DNA of 64,000 nucleotides from Cheilinus undulatus (taxonomy: Eukaryota; Chordata; Actinopteri; Labriformes; Labridae): positions 43,985,789 to 44,049,788 of the forward strand of contig NC_054869.1 of the NCBI RefSeq assembly GCF_018320785.1, written 5' to 3'. The translations under genes and the position numbers were made by a program. The notes under the pieces are model-generated. The model ran no database searches and was not told the DNA's origin. It was given only the letters and a program-made list of their open reading frames with translations. Below are positions 1-64,000 of this stretch, in pieces. Position 1 is the first letter of the stretch; each line of letters begins with the position of its first letter.

Positions 1-165
1 TGAATGCATAATGGTAAAATAGCAGGTTAGGTGCACCAAGACCACCTCTGTCCACCGGCATCTGTAATTTTTGTATCTTCATTCAGGGGTGTTTATTATT
101 CCAAAAGAATTTATTACAAAGCTGATCAAATTGTTTGAAGTAATGTAAAGGATGTAAATTAAATT
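1..165 (-). mobile_element. L1-type LINE reverse transcriptase C-terminal fragment
   Basis: The reverse complement reads FKQFDQLCNKFFWNNKHP, a stop, then MKIQKLQMPVDRGGLGAP and NLLFYHYAF. This is the conserved segment after the L1 RT fingers and palm (F.W...KPRI...LQ...GGLG.PN...YY.A). The stop sits where L1 normally has Arg, so a CGA to TGA change (CpG decay) explains it. The fragment is open at the window edge and probably lies in a kntc1 intron. Confidence 0.8.
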
Positions 166-336
166 AGGAGTACAGTTCATTTTAATATTATTTACCTTAC
201 CCCACATTGATAAGTACAATGAAGTGTGTTACCAGTCTTAATTTTATCTTAGTTAACTGAAGACTTAGCGGCACCTTCAGATTTCATATAATAACGTATC
301 TGTAAACCTAACCAAGCTCTGTTTCTTTTTCTGAAG

Positions 337-3300
337 GATATTGGTAACTATGAATGTGTCAGCAACATCGAAGAGGATCCAGACTTGATGAGGTAGTGAC
401 ATCAATGTGACTTTGTGCAGCATTTTGCAAAAGTTTAAATAAAATAGATAACACTTGTTTTACTTATTACATCGGGGGTTTTTTAAGATTTATTTTTGGT
501 CTTTTTATGCCTTTATTTGACAGAGGAGAACTTTGATTGGGTGGAGGGGTTTACAGTTTTTAAGGCACCAATGTTACACTTATGTTCCAAGTCAGACAGA
601 CACAGACAGACCTACCAATGAAGCAAACTGATTGGCTGTCAGTTGGAGAGGGATACAGAGATTTTGTGAGATGCAGAAAGACAGAGAGGGAGGGGGTAAG
701 AGAGGGGTGCTGAAAGAGAGGGAAGTTGAGAGGGGAAACACTACCCAAATAATAAGTGCTCGTGCCCATGCCTTGCAAGTGAAAACTGTATTATATATTC
801 ACTGTATATGGCCCTTGTGGTCCTATGAGCAGCTCGCCCCACCGGGAATTCTCCTGGTTCTCCAGATTTGCCACTCCAGGCCAGCTTCCATGACTCATTC
901 TTGGATGCACGATGATGAATTAGCCAGTACCAATATATACTCACCTCTTTTTTTTACTGTTAAAACCACCAGTGTTTATGCTTATGCTTGCTGTTTATTT
1001 GTTGATTGTAGAAATCTTAATTTCTCAGTCTAATGTTTGTCATATGTGTGCAACTTCTGCTCTGCTGTCTTGACCAGGACCCCTAATTACAGAGATTTTT
1101 GTATCTCAAAAGGAACTCCTGTTTAAATACAGGTTAAATTAAATCTTTAAATCAAAATGCTTTGTAAGATTTTTTTTTACTGTTTATTTTATCCTATAGA
1201 AATCTCTGGACAGAATCCATTAATTCATGCTTTAAACAATTTTCTGCTTTAATGTTCTTTGTATTTTGCTCCAAAAACATAAAGACAATCTCCAATAAAT
1301 TTAATTCTGGTTCCAACTGACGTTTTTAGAGTGGTGTACATGCTGCAGTCCTGCTCCATGGATGATGCTGTCCGTCTTCTTAGCCCTGTCCTATCTGCAG
1401 AAACCTGGGTGAGAAGCGAACTACAATGAATCGATACTGTAACAGTTACCCAAAGAAAATTATTAATTTCAGCTTTTGTCTAACCGCAGCCCCTTAGCAC
1501 CTCTGGGCCTCGTCTGACCTTCTGTCATCGAACTCGAGCTCTGCTTTGTCTCGTACGTCTTGCCGATGCTGAGACTCTGGAGACTCAGCTGCACATCCCC
1601 AGGACCAAAATCCAGTGAGAGAACAGGAAATCTGATTCTTTGAAGAAGTTGAATAGCTTGCTGGGAAGATGATTGAAGTTGATTTGTAGAATGTGTTAAT
1701 GATTGTATTTGTCATATTCCCATGCAGATATTACCTGAAGTGCTACATCTTTGTATCTCAACTGGAGGCGTTAAACATCCCTTACACCGTGCAGTCGTTC
1801 CTGAGCAGTCCCAAAGAAGGCTTGGTTAAAGGGCTGTGGAAGAACCACAGCCATGAGCCACAGGTACTTTCAGCATTAAATCTCTACATTCTACATTTTT
1901 CTTATATCATACAGGCATACAAAATAACTTCAGTAGAGCTTTGCCTTTTCAATCATTTGTAAAGTGTCAGTTGAAACTCCTCTGTCCGTTCAGGCGGTGC
2001 GTTTGGTCGCAGACTTGTGTTTGGAGTATCTGGTGTACGACGCTCAGCTGTGGAACAGTCTGCTGCAGAAGCTGCTGGGCTTTAACTTGGTGAGAAAACT
2101 TTAGGAAACTTTGTCTAGAAGTAAAAATCTATTCAAATAAAACAACAAAATTAATCAAGTTTGACATCCATGATTTTCCCCTTAGATCAGCCATCTACAG
2201 AAGGTGTTTGAAGCTGCAGTGGCCGTGCCTGCTCTGTGGGAGGTAACCTTTTAGCTGTTTTTCTTTTTCTCATTTTATTTTCTTATTTATTTATCATTGC
2301 CAAACACTGGATCTCACAGTGGCCAAAAGGTATTTACCCCCTTGGATGTTTACTGTCATTGATTTTGTAAATCAGTCATGGTCAATATCATTTGACTTTT
2401 TTGACAAAAAGAATTCATAAAAACCTTTGCACTGTCAAAGTAAAAACAGGTTACCACAAAGAGAAAAGGTTACTGAAAAGTATAAGTCAGAGGATGGATA
2501 CAGAAAATTACCTAAGGTGCTGAACGTCCCTTGGAGTTCAGTTAAATCCATCATCAAGAAATGGAAGGAATATGGCAAATTTGCCTAGATCAGGCTGTCC
2601 TCACAAACTCAGTGACCATGCAAGAAGGAGACTAGTGAGAGGCCACCAAGACACCTATGACTACTCTGAAGGAGTTACAAGCTTTAGCAGCTGAGCTCTG
2701 ATAAACATGGCCCTGTGCCTGCTTTTATGAGATGTTGGTTCTGCCATAAAATTTACAATGAGCTAGTATTTTTCATGAAATGTTGAATATCTCAGTTTCA
2801 ACATCTGATATATTGCTAATGTTCTGTTGTGAATAAGATATGGGTTTGTGAGATTCACAAATCAGTGTATTCAGGTGTTATTTACATTTTACACAGCATC
2901 CCAACTTTTTTGGAACAGTGGTCGTATGCCATGTAAAGTAAAACTAAGGTATATAAATTCAATGCACATCCAGAGGACTTTTATCAATGCAATTCACAAG
3001 AACAATTAATAACTCAATTCCCAAAGTATACAAGGTTCCTCCTGTTTATGATTACTGTAAAGGCACAGCAATGTGTCCTCAGTTTTATTTATGTTTGCTT
3101 TGTTTTTTAATTCAGATTTCTAGTTTCTCCAGGACGTGGAGGAGTATGATCCTGGCACCTTTTGTCTCAGGTAGGGTATTCAGAAGTCTTGAGGCTGACT
3201 TTTATTGATTGCACAATAATAGGATAGAGAATATGATGATTTGCTGCAAAGATATTGCCAAGTCCTCTATTTTTCTGTTTTAATCCATTTAATAAACCTG

Positions 3301-6300
3301 TTATATATACATTAAGGAAAGGAGGTAGTGCATCTGTTTAAACGCCATAAAATTCATTAAAAATGTTTGACCCATGCAGGCTAGAATGTACAAATATTTA
3401 ATTATGTTAAGTTTTTTATCCTTAGTATTGCAGTTTTTTGTTTGCATGACAGTGTTAGAGGCTTATTTCCTAAGGCTGTTGAAATTTAGTTGCTACAATA
3501 CCTTATAATACCATGGGTTTTAAAATAAAAACAATTTATTACTTGAAATGATTGATGGTAGTTTGAAAGATAGTAATGTAAAAACGAAAATCTCCAGCCA
3601 TATGTTAGATGCAAAGGTCAAGTCAGAAAACACTGGTATTTTCTCAAGGTGCAAAGGACATGTCTAAATTTGACAAAAACGTTGGTTACAGCTCAGTACT
3701 GAAATTTTGTCAACGTGTTAGTGCAGTTTAGAGGGTGTAAAGAGTTTGCTTACCATTTTTGTTTTTTCAGAACAAGAAATGTATTAATTTATGGTGCTAA
3801 AGATGTTCGGTCTTTGCTACTGTTATATCAAAATGGTGTTACTACCTTTTGATTTTAATGAGAAGTTCAAAATTCTGGTATTATGAAAACTGTAATGCAT
3901 CCCAAGAAATATTAAGAATTCATTTAGACACTTACACCCTGTGAAAAGATCAATTTAGGCCTCTGATACTAGCATAAGGAGAGAAATACAGTCACATACA
4001 GTGTTTTTTCCCCCTGTTGATACACTCGGAGGCCACCAGCATTTTTCAGGCCACTTAAGCATCCACAGCATGACCAGGGGCTGGTGGCAACCCTACGACC
4101 AACCCAGACAGCATCCTAGACTGTGTTATCTCACTTTATCCACCTCATATGCCACCCCAAAGGCGTAGAATTTATTTTTCAACAGATTATTTTCCCATGG
4201 CCCTGGTAATATCCAGACATCTCGAGCACGACCGGCGTTGTGTCAGTCCTCCTTCACGCCTAACGGTGCCCTCAGGCATTTTACCACATCTACACCTTAA
4301 TGCAGCCTCAAACATGCCTAAAAGTTGTGGACAGCACTGTAAATTCCTGTATTAATCAAGGTTTTTAATATTGAATGCCTCTAAATATTTATACTTAATG
4401 TCTGGTGTTTCTTCTTAACAGCTTCTGTTCCTCTGAGTCCAGATCAACAGGCAACACTTTATCGGACGTTTGTTCTCCTCCTCAAGTATGTTGAAGTCCA
4501 GCTAAACATGTTAACTGACTTTTTCTGCATGCTCAGCACATCAAGGCCTGCCTGTACTACTTATTTATGTAATAAACGCATGTGTGAAATTTAAGACAAG
4601 TCTGGTTGTTCTTGTTGTGGTTTATAAGAAAAATAGTCAGCCATAAAAATGTGGTTTGAGTCTGGCAGTCTTAATAGTGTAAAATACTGGCTAAACTTTG
4701 TGTTAAAAGTAATCGGAAGAATCAGCGGTCTTTGATACAGGTTTTTGTTAAAGGTTTGACATCTCATCAGTCTATTTTTGTACTTACATTTATTTCACGC
4801 TTAAGGGATTGTTGGCAGTTATTTTAATGATAAAGCATTGATGACCTATGAAAATGATCTTAATTCCTTTGTTTTTTGTAATTTATCTTTCTTCCAAGGT
4901 GCCCTTTCCTGTTGAATCTGGATTTGATAGGAATTGCAAATCGTTACGCACAGTTTAATCTCCCCGCCTTTGCCCTGGGAACTCTACTTCTCATCCCTTG
5001 TGCTGATAAGAAGGCGCAGCAGATCAAGGTGGAAACCTAAAAGTAAAGACGACCATCTTGAACCATTGTAGCAGTGGTTTTGTTTTGACCAGCTGTATGT
5101 TTTCGTTTGTTTGTTTGTTTCCAGGGCTTTCTGTCAGTTTGTAACCCTGTGGCGGTCCTTGAGCAGGTCGACGAGCTTATGAACACAGGAGAACTGGCAG
5201 GAATCCCCTCACAGGTCAGACAATGTTAAAGCCTTTTTTCCTCCTTTACAGCATGCTGAGGGCTTACTGCTTTTCACACATGCACTCACTCCTGAAAAAT
5301 ACCCATAATGTTTGTACTGAGCATCATATACGGATGCAAACAAGATAATTTTTCTCCCTCACTTTATCAAGAGTTTTTCCTGCCAGACCCAAAGTCAAAT
5401 TTCCACAGGAAGTTGGGTTTTAGCGCAGGTTATATTCAGGAAAATTTACCATGAACAAGTAGCTGTCAGTAATCACATTTAATTCAGCCACTGGTGTGAT
5501 CTTCATGCATGTAGCTGCAGCTTCTCCATTTACTTTTCAGCTGCGTCTAACATTGAATACTGCTGGGCAAATTAATGGAGTTTCAATTTCAAGGATGATT
5601 TTGTGTTAAAATAATTTTCCAAAAACAGTTTTCCTTTTTTGAAAATAAAGGTCCTTCCTCAAAGTGCAATAGTGGCACTATTGTAAATGTAAAGGTCTTT
5701 CCGTAGGCATCAATGTAAACCTTTCAAATACAACTTAAGGTGACTTTGCAATTGCACAGCCTGACATTGCAGTTCAATTACTTGTGCAGCACTAGTCAGG
5801 TTTTTTTTTTTGGTTAATAAACCTTCAGGAGTGCTGATTTAGTCAAAAAGAATCTTCAGTTAAAGACATTCAGTGACCAGCAGCTCTGGTTCTGTAGTTC
5901 ACAATCATCACCACAGGCTGAGAGATCACTTATCAACCCATCAGCTAGCTAGGATAATAAACTTTACATTGGGAAAACAAATAAAAGAGCGACTCAGCAC
6001 ATAGAAACTGCAAATTCTAACTTTTCTTAGTGCAAAAGAAAATGTCAAGAAGACATTTCAAAGCTTTATCCCCACTCTGAGACGCTAAAACCAGATTGAT
6101 TTTCTGGATTGTACCGTTATTATCCTTTAACCATATTTGTAAGTGTGTTCAAGAGAGTTTTTAGCAGCAAGTGCATGGAAGAAACTTAGAGAACTCTGTT
6201 GGCCTTGTAAAGATGATGTTATTACTTATCTGTTTCCATGCATTTAAGAACTTGCTGCTGCATGATAAACGTGATAAACAGGAAACCAAGATAAGCATAG

Positions 6301-9300
6301 GTCTCCAGGTGTCAAGCTCTTCATGGTGATGTGGTTTAAATGTGTGAAGAATTTTCTGTCGAGTTGGAGGTAAGAATAAATTTATACACAACGATGTCTC
6401 TGATGTGTGCTGAAACATCATTTTCAGCATTTGTGGGGTTTTTTTCTGAACTTTAGTGTTAACTAGGGCTGCAAGCAGCACTGAAGGGGCCTTTGCACCT
6501 TTGCGCACGTCGGATGGTGGTGCACGTGGGGTTGTGGCCTAGTTGGAAACAATAGCCAGCTGCAGTGATGTCTGTCTAAAAACTAAACTGTGAAGAGTTA
6601 AGTTTAATTTTGATGTTGAGTGACTGAAGAAAATCATGCATTGAGTATTGTTTACTACTAAGTTAAACTAGCCTGTTGCTTATGGGTATTAGAAGTGTAT
6701 ACCTGGTCGATGTCTTTTACAGTTATGTTTTAATCCTGAAAATCTTAGACTTGGGGCCTAACCCAGCTGCAGTTCTTTTTTGTTTTCAGTCACCATCAAG
6801 TGACATACATCATTAATTTAATCAGGAAACCTTAGACTTTCAGCCAAACTGTTTTAAAGCTCTTGGTGTCAGAGAAGATAAATTTGTCAAAACTTAAATA
6901 AAATAAATGGCAATAGACATTTTGTGTTTTTAACTCTGGACTGGGATCTAACTCAAGAAAGTTTGCTTTTTTTATTGAGAATTTTACATTTTTTTTAAAC
7001 TTCCATATACATTTTTGCTCAAATTTGAGTGCCCAATTAGCAAGTCACAATTCATCAAAATATTAATGTGACAAGCTAGGAATTTTTTCTCTGAAATGGG
7101 ATGTTTTCCTGTTTTTCATTTAATGACCATTTATAGGGGCTCAGCAGTGTCATATTCAATTAAAAAAAAAATCATCATATATTACCTTTTTTTTTTTTTA
7201 ACAACCTCCAAGTGTTCAGTCTTACAGTGTGCTTAGGTGTTGCTTCTGTAATGTAACTGCTGTGTATGAAAAAATATAATATTGTTTAAAAATTACTTTG
7301 TAGTCTTGTTGTCATCCTAAATCTGGTCAGACTGAGAGTGGCTGTGCCCACCAAAACTGCACCATTTGAATCAGAACTGTTGGAGAATGACATCACTCAC
7401 TCATTTCTGCCCCACTTACTCAATTATTTTGAGTAGAAAAGTAAAATCACTAATATATAATATATTTATAGTGTATGCTCAAATATATTAATGAAACATA
7501 TTTAAACATTTAAACCTATATGTATAATCTGTGTATTCGTGCATGTTTTCTTTGTCTGTAGATTCCAAAGTAACTCTCTGCTGCTTTCTAGAATATCCGA
7601 ATTTTAGTTTGTCCAAATTTACTATCAGGGCCCAGGTCTGACAGAAGTTTTGCAAATGTTCAAGTTGCTGTTGCAACACCTCCTTGGATAAAGTCAGCAA
7701 CATCAGATCATCTGCAAACAGGAGGTATATAATGTCCGAGTCAGTGGGGTTACACCAGGTATGTCTGGATGTTCCAGAGAATTAGCCGATCCATTGATGT
7801 AAATATTAAACAGGGTGGGGCTGAGACTGCAGGCCTCCTTCACCCCTTGACTTTGGGAGAAAAGGTCGGATTCCATTTCTCCAATTTTAACTGCACACTT
7901 CATATTAGTATACATAGTTTTAATAATGTACTCCTATGTAGAAGCAGAGTGGATATAACCACTCTGCTGTTGGGAAAGGTGAAGGAGGCCTTCTCCATCA
8001 ATCACTTCCCTCAGATCATTGGAGCCGAAGTGGATAATGATGTGGCTCAGGGATCCTAGACGCCTCTCTGTCAGAAGCTCCATGGTGTGCTGGGTGTTTG
8101 GACACCAGAGTTTTGACACTTTGTGAGAGGGAAAAGTTTTCCTTTCATCAATGAATCGTATTGGAAATCGATGAGAATGATGATTTCTGATTCCTCTCTC
8201 AGCTGTTGTGGTTTGGGGGGGTTGAGCGCTGGCGTTGACCTGAGGAATGGGTGGATAACCGGATGTTGAGTTGGTCTCTGGATTGGAGTGGTATGGAGTG
8301 AGGCTGTTGGGATGGTGAGTTCTGACTGCTTTCACAGATAATAACAGGATCCTGGATATCTGGATGTCAGTTCAGTTCTTTTAGCGCCTGTGGAGTGTTC
8401 TCTTTCTCCTCCACAGCCTGTCTCAGAGATAAATCTCCTCTCCTAAAGGTCACTTGCTCTGCTCTCAGTTCCTTTACCTCCTCTGTTAAAGTATTTAGTT
8501 CTCTTCTGAGGGTCTCTCTTGCTCCTTTCAGTTCCTTCGGCTCCTCTGCCAGAACTGTGGGTCTTGCTATGTTCTAGTCTTTCTCTTGCTTTATTTGTTT
8601 AATCTCAGTCTTCATGGTATTTAGTTCTTTGACCTCAATTCTGAGCATGCTCAGTTCTTTCATGAAACTGTCTCTCTCCTGTCTAAGGGTGTTAAGCTCT
8701 GTGGCAGCCAAAATTTGTGCTTTCTTGGTCTGCATTGTCTGCTTTCTTGGATATATTTTTGACTTTTCATTGTAAACTCTGCAGCATCCTTTTTTACTCT
8801 GTATTTTACTTCCTGAGACACCAGACAGAGCAATGCATTGAGTAAAGCCCAAAATCCTTGTAACAGCTTTTATTTCCATACACACAAATGCATTGGGAAC
8901 ACTGCACACTTTACTCCAACTCAAAATATGAAGAAACGTGAATCAAATTTGTTATTACTTAACAGAAGGGGAACATAGCTGTTTGAAATACAGCAGTGTC
9001 TCCATTATCCTTTACAAACTCAGACATTTACTGTATAAACTGTAAAATGCTTGAAGATTTAACTTTCCCTTGAATCACTTAACTAATATTAAGCTGTATA
9101 ACTTCTGTCTCTAAGAACTGCTTTACATCTGTTTTGCACAGAGTCGACTAACTTCTTCATGAACAGGTACTCTAGCCCTGGACGATTGTACTACGTTCCA
9201 CAGTTCCTGTGCACTTCTTGGTTTTGCCTGATAAACAGCATTTTTTATGTCACCCCACAAGCTTTCTATTAGATTAAGGTCCTGGGATTGGGCTGGCCTC

Positions 9301-11289
9301 TCCTTAACATTAATCTTGTTGGTCTGGAACCAAGATACTCCTGGCTTACTGGTGTTTGGGGTCATTGTCTTGTTGAAACACCCATTTCAAGGCATTTCCT
9401 CTTCAAAATAAAGCAACATGACCTCTTCAAGTATTTTTATATATTCAAACTGATCCATGATTCCAGGTATGTGATAAAAAGGCCCACCATTATAATATGA
9501 GGAACATCCCCACATCACGATGCTTGCACCAGCGTGCTTCACTGTCTTCAGTGTACTGTGGCTTGAATTCAGTGTTTGTGGGGTCATCTAGCCAACTCTT
9601 CAGCCTCTAGACCTAAAGAGAACTCTTTAGACCCCTAAAAACAGACAGTTTTTTATCACAATATGATTGATTTTCTGGATTGTACAGTTTCTTGCCTTTA
9701 ACACTGTTGAGCTGTGTGTTCAAGTGCCAGGAAGCCACTTAAAGCACTTAAACAGTTTGGCACACTGCTGAGGTCATAAAAGATCTTCTGTTTACGTGTC
9801 TATTTCTGTGTTCAATAACCTGATAAACAGGAAACTGAGATGAGCATAGGTGTCATGGTGTGAACAAAAGAGCTTCCTGGCCATGTTGTGGTTTAAATAT
9901 GTGAGGTATTTTTTGTCAAGTGGAAGATTAGATTAAATTTATACAAAAGAATGTCTCCGGTACAAACATAGTTTGTAGCATTTGTTTTATTTTTTTATTT
10001 ATTTATTATTTTTTACATGAACTTAAATGTTAATATTACTTCATATTTTCTCAGATCAGGGAGACTGTGATAACTTCTATCAGCCAAAGTGGACAGCACC
10101 AGAAACTGCTGAAAACAAAACACTTCAAACATCTGAAGCAGCTCATCCTGTCAAGGGGCCAACCAAACCAGGTGAAGGATCTGGAGGACTTCCTGATCAG
10201 CCAGAACTGGTATGTTTTTGGACCTCTTTCACCAACAGTTCTTAGGGAGAAAAGTGGTCTCGAGGCCAGAGAAGTAATTGTTTCAGCTTGTGTATGTGCC
10301 CGACTTCATCATAGTTGTAATTGGGGACTAGAGCAAAAATCTGGTACCAGTGTGACACTAGTGACATGGGTCTGATATCTATGGAGACTAAAACACGGCT
10401 TTGGGCACATCACCACTCCAATGTGCGCTGGGGGTCAGGTAGTGGGGAACAGCCATTAGGAATGAATCAGAAGTTTGTGCTTGGCAGCTCTGAATAGACC
10501 TCTACACTGCAGTTGTCATCAGAAAATTTCTACATTCATTGAATACAATCCCTGCACTTTACAAAAAATGTGATTTTTACCAGAGTTTAACCAATTGACC
10601 TGGCCTGGCAATGATCAATATCACAAATTACTCAGTCCTGCAGACCTCCTAGTGTTGTCTAGTCAGATGAAGGGACACAAGAGTCTTGAAGAGTCTTGTA
10701 CTAAGCTTAGAGGCTAGCTGAACCTCTTTAACATGTAAAAAAAAAAATCCTAATTTTTTTCACTAACCTGGTTTTGATTAAAATGGTGATGTACTATCAA
10801 CTGAACAAACCTTGTGAGGTGAGCAGTTCCCTTCATGAATGAGCCTGTGCTATGATGCAGCTCTTTAATGTTAGCCACAGTAGCTAGCTCCTTTTTGAGT
10901 TTCCTTTCCTCCATCTTTGTTATTATTTAATCCACATTTAAAGCACCGAACTGGTACAAAATGAAGTCTCTGCTCTGAGATCTGAAGTCTTTTTAACTGC
11001 TTCACAGTCAGGATGACGCAGACTCGCTTGCCCGCGAGTTCATGAGTCACCGAGAGCATCAGAGAGGGAAACTGACCATAATTGGCCAACCTTCACTGAG
11101 CTGTCTGAGGGTAAGCGAGGCTTTTAAAGCGCTTCCTCTGAGGCAGAGTGGAGCATTAACACATCATGATTACTTTACAGGTTCGTTGCATTTGTTTTTT
11201 TCAGCCTGCTTTACTCGTAACTGATTTTAAATCATCTTTTCTGTTTTTTTCAGGACTTTGTCAACATACAGAACGGGATTTCAGGGTGA
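337..11289 (+). CDS. kntc1: Kinetochore-associated protein 1 (ROD), C-terminal 393 residues in 13 exons
   Basis: KNTC1/ROD is the large scaffold of the ROD-ZW10-Zwilch complex. That complex sits on unattached kinetochores, recruits Mad1-Mad2 and, through Spindly, dynein, and so sustains the spindle checkpoint. Exons, all with GT-AG borders and matching phases: 337-392, 1330-1408, 1490-1614, 1728-1863, 1994-2089, 2186-2242, 3116-3170, 4422-4485, 4899-5028, 5125-5214, 10055-10209, 11008-11110, 11254-11289 (TGA). The joined length is 1182 nt, a whole number of codons. Recognisable stretches include LTFCHRTRALLCLVRLAD, LEALNIPYTVQSFLSSPKEG, LWKNHSHEP, LWNSLLQKLLGFNL, DLDLIGIANRY and LPAFALGTLLL, all matching what I recall of the vertebrate KNTC1 C terminus. 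The protein is normally about 2200 residues; the N-terminal beta-propeller and most of the alpha-solenoid lie upstream of the window. The first listed exon (DIGNYECVSNIEEDPDLM) and the last (DFVNIQNGISG) rest on splice signals and phase more than on remembered similarity. HCAR genes follow directly, as in mammals. Confidence 0.93.
485..530 (-). repeat. Tail fragment of a tRNA-derived SINE
   Basis: The stretch resembles the 3' tail of the SINE at 32811-32980 (AAAGGCATAAAAAG-like on the minus strand, shared TTTTTGG...CCTTTATTTGA on plus). Only the tail is recognisable; no A or B box remains. It lies in a kntc1 intron. Confidence 0.35.
2318..2706 (+). mobile_element. Tc1-like transposon 5' fragment
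   Basis: The sequence starts with a terminal repeat (TATTTACCCCCTTGGATG) and shares the inner TIR (AATCAGTCATGGTCAATAT) with the full element at 52888-54373, in opposite orientation. From about 2515 the + strand reads VPWSSVKSIIKKWKEYGKFA, the N-terminal helix-turn-helix of a Tc1 transposase, then stops and frameshifts. It lies in the kntc1 intron after the exon ending at 2242. Confidence 0.75.
2706..2930. mobile_element. Probable Tc1/mariner-derived 3' end fragment
   Basis: A stretch ending CAGCATCCCAACTTTTTTGG, preceded by TTTGTGAGATTCACAAATCA, resembles a very common fish transposon end. It directly abuts the Tc1 fragment upstream and has no coding capacity left. Family assignment is from memory of the motif only. 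Confidence 0.4.
5635..5795 (+). repeat. Dispersed repeat, copy 1 (second copy near 49720)
   Basis: The phrase GAAAATAAAGGTCCTTCC, then GTGCAAT.GTGGCA.T.TTGTAAA and CCTTTCAA.TAC, recurs at about 49730-49885 in the same orientation with moderate divergence. No coding potential; family unknown to me. Confidence 0.6.
6085..6465 (+). repeat. Unclassified ~370-bp repeat, copy 1
   Basis: Shared landmarks with 9655-10032 are GATTGATTTTCTGGATTGTA, TGATAAACAGGAAAC.AGAT, GTGGTTTAAAT.TGTGA and AATAAATTTATACA. Both copies lie in the same kntc1 intron in the same orientation and end near GAACTT.A.TGTTAA. The open frame across copy 1 on the minus strand is not conserved in copy 2, so it is not treated as a gene. 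Confidence 0.65.
7488..7915 (-). pseudogene. LINE reverse transcriptase fragment (broken)
   Basis: Minus-strand translation gives CAVKIGEMESDLFSQSQGVK, then CSLSPTLFNIYING, the usual QG.RQGCSLSP.LFNIYIN motif. After a frameshift comes IIYLLFADDLMLLTLS with the catalytic FADD (codons at 7707-7718), followed by QLEHLQNFCQTWALIVNLDK. Two frames and missing N-terminal domains make it inactive. The style is CR1/L2/jockey-like; the clade is not certain. Confidence 0.8.
7934..8924 (-). pseudogene. LINE ORF1 relic: coiled coil plus SGNH/esterase-like segment
   Basis: Upstream of the RT fragment on the same strand, 8574-8924 encodes a heptad-rich helix (ELNTLRQERDSFMKELSMLR, then EVKELNTMKTEIKQIKQEKD). 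The frame at 7934-8335 contains KLWCPNTQHTMELL and SHIIIHFGSNDLREV. The latter resembles the IIH.G.NDL block of SGNH-hydrolase domains found in ORF1 of some fish non-LTR elements. The RT begins abruptly after it, so the endonuclease and much of ORF2 are deleted. Assignment as one element is inferred from order and strand. Confidence 0.6.
9060..9598 (-). pseudogene. Tc1-like transposase C-terminal fragment
   Basis: The minus strand reads HAGASIVMWGCSSYYNGGPF, then IMDQFEYIKILEEVMLLYFE, a frameshift, then PGVSWFQTNKINVKERPAQS and QDLNLIESLWGDIKNAVYQA. This is the catalytic half of a Tc1 DD34E transposase, ending in the usual DLN.IE.LWG block. The D...PKH motif is eroded and the N-terminal HTH is absent. 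No TIRs were recognised. It is a different Tc1 family from 52888-54373. Confidence 0.82.
9655..10032 (+). repeat. Unclassified ~370-bp repeat, copy 2
   Basis: This is the direct-orientation partner of 6085-6465 and shares its landmarks (GATTGATTTTCTGGATTGTA near the start, TGATAAACAGGAAACTGAGA centrally). It ends just before the acceptor of the kntc1 exon at 10055. Confidence 0.65.
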
Positions 11290-11600
11290 AATTTTGCTCC
11301 GTCTGTCGCTTTATTTATGTCACTGTTTTGACTCAGATGCAACATTTGCACTTCATCATAAATCTTTCTCCTGTTTTTGTAATATTTAACCCAATACTTT
11401 ATATTCATTAGTTTTATTCTCTTTCTTCCTTGCTGGTTTATACATTTGTATATTGTATTTGATGCCTAACATGAAATAGAAGAAATACTTAGACAATAAA
11501 TGTCCCTCATTTAGAATTACTGTAATGTCAAAATATGTTTGGAAACAGTAACAACAGGTTTCCTTTTTTTGTCTTTGGTGAATATATATCAATAAATTTG
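11290..11600 (+). terminator. kntc1 3'UTR and candidate poly(A) signals
   Basis: Two AATAAA hexamers follow the kntc1 stop codon, at 11495-11500 and 11591-11596. Which is used cannot be decided from sequence. The first and its surroundings are retained in the duplicated, exon-less copy near 18775. Confidence 0.6.
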
Positions 11601-11707
11601 AATTTGTTAATAGTCTTATTCCTCTGCATTATTAGGAATAACATATGTTTCTTGATAGAATTTTGTTTTTTTATCTCAATTTTAAAATGGAACATTTTTC
11701 CACCTTG

Positions 11708-12237
11708 ACAACAGAGAGTATGACAGTGCTTGGTTGAAGTAGGTTAGACTGAATATAGAATCTGTATGTAGACTTGAAAGTCATTTAGGGCGACCCCTTA
11801 TTTACAGTGACGTCAAGCAGATAAAGGAAAAATGCATGATTAACAATAAAGAAATATATATATAGATATATCAAACATATTCTAAAGGTATAAGGTACAG
11901 TAAGACGATATAAAAGACATAATATAGATAAGATTGAGAACAACAAAGTCAGTTAAAACAGGTGCAATCAGAGGATAAGAAATTATGTAAAGGGTGTTTT
12001 ACCTCCTATTTTATTTAATTTTTGAAGTTTTAAATAGTAAGAAATTTTAGTTGTATTTCTACTGCAGTTGTAGACAGTAATGCAACATTTTTGGTTGCAG
12101 TCAGCCGCTGAAAACACCAAAGAAGAGTATGGTGGTTCAAAATATCTAAAAGCCAACTCAAGACCTACCTATTTAGTTTGGCTTCTAAATAATTTTATGT
12201 TATCCTATATTATCTATGTTTTTTTTTTCTGTCTATT
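11708..12237. other. Intergenic sequence, nothing recognised
   Basis: This AT-rich stretch between the kntc1 3'UTR and the next duplicated block has no partner in unit B, which carries 3.8 kb of unrelated sequence at this position. I see no gene or clear repeat. Confidence 0.5.
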
Positions 12238-12397
12238 TGATAGAGACATTATCGCCATGATATTAGTATTGTTAGTGCCTGTTTTTTCTCTTATCTTAAA
12301 CAGAGTATAGTATCGCCATGTGACCTCAGAATTTCTGTAGTTAATCACAGTTTCTGTGTAACTCAGTTTTTATACCTTCTTAAATCAGGGTTCTAGC

Positions 12398-13966
12398 CAA
12401 GGGCGTAGGAATGAGTTTAACATTGGGGGGCACACATATGGGAAACCTGACCAATCCGTAAATAGTTTGAGCAGAAATATGTCATAAATTAACTACACCG
12501 CAAAATATTCACAAAATGCTATGTGATCTTTTACTCTTTCTTCTTTTTTCAAATGTTTCTTGGAAAAATAGTGCTCTGCACACCTATATAAATGCATGTA
12601 TAATATCTGTATATATATGTTTTATGATCTTAAGATGTGGGCAAACCACCCAGAAAAACCACTTCTCCCTCTTCCCCTTGAACAAAATGGCTTGAGTCTT
12701 TAACCAAAGCATAATGATTATGATCTGTCAAGGTACAGCTCCTGAGCACAAAGGTGGCTCATTTTAAAACTAAACAGGAAAAAATCCACTTATGTGTCAC
12801 TATGGAGTAGCATTTCACCATATAAATGTGCAAAACACTAGTGGGGTGTTCTAGTGCAGCTGATAACCTAATCATAACCTAACCCAAACCTTATAGTACT
12901 GTGGAAATAATTATTGAAAATTGATCTTTAAAAAATCAACTAGACATCAGTCCTCACCTGTTCTCCTTTCTGAATCTATTATTATCAGTAATATGATTTT
13001 TAAACCTTACCTCACACCCTGAAGCTCCATCTGCCTCTCCTGTCTCTTCCCTGAATATATGACAGTTCTCTTGATAAAATTGTTTGTTTAAAAAGTATTA
13101 ATGGGCTAATACATATTTCACTAATCAGTTTAAGACCTCACCTGAGCTTCCTCAGTCTCTCCACCTTACATTGCTTCAACTGCCTCGCTATTCGGTATTC
13201 TCCTGATAAGACATTATTGTACATTATATCTAATATAATGTCATACTTATTGATAAATGGTTGAGTATGATCAGTGGGGCCGCCAGGATGACAATTGAAC
13301 GTACGCACAATAACCATTCCAGCGCATGAATGACACCTCTAGGACAAGAGCGCACCTACAAACAGGTGCACAGAGAGAGAGAGAGAAACTACCACTGCAA
13401 GTACTGCACCAAAACTTAGATTAACCACATGCAGCCAGAAAACTGCCCCTAAAAACATCAGACAGCTTTAAGATCAGCAAAGAGAAGAGCAAGAGTTACA
13501 AGAGAATTTCCACCACTTAGACGTAATAAAAAGCCAGAAGATAGAAGATTCAGAGGACAGGTGTATGCTACATGGGTCTCACATTTTATGAACATTGCTG
13601 TGCGTTTCCACTCTTACTATAGTTACTTCCAATGTTTTAAACTTGCGCCAGCTCATCCCTGGCAAGACAACGTAAAGAGTGATTTTGCATTAAAATGCTT
13701 GTGTTTTGTGTTGATGGTTTTGTTGGGTGTATTGTGAGGGTTTTATGTGGATAAAGGATTGTTTGTGTGGTGTTTATGTTGTGTTTTGCTTGCAGCGGTT
13801 CTGGCACCGTGAATTAGAGTGGGGAGGGCTTTGGTGACTCCGCAGGCTGTGCCATCCAACTGTTTGTGTGTTTATGTCAATAACCAGCACTGAAGGGACC
13901 ATACGGTAGTGGCATAATACTGATAAGGATGTGTCCCTAGCGTCCCTACCCAATTCTGTGCCCCTG
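12398..13966. mobile_element. Non-autonomous hAT-like element, 1569 bp, only in unit A
   Basis: The ends are CAAGGGCGTAG and (reverse complement of the other end) CAGGGGCACAG. They are flanked by an 8-bp target duplication, GTTCTAGC at 12390-12397 and GTTCTATC at 13967-13974 (7 of 8 match). Unit B has a single site at about 22974-22981 (GTTTCAGC) with continuous flanks, so the empty site is visible. No transposase frame was found. Confidence 0.85.
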
Positions 13967-14912
13967 GTTCTATCAGATCCTTAAAAAGTCTTTAATTGGA
14001 CTTTTGAATTTTAAGGACAAAATAGGTTGTAAATCATCTTTAGTTAGATTTTTTTATATTTATGGACATAAAAAGTCTTACATCTTAAATTGGACTTTTG
14101 ACATTTAAGGCCATAAAAAGTCTTTAACTATAATTTTGAGATTTAAGCGATAAAAAGTTTTTAAAAATGTCTTATATTTGACCTCTGAAATTTAAGGCCA
14201 TAAAAAGTCTTAAAGGTTTTAATAGTACTTTGATATTTAAGGATATAAAAAGTCTGTAAGAAAATTCTTGAATTGGACTTTTCACATATTAAGGATCAAA
14301 AAAAGTTGTAAAAAACTATTAGGTTAGATTTATATATATATATATATATATATTTAAGGCCATAAAAATCTTTTTAATTTTAAAATTTCTTGAAATTTAA
14401 GGCCATAAAAAGTCTTAAAGGTCTTAAATTAGGACTTTGATATTTAAGGAGGCCATTCAAAAAATTACATTGGACAGTATGAAATTTAAGGCCCTAAAAT
14501 GTGTTAAAAGTCTTTGATTGGACTTCTGAAAAAATAAGGCCTTAAAAAGTCTTAATTTGCGGTGAGTTCTTACATTTTTGAAGATACTTTGACTAAGATG
14601 GTCTTTATCCAATTTTCCTTTTCATTTGCCAACTTTTTATAATTTTAAACTTTCTCTTTGTTCATGTGCTGGCTGTGTGTTACATCTCTTTAGAGAGGAA
14701 TCTTCAATGTTATAAAGATAATACAAAAAATAATTTAAGGAAAGAAGAAATGAGTCAAGCCACAAAGAGAAGTCATCGCTAAAGACTGCTCCATAAAACA
14801 GCAGAAAAACAGTAGCAGCAACGTGATGACTGTACAGTAAATAATAAGTTCTCTGTCCATATGATCATACTCTCTCTGTCATGTCTGCATCTCTTCCCAT
14901 CTTTCTTGCCAC

Positions 14913-15060
14913 TTGTGTTTTAAGAAACAGTTTTGTTTTAGAACCAGTTGTGGTTTTAGAGCCAGTAATGCTGAAGTAATGTTTTTAGATGCAGTTGTGT
15001 TTTTAGACCCAGTTGTGTTTTTAGACCCAGTTGTGTTTTCAGAGCCAGGTGTTTTCAGAG
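14913..15060 (+). repeat. Short degenerate 18-bp minisatellite (ancestral-like array)
   Basis: About eight diverged units of the TTGTGTTTTTAGAACCAG type occur here (for example TTGTGTTTTTAGACCCAG twice in a row), with conserved flanks on both sides. The matching place in unit B is the 1.5-kb array at 23525-25043. Confidence 0.85.
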
Positions 15061-16320
15061 ACAATAGAAATCTCGCACTAACAAATAAGCATTTTGGTGT
15101 TTTATTAAAAAACTCTGCATGCACAATAGATCAATTCATAAGCACAGTCTATCGATAATTTAACAGCAATGACAAGACAAATCATCCGAAAAGCTGTTAA
15201 TCCACTCACTGATGTCTTTTACAAAAATGCATTATCTTCTGTTCATTTTATTCCTCATTTTTGTCAGAAAAAAAAAATCTACATGCAACAAAAACTAGTC
15301 TATGTAAAAACATAAGCTTAATATGGTTAATATTTTATAAATAAAGTTAAAAAGTCATGAAATGATACTTCAGATGAGCTTAAAAAAAGAAAAATGTAAA
15401 AATACGGTATTTTATTACTCAGTATAACTGAATACCAGTATTAGATTACTGAAAACTTAAGTCATCTTGCATTAGTAAAATTAAAATATGCATTTTAATG
15501 TGTCTGACAGAGTTGGCAAAAATCAAGATATGTATGAAAAAAACTTCAGAATGTGGAAAAACTGCTGAAATTTAATATCTGTTCCTGCACACAACTGCTA
15601 TTTCAGACCTCAACCAGACAAATTATTGAAATGAAAGGTCAAAATATATTTCTTTAGCACATTTAAAACAACCACAGCTGACCAAAGCTCTGTACAAGTT
15701 TGGATAAGACACACAAGGCATTAAAACACAATACAAAAGAATTTAAAAGCAATAATAAACAGTACAAATAAGAGCAGAAGATGTCAAAGCTTACTTATGT
15801 TGAAAGTGGGTTCAAACAGGTGAGTCTTAAGGAAGGACTTTGTTTTCAGTAGATGTTCTCAGAGCAGCCACCACCAACATTCGGTCACCTCTGCTTCCAA
15901 GCCTGTCTCTTATAACATCTAAGAGCATCTGATGTGTTACCTGCAGCGCTCTGACTGGTGCATGATGGTGCAACAACTCAGATAAGCATCGTGGGGCTGG
16001 GCCGTGCAATGTTTTAAAAACCAGAATCTTAAACTGGATCCTGATGCCATCAGGAAGCCAGAGAGCAAAACAAAAGTATAAAGTCATGTTCAGAATGTGT
16101 CTTGTCCCCTTTCTTATGAATCAGTGACCTTTATCCATCATGTTCTTTCTTGCTTATAGTTGAGGATGGGTGAGGCTTGGACCAGACTGGTCTGCATTCA
16201 TATCATAAAACCAGATTTAATGTGATAAATAATTTGAGATTTTGTGAAAATTGAAAATTGACATGTTGTCTTAAAGCTTTCATAAACAACAGACTTTATA
16301 ACACATTTTTCCTAGGTATA

Positions 16321-16864
16321 CAGTGCTTAACAAATTTATTAGACCACCTTTCTCTGAAACCATCCAGCATCATGAAGTGCTTTAATGCTGACTCTTTCAT
16401 TTTCAGTCAGCTCTCCACGTTTTACCATTTTGAACAGGAATGAGGAGTTTCAAACTGGATTCACCTTTTTACACCCAAATTTAAACCAGCTCACTGGGCT
16501 TCTCTGAGAAGTCAGAAATGAATCAAGCATAACATTCAACCACTAAAACTCATTTTTCTGTTCAGGAATGCAAGTAAATAACTATAATTTGACACATTAA
16601 TCAAGAAATAATTATGTGCTTTACTATTTTTTCAGGTTTTTGTAAATCAGTAAATTTGAAAATTCATGGATATCAATAATAATTATATTTTAGCATTAAA
16701 AATATAATTTGGGTTAAAGAGCTTCTACATATTGGTGTATTAACCATTGTAGAAACATAAAGAATGATTTTAGTTTTAACAGTTTTTACCAGTGCTGTTA
16801 ATTTAGGGCAACTGTGGCATAAACCTTACTTTGGGTGGTGGTCTAATAAATTTGTTAAGCACTG
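16321..16864. mobile_element. Tc1/mariner-type MITE, 544 bp, only in unit A
   Basis: Perfect 28-bp terminal inverted repeats begin CAGTGCTTAACAAATTTATT and lie at 16321-16348 and 16837-16864. TA duplications flank at 16319-16320 and 16865-16866. Unit B reads straight through the empty site (AGGTTTACATTCTTGACC near 25867). It sits 82 bp beyond the stop codon of hcar copy A, hence probably in its 3'UTR or just past it. No ORF. Confidence 0.9.
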
Positions 16865-16946
16865 TACATTCTTGACCCACTTTTGGGTCCCGACCCTCCA
16901 GCTGAGAGTCTCTCAGTTAAATGATACCTTGATGCGGTCTTTGTGA

Positions 16947-17921
16947 TCACAGCTGGCTGAGTGACTGGGAGCCTGTCTCTCGAGTTCTCCTCTCTGTACT
17001 CTCAAGTGTGTCTGCCTCTTGCAGATGGAGAGCTTTCCTGCAGATGTTCTTGAAAGCAGGGCTGGAGAAGTAGTAGACTATTGGATCCAGTGCGCTGTTG
17101 AGATAAGTCAGGCTGATGCTGATGTAAAAAGCCGTGGTCAGATCCTCCAGGGCTAGGCAGATGTCAGATCCTTGCAGGGTGCTGGATACTTCTCGGGTCT
17201 TGATCCAAATCAGAACCTGCACAATGTTGCTCGGGAAGAAGCAGATGAAAAAGAGGGCTGCAACCACGGTGATGAAGCACAGCGCCTTCTTAATCTTTGC
17301 ATGCTGGGCCAGCTGCCTGCCTCTCAGCTGGACAATAATGTGGACGGTGCAGTAGAGAATGACAACCAGAGGCATGAAGAAAGAGAAGATAAACTCAAAC
17401 TTATGCCAGGTGAGGTTGTGGTTGGGTACAGTGTTGATCAGGAAGCTCTCACAGTAGATGGTGTTGGTGTGTTTTAAGGTGAAAATATGCGCTGTCATGG
17501 AGATGGTGAGGAACCACAGTGCCAGAGCTCCACACATGGCTTTGGAGACACTCAGAGAGTTGATGGGGTGATGAGGGTGCACCACACGCATGTATCTATC
17601 CAAAGCGATGACCATCAAGAAGATAGTGCTGCCACTGCGGTTCATCGCCAGCAGGAAGAGGCAGACGTTGCAGAACGTGCCCCCAAACCTCCACTTGATC
17701 CCAGAACTGTAGTAGGCTGCCCTGAAAGGCAGAGCCATGAAGAGCAGAAAATCCGCCATGGCCAGGTTGAAGAGCAACACTGTGCTGCTTTTCCATGGCT
17801 TCAGGTGGAAGCAGAAGATCCACAGAGCCAATCCATTCCCTAAAACTCCCAAAACAAACTCAGTGGCCAGCAGAGGAGGGAGCACGCTGATCAGCAGAGT
17901 CCCGTTAAAGTTGCAGTGCAT
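16947..17921 (-). CDS. hcar1: Hydroxycarboxylic acid receptor (HCAR1-like), copy A
   Basis: Single-exon 324-residue class A GPCR of the HCAR family, Gi-coupled plasma-membrane receptors for lactate (HCAR1) or hydroxy and short-chain acids (HCAR2/3). Seen: glycosylation site N6-G-T; TM1 LGVLGNGLALWIFCFHLK; TM2 FNLAMADFLL; Cys84 and Cys157 for the TM3-ECL2 disulfide; LAMNR with Arg95, equal to the TM3 carboxylate-binding Arg of mammalian HCARs; D108-R109-Y110 followed by VVHPHH; TM6 CFFP; TM7 D279-P-I-V-Y283. LPFRAAYY in TM2/ECL1 and YCESF in ECL2 are closer to HCAR1 than HCAR2. The tail is short and rich in Ser, Thr and Arg. Position beside kntc1 matches the mammalian cluster. The related OXER1/GPR31 receptors are less likely given synteny. 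Ligand is unknown. Confidence 0.93.
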   Translation of the reverse strand: MHCNFNGTLLISVLPPLLATEFVLGVLGNGLALWIFCFHLKPWKSSTVLLFNLAMADFLLFMALPFRAAYYSSGIKWRFGGTFCNVCLFLLAMNRSGSTIFLMVIALDRYMRVVHPHHPINSLSVSKAMCGALALWFLTISMTAHIFTLKHTNTIYCESFLINTVPNHNLTWHKFEFIFSFFMPLVVILYCTVHIIVQLRGRQLAQHAKIKKALCFITVVAALFFICFFPSNIVQVLIWIKTREVSSTLQGSDICLALEDLTTAFYISISLTYLNSALDPIVYYFSSPAFKNICRKALHLQEADTLESTERRTRETGSQSLSQL

Positions 17922-18119
17922 GTTGGCGCTGACGTTGCTCCTTCAGCTGCAAAATTTCAAAAGAAACCCTTCGAGGAGTGTGTTATCTTAAAAAGGAAAC
18001 CAGCTGATTGTGGGGTTGTTTCCTTGAATTCTGGTTGGTTCTGCTTTTTCATGCACAAAGGTGTTAGTTGCTAATACAGAGCAGCTTACAGGAAATAAAC
18101 ATTACACACAGATGAGTAT

Positions 18120-18228
18120 GCAGGTGGCCTGGGATCACCTTTTGCCATCCCCCACTCTGTAGTTCCTGTTTATGACTCTATCCACTGTCCTATCTCTTAA
18201 ATAAAGGCAATAACCCTCAAAATAAATC
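18120..18228 (+). repeat. SINE tail fragment at the duplication junction
   Basis: ACTCTATCCACTGTCCTATC followed by TTAAATAAAGGCAA matches the 3' part of the tRNA-derived SINE at 32811-32980 in the opposite orientation. The tRNA-like head is missing. It lies between the end of unit A homology (18093) and the start of unit B (about 18270). Confidence 0.65.
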
Positions 18229-18591
18229 TCGGGGGGTGGGGTAATTAAAGCAATACAGGTGCTATTTTTTTTAACACCCAAGGATACAGTATACACAAAC
18301 CTGCTTTTGATTGAAATGGTGGTATCCTATCAATTGAATAAACCTCATTTAAAGTGCCAAAGGGGTACAAAATGATGAACCATTTGGGAGCCAAACAACC
18401 AGCTCTACTGAGCTGAGCCAATTGATCTGGATCTCTAAAAAGAGATGGACTGCCTGTCACAGCTAGTGAGGCTGGAGGTTGGTGAGATGTACATCGGCTG
18501 AGGAAACATGGGTAAGATTAGAGTTTAATGTGCTAAAACATGACAAAGCTTGTACTGAACTCAGCACTGGGGAAGCTGCAGTCGTCCATCC

Positions 18592-18998
18592 TTTATTATT
18601 GTCACTGTTTTGACTCAGATGCAACATTTGCACTTCATCATAAATCTTTCTCCTGTTTTTGTAATATTTAATCCAATACTTTGTATTCATTAGTTTTATT
18701 CTCTTTCTTCCTTGCTGGTTTATACATTTGTATATTGTATTTGATGACTAACATGAAATAGAAGAAATACTTAGAAAATAAATGTCCTTCATTTAGAATT
18801 ACTGTAATGTCAGAATATGTTTGGAAACAGTATCCACGGGTTTCCTTTTTCTGTCTTTGGTGAATATATATAAATACATTTGAATTTGTTAATAGTTTTA
18901 TTCATCTGCATTATGACAACTAACATATGTTTCTTGACCGAATTTTGTTTGTTTGTTTTTTATCTCAATTTGGAAAACTGAACTTTTTTCCACCTTTT
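18592..18998 (+). pseudogene. Duplicated kntc1 3'UTR without coding exons
   Basis: From GTCACTGTTTTGACTCAGAT onward this is nearly identical to 11319-11707, including the AATAAA near 18777. The final kntc1 coding exon just upstream in unit A is absent here. The breakpoint shows short similarity (TTTATTTATGTCACTG in A, TTTATTATTGTCACTG in B). It cannot encode protein. Confidence 0.85.
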
Positions 18999-19963
18999 CC
19001 CACTTTTTTTTTAATGTATTTAGTAAAATATAAATGTGGTATATGATATCTAGAAATATATACTTTACTCCTCTATTTTTTCTTTCAGGCTGTTCATGCT
19101 TTCCAAATAAAACTAGCTTATTTCTGCAAGTCAATGATATTTCTCTGTGTCTGAAGAGAGTCTTTAGCAGAAGTACTACCTTATTCTACCCAAGAGCCAT
19201 ATTGTCTTAAAATACTTTAGCGAGAGCCACATTCAGAAACTGGGGATGTAAGGAAGATCCATAGGTGAAATAAATGAAACAGTGAATTATTGGATTATTC
19301 TGTAATTAAATGGGATACAATAGGCCATGTAAAATGTCTATAGTGTTAGAGGAAAGGATATGTTACTAATAATGACCTTATATTTTTTGAGGTCTTAAAA
19401 TATTAGTTTGAGCTCTGAGATGCTTTTCAAAGAGCTGATGAATGACGGTTGGCTATTTGGGAATTTATATCTCACATTTGGGACATTTACTGTAGTTCTG
19501 TGGCTTAACATAAAAAGATGCTTTCTAATTTTTTCCCACTCATCATTGATGCTTTTAGCTAAAGGGGGAGGGGCCTCATATTGGTCTCTGTGCTGGATCT
19601 CAAAATGACTAAAACCGGCCCTGCCTCACACCTGCAGCTCTCTTAGACCACCCTGCCTTATTCTGTAGCTTTGGTTTCCTGTTTCTGCTCTTTTGATCCG
19701 TATTTATTATCAGCAGTACATTAAAGATCAAATAAAACACCCATGTTTGGACAAGTTTCACTAGATATTATGTTATCTCAGCATGTGACTCGTGTGTGCT
19801 AGGGTCGCTGATGACCGACCGCAACACTTAGATCATCAGTGATCATCATAAAATACCAGTGTGGGAGAGCAAGGGCAGAAAGTGACTGAAGAAACTTGTT
19901 AAAACAAGGAAATAAGAAGCTTCACTTTGAACACAAGACAGCACACCTCAATGAATGAGCATA

Positions 19964-21158
19964 GGGGAGACCGGGACGGTTGTAACACTTGCAATTGCTC
20001 CAATCAGGAACAAGTTAGGAAATCACCTGATTCACTCTGCACATGCTCAGTTTAGTCTTTAGTCCACATGTGAAGAAGTAGTGCCCTAAAGCAGACGCAG
20101 CAAAATTTGTGCAGGAAAACATAATTTTGAGGTATGAAAGTAATTTTTTTTGCTCACATTATTTTTGTGATTACATAGCCTGCTTTGTAGTTGTACTCAT
20201 CAAACGTATATCATTTTAATTATGTGTCTGTTTAGCTAGCTTTCATTCAGATTGTTTGTGGTAATGTTTTAGCTGTTAGCTGTAAGCCAAGCTAGCTGAT
20301 TGCTAATGCACCCAGGGACAGTTGTAACAAACTTGTGTGGGGTAAGTTGTAACATTTAAAAAATGTTACAACTTACAAAGCAAACAAACTATGTCCCAGG
20401 CTACAAAAGAAAACTCCAGGAAATAAAAAGGAGAAAACCCGAAACATTGGGCCACAGGAGACAGAGTCCTCTGATGATGATCATTTCTGTATTATCTGCA
20501 TGGAACACTTCAATAACTCAAATCCAAAAGAAGCCTGGGTTAAGTGCATGACATATAATCTGTGGGCCCATGACAGTTGCACTCCAGGAGTGCCATACGC
20601 CTGTCACCACTGTCTGACACTGACATCAACTAACAAACTAGGCGTATACAACCTCCTCCCCTGACTCACACACCCACACCTATGTTAAGTTGTTGAAGCC
20701 TAAATTTTAGTGTTAGACAAACACACACACTAATGTTTGATTGTTGAAGCTAGTGCACAGTTGCACCTTTTGTACAGTTTTATTATTACAAATGTTAAGA
20801 TGTTAGTGTAGTTTAAGTCCTGTACTTTACAGAACCAAAGCAATTTTGTATAAAAATTTTTGAACAAAAAGCTTTCAGTATCTTAAGTCATTTTCATGGT
20901 CCTTATTTCATAATGTTACATTTCACCCCAAGGTATGTTACAACTGACCCGAACTATGGGGTCAATTGTAACATTTCACTCCTTGCATTTGAGATTAAGT
21001 CATGCATTTTCTGTTTGTGTTGCACCGGAATTTTCTAGGCCATTTATTAGCAGACACTTGAAGCTAGTTTATATAGCAGTTTGAATACACTAGGTTAAAA
21101 GAGCTCAAAGTTAGAGATGGACATGTCAAAAATGTTACAGCTGTCCCCGGTCTCCCCC
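19964..21158 (+). mobile_element. Deleted pogo-like (Tc1/mariner superfamily) element, only in unit B
   Basis: The terminal inverted repeats are GGGGAGACCGGGACGGTTGT and, reading in from the other end, GGGGGAGACCGGGGACAGCT. TA duplications lie at 19962-19963 and 21159-21160. Inside, 20465-20663 encodes a Cys/His-rich tail (FCIICMEHFNNSNPKEAWVK, C..YNLWAHDSCTPG, CHHCL) ending in TGA. It resembles the PHD-like zinc finger at the C terminus of some fish pogo/DDE transposases. The DDE core is deleted. TTGTAAC or its complement recurs about eight times. Confidence 0.7.
20342..20376. repeat. 35-bp perfect palindrome within the pogo-like element
   Basis: GTAAGTTGTAACATTT is followed by three A bases and its exact reverse complement, giving a 16-bp stem. 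The arm carries the TTGTAAC motif also present in the terminal repeats, so it may be a subterminal transposase-binding site. Confidence 0.85.
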
Positions 21159-21159
21159 T

Positions 21160-22800
21160 ACTGAAGAGACGCACCACCAGCGGACTTCCTCTGCTCTATC
21201 TTATGCGCGTTCCTCTGTCGCGCGCATAAGACGGTAATACACGGATTAAAAGTAAATAAAATTTTTCATTTAGACTTGGCACCAAAAAGCCACAGGTGAC
21301 CGAGGAGCCATGTGCTGAGTATCCCTGCCTTATACAGTAAGCAGACAGTAACATAACGCTGTGGTGCATTCCTTGATTAATTTCGTCACTGTTTATAGTG
21401 GGGATGCTAAGCGTCAACACTATTGATATTCGCGTCGGCCATTTTGTTTTTCCGTATGTTTTTTGGACCCTATCTCCTCTCTCACTCTTTTAGCTATACT
21501 CATCATTCTAATATCATTCTATTCAGCTCTTTTAGGACATGGCGGCTATATCTTTTGTCATTCATAGCTTTAAGACTTTTTAAAATATTTAACTTTTTCT
21601 GCAAATTTTTTCCCATTCAAATGAGTGAGGCTTTTCTAAAAATGTGCACTTTTTTTCATCTCCTCATAACTTTGGCATTTCTTGGGCTGTTTTCACTGCT
21701 CTTCTATCAAACTCTTGAGCTTCTGGTGCTCTTTTCAGCTATTTGTAAAACTTTTTTTATACTATTCATACTTTTTTTTAACAATTTTGCTTTTTCTCAA
21801 ACTAACATAACATTATTACAGATGGGCCAGCTCTTTAAATCCTCTAGATCTGTTTCAACTTCTAAGGCATATAACTTCAGCTCACTTCCACATACAGACT
21901 TCGTTTTTGCTTAGCATAGACAAACTCTTCCGCTATTTAGGAATGATTCACATTATTGACATCTTTTACAGATTTCTTATAATCACTGATCAAACTTCAT
22001 GAATATTTGAGCTCTCTCAGATGTTCACAATGGGAGTAAATGAAGAGTCAGAGTGATGATGTCACACTTAGTAATATAAGCAGCGAAATGTAGCCACACA
22101 TCTCCTCTTGCTCACAAAAAAGATTTGAGGTCAAAAGGATCAACGGTTTTGGCACAGTGAGCTTCAAAGCGTGACCGGCACCCCTACAGCTGTTCATCTG
22201 CACTAATGTAAATTTCCACCTTGAGGTTCTCAGTGGGGGCTTTTGGAACCACTTTTTTAACTCACTCTTGAACCAAGATTTTTCGCTTCCCACACATAAA
22301 AAAATATATCACCGCGTTTAGCAACTTCTGCTGATTCTCATGATACCTTTGGTTTCTGCTAGGTTTCACAAGTACAGCTTAAATTGACTTTGTTTGAGTG
22401 CATGTACTGCCCTCTCAACCCAGTTTTCTGAGCTGTGTTTAACAGAAGCTTTCACAGGTGTGACTAATTAGCTTTTATGTCAGCTGTGACTGATTAGCTA
22501 TGATGTAATACAGGCTTTGATCATCATAGCAACCTGGGAGTCTTACAGACACATCACACATCAACACTCTCTTAAACGGTTACATACAAGTGGCTTTAAT
22601 TTTGTCGTTTTTAAAGAACTTATCTGAACAATATTATAAAACAATGTGCTTTAGTGTAAATCTTGAGACAAAATTCTAAATGGCCCTCTTTTTAAATGTT
22701 TGTTTGTTTGTTTTTTACATTTTTCACTAATCAGGTATTGCATATTCAGCTGAAATTGCATTTTTATCTAGCTACTGTATTTATTGTTAGGGGTTGTTAT
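21160..22800. other. Unit B-specific intergenic sequence, no gene supported
   Basis: This stretch has no counterpart in unit A. It contains a 163-codon open frame (21423-21914) that is T-rich and strongly hydrophobic without domains, and a GC-mixed stretch at 22020-22290. It may be part of an older non-autonomous transposon, but I did not find its ends. Confidence 0.4.
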
Positions 22801-23524
22801 TTGATAGAGACATTATCTGCATGATATTAGTATTGTTAGTGCCTGTTTTTTCTCTTTTCTTAAACAGAGTACAATATCACCATGTGACCTCAGAATTTCT
22901 GTAGTTAATCACAGTTAAACCTTTTAAAACAGTTTCTGTGTAACTCTCAGTTTTTATACATTCTTAAACCAGGGTTTCAGCAGATCCTTAAAAAGTCTTT
23001 AATTGGACTTTTGAAATTTAAGGACAAAATAAGTTGTAAATTGTCTTAAATTAGGACTTTGATATTTAAGGAGGACATCAAAAATTTACATCGTACAGTA
23101 ATTTAAGGCCCTAAAATGCGTAAAAAGTCTTTGATTGGACTTCTGAAAAAATAAGGCCTTAAAAAGTATTAATTTGTGGTGAATTCTTACATTTTTGAAG
23201 ATACTTTGACTAAGATGGTCTCTATCCAATTTTCATTTGCCAACTTTTTATAATTTGAAACTCTCTCTTTGTTCATGTGCTGCCTGTGTGTTACATCTCT
23301 TTAGAGAGGAATCTTCAATGTTATAGAGATAAAACGAAAATAATTTAAGGAAAGAAGAAATGAGCCCAGCCACAAAGAGGAGTCATCGCTAAAGACTGCT
23401 CCATAAAACAGCAGAAAAACAGCAGCAGCAACAAGATGACTGTACAGTAACGATTAAAAGTTCTCTATCCATATAATTATACTCTCTCTATCATGTCTGC
23501 ATCTCTTCCCATCTTTCTTGCCAG

Positions 23525-25043
23525 TTGTGTTTTTAGAACCAGTTGTGTTTTTAGAACAAGTTGTGTTTTTGGAACCAGTTGTGTTTTTAGAACCAGTTGT
23601 GTTTTTAGAACCAGTTGTGTTTTTAGAACAAGTTGTGTTTTTGGAACCAGTTGTGTTTTTAGAACCAGTTGTGTTTAAGAACAAGTTGTGTTTAAGAACC
23701 AGTTGTGTTTTTAGAACCAGTTGTGTTTTTGGAACCAGTTGTGTTTAAGAACCAGTTGTGTTTTTAGAACCAGTTGTGTTTTTAGAACAAGTTGTGTTTT
23801 TGGAACCAGTTGTGTTTTTAGAACCAGTTGTGTTTAAGAACAAGTTGTGTTTAAGAACCAGTTGTGTTTTTAGAACCAGTTGTGTTTTTAGAACCAGTTG
23901 TGTTTAAGAACCAGTTGTGTTTTTAGAACCAGTTGTGTTTTTGGAACCAGTTGTGTTTAAGAACCAGTTGTGTTTTTAGAACCAGTTGTGTTTTTAGAAC
24001 CAGTTGTGTTTAAGAACCAGTTGTGTTTTTGGAACCAGTTGTGTTTAAGAACCAGTTGTGTTTTTAGAACCAGTTGTGTTTTTGGAACCAGTTGTGTTTA
24101 AGAACCAGTTGTGTTTTTAGAACCAGTTGTGTTTTTAGAACCAGTTGTGTTTTTGGAACCAGTTGTGTTTAAGAACCTGTTGTGTTTTTAGAACCAGTTG
24201 TGTTTTTAGAACCAGTTGTGTTTAAGAACCAGCTGTGTTTTTAGAACCAGTTGTGTTTTTGGAACCAGTTGTGTTTAAGAACCTGTTGTGTTTTTAGAAC
24301 CAGTTGTGTTTTTAGAACCAGTTGTGTTTAAGAACCAGCTGTGTTTTTAGAACCAGTTGTGTTTTTAGAACCAGTTGTGTTTTTGGAACCAGTTGTGTTT
24401 AAGAACCTGTTGTGTTTTTAGAACCAGTTGTGTTTTTGGAACCAGTTGTGTTTAAGAACCTGTTGTGTTTTTAGAACCAGTTGTGTTTTTGGAACCAGTT
24501 GTGTTTTTAGAACCAGTTGTGTTTTTGGAACCAGTTGTGTTTAAGAACCTGTTGTGTTTTTGGAACCAGTTGTGTTTAAGAACCAGTTGTGTTTTTAGAA
24601 CCAGTTGTGTTTTTAGAACCAGTTGTGTTTTTGGAACCAGTTGTGTTTAAGAACCTGTTGTGTTTTTAGAACCAGTTGTGTTTTTGGAACCAGTTGTGTT
24701 TAAGAACCTGTTGTGTTTTTAGAACCAGTTGTGTTTTTGGAACCAGTTGTGTTTAAGAACCTGTTGTGTTTTTAGAACCAGTTGTGTTTTTAGAACCAGT
24801 TGTGTTTAAGAACCAGCTGTGTTTTTAGAACCAGTTGTGTTTTTGGAACCAGTTGTGTTTAAGAACCAGTTGTGTTTTTAGAACCAGTTGTGTTTTTAGA
24901 ACCAGTTGTGTTTTTGGAACCAGTTGTGTTTAAGAACCTGTTGTGTTTTTAGAACCAGTTGTGTTTTTGGAACCAGTTGTGTTTAAGAACCTGTTGTGTT
25001 TTTAGAACCAGTTGTGTTTTTGGAACCAGTTATATTTTTAGAG
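23525..25043 (+). repeat. Expanded 17/18-bp minisatellite with higher-order structure
   Basis: About 85 tandem units occur here: TTGTGTTTTTAGAACCAG (a), TTGTGTTTTTGGAACCAG (g), TTGTGTTTAAGAACCAG (s), TTGTGTTTAAGAACCTG (d), and an AACAAG variant (c). Early units run a-c-g-a; later ones repeat d-a-g as a 53-bp higher-order unit, clearest at 24640-25030. Frames stay open on both strands because the unit lacks stops in some phases. The predicted SCVFRT or GSKNTT peptides are by-products, not genes. Confidence 0.95.
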
Positions 25044-25952
25044 AAAATAGCAATCTTGAACAAACAGGCAGGCATTTTAGTTTTATTTAAAAACTCTGCA
25101 TGCACTATAGATCAATTCATAAGCACAGTGATATCAATAATTTAACACCCAAAACAAGACAAATCATCAAGATCATCAAGAAAAATCTAGTGTGGAAAAT
25201 CTGCTGAATTTAAAATCTGTTCCTGCACACAACTGCTAGTTGAGACCTCAATCCACACAAATGTTAACTTCAAATTGCTGAAATAAAAGTAAGGTCAAAA
25301 TGTATTTCTTTAGCACATTTAAAACAACCACAGCTTACCAAAGTTCTGTACAAGTTCAGCTTCAGACACACTAGGCATTAAAACACAATACGAAAGAATT
25401 TAAAAGCAATAATAAACAATACAAATAAGAGCAGAAAATGTCAAGATTTCAAAGCTAGTTTATATTGAAAGTGTGTTCAAACAGGTGAGTCTTAAGGAAG
25501 GACTTTGTTTTCAGTAGATATTCCCAGAGCAGCCACCACCAACACTCGGTCACCTCAGCTTTCAAGCCTGTAGAAGAATCTTAAACTGGATCCTGATACC
25601 ATCAGGAAGCCAGAGAGGAAAACAAAAGTATAAAGTCATGTTCAGAATGTGTCTTGTCCCTTTTCTTATGAATCAGTGACCTTTATCCATCATGTTCTTT
25701 CTTGCTTATAGTTGAGGATGTCTGAGGCTTGGACCAGACTGGTCTGCATTCATATCATAAAACCAGATTTAATGTGATAAATAATTTGAGATTTTGTGAA
25801 AATTGAAAATTGACATGTTGTCTTAAAGCTGCCGTACACTATAGACTTTATAACACATTTTTCCCAGGTTTACATTCTTGACCCACTTTTGGGTCCCGAC
25901 CCTCCAGCTGAGAGTCTCTCAGTTAAATGATACCTTGATGCGGTCTTTGTGA

Positions 25953-26927
25953 TCACAGCTGGCTGAGTGACTGGGAGCCCGTCTCCCGAGTTCTCCTCTC
26001 TGTACTCTCAACCGTGTACGCCTCTTGCAGGTGGAGAGCTTTCCTGCAGATGTTCTTGAAAGCAGGGCTGGAGAAGTAGTAGACTATTGGATCCAGTGCG
26101 CTGTTGAGATAAGTCAGGCTGATGCTGATGTAAAAAGCCGTGGTCAGATCCTCCATAGCTGGGCAGATGTCAGATCCTTGCAGGGTGCTGGATACTTCTC
26201 GGGTCTTGATCCAAATCAGAACCTGCACAATGTTGCTCGGGAAGAAGCAGATGAAGAAGAGGGCTGCGACCACGGTGATGAAGCACAGCGCCTTCTTAAT
26301 CTTTGCATGCTGGGCCAGCTGCCTGCCTCTCAGCTGGACAATAATGTGGACGGTGCAGTAGAGAATGACAACCAGAGGCATGAAGAAAGAGAAGATAAAC
26401 TCAAACTTATGCCAGGTGAGGTTGTGGTTGGGTACAGTGTTGATCAGGAAGCTCTCACAGTAGGTGGTGTTGGTGTGTTTTAAGGTGAAAATATGCGCTG
26501 TCATGGAGATGGTGAGGAACCACAGTGCCAGAGCTCCACACATGGCTTTGGAGACACTCAGAGAGTTGATGGGGTGATGAGGGTGCACCACACGCATGTA
26601 TCTATCCAAAGCGATGACCATCAAGAAGATAGTGCTGCCACTGCGGTTCATCGCCAGCAGGAAGAGGCAGACGTTGCAGAACGTGCCCCCAAACCTCCAC
26701 TTGATCCCAGAACTGTAGTAGGCTGCCCTGAAAGGCAGAGCCATGAAGAGCAGAAAATCCGCCATGGCCAGGTTGAAGAGCAACACTGTGCTGCTTTTCC
26801 ATGGCTTCAGGTGGAAGCAGAAGATCCACAGAGCCAATCCATTCCCTAAAACTCCCAAAACAAACTCAGTGGCCAGCAGAGGAGGGAGCACGCTGATCAG
26901 CAGAGTCCCGTTAAAGTTGCAGTGCAT
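25953..26927 (-). CDS. hcar1: Hydroxycarboxylic acid receptor (HCAR1-like), copy B
   Basis: A 324-residue intronless GPCR identical to copy A except at five positions: I155T, L256P, L258M, D304Y and L306V (A to B). All family marks are intact (Arg95 in TM3, DRY at 108-110, Cys84/Cys157, DPIVY in TM7), so both copies look functional. T155 creates an N153-T-T glycosylation sequon in extracellular loop 2, absent from copy A; L256P falls in the ECL3 region. The 5' flank is near-identical to copy A for about 70 bp. The 3' flank lacks the MITE found in A. Ligand and expression are not deducible. Confidence 0.93.
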   Translation of the reverse strand: MHCNFNGTLLISVLPPLLATEFVLGVLGNGLALWIFCFHLKPWKSSTVLLFNLAMADFLLFMALPFRAAYYSSGIKWRFGGTFCNVCLFLLAMNRSGSTIFLMVIALDRYMRVVHPHHPINSLSVSKAMCGALALWFLTISMTAHIFTLKHTNTTYCESFLINTVPNHNLTWHKFEFIFSFFMPLVVILYCTVHIIVQLRGRQLAQHAKIKKALCFITVVAALFFICFFPSNIVQVLIWIKTREVSSTLQGSDICPAMEDLTTAFYISISLTYLNSALDPIVYYFSSPAFKNICRKALHLQEAYTVESTERRTRETGSQSLSQL

Positions 26928-27131
26928 GTTGGCGCTGACGTTGCTCCTTCAGCTGCAAAGTTTCAAAAGAAACCCTTCAAGGAGCGTGTTATCTTAAAAA
27001 GGAAACCAGCTGATTGTGGGGTTGTTGTTGTTTTTTTTGTTTGTTTTTGTCTCCTTGAATTCTGGTTGGTTCTGCTTTTTCATGCACAAAGGTGTGAGCC
27101 GCTACTACAGAGCAGCTTACAGGAAGTAAAC

Positions 27132-27885
27132 CTCATCTCATACTAAACATCTTAAAATTATTAATAAATGTCAGCTTCAGACAGAGAGAGACTCTTACTT
27201 GGAAGTTTTTACACCTCTGTGCAGAGAAACAGAATCATTTTCTCAAGAATGGCAAAATTTGTTCTGAAGAACTACCCTTATTGCTACATATTTTGTTGAC
27301 TTGTCTTAGAATCGGTATAGTATCTTTCTGTGAAACTCACACTCTTTGCTTCTCTATTCTTCACACTGAAGGTGGCTGTGAAAAACTGCAAAACCACAGT
27401 GGTTTGATTCACTGCTCGTATGAAACAGGGTGTGAAAAGAAGAGTTGTAAAACTTATGTTTAGATGCAGAGGAGGAGAGACTGAGATATCAGGCTTTACC
27501 CCCCTCTATAGTGAGGTTAGTGATGCATCCCTGCACAAAACAAAGAGGGACAAAGCTTAGAAAGGAAGGAACAAGCAGGTTAAAAGCGTAAGATGTAACC
27601 TTTTTAGTTGCTTTATAACAGCAGGATCTTTCTCCAGGAACTAGGAACCTTTTTAGAATCAACTGCTTAGACCAGAACCTAAATTTACATATGAATACAG
27701 TACTGTGTTGAACTTTTAGGCATGTTTGGGCCAAAAATTTGAGGCTGAAGCAAGGCAAAGATGTGGTTAATAAGCTGCCTGAGGGCACCATTGGATGGAA
27801 AGGCGATTGACATAACCCTGGTCATGTTCTGGATGTCCACGCTAGGACTGGGCAGTATCTGTTTTCTAATATTGCCAAACCTTCT
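27132..27885. other. Intergenic sequence, nothing recognised
   Basis: This is single-copy-looking sequence between unit B and the LINE relic. Short open frames on the minus strand have no splice or domain support. Confidence 0.5.
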
Positions 27886-28300
27886 CTTTGACCTGGCGAG
27901 TAGAGATGCCCTTAGCATGAATCTAGAGTTCCGTGGGATCCCGCATCCAGCCGTGTGTGCTCTATATTCTAGTTTAGAGAGTGCTGTGAGGTGTAGTGGC
28001 TCCATCTGACTTCTTTCCAGTTGATTATGGGCTGAGGCAGGGGTGAATCTTAGCCCCTACGCTCTTCAGTGCCTGTATAGACTGGATAATGGGGCGGGTA
28101 AGAGGGGCAGCAAACTTTGGAGTATCATTTAGGGATGTAGAGTTCACTGATCTGGATTTTGCTGATGATGCTGTGATCTTTTCAGACTATAGATGTCCTT
28201 GCTGAGTGAGGAGGGTGAAGCATTGGGAATGCATGTCTCGGATCCAGGCATTTTGGGATGCCTTGGATGCTGTGTCAGTTATTAGCATGATCACATTTAA
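27885..28300 (+). pseudogene. RTE/jockey-type LINE reverse transcriptase relic
   Basis: Across several frames the + strand gives LLFDLASRDALSMNLEFRGI, LYSSLESAVRCSGSI, VDYGLRQG, then DLDFADDAVIF at about 28149-28181. Lost-frame similarity continues with RIQAFWDALDAVSV (compare K.QAFGDLLDA in intact elements). The order matches the R.AL...LRGIP...LY.GTESAV.C.G, G.RQGC.LAP and FADD blocks of fish RTE-like elements. Stops and frameshifts abound. Confidence 0.75.
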
Positions 28301-28549
28301 AGCATCTTTACACACAGACCGTGGTGCTGCTGGTGGAGACGGATGCATATTTGTAAGGCATTTATTATTAACATGGCACGATCTTCAAGACATTAATTAA
28401 GGGACGCAGATGGCAGAGAACGTGGTGGTTGTGGCGAGTTAAGCCTGGCCTAGGGTGCTGTCCAGACAGGAAGTAGGGTTGCCACTACCAGCCACTGGTT
28501 GTGCTGTGAATGTCCCAAGGTCCCAAAAAACACCAGCGGTCTCCGCTAG

Positions 28550-29150
28550 GCCCTACATGCCTATAGCGTATGCACATGACTGTAGAAAACGAGTTTGGAA
28601 TGACTGGATATCAGCAAAAATATCAAATATCATGCCTCTCTAGTGCACAATGTATGAACCACACACTGCACAAACTTCTTTAAGCTCTCACAATGCCTAT
28701 TAGGCACAGATGAGATGTCATTTAAGGTAGACCCTTTTAAAGTCTGTTAGCTGCATGAATCTGCTGTCTCTCTTAACACTTTCAAAACAGGAACATCTGT
28801 ATCTTTTTTGGGCATGTGACACACTTTCTGTTTCCATCAAGTGTCATCTAGGTTGTGAAACAGTGCTGCTGAGATGGAGAAGAAATGGTAAATTTCTTTG
28901 AAAACTCTTACCTCTGTTAGTCAGAACTCCAGCCAATGCCTTTTGTTTACATGAAATTTGTAATTCCCACATACAAATGCAGAAGACATCGTGCATGTAA
29001 TTTTGGTAGCAAATTTTATGTATAAAAAGTTATTTGTTTCCTCCTTGAGATAAGAATATAACCTATGCTCACAGCGATCTCAAGGGGTCCGGCGCAAAAT
29101 CTGATTGGGATGAGGTGGCATGACATCAAATAGGCTTTAAGGTCACAGGC
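28550..29150 (+). repeat. Unclassified ~600-bp repeat, copy 1 (upstream of the L1)
   Basis: The block starting CCCTACATGCCTA and containing GCACATGACTGTAGAAAACG, ACAATGCCTATTAGGCACAG and TTTCCTCCTTGAGATAAGA recurs at 35015-35390 and 36000-36235 in the same orientation. No coding capacity was found. Confidence 0.75.
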
Positions 29151-31966
29151 TTTATACAACTTTAAAGTGCACCAACTGATGGGACATTCATCAACGGACA
29201 GCTCTCAGAGAGTTTAGCTTAAAAGACAATGGCCTAAAGTTACGCTAAAACATAACTAAGAAGAGAATAGATGGACATACTTGACAGTTAAACGTTGCAT
29301 TGCGATTGACTCGGTCTCCCTCTCTCCATTTGGAGGGACACCTTGGTTCTCTCTGTGTGTGTTATCTTTATTTATTTATGGGAAAAGAAAATGTGGAACA
29401 TATCTGTTTAATATGGTGTGATTTGACTGCTACGGAGTATAGGCCTTTTTTTCCTCCTGTGTGTGAGAACTAAACCTGGATATTACGGGCGAGCTGTTGT
29501 TTCCAACCACCTCCTTGCTTAATGTTAAACTGTTTATTCTCTATATTCTCTTATCTTAATTATTTTGTTATATTGCATGCATATTTGCAAATACTGGAGC
29601 CCTCTCTGCTTAAGAATATTAGGTAATATGATTAAGTCATACAGAAATGACATAGTTTGTAGGGTCCTGCTGCTAGTTCTAATTCTTAGAACATGCTTAG
29701 GAATGATGTTTGGATGTGTGTGTTTGCTCTCAGTTCTGAGAGGCCTTTTTTCTGGGGAATATGTGTATTGGGTCCTACAGGTTTTTCTTTTTTATTTATT
29801 TTTATTTTTTTTACAATAGTAGTACTTACTTTTCCCTTCTCCTCCTCTATTTGTGTCATATTATGTACTCTAGAATCAGACTATGGCTAATATAACAAAA
29901 AATGGGGGAGCTTGTCTAAGGTTTGTTTCTTGGAATGTTAAAGGGATGAATGGTCCAGTCAAAGAGAGGTAGGGTACTCTCGCACTTAAAGCATCTGAAA
30001 ACTGAAATAGCTTTTCTCCAAGAGACTCACCAGACCATCGAAAATCACCAAAGATTAAAGGCATCATGGGTTGGTCAAATTTTACACTCCTGATTTCACT
30101 AGTAAAGCAAGAGGCACAGCTATTTTAATGCACAGAAACATTCAGTTTAGCCCGACTAAAGTTACAGCCGACCCCCAAAGCCACTTTATAATACTGTAGT
30201 TCCTGGCTCCCTGTACAATCTTGGTGTGGTGTTTGTAAATCTTTACACACCTAACTGTGATGATGAAGCATTTATTGGGAATCTCTAATCTCATTGTTAC
30301 CTGATCTAAACACTTATCATTTAATTTTGGGGGGTGACTTTAATTGTACAATAGATCCACTATTGGATAAATTAATCCAAAACCAGACCCTCCTTCTAAA
30401 ATAGCCAAAGCTATTTCATCATTTATGCATCAAATTGGAGCTATAGATCCATGGCGCTTCCTTCATCCCAGTGAAAAGCAGTTCTTATTTTATGCTCATG
30501 TACATAAAACATTTTCAAGAATTGTTTACTTTTTTTATTGATAATTATCTCCTTCCCTCTGTCAGTAATATAGAGTATACAACAATTGTGACATCTGACC
30601 ATGCTCCACTTTTAATAGACGTTTCGTTTACACTTTTGCAAAAAACATGACCCCCTTGGAGGCTTAATTGCACGCTACTAAACCACAATATATTTTGTTA
30701 AACAATCTCTAAAGCAACTGACAATTTCCTTATTAATAACAATTCTAATCCAACATCTCCATCCCTGCTCCAGGAGACATTAAAAGCTGTTGTCCGAGGA
30801 GCAATTATATCCTATTCTGCAAAGCAAAACAAGCTGAGAAAACAAAAACAAGAGAAACTTATGGAAAGTATATCAGAATTGGATATAAGACTGTCAGTAT
30901 CCCCATCCCCTGAACTACAAAAGAAGAAGCAAAACCTTCAGATGAGCTACAACTTAATGTCAACACAAGAGACAGAAAAGCTACTTTTACGTTCATGTGG
31001 TTTTTACTACGAGCATGGTGAGAAGGCAGGACGTCTGCTGGCACACCAAATAAAGAGCCAATCATCTTCCCAGCCAATCAAACAAACTGAAAGCCCATCA
31101 GGCAAACTCATAGTAACCCCATCCCTTATTAATGAAACCTTTTAAACATCCTACTCTGAGTTGTATGCCTCACAATTTCTCAGTGATGATAGTCATGATC
31201 AGATTCCTTGACGAATTGGAATTCCCGTCCATAACTCTTTCTCAGATGAATTAGATGGATTAACCGCTGAAACAAAGCGAGATTGCGAACTCAATTATGC
31301 TAATGCAAAGTGGCAAGGCCCCCGGCCCAGATGGCTATCCAATAGAGTTCTATAAAAGACAAAAAAGACAAATGAATCCCTCCCCTTTTAAACATGTTTA
31401 ATGATTCTCTGGACCAGGAAGCCTTGCGCCAAACTCATACTGAAGCATCATTAACTTGACTGTTAAACCCAGGCAAAGACTCTTCTGATCGCAGTTCCTA
31501 TCATCCCATCTCTCTTTTAAATGCCGATTATAAAATCTTAGCTAAAGTATTAGCTCTTTGGCTTGAACCAGTCACGCCGAATATCATATCTCCAGATCAA
31601 ACTGGGTTTATGAAAAATCAACATTCCTTCTCCAATAACCGTCCTCGTCTCAATATTAAATCAACTAATTTCAGCAAGGCAATCCTCAGATATGGTTCTT
31701 AACATACACTTTTACTATACACAGATGATTTATTATTGTTCATTTCCGACCCAACATCTACTATCCCCCAAACAATCGATCTGCTAGACAGATTTGGAAC
31801 ATTCTCAGATTATAAACTGAACTATTTGAAAAGCGAATGCTTTCCTGTAAATAATCTGGCTATGGAGATCCCTGACAGATGCCTCCCTCTTAAGTTGTCT
31901 AAGAATAGTTTTAAGTATTTGGGTGAGAACATTTGCCGTCAGCTATCAGATTCATATAAAAACAAC

Positions 31967-31985
31967 CCCCCCCCCCCCCCCCCCT
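31967..31985 (+). repeat. Poly-C tract in the L1 relic
   Basis: An uninterrupted run of about 19 C falls within the L1 frame and would give a Pro run. It is probably a slippage product and its length may vary. Confidence 0.8.
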
Positions 31986-32177
31986 TAATTGACAAGCTTA
32001 AATTGGACCTGGAAAGATGGAACAATTTACATATAACTGTAGCTGGGAGGATAAATTGCATTAAAATGAATGTGCTCCCACGCTTTCTATGCCTCTACCA
32101 ATGTCTGCCAATCTTCTCACCTAACTCCTTCTTTGTGTCGATAATTAATTTCTTCTTTTAAATGGAAAGGATTAAAA

Positions 32178-33557
32178 CAGTGGTTCTCAAATGGTGTGGC
32201 AGGGCTCACTAGTGTGCCTTGAGGCAATTCTAGGTGTGCCGTGGGAATTTGTACAACCATACATTATTACTACGACTTTATGGCAAGTAGCCTACTGTAA
32301 CCAGGCCTGCCCACAGACCTGTCTGGAAAAAAAACCCCAGAGAATGGGCCCTCCCCAGATTTATTGATGATATCAGTGTATGTGTGCTGGATCAGTAGCA
32401 CTGGTGCTAGCATCCTGGCTAACAGTTACCTCATTAAGAGCTGAAAAACATGGCAAGCTATTATTGGGTTGATTGGATTGGTTCTTTTGACAGCTTAAAC
32501 CATTTTGCTGCTTTTATACATTTTTGCCACTTCTTTTAACTACTTTTGACTGATTTTTGCAACATTTTTGACACTTTTGCTAACGTTTGGCTATTTTTAC
32601 TTCTTCTTAATCACTTTTAACCCATTTTTACCACTTTATTCCAACTTCAACCCTTTTTTGCCTTTTTCTGCCACATGGGATCTTTTTTGCCACCTTTTTT
32701 ACACTTTCAACCCATTTATGCCACATTTTTTACATATTTCACCCACTTTTGCCTTTGTTTTACCACTTTTTTTCCCCACTTTTGCCCTTTTTTTTAATCA
32801 CTCTTTTTTTTAAAGATGTATTTTTGGCCTTTTTGCCTTTATTAGGTAGGACAGTGGATAGAGTTGGAAACAGGAAAGAGAGCAGGGAGTGACATGCAGG
32901 AAATAGTGCCACAGGCTGGATTCGAACCCGAGTCGCCTGCGTATATGGCGCGCGCCTTAACCACCCGACTACCAGCATGCCTTTTAGATCACTTTTAACC
33001 TATTCTTACCACCATTTTACAACACATAAGTCTTTTAGGCCACTTGTAACCCACTTTTACCACTATTTTGACACTTTGAACAAGTTCTTCATTTTTAACC
33101 CATTGTTTGGCCACTTTTTTCCCCCCACCAATTTTTGTCCATTTCTGACTCTGTTTTGCCACTTCTTGCCTAAATTTGCTATGTTTTTTCATTCCTTTTA
33201 ACCCATTTTTTACCACTATTTTAACACTTTCAACAAGTTTTTCCCAATTTCAGCCCATTGTTAGGTAACTTTTACCATTTTTTTGTCCATTTCTGAATTT
33301 GTTTTGCCACTTTTTGCCTAATTTTGCCATGTTTATCCATCACTTTTAAACCTTTTTTGCCACCATTTGCCCACTTTTGCCATCTCCATGATCCCCCAGT
33401 TGTCTGGGTCCCAGAAAACTCTCCCCTTTATCTCCTTTTATAGGCCACCTTGACTGTAACATTATTTAAAAAGTCTATTTTGTATTGATTTAAATATGGT
33501 GTGTCTTGAGATTTTGGCTGAACCTTAGGTGTTCCTTGGGCAAAAATTTTTGAAAAA
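32178..33557. mobile_element. hAT-like insertion in the L1, 1380 bp
   Basis: It begins with the typical hAT end CAGTGGTTCTCAAATGG. An identical 8-bp duplication, GATTAAAA, lies at 32170-32177 and 33558-33565. The L1 frame (FKWKGLK then QFL.RHRS) reads across if the insert is removed. The right end as defined by the duplication (TTTTTGAAAAA) does not match the left end well, so exact termini are uncertain. The interior is dominated by degenerate pyrimidine-rich repeats of the CACTTTTAACCCATTTTTAC type (32480-33390). Confidence 0.75.
32811..32980 (-). mobile_element. tRNA-derived SINE inside the hAT element
   Basis: On the minus strand a tRNA-like head has an A-box-like TAGTCGGGTGGTTAAGGCGC region and a perfect B box GGTTCGAATCC (plus 32918-32928). 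It is followed by a body (CCTGCATGTCACTCCCTG, CTATCCACTGTCCTACC) and an AATAAAGGCAAAAAGG tail. Related tails occur at 18120-18228 and 485-530. Confidence 0.85.
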
Positions 33558-35014
33558 GATTAAAAGACAGTTTTTATAGAGGCACAGATCTGTTGGTTGA
33601 CTGTCACTCCCTAATCTAAGACCCTATTATTGGGCAGGTGATATACACAAAGTGACCCTGTGGATTCAAGAACCACAAGGTCACTTTGGCGCGAACTTGA
33701 AGCCAAATCTTGTCACTATACCTCTCTTTTGGCTCTTCCTGCATCTAAACTGCCAATTCAACCATCCCGATTCTCATACAATCCAGGTTTTATATCCACA
33801 CTAAGAATCTGGTTCCAGTTTAGATGTGCTTTTGGTCTCCAGGGGTTATCTAGTCACAGTCCAATACATAATAAACAACCTTTTCTACGCCCTGGCACTG
33901 ACACCACCTATTCCCTGTGGCAGAGATCAGGCCTTGTGAAGTTAAGTGATCTTTGACATTAACAATGTCTTTGCCAGTTTTAGTGAATTGTGTGAAAAAT
34001 TTAACTTACCAAAATCTCATTTAATTCGATACTTCCAGGTTCACAACTTTGTTGAATTAAACAATAGCTCCTTCCCCAATATCCCTCCTAATTCTGTAAT
34101 TGACTCAATCTTGGACATCCCTGTGAATCAGAAAGGTCTTATTTCAAAAGTCTATAGTTTGATTTCCAAACTCACAAGAGACCTCTCTTGATAAGATTAA
34201 AAACAGGCAGGAAGAAGAACTCAGTAGAGTCACAGAGGATGGTGACTGGCAAGCTGTATTAACTCAAGGCAATGACAGCACATCCTGTTCTAGGCTGAGC
34301 CTGATACAATTTAAGGTTGTGCACTGAATCTATTTCACCAACTGTAAACTCTCCAAAATATACCCAAATATCACAGATTCTTCTAGAGATGTCACCACCA
34401 CCTGTTCTTGTGTCCAAGGTTATTGGACAGCTATTTTCACCACAACAACACCGCTCTAAGGCATTAAACATAGTACCAGATATAGTAGCAGATATAGCAC
34501 TCTTTGTAATATATCCAGGAAGCCAAATCATTAGTAGGACAACAAAAGACAGCATTGCCTTTGCATCTCTACTAGCACGTAGGAGAATAATACTGGAGTG
34601 GAAGACACCATTTCCCTCCAAAGTATCTCTATGGCTTAATGACCTCATACTTTTCTTAAACTTGGAGAAAATTAAGTAGCCTATTCCCCGAGGGGGTCAC
34701 CGGGAAAATTTGAGACTGCTTGGAGTCCAATGATTGATTATCTAGCAGAATTGAAGACATTGCAGGATAGGTGAAATACTTACCAATGATGCATATTCTC
34801 TCAATACGTGTCCATACATTTTGTTAAAGTAGAGGTTGTACTGTGTAACTGTCAAATCAACATGTTATTTTAAAACACCACAGACCCAACCACTAAGTAA
34901 AGAAGGAAGAGTGAGTAATTTATCATTTATTTTGCTGATAAATTCTACATTAGGTAGGACCCAGACAAAAGAGATGCCGTTAAACTTGAAGTTGTGGCCC
35001 CGTGATGAATCCTT

Positions 35015-36235
35015 TGGGCCCTACATGCCTAAAATGTATGCACATGACTGTAGAAAACGAGTTTGGAATGACTGGATATCAGCAGAAATATCAAATATCA
35101 TGCCTCTCTAGTGCACAATGTATGAACCACACACTGCACAAACTTCTTTAAGCTCTCACAATGCCTATTAGGCACAGATGTGGCGTCATTTAAGGTAGAC
35201 CCTTTTAAAGCCTGTTAGCTGCATGAATCTGCTGTCTCTTTTAACACTTTCAAAACAGGAACATCTGTGTCTTTTTTGGGCATGTGGCTGTATTTACATC
35301 AGCAGTCACCACCAAGTGTCATCTGGGTTGTGAAACAGCGCTGTGAAATTTCTTTGAAAACTCCTTCCTCTGTTAGTCTGAACTTATATGGTCAATATTT
35401 TCCAAAGACATCCTCAGACTATGAAATAAACATGTACTTAGAATTAATTATGAATCAGAATATCATACAAAGGGTAATTTTCTCATAATTCACTTCAAAG
35501 AGGTAGTTATATATGTATATATATCTTAATTTGTCACACACATATTGAAATATGTGTGTTGTATACAATATTGAGATGTAAGCCATGTGTATTTGCCATA
35601 TTCATTGTTTCAGCCATAATAAACAACAAGGGATGACCATTTGCTGAGAGAGTTTGAGTAAGTTTATATTCGCAGTTTCTAAAACTCTACTGCCCCCAAG
35701 TGGAGGCATTTTGAAGCAATCACTATATTCTGTGTAGTTTTTCCTTTAGATGTGGTCACATCTACTTTTAATGTGGGTGTGGGGTTTTCAAGGAGACAGA
35801 AGAGATAAAAAAAAGGCTCAGTTAAGTGTTTTCAAACATTTCACAGAGATGAAGACAATCTAAATCTCTTAATCTTTCTCTTTATCTCCACCATATTTTG
35901 ATTAATTGTGATTTTTTTTAACTGATACTAAAATAAAGTCAGCAAAACAATACAAAATCATATCATCTGCATATGAATTGATATTACATAATAAAGGAGC
36001 GTTAAAGCCAACCAATGCCTTTTGTTTACATCTAATTTGTAATACCCACATACAAATGTACAAGACATCATGCATGTAATTTTGGTAGCAACTTTTCTAT
36101 ATATAAAGTTATTTGTTTCCTCCTTGAGATAAGAGTATAACCTTTGATACAGAGACCAGCTATGCCATGCGATCTCAAGGGACGTCGAAGTCTGGAGCGA
36201 AATCTGATTGGGATGAGGTGTCATGACCTAAAATA
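35015..36235 (+). repeat. Unclassified ~600-bp repeat, copy 2 (downstream of the L1, interrupted)
   Basis: This matches copy 1 over 35015-35390 and again over 36000-36235. About 610 bp (35390-36000) is inserted or has been lost from copy 1. Landmarks as in copy 1, with a few percent divergence. Confidence 0.7.
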
Positions 36236-36244
36236 AGCCTGTCA

Positions 36245-36583
36245 TGCTTGAAAACCCTCCAATGTGGCTGAACTGAAGTAAATCTGCAAAGAAGAGTGGG
36301 CCAAAATTCCTCCACGGTGATGTGAAATAATCATTTCATGTTATTCGGAAATGCATACTTACAGTTGTAGCCGCCAAGGGTGGCATAACCAGTGATTAGG
36401 TTTAGGGGGGAAATTACTTTTTCCCTTAATAAATGGGATCATCATTTAGAAACTACAAATTGTATTTACTTTTTGTTAACTTTGTCAATTATTGAAATTT
36501 GTTTAATGATCTGAAACATGTGGAAAAACATGCAACAAAAAAGGAGATCAGGAAAGGGGTAAATACTTTTAACAGTACTGTAT
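36245..36583 (+). mobile_element. Tc1-like transposon 3' end
   Basis: AGAAGAGTGGGCCAAAATTC resembles the coding end of a Tc1 transposase (KEEWAKIP). It is followed by GGTGGCATAACCAGTGATTA, GGTTTAGGGGG.AAATTACTTT and GGTAAATACTTTTAACAGTA before CTGTATA. This is the standard 3' part of a common fish Tc1 family. The 5' part is absent. Confidence 0.75.
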
Positions 36584-36885
36584 ACATGCACCATGTCCAA
36601 GGGCTTATGTAATGATTGGCTCTTTACATGTGCCTTAGTCTATCTCTATTCAGTCACATGTTTCGTCCAAACTGCCACAATTTCCTTTAAGTGTGTGGAC
36701 ATTTTTGGAAATTTGGGTCAGGATTTAACATTTAAAAGATGTTAGTGGGTTTTAGGGCTAGATCAGTTGAGATCCACCATAGAAGAACCACAGCAGCCTT
36801 ACACTGACATACTGTCACATGATCGACATTATTACATCAGTCTCTATCTTAACTCAGTGTCGTTCACTAGTTTGTATAAGCATAT

Positions 36886-36903
36886 GTGTGTGTGTGTGTG
36901 TGT
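36886..36903 (+). repeat. (TG)n microsatellite
   Basis: About nine TG dinucleotides in a row. Confidence 0.8.
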
Positions 36904-37624
36904 TCACACACTGCTGGAGAATATGTGTTGTATTGCAGTGCAGAAAAATGTGAAAGAGCCAGTCCAGCCTGCAGGGCAAACACGTCCTTTTGTTCCCTCC
37001 TCCTCCTACTGTCCCATCCACCCTCGTGTTTCTTCACCTGCATACACGGGAACAAAACACCACACTCTGCTCCACCCGCAGCAACCGACATGAAATTCCT
37101 GTCTTACAACCTTGACATGCAGACAGAGCCTTAAAAGTACATAACACTAAAATGTTGTCTCTCTAATTGCACCCTGCTGTTAAACTTTTGTTCCTGAGAT
37201 GTGAAGTAGAGTTATGTAGTTCAAAAGACAATGCAGCAAAAGCTTCCAGCCTGACTTTACGTGGTTTACATGCCCCATTTTTAAGAGTGTGGCTGTATAA
37301 TTTATACGTTGATTCACATATCTGAAAGTTTTGGTTGTGGGATGATAAGAGATTAAGGAAGCAGAGATTAAAACAACAGAACAGGCTCCTCAACATACTT
37401 CTGGTCGAACACTTTGTCATCCAGGAGTCCAGCAAGGCATGAGACACAGAGCCTCATTGTTAAAATCAAATATAATTTAAAGACATACTGTATATTAGAG
37501 GGAGGTTACCTTTAGACCAACGAATTCAGTTGAATACCTTTCATAATTTGTTTCAATAAATCTCAACAAAAGGGGATTTACAACAGGACAGGAAGTAAGG
37601 TGACAGTATATTAAAACTTAAAAC

Positions 37625-38050
37625 CAGGGCTGCCAAATGAGTCTATTTTCAATCACAATTTCAGAATTTATGTAGTTAATTACAATTAATTGCATCCTTT
37701 TTTAAAATTACATTTTGAAGTTCCACTGTGTTTGTGTGATTTTGGACTTTTCTACTTTCCTTGACTAAGGTTAATGAACTTAACAGCTCTGCTTTTACAT
37801 GGTGATCTTTGATTAAAACATGAATTTAACCAAAGGAAAAGGAACTGATGACACTGTGCTGTGAAATGAGACAATAAGGAGCAGTGGTAGATTTAGTTTA
37901 CAGTACCGTGGCCGCAGGATTACACTGGCCTAACTAAAGTAAGCTGAAAGGGACAATAAAGGATGTGATTAACAGCAAATAGAAATAATTAATGCACTAA
38001 TTGAGGATCTTAGTAAAGTGCAATAAGTGTGATTAATCTTGACAGCCCTA
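37625..38050. mobile_element. Non-autonomous DNA transposon (MITE)
   Basis: The ends are inverted: AGGGCTGCCAAATGAGT at the left, AGGGCTGTCAAGATTAATCA reading in from the right. The interior is non-coding and TTAATT-rich. The type is common in fish and hAT-like, but no target duplication was recognised. Confidence 0.65.
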
Positions 38051-38059
38051 TTCACAATT

Positions 38060-38640
38060 AATTAAAAACAAAAACAGCTGCAGTAAATAGAGGAGATGAG
38101 AATGAGTCTAAGATAAAGAAAGACAAAATAAGATATTACATTGAATCATCCTTAGTAATTGAAAGATAGTCTCAATCAATAACCATGTTTTAAACCAAAA
38201 TTGATCAGGGTTTTATACAGTCTCACTCTTCAAATAGCTAATATCTTATATTTTTTCATCTTGTGCCAATTTTTTTGGTTGCAGAGTTTTTACAGAAAAT
38301 CTTCAGATGAAATGTTCTACAGGAAACCTTTTTTTTGCATACTATTTCAAAGTGTTTTTTCCAGGGTATCAAATTACAAAACAAACAAACAAAAAAAAAT
38401 CCTGAGTGAGTAAACTGAATAGCCTAGCCTTCTTTAGGCTTATTATTATTAAGCTACTGCAACTCTAATGTTAAGCTTAGCCTACATTGCTTGGGGAATT
38501 TATGATTGATACATTTCCACTCCTCACATTTACTAATGAGTCTCATTTGAAAGGACATATTGATTAAATTGGATTACAATTGGCATTTTTATTACACTCT
38601 GTTCATGTAAATGGATTCTAATCGCCTGACTACTCAAAGT
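38060..38640. other. Intergenic sequence, nothing recognised
   Basis: AT-rich, short open frames only, no repeat family recognised. Confidence 0.45.
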
Positions 38641-38945
38641 GCTTTTACACTACAGATCACACCAATCCATTCACTCAACATTCACACACTGATGCCAGAG
38701 GTTGCTATGGAGAACGGAGAACTGGCCATCAGTGTTAGCTAATCCCATGCATACGCATCCATACCCATTTACACACCCCTGATGAAGTGGGAGCAAACAC
38801 GGAATAAATATCTTACCCAAGTACACATTGACATGTGACTGCAGGAGCTGAGGATTGATTGATTGATATCTTTATTTCATCATGTTGATTGAACCCACAA
38901 CCTTCCAAATGCAGGACAACTCACTCTACCCAAGTAGACTAGCAC
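38640..38945 (-). repeat. Decayed tRNA-derived SINE
   Basis: The minus strand shows GGTAGAGTGAGTTGTCCTGC, then GGAAGGTTGTGGGTTCAATC, a degraded A box and B box. After an insert with (AATC)n follow CTCCTGCAGTCACATGTCAA and a tail seen in a very common fish SINE. Heavily diverged. Confidence 0.55.
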
Positions 38946-39753
38946 AAAGTTGTAAATCCTAAAAAATATACACAATCTAACAATTCAGCATCACTGCCAA
39001 TCCTCCAGATTTCTGTATTGAAATCCTCAAATTAAAATCAAAAAAGTTGACAGTCCGTCCCACAACTTTTCACCGCTAAACCGCTTATTGAAAGTCCTAC
39101 TAGCAAGCTAACTTAAGCTAGCTTTAGCTGTAGTGACTCAGCACACTTTGTGTTGTCAAATATGTTGTACAATGTTTTTTTTTTAGCTGTATTTGGGCTT
39201 GGAAATCATACAGAGGAAAGCTGGATACCATTTGAACAAACAACAAATGAGTGAATAAGTTGAAGAGCCCCTCCAGATGACTAATGAAGATATGATGTAA
39301 ACTCTGATGCTAATTAGCAGTACTGTTAGCAAGCTAACATTAGCTTGGAGTTGGTGTATGCAAATAAAAGCTGGAGTGACTCACCTTTAGGTACAAAGTA
39401 TAATTAGTTCTTTTATTTCAAATACCTGCATAATGCTGAATAAATCAGGAGAAACACGAGTTAGTCAATAAATAACTAGTGTTAGCACCCATCCATCTCT
39501 TAGCTAACATTACCCTAAGCTTAGATTTTAGACCTTTCCCATTGCAAACTGTTGGATTGCTATACTTATCCAGTTAGCTAACACTTCAGATATATTGTTT
39601 TCATATTAAACAAGGCGCTGTGGAGTTTCACCTCAGGGTTTGTTGTTTATTAAGCACTATAAAATAGTTTAATTAAGATTAATTATCTTGCACCGACTGT
39701 GCTCTCTTTTTGTCCACTACACAAAAAGTCCACAAGTATCGAGAGGGACCCAA

Positions 39754-40043
39754 CTGCAGTCAAGATGGCCAACATGGGTGTCGCTATACATCCAATCCAT
39801 GCTGGAAGTCCCAAGTGGAAGTTTCTTCTTCGTGTTGGACTCAGCTGCCAGTGTTTGTCAGTCTTTTTCGCGCCTAAGCCCAAGGGTTACTTGGTGCTGG
39901 ATCTCAAATATATCACCTTCCCCACTGCCTTACCCTGAACCTAACCGCTCAGGTTTTAATGCCTAAGCCTAACCTTAGACGTACGGACTTCCATTTGAGA
40001 CTTCCGGTATAGATTGGATGTATGTCAGCCATCTTGTCTGCAT
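39754..40043. mobile_element. Palindromic MITE, about 290 bp
   Basis: The left arm CAAGATGGCCAACATGG, ATACATCCAATCCATGC and GGAAGTCCCAAGTGGAAGT recurs inverted at the right end (CAAGATGGCTGACATACATC, GGAAGTCTCAAATGGAAGT on the minus strand). The arms are about 60 bp, the left with a small extra segment. Open frames of up to 92 codons over it are not supported as genes. Confidence 0.7.
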
Positions 40044-41400
40044 CAAGGTACTCTTGCAAGTATCACAGAAGATTACAACTACTTCTTGAGTGGGTGAAGT
40101 TTTGATCTGAAATTTTGATTTGTTTTTGTAAACTTGAAAATTTAGGACCATAATTTTTTAAGTCATGTTGTACCAAATCTGAATTTCCCTGACACGTCTG
40201 TGATGATTTTTTTTATTTTTTTCATTTATTCAAATATTTGGAACTCAAGATTTGTCATGTGGTGTGACATAGTTATGTTTTGAGTATGAAATGTAAATAC
40301 TTTTGTTTTCTTATTTGACTCATTTTGCCATTCTTATTTACCAACTTTCTTTAGATACAGCTTTTTACCTTTCTAAGTAATTTCATTTTGATTTCATTTC
40401 TTCAGTTAACAGAAAAAAACAAAACAAAACAAAACAGTAACAACCCTTAGACAAACCAAATATTTAAATTGTTTCTGAGAACTTCCAACTTGTTTTGTTT
40501 ACCTGTGTTAAAAAACTGAAAAATTTGTATTTTTTCCCCCCGATTTAGTTTTTTTGTCACTTCATTTAGCATTGCACCGCATAGTATTTTGTCACACTGT
40601 ATGACTAAACACATAATTTCCCATCTTTTTAAGTTACAGAAACCTTTTCTGTTAGTATTAAGAATACTTTGAAGAGTTAAATGAAGAGTATGTTTACATA
40701 CAACAGCATGTCATGTAAAGTTTATGAAAATTTCTTGATGACTCTAATTTTTATTTGAAATTGGCACTTGGAACAACAAAAGACCATGCCACATTACCTA
40801 CCCACTGAAAAAATTAGGGATTTTAAGCAAAACATATATTTGTATTTTGAATTTTTTTAACATTTGAAGCTTACATTTTGGTGCGTAACTTGGCTACCTA
40901 TATTTAACTCACTATGCATTTAAAGCTCCACTGACTAACTTTGGATTTATGAAGATTTTTGCACCCCCTTTTGACCAAGCGGTGCCTCTCATCTCTTCTG
41001 ATTTTTAAGAATAAAACACTATGAATTTTCAATGGGAAAAAGTTGTTTGTTTCTTCTTAAGGTGCTGTTAATGACCTCATTTAACACCTACCCTGTGGCA
41101 GCTAATCCAGGCATAGATTTATAGATTTTATCATATAAAAATCATCAGTCTTGTTGATAGTGGTTTTGTTTGCTTTTATGAGTCATGAAGATGCATTATT
41201 CAGTCCATTTTAAAACCAGTACAAAAAAAATTACAGGAGCTTTGTTGACATGTAATATAATGGAAAGCTTGAATTTTTAATAAACACATTTGTTAAAAAA
41301 ATTACAGGAGCTTTAATATTCAGCTTTTTGCAACTTGCATATTTAAAAAGTGTCACAACTCTTTTAAGATTTCATATTTTAAACAATAAATAACCCTTGC
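40044..41400. other. AT-rich intergenic sequence
   Basis: A short direct repeat AAAATTACAGGAGCTTT occurs at about 41228 and 41297, and an (AAAAC)n run near 40415. No gene or classified repeat seen. Confidence 0.5.
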
Positions 41401-41409
41401 AGGACATAA

Positions 41410-42049
41410 AGTTTCAGGATTTTATCTGTTAGCCTGGTCCATATTTCCAAGTTTTACAGCGGCAGAGGTCAGAAGACAGCAGCATCTCCTGATTTTAATC
41501 TGAGATTCATTTCCTGGTTCGGGATATGTCATCACTGCTCGGTTGTTATTGTAAAAACAGATGCAATCTCCGGATTATGCGAGAGGAAAAAAAAAAAAAC
41601 CACTGAAATAATCCTCCTGCGTTTTGATTCATTGAAGTGACGTCACTGCTTACACCCAGACTGGAAAGCGACCAAACACAGCAGAACACCAATAAGTCAC
41701 AGGGCGATGTTGTGAAGGGAAAGCTGATTTGACTCTCTTCACATGTCAGCTGGAAAAACTGACATCCGTGTGGGAGGATGTCGGTGTGAGCAGGAGGCAC
41801 GCGGATGATGATGATGATGATGGTTGCCTCCACCTTGGGGGAGGATCCGTCAACGTAACGCGGCGCCAACACGCTCACTTTGCATTTGCTCTTCCTCCTC
41901 CAGCAGCGATCTCTCTCCAGCTGTAAGGACGCCGCAGTCTGGAGATGCTTCACACACATAAACTGGGCTGGAGATAATAGGAAACTGCTATTTTTGGACG
42001 TTTTTTCGTCTTTTTTTCTTGCTGAATTCGTCGTTGCTGAAATTCGAGG
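41410..42049 (+). promoter_or_regulatory. Putative hip1r promoter and 5'UTR, with consensus CRE
   Basis: The region just upstream of the hip1r start codon is locally richer in CpG than its surroundings (GGATCCGTCAACGTAACGCG and similar). It contains a palindromic cAMP-response element TGACGTCA at 41638-41645, about 405 bp before the ATG. No TATA box is obvious and the transcription start is not determined. Confidence 0.5.
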
Positions 42050-42142
42050 ATGAACAGTTTAAAACAGGTGCCCACACGGGTGAGAAGCAGGCGGACTGAG
42101 GCCAACCTGGGAGCGGAGAGGGAGCATTTTGACAAACAGCAG
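42050..42142 (+). CDS. hip1r: Huntingtin-interacting protein 1-related, first coding exon (31 residues)
   Basis: HIP1R is a clathrin- and actin-binding adaptor: an N-terminal ANTH domain binds phosphoinositides, a central coiled coil binds clathrin light chain, and a C-terminal talin-like I/LWEQ domain binds F-actin. The exon encodes MNSLKQVPTRVRSRRTEANL then GAEREHFDKQQ, followed by a GTAATT donor. As I recall them, mammalian HIP1R proteins start MNS.K.VP.RV.SRR, have EAERE.FDK and break at the same 31-residue point in phase 0. The ANTH domain starts in the next exon, not found in the window. HIP1R lies near KNTC1 and HCAR in mammals, supporting the call. Alternative: a paralogue such as hip1, but the MNS start favours hip1r. 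Confidence 0.9.
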
Positions 42143-42902
42143 GTAATTTTATGAGACATTTAATAATCACTGTGGGATGAAAAGCCTTACAGGCCTGCTG
42201 TGGCTGTGCTGGGTGACCGTAGCTGTCTCTGATTGAGTGTCTTGGTCACAGAGTAGCTTACCGCATAGGCCAAATTTCCACTTGACTAATTGAACCGGTG
42301 TTTCGGTTTAACGAGTGACCCTGTTAACTGGCGACTTTCAGCCATTTGTTGTCGAAGTTAAAGCAGCCGTTAAAAAGAGTCCTCGCGAATGCCTGTTTGT
42401 TTAGTTGTTCATTATTATATCAAAATGTCCTTTGCAGGTATCTTACATGGGGAAACTACACAAATAGACTAGCTTGTGCTTTCAGGGGGGGTCCTCGTTT
42501 TTAACAGCTGGTTTAACATCGACAACTACGAGCGAATTAAAAGTCCCAATTTAACAAGGTCACCGGCAGTTAGACCGAAACACAGAGGTAAAATGTGAAG
42601 AGCTCCTGTGAGAAACTTTTGATTTGTGTCGATTATGGCGCCCCCTTCTGTTGTCTTTTAACTGTTAAATATACAACTATTTTAAATTACGCTTTTTATC
42701 GCCTCCTTTTAACTGTAGGGCTGTCAATACACGAAAAGATGGACGCTTTGGACATAAATATTTTAATTAAATAACTTCCTAGAAGGGTTGAAAAAAATTC
42801 AAGGCTGTTGTACTCACGTAAAAGTACAGTGACATTAGTTAAAAGTTACTTAAGTAAAGTGAAAAGTATTGAAGTTATGTGTACTTAAAGTAGTAGATAG
42901 TT

Positions 42903-43454
42903 CCTGGGGCTGAACGATTTTGCAAAATAATCCTTTTTTTTCCCAATATTGTAATTGCGATTTGACGTGTAATTATGTTTTTTAGTTCCTTGTTTTATGG
43001 CATTTTCAATTAATAAACCATTCTAAATTACAACCAACACAATATTAGATTATTCATAAACTGTTCTTTCCTGTAGGCTGGGTTCATATGTTATGGAGCC
43101 TAAACATGAATTGCTTAACTTTATTGCACTACTGTGATCACAGTAGTACATTTATTGTTTGATTTGTGTTACGTAATGCCTTGTACCATCATGACAACAA
43201 GGGCTGAACAGTTTTGATAGAATATCCAACTGTGATTATTTTGACTCGTATTGCAAATGCAATGTGAATTGTATTTAAGGGAATGATCATTTTTATGTCA
43301 TTCTCATTTTAAATAAAACATTTACAAAAAAAGACGTCATATTTTTTGCAAATATTGGCATTTCTTGTCAAAGGAATATTATAATTGTTGCAATTTAAAA
43401 ATTGCAGTAGGACATATTAATTTAATCGAGATTTTGATTAATTGCCCAGCCTTA
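42903..43454. mobile_element. Composite hAT-like MITE
   Basis: It opens with GGGGCTGAACGATTTTGCAA and closes with a minus-strand GGCTGGGCAATTAATCAAAA, a TIR style common in fish. A second GGGCTGAACAGTTTTGATAG lies at 43201, so two related copies may overlap. A fragment of the same type is at 49112-49260. No ORF. Confidence 0.6.
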
Positions 43455-43553
43455 GAAGCTACTGAAGAGTTGTACAGTAAAATATGAACTTTCCTTATTG
43501 GAAATAAGAGCATAGGAATATGGATTCTCCACTGTGTAGTCAACAGAGGTGGA

Positions 43554-44139
43554 AAAAATACTAGAATATTGTACTCAGGGTAAAAATACAGTAAGACTGC
43601 GCATCCATAGCTGTCTTTTTTGTGCTGGCAGCAACCTTAATTCCAGAGCGCTTCTTGCCGGCACTTATTGTTGCTACATTACAAAAAAGTTAATTCCTGA
43701 AATGATGTGCTGATACAGGCAGCAGCTGCAGGCCTGAGAACTACCCTCGAATAAAGATGAAGAAAGACAAGTCTGTTGTTGTCAGAAGTTTGCCCCTTCT
43801 TAATTTTGATTTGCAAGTAAGGCAGAAGTGGCTTAGAGGGGCGCAGCACTGATCCTAAAGTAAACAGTTTTCAGTTGAGAGTGCTGGGGCGTATGGATGA
43901 AAATAGCTGATGCTGACGTTGTCTTTTCTACTCAGCTGAGCAATCAGAACTCTGGACTATATAGACTTTGAATTAGCGCTAAGAAAAGCTGGCTATGGAC
44001 ACAGGCCCTTACTCTGGTTAAACTTACTAAAGTAGAATGAGTAAGTAAAGTAAAATGACTGATTTCAAAAAGTACTCAAATTAGTCCTTTTACTATTTCG
44101 GTAAGTTGAGTAAAAGTAATTGGTTACTTTCCACCTTTT
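43554..44139. mobile_element. hAT-like MITE interrupted by another MITE
   Basis: The left end is CAGAGGTGGAAAAAATACT, the right end (minus) AAAAGGTGGAAAGTAACCAA, with ACTC/GAGT-rich flanks inside. It resembles the element at 51057-51608. Its centre is occupied by unrelated sequence at about 43594-44010. No clear target duplication. Confidence 0.55.
43594..44010. mobile_element. Nested MITE with imperfect inverted ends
   Basis: GCATCCATAGCTGTCTTTTT at the left and, on the minus strand from the right, TGTCCATAGCCAGCTTTTCT form imperfect inverted repeats. Outside it, the host repeat resumes with TTACTCTGGTTAAACTTACT. Confidence 0.5.
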
Positions 44140-44509
44140 CTTGCTAGTTATTTTAACTAGTAAATTATGAATTTCATCCATTTTTGTTGAGGTTGAGGTT
44201 AAAAGTGGTAGTGATTGCCTACGTCTATTTGTTTAAATTTTCATCACGATATCAAGAGTATTGCTATCCACCTTATTTCTAGCCCCCATGATTCTTTACG
44301 TGGCATGTGGGTGCAACTTTGTGTGGCCTTTGTCAGAGTGGGACTTTGCATAGTAACGAAATACAGATCCTTCATTGAGTTGGAGGTTAAAATATCTAAA
44401 CATCATCTGTTAGATACTTTATTGATCAAGAGGGAAATTAAAATTAATGTTACACCTCAAGCAGGATAATATTTTTACTCCACCTTCTACTAGAGAGGAC
44501 AGAATGAAT

Positions 44510-44905
44510 AAATTGCTTCCGGTGTTCTGCAAAACCAAGTTGTGGCATTATTTGGAGTGATTCCTAGAAACATCTCCAAACTGAAGGCAAAGTTCCATAT
44601 AACAGGGGATTTTAGATACAGGCCACACAGTGGGCGTCCCAAGAAGACGACACCCCAAGAAAACCCTGTCAGCACTAAGGAACTGTTTTGTTTTGCTTAA
44701 GTTCACCTTCACTGTCAGGCCCATTTGCACTGGTGTCAGCGACATGTGCACAGCACATCATCCAATTCATCAGACGACACCAAACTTGAGTTAATAAAAG
44801 AATGAACTGTTTGGTATTGGAAAGAAGATCTGGCAAATTTTTCATGGGCACAACCCACATTCTCCGCTCTGCTGCTCATCCCACAAATGCATGTTCCTTA
44901 CAAAT
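44510..44905 (+). pseudogene. Tc1-like transposase N-terminal fragment
   Basis: The + strand encodes KAKFHITGDFRYRPHSGRPK then KTTPQENPVSTKE. This is the HTH and the GRP-type linker typical of Tc1 transposases (GD...RP.SGRPKKTTPQED). Stops follow and the catalytic domain is not found. Confidence 0.7.
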
Positions 44906-46394
44906 GTGGAAATGAACAGGCTGTCCAGTGGTATAAGATTTATAACCAAGATGTATTGTTACAACAAAGGAATAATCTACCAAACACAAATTTATCTTTT
45001 GTCCTTAGTTTATAACTTACTACTTTAAGCTTGTAATAATTTTTAGCTGGATGCAGTATTTACTAAATTGAGGCTTTGCAAATGCTGCTGCTGCTGGAGC
45101 TTCAATGTGCAGAGCCTGGGTCTGTTGGAGGTTGTAGTTCTGTTTGGACTGTGATGGCCATGTGGTAGAAAAGGGAAAATAACTGGTCTGATATGGTGGG
45201 CAGTGAGAGACCTGGCATTGAGGGGAGCTGGCTCTTAAATGCTAGCAATTATCCTGTCATCAGGGCACAAGTGTCTTGTGGTTATTTCAAATTTAGATAA
45301 AGTACATTTTTAAAAGAACAATAGCTTTACATATTGCATCTATTCCTTTTTTTGTTAAGTACATTGGCAGTGTTTTTAGTGCAGCTTAGACCATGTGCAG
45401 GAGTTTACCAGCAGCTTTGAAAACTAAGAACAAATCAGTTTTTTCAAGTGAATCAAATAACTAAAAATAAACAATAAGTCATATTGCTTGTTGTCTTTTT
45501 TTTATTTTATAGCTTAATTAGACATATCAATTTTAATTTCAGTAATTTTTAACCAGTATTATTGTCCTCATAGACATCTTGTATGAAATTGAAATAAAAA
45601 TCTTGCTGTTCACAGCCAGGTCAGTGTATTTAAGACTCTCCATAGCCTGTAAGGAATAAAGTGCAACTTTTACTTTACCACATTTCATCCCTCATTTTAA
45701 AACAGAGAATGAGCCCCACCAGGGGAAAGTTGTTAATTACATTAACTGAGATGTTAAATTAATAGAGATTAGACTATTTTTAGCATAGTGTAGTCCATCT
45801 TTTGTGCAGTCACGCCATTCAGTCCTTACTGAAGTGTGTCCATTGGTATCAAGCTGATCAAGTCCTTCCTGTTTGACCACTTCTTGACTCTTACAGACAT
45901 TCTTTCCTGTTGTAACAGCTTCTTTGTAGTATGAAGAGCTTTAATTTTTTGTTTTTACCTTTATGGTGGACTTCTACATTTTATGCAGTTTCTTTAAAAT
46001 GTGTGCACTGAAGGAATGAGGATCTTGAACAGGTGTTTTGTGTTTTTTGTCTTTTAGGTTATATTCTAGACTCATCTCATACAAAGTGAAATATTTCATG
46101 ACCGTTTTGTTTTAGGAAACTCAGTCCATGTATTCACTTGGTCATTGGTTGGAGCTCCTTTTACACAAATTACTGCATCTATGTGATGTAGCATGGAGCA
46201 CATCAGCCCGTGGCACTGCTGGGGTGTTATGAAGCCCTGGTTGCTCTGATAGCAGCCTTCAGCTCTTATGTATTGTTGAGTCTGGAGTCTCTATCTTTCT
46301 CTTGACATTTCCCCAGACATTCCCTGTTGGGCTCAGGTCAGACTAGCTGACTAGCCAAACACAGTAATACCGTGGCCAGTAAACCAGTATCTGG

Positions 46395-47251
46395 TAGAGC
46401 CCGACCGATTGATCGGCAAGCCGATTAATCAGGCCGATTATAGCGTATCACAGATTAATCAACATGGACCAATACGTAGCCGATATATTAACCCTTGGAG
46501 CCCGGAACTTGGCTAACTTTCTGGAGTCTCTGAGGACAGTGTTGTCCTATACAACAATATGTGACAGTTTATAAAAACATTGATAACTTTTGAACCGTAA
46601 GTCATAAGAACTTACTCTTTTTTCCTCTGAAAGCTGACCGTTTTGCCATTTGTTTGCTACCATCGATGTCTCTGTAGCGCTAAAGGACGCCGTTGTAGCG
46701 AGCCTGGAACTTTGGTGATTTTTTTGGGGTCTTTGGAGATTAAATCCACAGCGTTACATCCGATATTAAGCATCTTTTTATCCGTTTTTGATCCATTTTT
46801 GATCATGTACTTTGGCTTTCTTCAGTGGGCAGCCATATTTGTTTGACATGCAAAGCATTGTGGGAGTTGTGGTTGACCAGTTGCTTCTCTACTACTTAGA
46901 GGAGTAGAGACACAGGAGACGATAATAAACAATGATAAATGCAACTGTTAATTCACGTGTCCACCATTATTTAATATAAGACTGTTGGACAGCGTTTGTC
47001 ATCAAAGTTGCATCTTTGTGAAATAAACAAAGATGATATAAATATAATAATTTGTGTTCCTGTACAGTATATATCCTGTGTATATCAATGTTCTTATTTC
47101 ATATATCAGCCGACATATCGGATATTGGCTGATATATCGGCTGATATATGAAATAAGAACATATCGGCCAATAAATCAGATATCAGCTTTTTTAAGCCCC
47201 CGATATCGTTGTCGGCATCGACCCCAAAAATCACATATCAGTTGGGCTTTA
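46395..47251. mobile_element. hAT-like MITE, 857 bp, inside a Tc1 transposase
   Basis: The ends are TAGAGCCCGACCGATTGATC and (minus) TAAAGCCCAACTGATATGTG, with a perfect 8-bp target duplication GTATCTGG at 46387-46394 and 47252-47259. The terminal thirds are rich in CCGATATATCGG-type palindromes (47095-47170). No transposase. Confidence 0.88.
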
Positions 47252-47657
47252 GTATCTGGTAATTTTGGCTTCACTGTGGGCAGGTGCAAAGTCCTGCTGG
47301 AAAAGGAAATCAGAATCCCCATAAAGGCCTTCAGGCACCTTGGATTCTGTGCCTCTCTGATCTTCCTCCAGACTCTAGGACCTTGATTTCCATATGAAAT
47401 GCAAAATTTACTTATATCCGAAAACAGGACTTTGGACCACTGATTTATCATCGGTCCAGTTCTTTTTCTCCTTAGCCTCAGTTAGCTCTTTACAAGGTTT
47501 CCCTAAGTTCTTGAATCTGCTTTTTTTGTCAGTCCTCTGAAGGCTGAGCTCCTTTCTGTTGCTTTTGCACCTTTTCTTCCCACACTTTTCCCTTCCAGTC
47601 ATCTTCCCATGAATTTGCTTTGATACAGCCTCTGAGGACAGCCTTCTCTTTCAGCAT

Positions 47658-47815
47658 TGATAAGATAAGATATAGATATATATACACAAGATCTTTCATA
47701 CCATCAGCAATAAAACTAAATAATTCTACCATAAACAGATGAGACTCCAGACAAATGAATTTCCCTTCGGGGATTAATATAGTGATTGTATTGTATTGTA
47801 TTGTATTGAAGGGTG
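47658..47815 (+). mobile_element. 3' tail of an L2/Rex1-like LINE
   Basis: CAAATGAATTTCCCTTCGGG, ATTAATATAGTGATTG and a terminal (TATTG)n repeat form the usual 3' end of fish CR1/L2/Rex1 elements. It sits inside the Tc1-like element. Confidence 0.65.
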
Positions 47816-49111
47816 CCAGTGATTCTCTTTTGGATATTTGTCAAGTCAGCAGTCTTCCCCATGATTGTGGTTATGTGAACTGAACCAGAATGAGAGAATA
47901 AAGGCTCAGGAAGCTTTTGCAATTAGATCGTTTCAGAATATTGTTATATTTAAAGATAGTGGATTTTTTTGGTTTTCATGAGCTGTAAGCCATAATTATC
48001 AATCTTAAAACAAAAAAGGCTTGGGATATTTCAGGTTGTATGACATAAATCTAGAATATATGGAAATGTAAGTGTATGAAGTAAATAGGGAAAAATAACT
48101 TTTACATGATGTTCTAATTTTATGAGATGCCCCTGTATTCCTCACTGCAGTCATCTAAGTTACCTATGCTCTTCACACCATTATTAGCAACAAGCATGCT
48201 GTAAAGTTTATTGGACTGCTGAGTGAATGCTTGAATCTATCAAAGACAACAGCATGCCATGGAGCTGAAATGAAGCACAAGCCCCAGTTTGACTTGGAAA
48301 TATGAGACTCAGGCGAGGTTGAGTAACTAAACAAACTGTTAAACAGCTGCTTGGGAGTTCAGACATACCGCACTTTCAGTATTTTGTTATCTAACAATGG
48401 CCAAGCTTTTCTTGCTTGGGTGTATATTCCCTTATCAATGTTTTATTTGCTTTGGAAGCAGGTGGAAAGAAGTGGAGCTGAGGTGCTCAAACCTATTAAT
48501 TCCTGCCTTCCATTCACCTTTATACTTTACAAAATACCCTGAAATAATCACATGTGCTGCTGCATTCATTTTCTTTTTCACAATCCTTTACTTTTGCCAA
48601 ATATTTGAATCAGAAATGGCAGCAAACACGTTCAGTTTTCCATTCATCACTAGCCATTGTTGCCTCAGTAGTTTCCATGCTGTGTGAAGGATGTTTAACA
48701 GGGCATTATGTGTGTGAAGGACGAGTGTTGAAGTGTTCCAACTTATTCAGAATGGAGTGAAACTAGTCAGATTAACTGCTTTGAGTGGTTCGTCTTGTTA
48801 GTATGACCAGCAGACTGAGCGGTGTGTTCAGCTCTATGCATTGACAGGGAAACATGCAAATGGAGTGGGCAGTGTGAGGAAGAACCCCCACTTCTGGTTG
48901 GCTAATGTCTGACATTATAGCAGACACTTCACTGATCAGCATTTCACTGCAAGCAGAAGTGGGAAATAAGACATTTGTCTTTATATCCCATAGTTTGATA
49001 CATACCTGTAAAGTCTGCTCCTTTTACAAAAAGCATTTAACTACTAGTCATGGCAACTTAAAATTTGTTGTCAGTGTAACTCAGGGGTACTAAACCAATG
49101 ACTCTAGAGTA

Positions 49112-49260
49112 GTGCTGCACAATTTGGTAATAATGTGGGATTATGATTACAATAGACAATACTGATATTTGCAATTAGGATATGTTAAATAAATGGTATC
49201 ATAAGTCTGCTAGCTTAGTTATCGAGGAAATGCAGAGAATAATGTGGTTTTGAATTATGC
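49112..49260. repeat. Fragment of the hAT-like MITE family at 42903
   Basis: AGTGCTGCACAATTTGGTAA and GGATTATGATTACAATAGAC resemble the GGGCTG.ACGATTT / AATAATC ends of that family. One end only. Confidence 0.45.
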
Positions 49261-49279
49261 AATTGTGAGCTCAAAACTA

Positions 49280-49420
49280 GGGGTCGACTGATATCAGTTT
49301 TTAAGGTCGGATACTGATACCAATTATTAGTACTTCATGAGACCAGTAACCAGTATTCAGAACCAATATGTATTTATTATGGCATAGAAAATGTACTTGG
49401 TGTGGCAGAAGTGAAATTTT
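49280..49420. repeat. Fragment of the GGTCGAC.GATAT hAT-like family
   Basis: GGGGTCGACTGATATCAGTT then GGTCGGATACTGATACCAAT is the one-sided end of a repeat related to 46395-47251 (GGGGTCGATGCCGACAACGA on its minus strand). Confidence 0.5.
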
Positions 49421-49719
49421 CTGATCAAATAAATTATGTCAAACAATTTCGCGATAACTGCATGAGAAACGAAGCAACACAGTAGAAGCAGGAAACCAGG
49501 AAGCAATGCCTAATGCTCACTGTGTCAGTGGCACCCAGTCTTAAGTCATGTGACGTATGACCAATCAGATTGTAGTGCAGACTGTGGAGAGTGAAAAAAT
49601 AATGTCAGACAGGAAGACACTTTGCAGTGAGCAAAATTAATATCAAGTAGCATACAAAATACAAAACCAGAAGTTTTTACAGTTCTGCTTTCAAAATGAG
49701 ATATTTTCTAAAAATACGT

Positions 49720-49890
49720 GTTCCTTTATAGAAAATAAAGGTCTTTCTACGAAGCGCAATCGTGGCATTCTTGTAAACTTAATGGCCTTTCTGCAGGCAT
49801 TTTTTAAACCTTTCAAGTACTACTGAATACAAAATATTTGCAGCCTTTTATGCAGTAATGTAATTACACAGTGTGACATTGCAATTTATG
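49720..49890 (+). repeat. Dispersed repeat, copy 2 (partner of 5635-5795)
   Basis: AGAAAATAAAGGTCTTTCTA, CGCAATCGTGGCATTCTTGT, CCTTTCAAGTACTACTGAAT and GTGTGACATTGCAATT follow the same order as at 5640-5790. Confidence 0.6.
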
Positions 49891-50259
49891 AAAGTTGTGG
49901 CTCTTTTAAATCCTGCCTGAAAACAAAAAATAAGTTGTATGAAGAAACTCAGAAGGAAGCAGTGTTAGTAGAACTTATTCATTGCATGTCACATCAATCA
50001 GTTTGTTTCCTGACAGAGCAGGTGGTCCAAGCATATAGCCAACCTTCTTTTAACCCATGTAGTATGACCATCACGTGTCTGAGAGAGAGGGGGAGCTGGT
50101 ACATCTCTAGTAAGGTAACTATTGAGCTGCGATGTCTCATGTAAAAACTGAACCTCCCCATACCTTTATTTCAATATTTCTTCTGCTGCAGCTGAAGCTG
50201 TCCTTTATACCGTCATACTTTATGGTCGTTGTAATACGTCTCATCACTAACTTGCAGAG

Positions 50260-50395
50260 GTTGAAAAGTTACAAGACTGAGTAAAGTACACTTACTTTGG
50301 TTAAAATGTACTTTATTAAATGTAAAAGTCTGTAAAATCACCCAATTAAAAGTTAAAAGTATTTAATTTAAAGTTTACTTAAAGACCCTGTAAAG
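50260..50395. repeat. Fragment of an ACTC-rich hAT-like element
   Basis: CAGAGGTTGAAAAGTTACAA followed by GAGTAAAGTACACTTACTTT matches the left end style of 51057-51608. The right end was not found. Confidence 0.55.
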
Positions 50396-51056
50396 TTAAA
50401 ATAAATCTGTATTTAGGTTTGTGGTATGATAGGTCACTGCGTTATGAACCCCAGGACAAATTTCAGTCACATAAAGCATCTCCAAGTTTATAAAATTAAG
50501 CTTCAAATCATGAAAAATGAGGCAGTAAAATCTGTTCCAGGATGGTGTGGGTGTGTCTGTTGAATGAGCTGAAACCACGCCCGCTCAGGACATGGGTAGT
50601 CTGCAGCATTAACCCCCTCACTCATGGTGTCATACTTGGAAAAATATTTTCCCCTAAAAACATGAACCAATAAACAAAACATGCATAACTATAACTTTGC
50701 AATGAAACATGAACATTATAGAACGGTACAAGAGTACAAGACTGAATTCCTTTGCTCAAAATGAACCAGAAGTCCCTGCTCCAGGTGACTGCTTCCTTCC
50801 ACAACATTGTAGTGTTAGAGGAGCGGGGTCATTCCCTACTATGGGCTCATGACATCGGGAGTCCACATATTGGCACCGCCCTCATGAAACCAAGCCAGGA
50901 AAGAGATGAAATGGCCTAAATCCAGAATTCAGTCTCATGTGGATCTCAGAGTTTTCACATGTTTACAGCAACCATATTCCAACATTTCTAGAGTGTTAAG
51001 ATAAAAACTTTGGATTTCACTTTTCACTCTTGCAAAAATATTTTGTCGTCTATTTG

Positions 51057-51608
51057 CAGAGTTGAAAAGTAATGAATTACATATACTCAGATTTCTGTTA
51101 TTGCAAAGCTTTTTGGAATACATTTTTGAATCAGTTATTTTACGTTTACTTCAGTATATTGGGGAAGTATTAGACTTCCTCCTACACCTTTAAACTGCAT
51201 CAATTACTGAGTTAAAACAACTAAAAGTCCAAAATAAGGAGGTTCTAGCTTTCTGTCAACGGCATGAAACCAGCCAGTTGTTTGGCTTTGATTATACAGT
51301 ATTGCACAGTGAGAGAATGACTCCACATTGTATCCAAAACCTGCTGTTGCATTTTCCTTTATTGTAAAAGTGTGATTTTACCTGAACAACCTGGCTTGAG
51401 ATTCACATTCCCATGTTATTGCCAATAAGGGAAGATCATATTTTACTATACAACTCCTCATCAGCTACTCAGTACTCTGAGTAAACATAATACTTTTTAC
51501 TTTTACTTGAGTAGATTTATTGGGCAGTAATTTTACTTCTGCTTAAGTACATTTTAACCCAAGTCACTGTAATTTTACTCAAGTGCAGCAGTACTTTATC
51601 CACCTCTG
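51057..51608. mobile_element. Non-autonomous hAT-like element, 552 bp
   Basis: The left end is CAGAGTTGAAAAGTAATGAA, the right end (minus) CAGAGGTGGATAAAGTACTG. The 8-bp target duplications TCTATTTG (51049-51056) and TCCATTTG (51609-51616) match at 7 of 8. The outer parts are rich in ACTC/GAGT; the middle is unrelated. No ORF. Confidence 0.8.
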
Positions 51609-52887
51609 TCCATTTGACCCCTGAGAAGTGCATGGTTGAGTATAACTGGTGTGAATGATGACTAGACTCATACTGAGCTGTTGTCTGTCACATATCACTC
51701 TGCTACGCAAATGACAGCATCAGTTATGCCTTTTGTGTTCACAACACAACGCATATATTTAAACCAATGGTGATGCTGCAAAAATCTATTCTGTTGCAGA
51801 AATTTTACTGGTGACAGTTTTAATTCTGATATACCACCCACGCTTGTTTAGCTCTCACTTAATGCAACACAGATGATAAATAGAGTGCAGCACATGCCAC
51901 GTTATATCTTTTACACTGCACTGAAGAAGACATCAGGTCAGATCAGTTCTTTCAGCAGTCTTTACACTTGTCTATATCCTCATGCTTTCTCTGCCTCTGA
52001 TTATTTGTCATATACTGGCTATGGAGACTAAGGTGTCGAACTTGTTACTATTTGTTTTGAATAATGAATAGGTGGCCTTGGTCGTAAACTGTAATTATTA
52101 TAGTACGCCTGCTTGTATATTTCTCTGTGAGAGATGTATTTCCTAGCCGTTTCTCAGTTGTGCTGATTCATCCAGCATACTGACAGAACTCTTCTTCTGC
52201 ACGTCACTCTCTCCTGCATTTGCTGCTCTTGATGTCGCCCTCGATACCAAGGTGAAACGCCTCACACAGCGCCCTGTGTTTGTGTGCGTGCAGTGTTTGC
52301 TTTCCCTCGCTCCTGTTGCCTGAGAGAGCACCCAGGAGAGATGGAGGGGGATGGGAGGACTGGAGGGTAAACACAGAAAGCTACTGAGTGGGAGTAAAGA
52401 GAGTGAATTAAAAGCTCTTTAGTTAACAGGCTAATAAAAAGTCTGTTGTCTTGACACCTTTTTTAGTGAGATCTTAAGTCTGAAACTTGGACAGAACTTA
52501 CGGCCCATGATACATCTGAAAGTCTGGTGTTAAGAGTGGTACAACATAACAAAGATCACGTGTAATTCCCATGCATTGTGTACACAACATGTTCTCATGA
52601 TATCCCTGTGTTTTGACTGAAAATAGACCCCAATAACTTAAATCACAGAGAATTCATTATCCTATATCCTCTGCAAACATATTTGTTCTCTGACTTGTAT
52701 AACAGCTTGTAATTATAAACATCATGTGAATCACAAGCTAACCGACAGGCTCTCTAATTTGGCCAAAAAAGCAGTCTGGTGACTGAGAACAGCTAATCTT
52801 TTTTTGAATACGCCCTTAATTTATAACTTCATTAAACATGAAAGTGCCGCATGAATTTGATGTCATAAGACCTGACCTACATATGTA

Positions 52888-54373
52888 CAGCACCTATGAA
52901 AAGCATTCACCCCCTTGGATGTTTTACATTTTTATTAATTTTATGAATCAGTCATGGTCGGTGTAATTTGTCTTTTTCCAACAAAAAGAAAACGAGCAAA
53001 AAATGCATTTGATGGCAACCGACATATACAGAGTGTTGTCAATTAAACAAAAATATGTAATACAAAAAAAGTGACTGCATAAATAATCACCCCCTTTTAG
53101 TTTGTATTTAGTAGATTCAGTTACGGCACTGACTCTGTGTGGATAGGTCTCAGGTAGGCTTGCACATCTGGTCACTGCAGATTTACTCCATTCTTCTTTG
53201 CAAAACTGCTCAAACTCTGTCAGGTTGCAAGAGGATTTGGTGTGAACAATTCTTTTCAAGTCCAGCTGCAAATTCTCTATTGAATTGATGTCTATGCTTT
53301 GACTCAGCCACTCCAGAACAGTCACCTTGTTAAATTTAAACCATTCCTATGTAGCTTTCACTGTATGCTTTAGGTCAATGTTTTGCTGGAAAATAAATCT
53401 TCTCCCAAGCCGTCGTTCTCTTGCAGACTGAATGAAATTTGCCTCCAGGATTTTTCTATATTTTGCCACATTCATTTTACCTTTACAGCCCTTTCAGGGC
53501 TGGTTGTCAAGAAGTATCTCCACAGCATGATGCTGCCATAACTGCTTCACAATGGGGATGGTGTGTTTGTGGTGATGTGCAGTGTTTGGTGTCTTGTCTG
53601 ATGGCCAAAAAACACCATTTTGGTCTCATCAGACTAAAGAGCTTTCTTCCACTTGACCATGGAGTCTCCCACATGCCTTTCGTTGAACTGTAGTTGAGAT
53701 TTAATCTGAGTTTTCTTCAACAGTGGCTTTCTCTTTGCCACTCTCACATAAAGCTTTGACTGGGGAGCAACCTGGGCAACAGTTGTCGTATGCAGAGTCT
53801 CTCTCATCTCAGCTGCTGAAGCTTGTAACTCCTTCACAGTAGTCATAGGTGTCTTGGTGGCCTTTCTCACTAGTCTCCTTCTTGCACAGTCACTCAGTTT
53901 GTGAGGACAGCCTGATCTAGGCAGATTTACCCATGTGCCATATTCCTTCCATATGTTGATGATCAATTTAACCGAACTCCAGGGGATGTTCAATACCAGC
54001 GTCGTGAAGCCAGAAATACTGATTGATCAGTGACTGGACCTTCCAGACACACGTGTTTTTATACTACAATCAATTGGGACACATTCACTGAACACAGGTG
54101 ATCCCCATTTCACTAATTTTGAGACTACGAGCACCAATTGGCTTGATCTCTTTTGAATTAGGCCAGTCACTTTAAAGGGGGTGAATATTTGCAGTCACTT
54201 ATTTTACATGATGTATTTTGTTGGATTGACATTACTTAGTAGGAATCTGTTTTTACTTTGACATTAAAGCGTTTTGTTGTCATTTTCTTGTCAAAAAAGA
54301 CAAATTATATTGATTTAAAAAATCAATAAAAGGTTAAAACATCCAGGGGGTTGAATAATTTTTATAGGCACTG
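52888..54373 (-). mobile_element. Full-length but inactive Tc1-like transposon, 1486 bp
   Basis: Terminal inverted repeats of at least 100 bp begin CAGCACCTATGAAAAGCATT at the left and CAGTGCCTATAAAAATTATT reading in from the right. TA duplications lie at 52886-52887 and 54374-54375. Minus-strand transposase starts near 54000: IPWSSVKLIINIWKEYGTWV, NLPRSGCPHKLSDCARRRLV, RVAKRKPLLKKTQIK, ERHVGDSMVKWKKALFS. The catalytic half (down to about 52950) is broken by stops and frameshifts. The fragment at 2318-2706 is the same family. Confidence 0.9.
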
Positions 54374-57300
54374 TATGTTTATCATGGTTTTCAATAATTC
54401 TTTTCTTACGTTTTATTCAGTTTGTCAATGTCAACTAACTTCTCAAGTTCAAACCCTATTCCTTGACAAATTTTAAAAAGCATTACAACAAAACATGTTA
54501 TTTTCATACGAGTTTATTGTTTTGAAGCTTTTGTCATGTAGATCTGTTGCTTAATGTGGCTTCTTTTCTCCAAAATTTTAGGTTTTTGCTTTTCAACATA
54601 CGTGATATAAAAGTGTTTTTGTGTTGATTTGGCATGTGCAGATCCCACCTCCTTAGGTTTTTTTTAGCATTAGTGAACTATTTTTAGCAAAATAGGAGGA
54701 ATACAGGGTGGGAGAATGTGGGCTAGGAGAATGCTTTTTTTATTTTTATAAATATTACATTTCAGGGAGGTTTTATTTGGGTTTATACAGGGTGCATCAC
54801 TCTGAAGATGTCTAGTGTCTTTTCTGATTGAATGGATGTGAAAAACAAGGATAGGTATGCTGTGTTTGCTCATGAGTTTTGGCTTTATTGCTTGTGTTGA
54901 TGTGGGAGAGGTAAAAAGCAGGAGGGAGCAAGGCTAAAAGAATTTAATAAAGTGCCAAGATAACTAAAAAAGTGAGTTAGAGTTGAAAAATTAGGCAATA
55001 CAGGAGTACAGAACACCACGCTTTCTTTAGTTTTTTGCTTAAGGCTGGCCACAAAAGCTTGGGAATCCCCTGAATAACTGATTAAATATACATTTGTCAT
55101 TACCTGAAAAATTCATCGACCAGCTTCAAAATTTCTCTTTAGACACCAAGAGGAGATGTCACTGAGACAACACTCATTAAATTTGATTGTGGGATGTATA
55201 AAACATGGAGCAGTCCCAGTAATGTCTAGTTAGAAAATGAAAAAAAGATTTAATGAAGCCCACTGTTGGAAATGCTGACTCCACCAAACATGGAAAGGCG
55301 TCCTTCTTCCCTAGGCAAACTATTATTCGCCCTCTCTCTGTCAACTCAACTGCACCTGAAATTTACAAATGCATGAGTAAATCCCTGTCCACAGCCGACA
55401 ATTGTTCTGGCAGGGCAGATTTTCCATGCATAACCAAAGCATTTTAGCAATATCAGCACATCCTGAGCACTTAAACAGCCTCTCTGTCAGCCACCATGCT
55501 CTTCAGTGTCACTTACTCCCCCCTCCTAATTCTCAATAGCCAATCAAAATCAAGAAGGGGCAGGACATATGATAGCAGCTTTGTCAACAACAGTGGTGGT
55601 AGAGACATGTTGAGGGTAACGTTCCCAGATCTTCGGCTGCTGGAAAAGCCAGCACAGGATTTCTTTAGGATGTTACAAATACTACCAAGAAAAGCAGAGG
55701 TCAACTGCAACAATAAATGTAAGTGAGAGGCTCTGGAAGTCAGGTTTTTGGCACTGCCAGTTAAGGTTGCACAAAAGGACGATCCTAGATAGTGAAGAAA
55801 TAGAATGTATTAATGATCAGCCAAAGCTGAGAAATCATAGAATTGGATTTTTGTTGTACATATCCATGCTCACTCTCCCCCTTACCATCTGCTTCCCGAC
55901 AAAGCAGGGATTCAAGATGGAACTCATAAAAAGGACTCCTAAAAGAACTGTTTTGTGTGTTTTTCTACTCTGTCAGGATGCAAAAACAGTTATTGTACAA
56001 TCTGGACAAAGTTTGACAAAGAGTCAAACATGAGAGACCAGACACAACACGTTGTTCCAATTATTTTATCCAATATATTTCTGCTCTTGCTTTTTTACCA
56101 AGTTAGTAACAAGCATTTCACCCGTCTATCTGATGCTTAACCTGTTGGAATAACGGAATCATGAGTGAAACTATTAATACTGGAGTCTTTCTTTATGGAT
56201 GGAGGCGGTCGTGTCAGCGAGGTCCAGACATCGATCATAAGTGGTTTGAAAACTGCAATCCCTGATTTCCATACATTTAACAATATTAATAAATGCATTT
56301 ATTGCTCATTTTGTGATTCTTACTGGTCTTTAAACAAAGCTTAAGTAACTCGTATGATATTGCACATTATGAATGCAAGCTAGTATATTAGTTTAATTAA
56401 TTTTATGTAGACATAATATCATGAATATCACTGTAGGGCAGTTAACAGAGAATTAATCAAAGTATGAATATTTAGCTCCACTGACTAGGTATTCTACATG
56501 ATATTGATTATTCAGCTGACTACAAGTGTATACCCCTGTGTATTTTTACTGTAAAAAAAAGTTTCTTTGCCCTGTGCATGGTTTCTGTCTTCTATATAGA
56601 CTCTTAATAATATAGACTGTAAGTCAAAAGGATTGTTAATTCCTATTCATGCTGTATGTAGCCACCTCATCTCACCTTCTGTGTTTGTGAGCTGTGTTAA
56701 GTCTGTTTGTGTCCCTGTCAGCCAGATCCCCTGCAGCAGTCTGTTGAATTAAGCTGATAAGGAGCTGCAATAAGTGCTCTTGTCTTTGTGCATTACATCC
56801 AACGAAGAGCTGCTCAGGTGCAGTGTGGCTTTAACCTCAAACTCTGTGGATTTTAAAGCCCTGTGAAAGCGCTGCTAGAAGATGGAGATGACGAGGTAAA
56901 CAGAGCGGTTGGAGGTATCGATGCAGACTGCAGAGTGAGTGTAAGGATACAGTAATGCTAGCTGGCAGTGGACCTTATGGCGGGCCTGGGGGATTAAACC
57001 AAGCTTTCCCTCCCTCTCACTTCTCCTCTCTGCTGCTCGGGGATTTACTGAAGCTTGAACCAGATGCAGCACTCACTTGTCCGGCTGCCACACACTCAAC
57101 GGTGTCAGCATGTCTGGAAAGCTTCGCAGAAAATTCTCTGTTAGTACAAACTTTTGGATTTACCTTTGACCGTGGCACTCAGGAGATGGTATCAGTGTGT
57201 TTGTGATCTGTGTGTAGCTTGTTTACCAGGTTTTGTGTTGCGTAGAGGAGAGATTGACAGGATTTACTCAGTTTTGACACGAGACATTTTGACAAAGGGA

Positions 57301-58637
57301 GCGATCCAGTGAAGCATCATTCAACACAAACTTTTAAAACTGGGTGCTGAAACTGAAAACATCAGTGCCACTTTGGGCCATCTTAACATCCTTTATGGTT
57401 CGTTTTACAGTAAAAATGAGGCAGAATAGTGCTTTAGCTTGACGTGTTGGTTCCAAAGAATATGAGTAAGCTTTCTAAGTCAAGGTTGTCAAAATTTTAT
57501 AGCATGTGTTTTAAAATGATGCAGTTTCAGCTGTTTTAATGATCAATATTAGGGATGTAACAAAAACTCATAATTAATCAAAAATTTGAAAAAAAATGAT
57601 ATAAGCAATGTAAATCAACAAGACAAAAAAATATATTGTGATACTATGTGTAAACCAATATCTTAAAAAAGGCTGCCATGCAAGATATTATCAGAACCAT
57701 TTTAAGAAAATATGCATCTTTTTATCAGTAATTTGTAAGCCGTAATAATTTAAATTTAGCACAAAAAGTAAGTAAACTTGAGTTTGATAGATTATTTCCT
57801 TGTTTTAGCAATTCTTCATGGCAACTAATCGTATACTGTTAGAAAGTCTGTTTATTTCCCTTTTAAAAGGTTGTCACATCTGTAACTGACATGCATTTTC
57901 TAGATGAGCAGCAGAGCTGAGTGTAGGGGTTGTGCCCATGAAATATTGCCAAATCTCTCTGCCAGTGTGAACATTATTCTGCCGTTGGCTCTTGTTGGGT
58001 GGATTGGACGATTGAAGACAAAATGGCAATTTTAACACTTTATTCATTTAACAAACGGGAGCCTCAGTAGCCTGTAGAAGAACCACACACAGCCACAATA
58101 GCCTGGCACCTCCTCAACAAACACAACTTTTCTTACTTTGAGGTTTATGAAGGTAAAAAGGGTTATTTTGCAATTAACTGCTGGAAATTTTTAATTAAAG
58201 ACTAATATTTATCCGTAAATGCATTTTAACTCTATTTTTTGATCCAGTGTTAAATGTGTTGTTAGCCCAGTAATGTGATGTCTAACTCGGTGTTTCATGT
58301 ACTGGCTACTGTACTTAGGCGCTTAGGAGGACACGGACTAGCCCAGTGAGCCTAGCTGTTGTTGCTAATAAGCCTGATGTCGTGGGTCGATGAAGATGGA
58401 TGTTTCTGTAAGGCTTTGCCCTCTTAAAACTTGCATGACTCCTGGCCAACTCCTGACTTTCTGAAGTCTTCCTGAAGAAACCCAGAGTAATGCTGTAACT
58501 TTGCTTTAGCCTTGCTGGCGTATGATTCATGTTACTCGGTGCAAGTACCAACTTGTTTTGGTTGAGTGAGGCGTGCGCTGCATTATGCAGTTTTATGGCT
58601 GCAATCATCTGCTGACTTTTTTGTTAACTGCACCATT

Positions 58638-58662
58638 GAAGATATATATATATATATATTTT
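58638..58662 (+). repeat. (AT)n microsatellite
   Basis: About ten TA dinucleotides in a row. Confidence 0.8.
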
Positions 58663-59136
58663 AAAACTGCTGTCACAGCATCTACAGCACGTGACGATAC
58701 ATTACTGATTGGATATTTTGAGCACAGGCTTAGAACCTAGGGCTTGTGTTTCTGTTGCCTTGGTATATAAACTGATACATCACAGAATAAAAGATAATAT
58801 TATCTAGACCTTAAAAGTGTCTTAAAATATAATTTGTTATAAATAGGTGCTTTACAAATAAAGAGTTAATGAATAGTTTTAAACTCAAAGTCTAAAGTTT
58901 CAGTTTCATGACGATGTTTAGTAATTGGTGTAGTGACAGTCTTAGTCCAGCTCAAGAGCTAACAGATGTGCTGTTTTCACATGAAATGTTAACATCAGAA
59001 TTCAGTATCCAAACACTGGTCTTTATGCTGAAGATGACTGGATTTTATCATTATCACAAGATGCTTCAAACCTTGAAGATAGAAAAATGGTGGCAGTCGT
59101 ATGAGTTATAGAGGTAGGGATCAGGGTAAAGTATTG

Positions 59137-59791
59137 TAGAAATGTTCCAACACCATTTTTTCCTTCCGGATACCGATTCCACTACCAGAGAGTTGGGTAT
59201 CGGCTGATACTGTGTACCAATCAGATACCAGTGTAAACTCTCTGGACCGACTGTGCTTTGGAAGACTAGGAAATTATTTTAGCCCTACATTTGACTGAGA
59301 ACATGGCTCAACAAATAGAATCGTTATACAGCCTCTCTCAGACACTTAAAGTTGATTTAAAGTTCCAAAAAGTCACCCAAGTTCCAGGCTCTCTAGAAAT
59401 GCTGCTGCAAGGGATTTAAAGGCATGTATAGCATAAATGGGGCAGCACAGCCCCCATCTTTAAGAGGAAAAACCGTAAGAGGCTCCGATTTATGGTTCAA
59501 AAGTTATTTAACTTTAATAAACTGTGTCCCTTCTTGTCGTGTATAACAATGCTGGACTGAAAGGTTTTTTTTAACAAACATGTACTGAGGATAATTGGCA
59601 CGCTGCTTCCAAACTTTGCTGCTGCAGTAGATCTTTTGGTTCTTCGCTGCTCTGAAAATGTTGAAGGATTTTATAAAGTTATACAAAATGGTATCAGTGC
59701 ATTATTAGGCGTACTTTCAAATACCGATACCAGCATTTTAAGCAGTATGAAATATATTTCCGACACTGGTATCGAAATTGGAACAACTCTA
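59137..59791. mobile_element. hAT-like MITE, about 655 bp
   Basis: The ends are TAGAAATGTTCCAACACCAT and (minus) TAGAGTTGTTCCAATTTCGA, with subterminal ATACCGAT/ATCGGCTGATAC motifs. The flanks AAGTATTG and CAGTATAG match at 6 of 8, a possible target duplication. No ORF. Confidence 0.6.
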
Positions 59792-60654
59792 CAGTATAGT
59801 ACTGTATGGTTCAGTATTGTGCAATGAGATATGATGCAGTACAGCACAATGGTTGTTAAAGGGCCTCTGATAGTGATAATATCAAAAACAGTGATTCTGC
59901 AGTAATTGATTCATTGCAAACAATAATATTATGATACATCACAATTTTTGATTGAGTGAATAATTGTATGAAAAGGTTAAGTGCAGAGTAATACATTGAT
60001 TCCCTGCAGTTTGGCAGGACTTTCAACCCTTCCCTCACCTCATCTCTGAACAGGCCTAATATTGCTGTCAACTTCTTCTTTGGCCAGTTCACACATGTTT
60101 AGACTAGTTTATAAAAGCCATAGTAGGGAGTGACGAATATGTTGGATTTGCAGGGAAACCTGTTAAGAGTGGTGTATTTTTATTGAATTATACGTTTCTG
60201 GCACCAGTAAGTTGATAATTGTCTCACAGGAGTCAAGCTGATAATGGATGAATATGGATGAATTTTTGCCCATGCTTAGTTGATATCTGCTGTTTTTTGC
60301 AGTTCAGCATACTATCTGTTGATAAGGTGCTTCTGCAGTATTCAGTCCTGCCTTCCATGCCATCCTCCTCTCCATCCTCCTCCTCACTCTCTCCTTGCTC
60401 TCTGACTGACAGGCATCCTGAATGTACCATGAGCGTCTCCCTGCAGCCTCCCTGCTCAGCAGCCATCTGTTGAGGCCTCAGTGCCAGCCTCTGTGTGCCA
60501 GAGCGCGGCCCCCATCCAACCCAATCTTCTCCCCCAGCTGTCGGCCTTCCTCCTCTGAACAAACCCCTCATTGTCACACGGGCCTGCGTGCTCACCCATT
60601 GCACTCGCCCTGAGTAAACGAGGAACGAGGAGTTCATTTGCGTCAGAGGCAGGC

Positions 60655-60672
60655 GGGGGTGGGGGGGGGGTT
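60655..60672 (+). repeat. G-rich tract
   Basis: A run of G interrupted by a single T, with ten or more consecutive G. Possible sequencing or slippage-sensitive site. Confidence 0.7.
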
Positions 60673-61479
60673 GTCTTCCATTAACCAGTAAACCCCTCTC
60701 TCACTGTGAACGCCACAGGAGCCCCTCTGTGCTTTGTTGCGTGGTCATGTATGTTTTAGTGATTGTGTGTGGGAATGAGAGTGGGGAGGCTACTCCAAGG
60801 TTATTGTGATGTAGTTCGGAGGCTTTTAAAGGGTTTTATGGGATTAACTTTCCCTGAGATTGATATGTGATTATACTGCAAACAAAGATGTAACATGGGC
60901 CTAAAGCGGGGTACATGATACAAGATAACTAAGCAGATTATGGGTGTGGTTCTCCCCTTATAATTCAGGCGAACTTGAGATTTTTTTGATGATTTAAAGA
61001 TTATTTTTCAAGATTTTCCTGTGGTGAAATGTGTTAAGAGTTATCCGATCTGCTCGGGAGAACACTCTGATCACTAATCCTAAATATTGCATATGCTTCT
61101 TATTTATCCTGTTGTACCAGGGGGAACCTGGAGGCTGCCAAGCACGCACTCTGTGGATTATCACATGAATAAAACAATAGCCAATCAGGAAGTGAGCCGA
61201 CTGAAGACGAAAGCCAAACAACGCATCAGTTTTTACTCGCCTACAGCCTTCACTGTAAAGACAGACGTACCCTCAAGGGTTTTTAAAATCTGAACAGATT
61301 TTTTTAAATTCTAGCGACCCTACACATGACAAGTAATGACAGAAGAACAGTTTTATTCTTATAGTGTTTGATGTGCAACGAGATGTCCAACACAGCACAC
61401 CCCACATTTACTGATTCATTCATCAAGGGAGGAAATTTGACTCAGAATCAGACTCATTATATTTTCATACATCTTTAAC

Positions 61480-62275
61480 CCTTAACAGTAGTCCAAAATC
61501 TATCACTAGTTTCTCTAGTAGACTAAAGTCCCGTGAGATTTCTGGTTTTAGTAACTTTGCAAAGCAGATGCATTTGCCAGACTATATGTCTGTTTTTAGG
61601 CAAATCCATCTTGCAAAACTCCAGTCTACAACGTTTGTGCCAGACCCAAAAACTGTTCTGACCAATCAGCATCAATTGAGGAGAACAGGCAGTAGTTAGG
61701 GGCAGGGTTAAGTTGTCCCTGAAGCTGATAGGAATGACTTTATGAAATGAAGAGCGAAGAACAGCACTTAAAGCTTTTCATGGCAGCAGAAATGTTTTTG
61801 CTTTGCTGTGGACCTGCTTAAGCGTGAATTTACATTTGTCACAGGTGGGGTTAAACTGTAAGCTGCATATACAATGGCTGCTACGCTGTAGCCATTAGCT
61901 TGGATGTAGCTGTAAAAAAAGTGACAGTTTAATCAGAACTCGACCACATTTTTTTTTAAACAAGAGCAAACAGCCCATAGATTTCGACATAAGTTTTAGC
62001 CACCAACAAGCTCAGCTTTTCATTAGCTACCACAGCAAAAGCCTGTAAAGCTCAGATTACTACTGGAGCTGTACATGTCTACTACCTCATTTTGTCTTGT
62101 TGCTCTGATTGGCCCATCATGAATGTGACAGACAGAACTATCGTCCAATCACCTTCCAAGAATTTTTTGAAAAGTCACGTCCTTCCCAAACACTTTGTAT
62201 GGGAGATTTCCCAGATGAATGTTAAATATAATCCATGCAATGGACAAATGAAACAGTCTATCTGGCGTACCAGGT
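61480..62275. repeat. Probable old non-autonomous transposon
   Basis: GCCAGACTATATGTCTG near the left and CAGTCTATCTGGCGTACCAG near the right form a loose inverted pair, and the interior (GACCAATCAGCATCAATTGA) looks like a common fish repeat. Ends are not firmly set. Confidence 0.35.
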
Positions 62276-62645
62276 TAGTTTTTAAGAGACTTGGATTATT
62301 GAATGAATTTGATTGTTTGTGTGCTTTGCTCCTTTGGTTATATTGTTGCTTTTCACACACTATAGGATCATATTTGCTTAGTAAATCATTATTGGTTGAC
62401 AAGTGTCATGCATTTCACATTTTAAACATGTTAAGATTTATAAGTGTGAGGATGGCTTTAGCTTTTTTGAGACTTGGTACTGAAAGACCAGGGTCTCTAC
62501 TGCTGTGTGCAACTTTAGTTGCATGTCATAATGATGTGTTTTGTGCAATAATATACTTGAGACCTTTTTACACATGCACAAAACTTTGTGAAACTTCAAG
62601 AAATGTTCGTGTTGGGCTACATGTGTAAACACTGACAACCAATTT

Positions 62646-62677
<32 letters not shown>

Positions 62678-62709
62678 GCTTTCTTTCTTGCTTTCTTTCT
62701 TGCTTTCTA
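62646..62709 (+). repeat. (TTTC)n microsatellite
   Basis: A tetranucleotide array with three interspersed TTGC units near its 3' end. Confidence 0.9.
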
Positions 62710-64000
62710 AGGCTCAGTTTTAATTTCATCAACTAAAACTGACTTAAAAGTTCATTAACTACCTTTTTTTCCACAAGGAAAGCAAGATCTTTGCACACCT
62801 GAAGGATTTTTTCTTAATAATTCACACAAAATATTTTTATTTGAGCATGTACCGGTGAGCACAGATCTGACCAATCACATGCTAGATGTTGCTTATGTTA
62901 GAAGCAGACAGGCAGACAGAAGTGCAAAGACATCCTTCTTTACAACACAACATGAAGTTTGTCCCCCTTTCATAGAAAGATTTGTCAGTAGCCAGTGCTA
63001 GGGTTTTTCTTTTGTTTTTAAATCTGATATTATATAGCCAAGATTGAGACAGGCAGTAGGCAGCCTGACATATCCATGTGAACGTAAAAGCGCCGTGTAC
63101 CTAGCTAGAACCATTTCAGACTAAGAGGTCTCTGCTCCAATGACACATTTGACAACAAAGTCTCTTATCTCAGACTTCAATTAGTCCACTGCATGTATTT
63201 CAGCCTGTGTGTCAGAATTCCCCCCTTCCCTGTCTGTCAAGTAAACTTTCTGCTGTGAGGATTTTGTGTGAAAGAGCAACTCTGGAAGATTTCAGTGTCA
63301 GACTCTTCTTAAAATGTATAGAAATATGTATAAGTATACAGTATGTGTAAGGACTTTCCTGTAATAAAAAAAGAGGCTGAGATTGATGTTGCTGCTGTAA
63401 AGCTTGAACTGTATGCTGGATTAATCTCTTATGTAATGATGCTGAGGCTGCTTTTCTACCATCATTTATTTACAATGAGTCAAAGCAGATACATTAAAGG
63501 AGGCATGGTACATAAAACAGATGGCTTTGTATGGCAATTATGTCACATAACTTTCAGTTTAGGTGCAGATTGGAATAATTGTTTCACAATAGCCCAAATA
63601 TTTGACATAAAATGTGAGACTTTTTTGAAGATTTCCTTGTTCTGTAAACTGCACCTGTCTTCACAAAGACAATGGCCTGTCTGGTTGATTGCAACACCTC
63701 ATTAGGTCAGAGGACTGCAGCGTAAAAGTATGTCTCAGCTCAAATATTTTTAGCATACTTCCTTCCAAACAAAACACAACACTCAGCTGAGATCCAAGGC
63801 GGGGCACACTACACTGTTTTAAGGCTCAGTGAGCTGAGGGTGGTGTCACAGTAGTCCAGGATTATTGTTCAGTCTGGCTTTAGCTTTGATTGTTATGTAA
63901 TTGTTACTTTTACAGTGAGATGATGATTGAGATCTTTTTTGTAGGATCTCAGAGGAAAATGTCATGGTCCATGCATCTCATTAGGAGCTTTATTATCATC

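Follow-up and report, generated by a model that had tools for sequence, protein, structure and literature searches.

Duplicated genes of the hydroxycarboxylic acid receptor (HCAR) family have been described in fish and in primates. In the portions of the sources drawn on here, the zebrafish genes hcar1a and hcar1b (gpr81-2 and gpr81-1) are given as two single-exon copies of possible tandem origin, with 93% identity (89% for the protein), sharing a conserved block with denr, ccdc62 and hip1ra (PMC7575005), and according to a review both copies are activated by lactate (PMC12844162). In apes, several independent lineage-specific duplications are reported for HCAR2/HCAR3 beside KNTC1, with protein identities of at least 95%, and the HCAR tree is reported, in the part of that study used here, as not consistent with gene conversion (PMC13237431). 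The locus analysed here lies in a window (the whole stretch of DNA under analysis) of 64000 bases with no N and 38% G+C, in which self-BLASTN and a more sensitive search found that about 7 to 9 kb, comprising the end of kntc1 and an hcar gene, are present as two adjacent, colinear copies on the same strand. The units, defined by their outermost matched positions, and the matched pairs are as follows.

10761-18100: unit A
18294-27131: unit B
10761-10812 and 18294-18345: matched pair, 44 of 52 bases identical (E 6e-9, more sensitive search)
10928-10964 and 18339-18375: weak matched pair, 37 bp (E 0.002, more sensitive search)
11309-11706 and 18591-18996, same strand: matched pair (E 3e-165, self-BLASTN of the window)
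12234-12392 and 22798-22976, same strand: matched pair (E 2e-53, self-BLASTN of the window)
13966-14087 and 22973-23095, same strand: matched pair (E 9e-27, self-BLASTN of the window)
14390-15064 and 23011-23684, same strand: matched pair (E 0, self-BLASTN of the window)
15060-15183 and 25043-25165: matched pair by local alignment (score reached by 0 of 300 shuffles)
15552-15906 and 25191-25571, same strand: matched pair (E 1e-120, self-BLASTN of the window)
16023-16322 and 25575-25874, same strand: matched pair (E 2e-136, self-BLASTN of the window)
16865-18100 and 25871-27131, same strand: matched pair (E 0, self-BLASTN of the window)

A real direct tandem duplication of the kntc1 tail together with hcar is favoured on this sequence evidence, with a probability of about 0.88. 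The duplicated segment would have begun in the kntc1 intron that precedes the penultimate exon and ended approximately 180-200 bp 5' of the start codon of hcar. An earlier, sequence-only reading of this DNA had claimed that an HCAR receptor was copied in tandem with the tail of kntc1, and the colinear same-strand blocks and two intact hcar open reading frames confirm it; the at least six blocks said to match in order and orientation were recovered by self-BLASTN, the more sensitive search and local alignment. The self-comparison of 10-28 kb which it had proposed yields same-strand pairs that follow one another in a single order, 10.7-18.1 kb against 18.3-27.1 kb. With regard to the outer limits of 10740..27131, the right end is exact and the left end falls about 20 bp to the left of the first matched base, while the described course of the segment from a late kntc1 intron to hcar holds, the left limit being in the intron before the penultimate exon and the right one just upstream of hcar. 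Between the blocks, A 11707-12233 and B 18997-22797 are without a clear counterpart (best local score reached by 29 of 100 shuffles, which here and elsewhere preserve base composition only). A tblastn search of the window for a third hcar copy or remnant returned, beyond the two genes, only chance matches (best other E 0.40).

To the left of the units kntc1 runs on the plus strand, as seen from Rod_C matches and from two frames out of three that align to human KNTC1 (PDB 7qpg chain R), the third giving no alignment. The parts of the gene needed here are these.

5125-5214, plus strand: kntc1 exon, fourth from the end, by splice sites, open phase and 7qpg_R alignment; outside the duplicated segment
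10055-10209, plus strand: kntc1 exon, third from the end, by splice sites, phase and 7qpg_R alignment; left of the duplicated segment
11008-11110, plus strand: penultimate kntc1 exon, by splice sites, phase and 7qpg_R alignment; not found in unit B
11254-11289, plus strand: last kntc1 exon with the stop (not found in unit B), delimited by splice acceptor, phase and stop only
10761-10964, plus strand: kntc1 intron part in unit A, of which 10761-10812 and (weakly) 10928-10964 are retained in unit B
18294-18375, plus strand: kntc1 intron remnant in unit B, two scraps, 52 bp and 37 bp long (more sensitive search)
11300-11706, plus strand: kntc1 3' UTR/downstream block in unit A, common with 18583-18996; 28 of 406 aligned sites differ
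18583-18996, plus strand: copied kntc1 3' UTR/downstream block in unit B (sensitive search and alignment)

The four tail exons have AG/GT borders and a single open phase, the last one comprising 12 codons including the stop, and translated together they align with residues 2350-2441 of 7qpg chain R (E 5.6e-10), the alignment reaching into the exon at 11008-11110. The last kntc1 exons went undetected when three frames of 5199-13000 were searched against PDB, which gave one chance match, to cornichon (E 0.26); the last two exons alone had no match in PDB. Because the tail exons are delimited, the left breakpoint can be placed in the intron 10210-11007.

It had also been claimed that unit B carries kntc1 intron and 3' UTR and no kntc1 exons, which is borne out, the intron part amounting to the two scraps, the second of them weak. 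When the penultimate exon was compared with unit B, its best local score was reached by 106 of 300 shuffles (18346-18600) and 49 of 300 (18346-22800), and that of the last exon against 18376-22800 by 211 of 300. The stretch of A which holds both exons (10965-11299) has no counterpart in B 18376-18582 (score reached by 227 of 300 shuffles). The DNA of all four exons gave a single match in 18101-28600, from the 10055 exon on the opposite strand (E 0.57), and none for the penultimate exon at E ≤1, and tblastn of the joined tail across the window matched the exons themselves only. Copy A would have retained the working end of kntc1, and the exons of unit B would have been lost by deletion. The kntc1 tail in unit B has neither promoter nor upstream exons and therefore presumably no function.

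The units were later altered by insertions, by change of minisatellite length and probably by gene conversion. Features found in one unit only, the minisatellite and the junction are listed below.

12397-13965: insertion in A only, hAT-like to judge from its ends, with flanks GGTTCTAG (12389-12396) and GGTTCTAT (13966-13973), alike at 7 of 8 bases; unit B has one site of this kind, GGTTTCAG at 22973-22980
16319-16866: Tc1/mariner-like insertion in A only, with no coding match, with 30-bp perfect inverted ends including TA on each side; the matching site of unit B has a single TA at 25871-25872
18997-22797: 3.8 kb segment in B only; none of its six frames exceeded the Pfam cut-off, and repeat-like ends near 19965 and 21155 were noticed by eye
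14909-15052: minisatellite of an 18-bp unit in unit A, 8.4 copies
23521-25042: the same 18-bp minisatellite in unit B, 85.9 copies, with a 53-bp higher-order period
18101-18293: junction DNA between the units, 193 bp with no clear match in unit A

The Tc1-like and, probably, hAT-like elements would be gains of unit A. The minisatellite of unit B is about ten times longer than that of unit A; such arrays are prone to errors of length in assemblies.

The end of unit A and the start of unit B are separated by 193 bp of other DNA, partly repeat-like, where a direct join would be expected of a fresh event. The segment 18143-18229 resembles 32894-32814 on the opposite strand (75%, E 3e-11), therefore a part of the junction is likely an interspersed repeat which landed near it, and a later insertion in 18101-18293 may hide the original join of unit end and unit start. 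The claim that the breakpoints can be read directly stands for the approximate limits given above, but not for a clean original breakpoint, which this junction does not show. Compared with the kntc1 introns, the junction scored no better than shuffles (222 of 300 reached the score for 10400-10760 and 58 of 100 for 5300-10760), and its comparison with the right flank 27132-28600 was borderline (7 of 300). Its tail-like motif has no second copy in the window within 3 mismatches, and a search for tRNA genes gave none.

The two receptor genes lie on the minus strand.

16947-17921, minus strand: hcar copy A, intact single-exon open reading frame, 324 aa
25953-26927, minus strand: hcar copy B, intact single-exon open reading frame, 324 aa, 319 of 324 residues identical to copy A
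17459-17953, minus strand: candidate tract for gene conversion, 495 identical bp made up of codons 1-154 and the 32 bp before the ATG

Copy A is a rhodopsin-family seven-transmembrane protein (Pfam 7tm_1, 129.9 bits); the Pfam scan was made on A, and B is assigned by its identity to it. Among the best 60 of 340 matches to solved chains, copy A scored 289.6 bits with HCAR2, 286.3 with HCAR3 and 250.4 with HCAR1, the next being P2Y1 with 126. Arg95 of copy A aligns, in an alignment counted by eye, with Arg111 of human HCAR2, which we take to be the arginine of TM3 for acid binding. Both copies most likely encode Gi-coupled hydroxycarboxylic acid receptors of nearly the same specificity, as far as can be predicted from sequence, and both would have stayed open after duplication; receptors of this family answer to lactate, butyrate and 3-hydroxy acids by way of Gi. 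They differ at 13 of 975 bases (98.7% identity) and 5 of 324 residues (98.5% protein identity), with dN 0.0067, dS 0.037 and a ratio of 0.18, based on 5 amino-acid and 8 silent changes only. The low ratio is consistent with selection on the receptors, and conversion would blur it. In the HCAR alignment residue 155 stands two positions ahead of Cys157, the equivalent of human Cys177, in extracellular loop 2, and residues 256 and 258 follow closely on Cys255, the equivalent of human Cys266, in extracellular loop 3. Residues 304 and 306 belong to the C-tail, outside the aligned part. By this alignment three of the five differences fall in these two loops, the other two in the C-tail.

The homology of the units ends 179 bp (A) and 204 bp (B) 5' of the hcar start codons, therefore the copies carry different upstream DNA and are possibly expressed differently. 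The putative ancestral upstream region would be with copy B, the right-hand copy keeping the old flank, and the new one with copy A. A bolder scheme, which we regard as rather improbable, is that the duplication cut provided the kntc1-side copy with a new upstream region and repeated conversion fixes the core, leaving chiefly extracellular loops 2 and 3 and the C-tail able to vary; the twins would then be alike in the core, with novel expression and adjusted access for the ligand.

The differences between the receptor genes are unevenly spread: codons 1-154 have none, and codons 155-324 have 8 silent and 5 amino-acid differences. In this second half the silent rate is neutral-like, and the noncoding rate predicts 10.8 silent differences for the identical tract, where none was observed. 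The pattern of silent sites suggests that later gene conversion homogenised the N-terminal half of both genes, and we consider this the probable cause of its identity. The longest run free of silent differences (17262-17954, 180 weighted sites) has P 0.00075 in 20000 permutations across nine aligned blocks, a test which presumes a roughly even silent rate, the blocks ranging from 0/80 to 18/122. A duplication with no conversion, in which constraint on codons 1-154 or a locally low mutation rate kept this half unchanged, is possible, albeit clearly less probable. It is helped by the modest P of 0.014 for the same run when the 20000 permutations are limited to 16023-18100, and by the blocks adjoining hcar (13/300, 0/80, 8/179), which are less diverged than the distant ones (5-15%). 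It is weakened by the silent sites being unchanged too, with 0 differences (weight 106) in codons 1-154 against 8 (weight 116) in the other half (Fisher P 0.007), by the similar GC3 of the two halves (0.71 and 0.68) and by the extension of the identical run 32 bp into the 5' flank. No difference occurs in the 107 bp from 16867 to 16973 either, which take in 80 bp of 3' flank and the final 27 bp of the gene, therefore low divergence extends beyond one tract, and a conversion of wider extent or greater age, or unevenness of the rates, may also be behind the low divergence near hcar.

The tandem duplication itself has to be weighed against an assembly artefact in which two haplotypes were set in tandem. 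The hcar genes alone, at 98.7% identity, could pass for alleles. Across five noncoding blocks lying away from hcar, the units are different at 123 of 1570 aligned sites (7.8%; per block 28/406, 8/159, 34/504, 18/122 and 35/379), a level seldom seen between alleles of one individual, several large indels separate the units, and unit B as an allele would be without the end of kntc1. Because the noncoding divergence exceeds the allelic expectation and a B allele would lose the kntc1 end, such an artefact is very unlikely. Two separate events, an hcar duplication and an independent copy of the kntc1 tail joined to it by chance, are hardly credible, since the blocks are colinear and on the same strand across the whole 7-9 kb and the divergence of the 3' UTR block (6.9%) is close to that of other noncoding blocks, even if the 52-bp intron match (8/52 differ) is more diverged than this block (28/406) and than most others. 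Neutral rates are a few 1e-9 per site and year, and as a rough guess the tandem duplication would be several to roughly fifteen million years old, an age judged, like ancestral state and indel directions, with no outgroup.

The source is probably a teleost, to judge from the gene pair and the Tc1-type elements. Traces of transposons lie around the units. Between two kntc1 exons, 2460-2579 (plus strand) holds a remnant of the DNA-binding part of a Sleeping-Beauty-type transposase (Pfam HTH_SB, E 1.2e-9, 38.2 bits, curated cut-off 43). Just right of unit B, 28008-28250 (plus strand) matches RVT_1 below cut-off (E 5.7e-5), and two segments, 27676-27837 and 28424-28545, are similar to 4363-4216 and 4144-4027 on the opposite strand (67-68%); a degenerate LINE is likely there. 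Of the 12 frames scanned for 27.0-45.5 kb two matched RVT_1, the stronger match having E 5.8e-9. The regions 28549-29135 and 35017-36238 form two similar same-strand pairs (87% and 80%); a second tandem duplication at 28549-36238 was considered and rejected, the RVT_1 matches in the 27.0-45.5 kb scan suggesting interspersed repeats. Within 45400-64000 one of 12 frames matches the Tc3-type transposase model HTH_Tnp_Tc3_2 (E 8.1e-10), and six-frame Pfam scans of 27-64 kb at E 0.01 recognised HTH_Tnp_Tc3_2 and RVT_1 only and no ordinary gene. Plus-strand frames of 9.9-19.3/20.5 kb gave no family. Matches to Mab-21 (E 0.016), DDE_3 (E 0.059) and an arenavirus nucleocapsid model (E 0.093) were below cut-off and were taken as chance or transposon debris. 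The Pfam scans covered the window except for about 22.9-27 kb on both strands and, on the minus strand, 1-8 kb and about 17.9-18.9 kb. Among viral contigs, none of nine pattern matches was confirmed as a relative.

Duplication of HCAR genes has occurred repeatedly in vertebrates, and the present one is an ordinary further case of an already known kind; it can be said that the locus, as one HCAR duplication with readable limits, makes a neat small case for the divergence of twin receptors and leaves the general view unchanged. As far as the portions of the cited papers used here allow a comparison, it resembles zebrafish hcar1a/hcar1b in its paired single-exon hcar copies (PMC7575005), and differs from them in protein identity (98.5%, 319 of 324 residues, against 89%), in its readable copy of the kntc1 tail and in that denr, ccdc62 and hip1ra of the zebrafish block were not seen in this window. 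With ape HCAR2/HCAR3, likewise taken from a part of the source (PMC13237431), it shares an HCAR duplication adjoining KNTC1, and it differs in the likely partial conversion tract and in belonging to another lineage, where the duplication would be an independent event.
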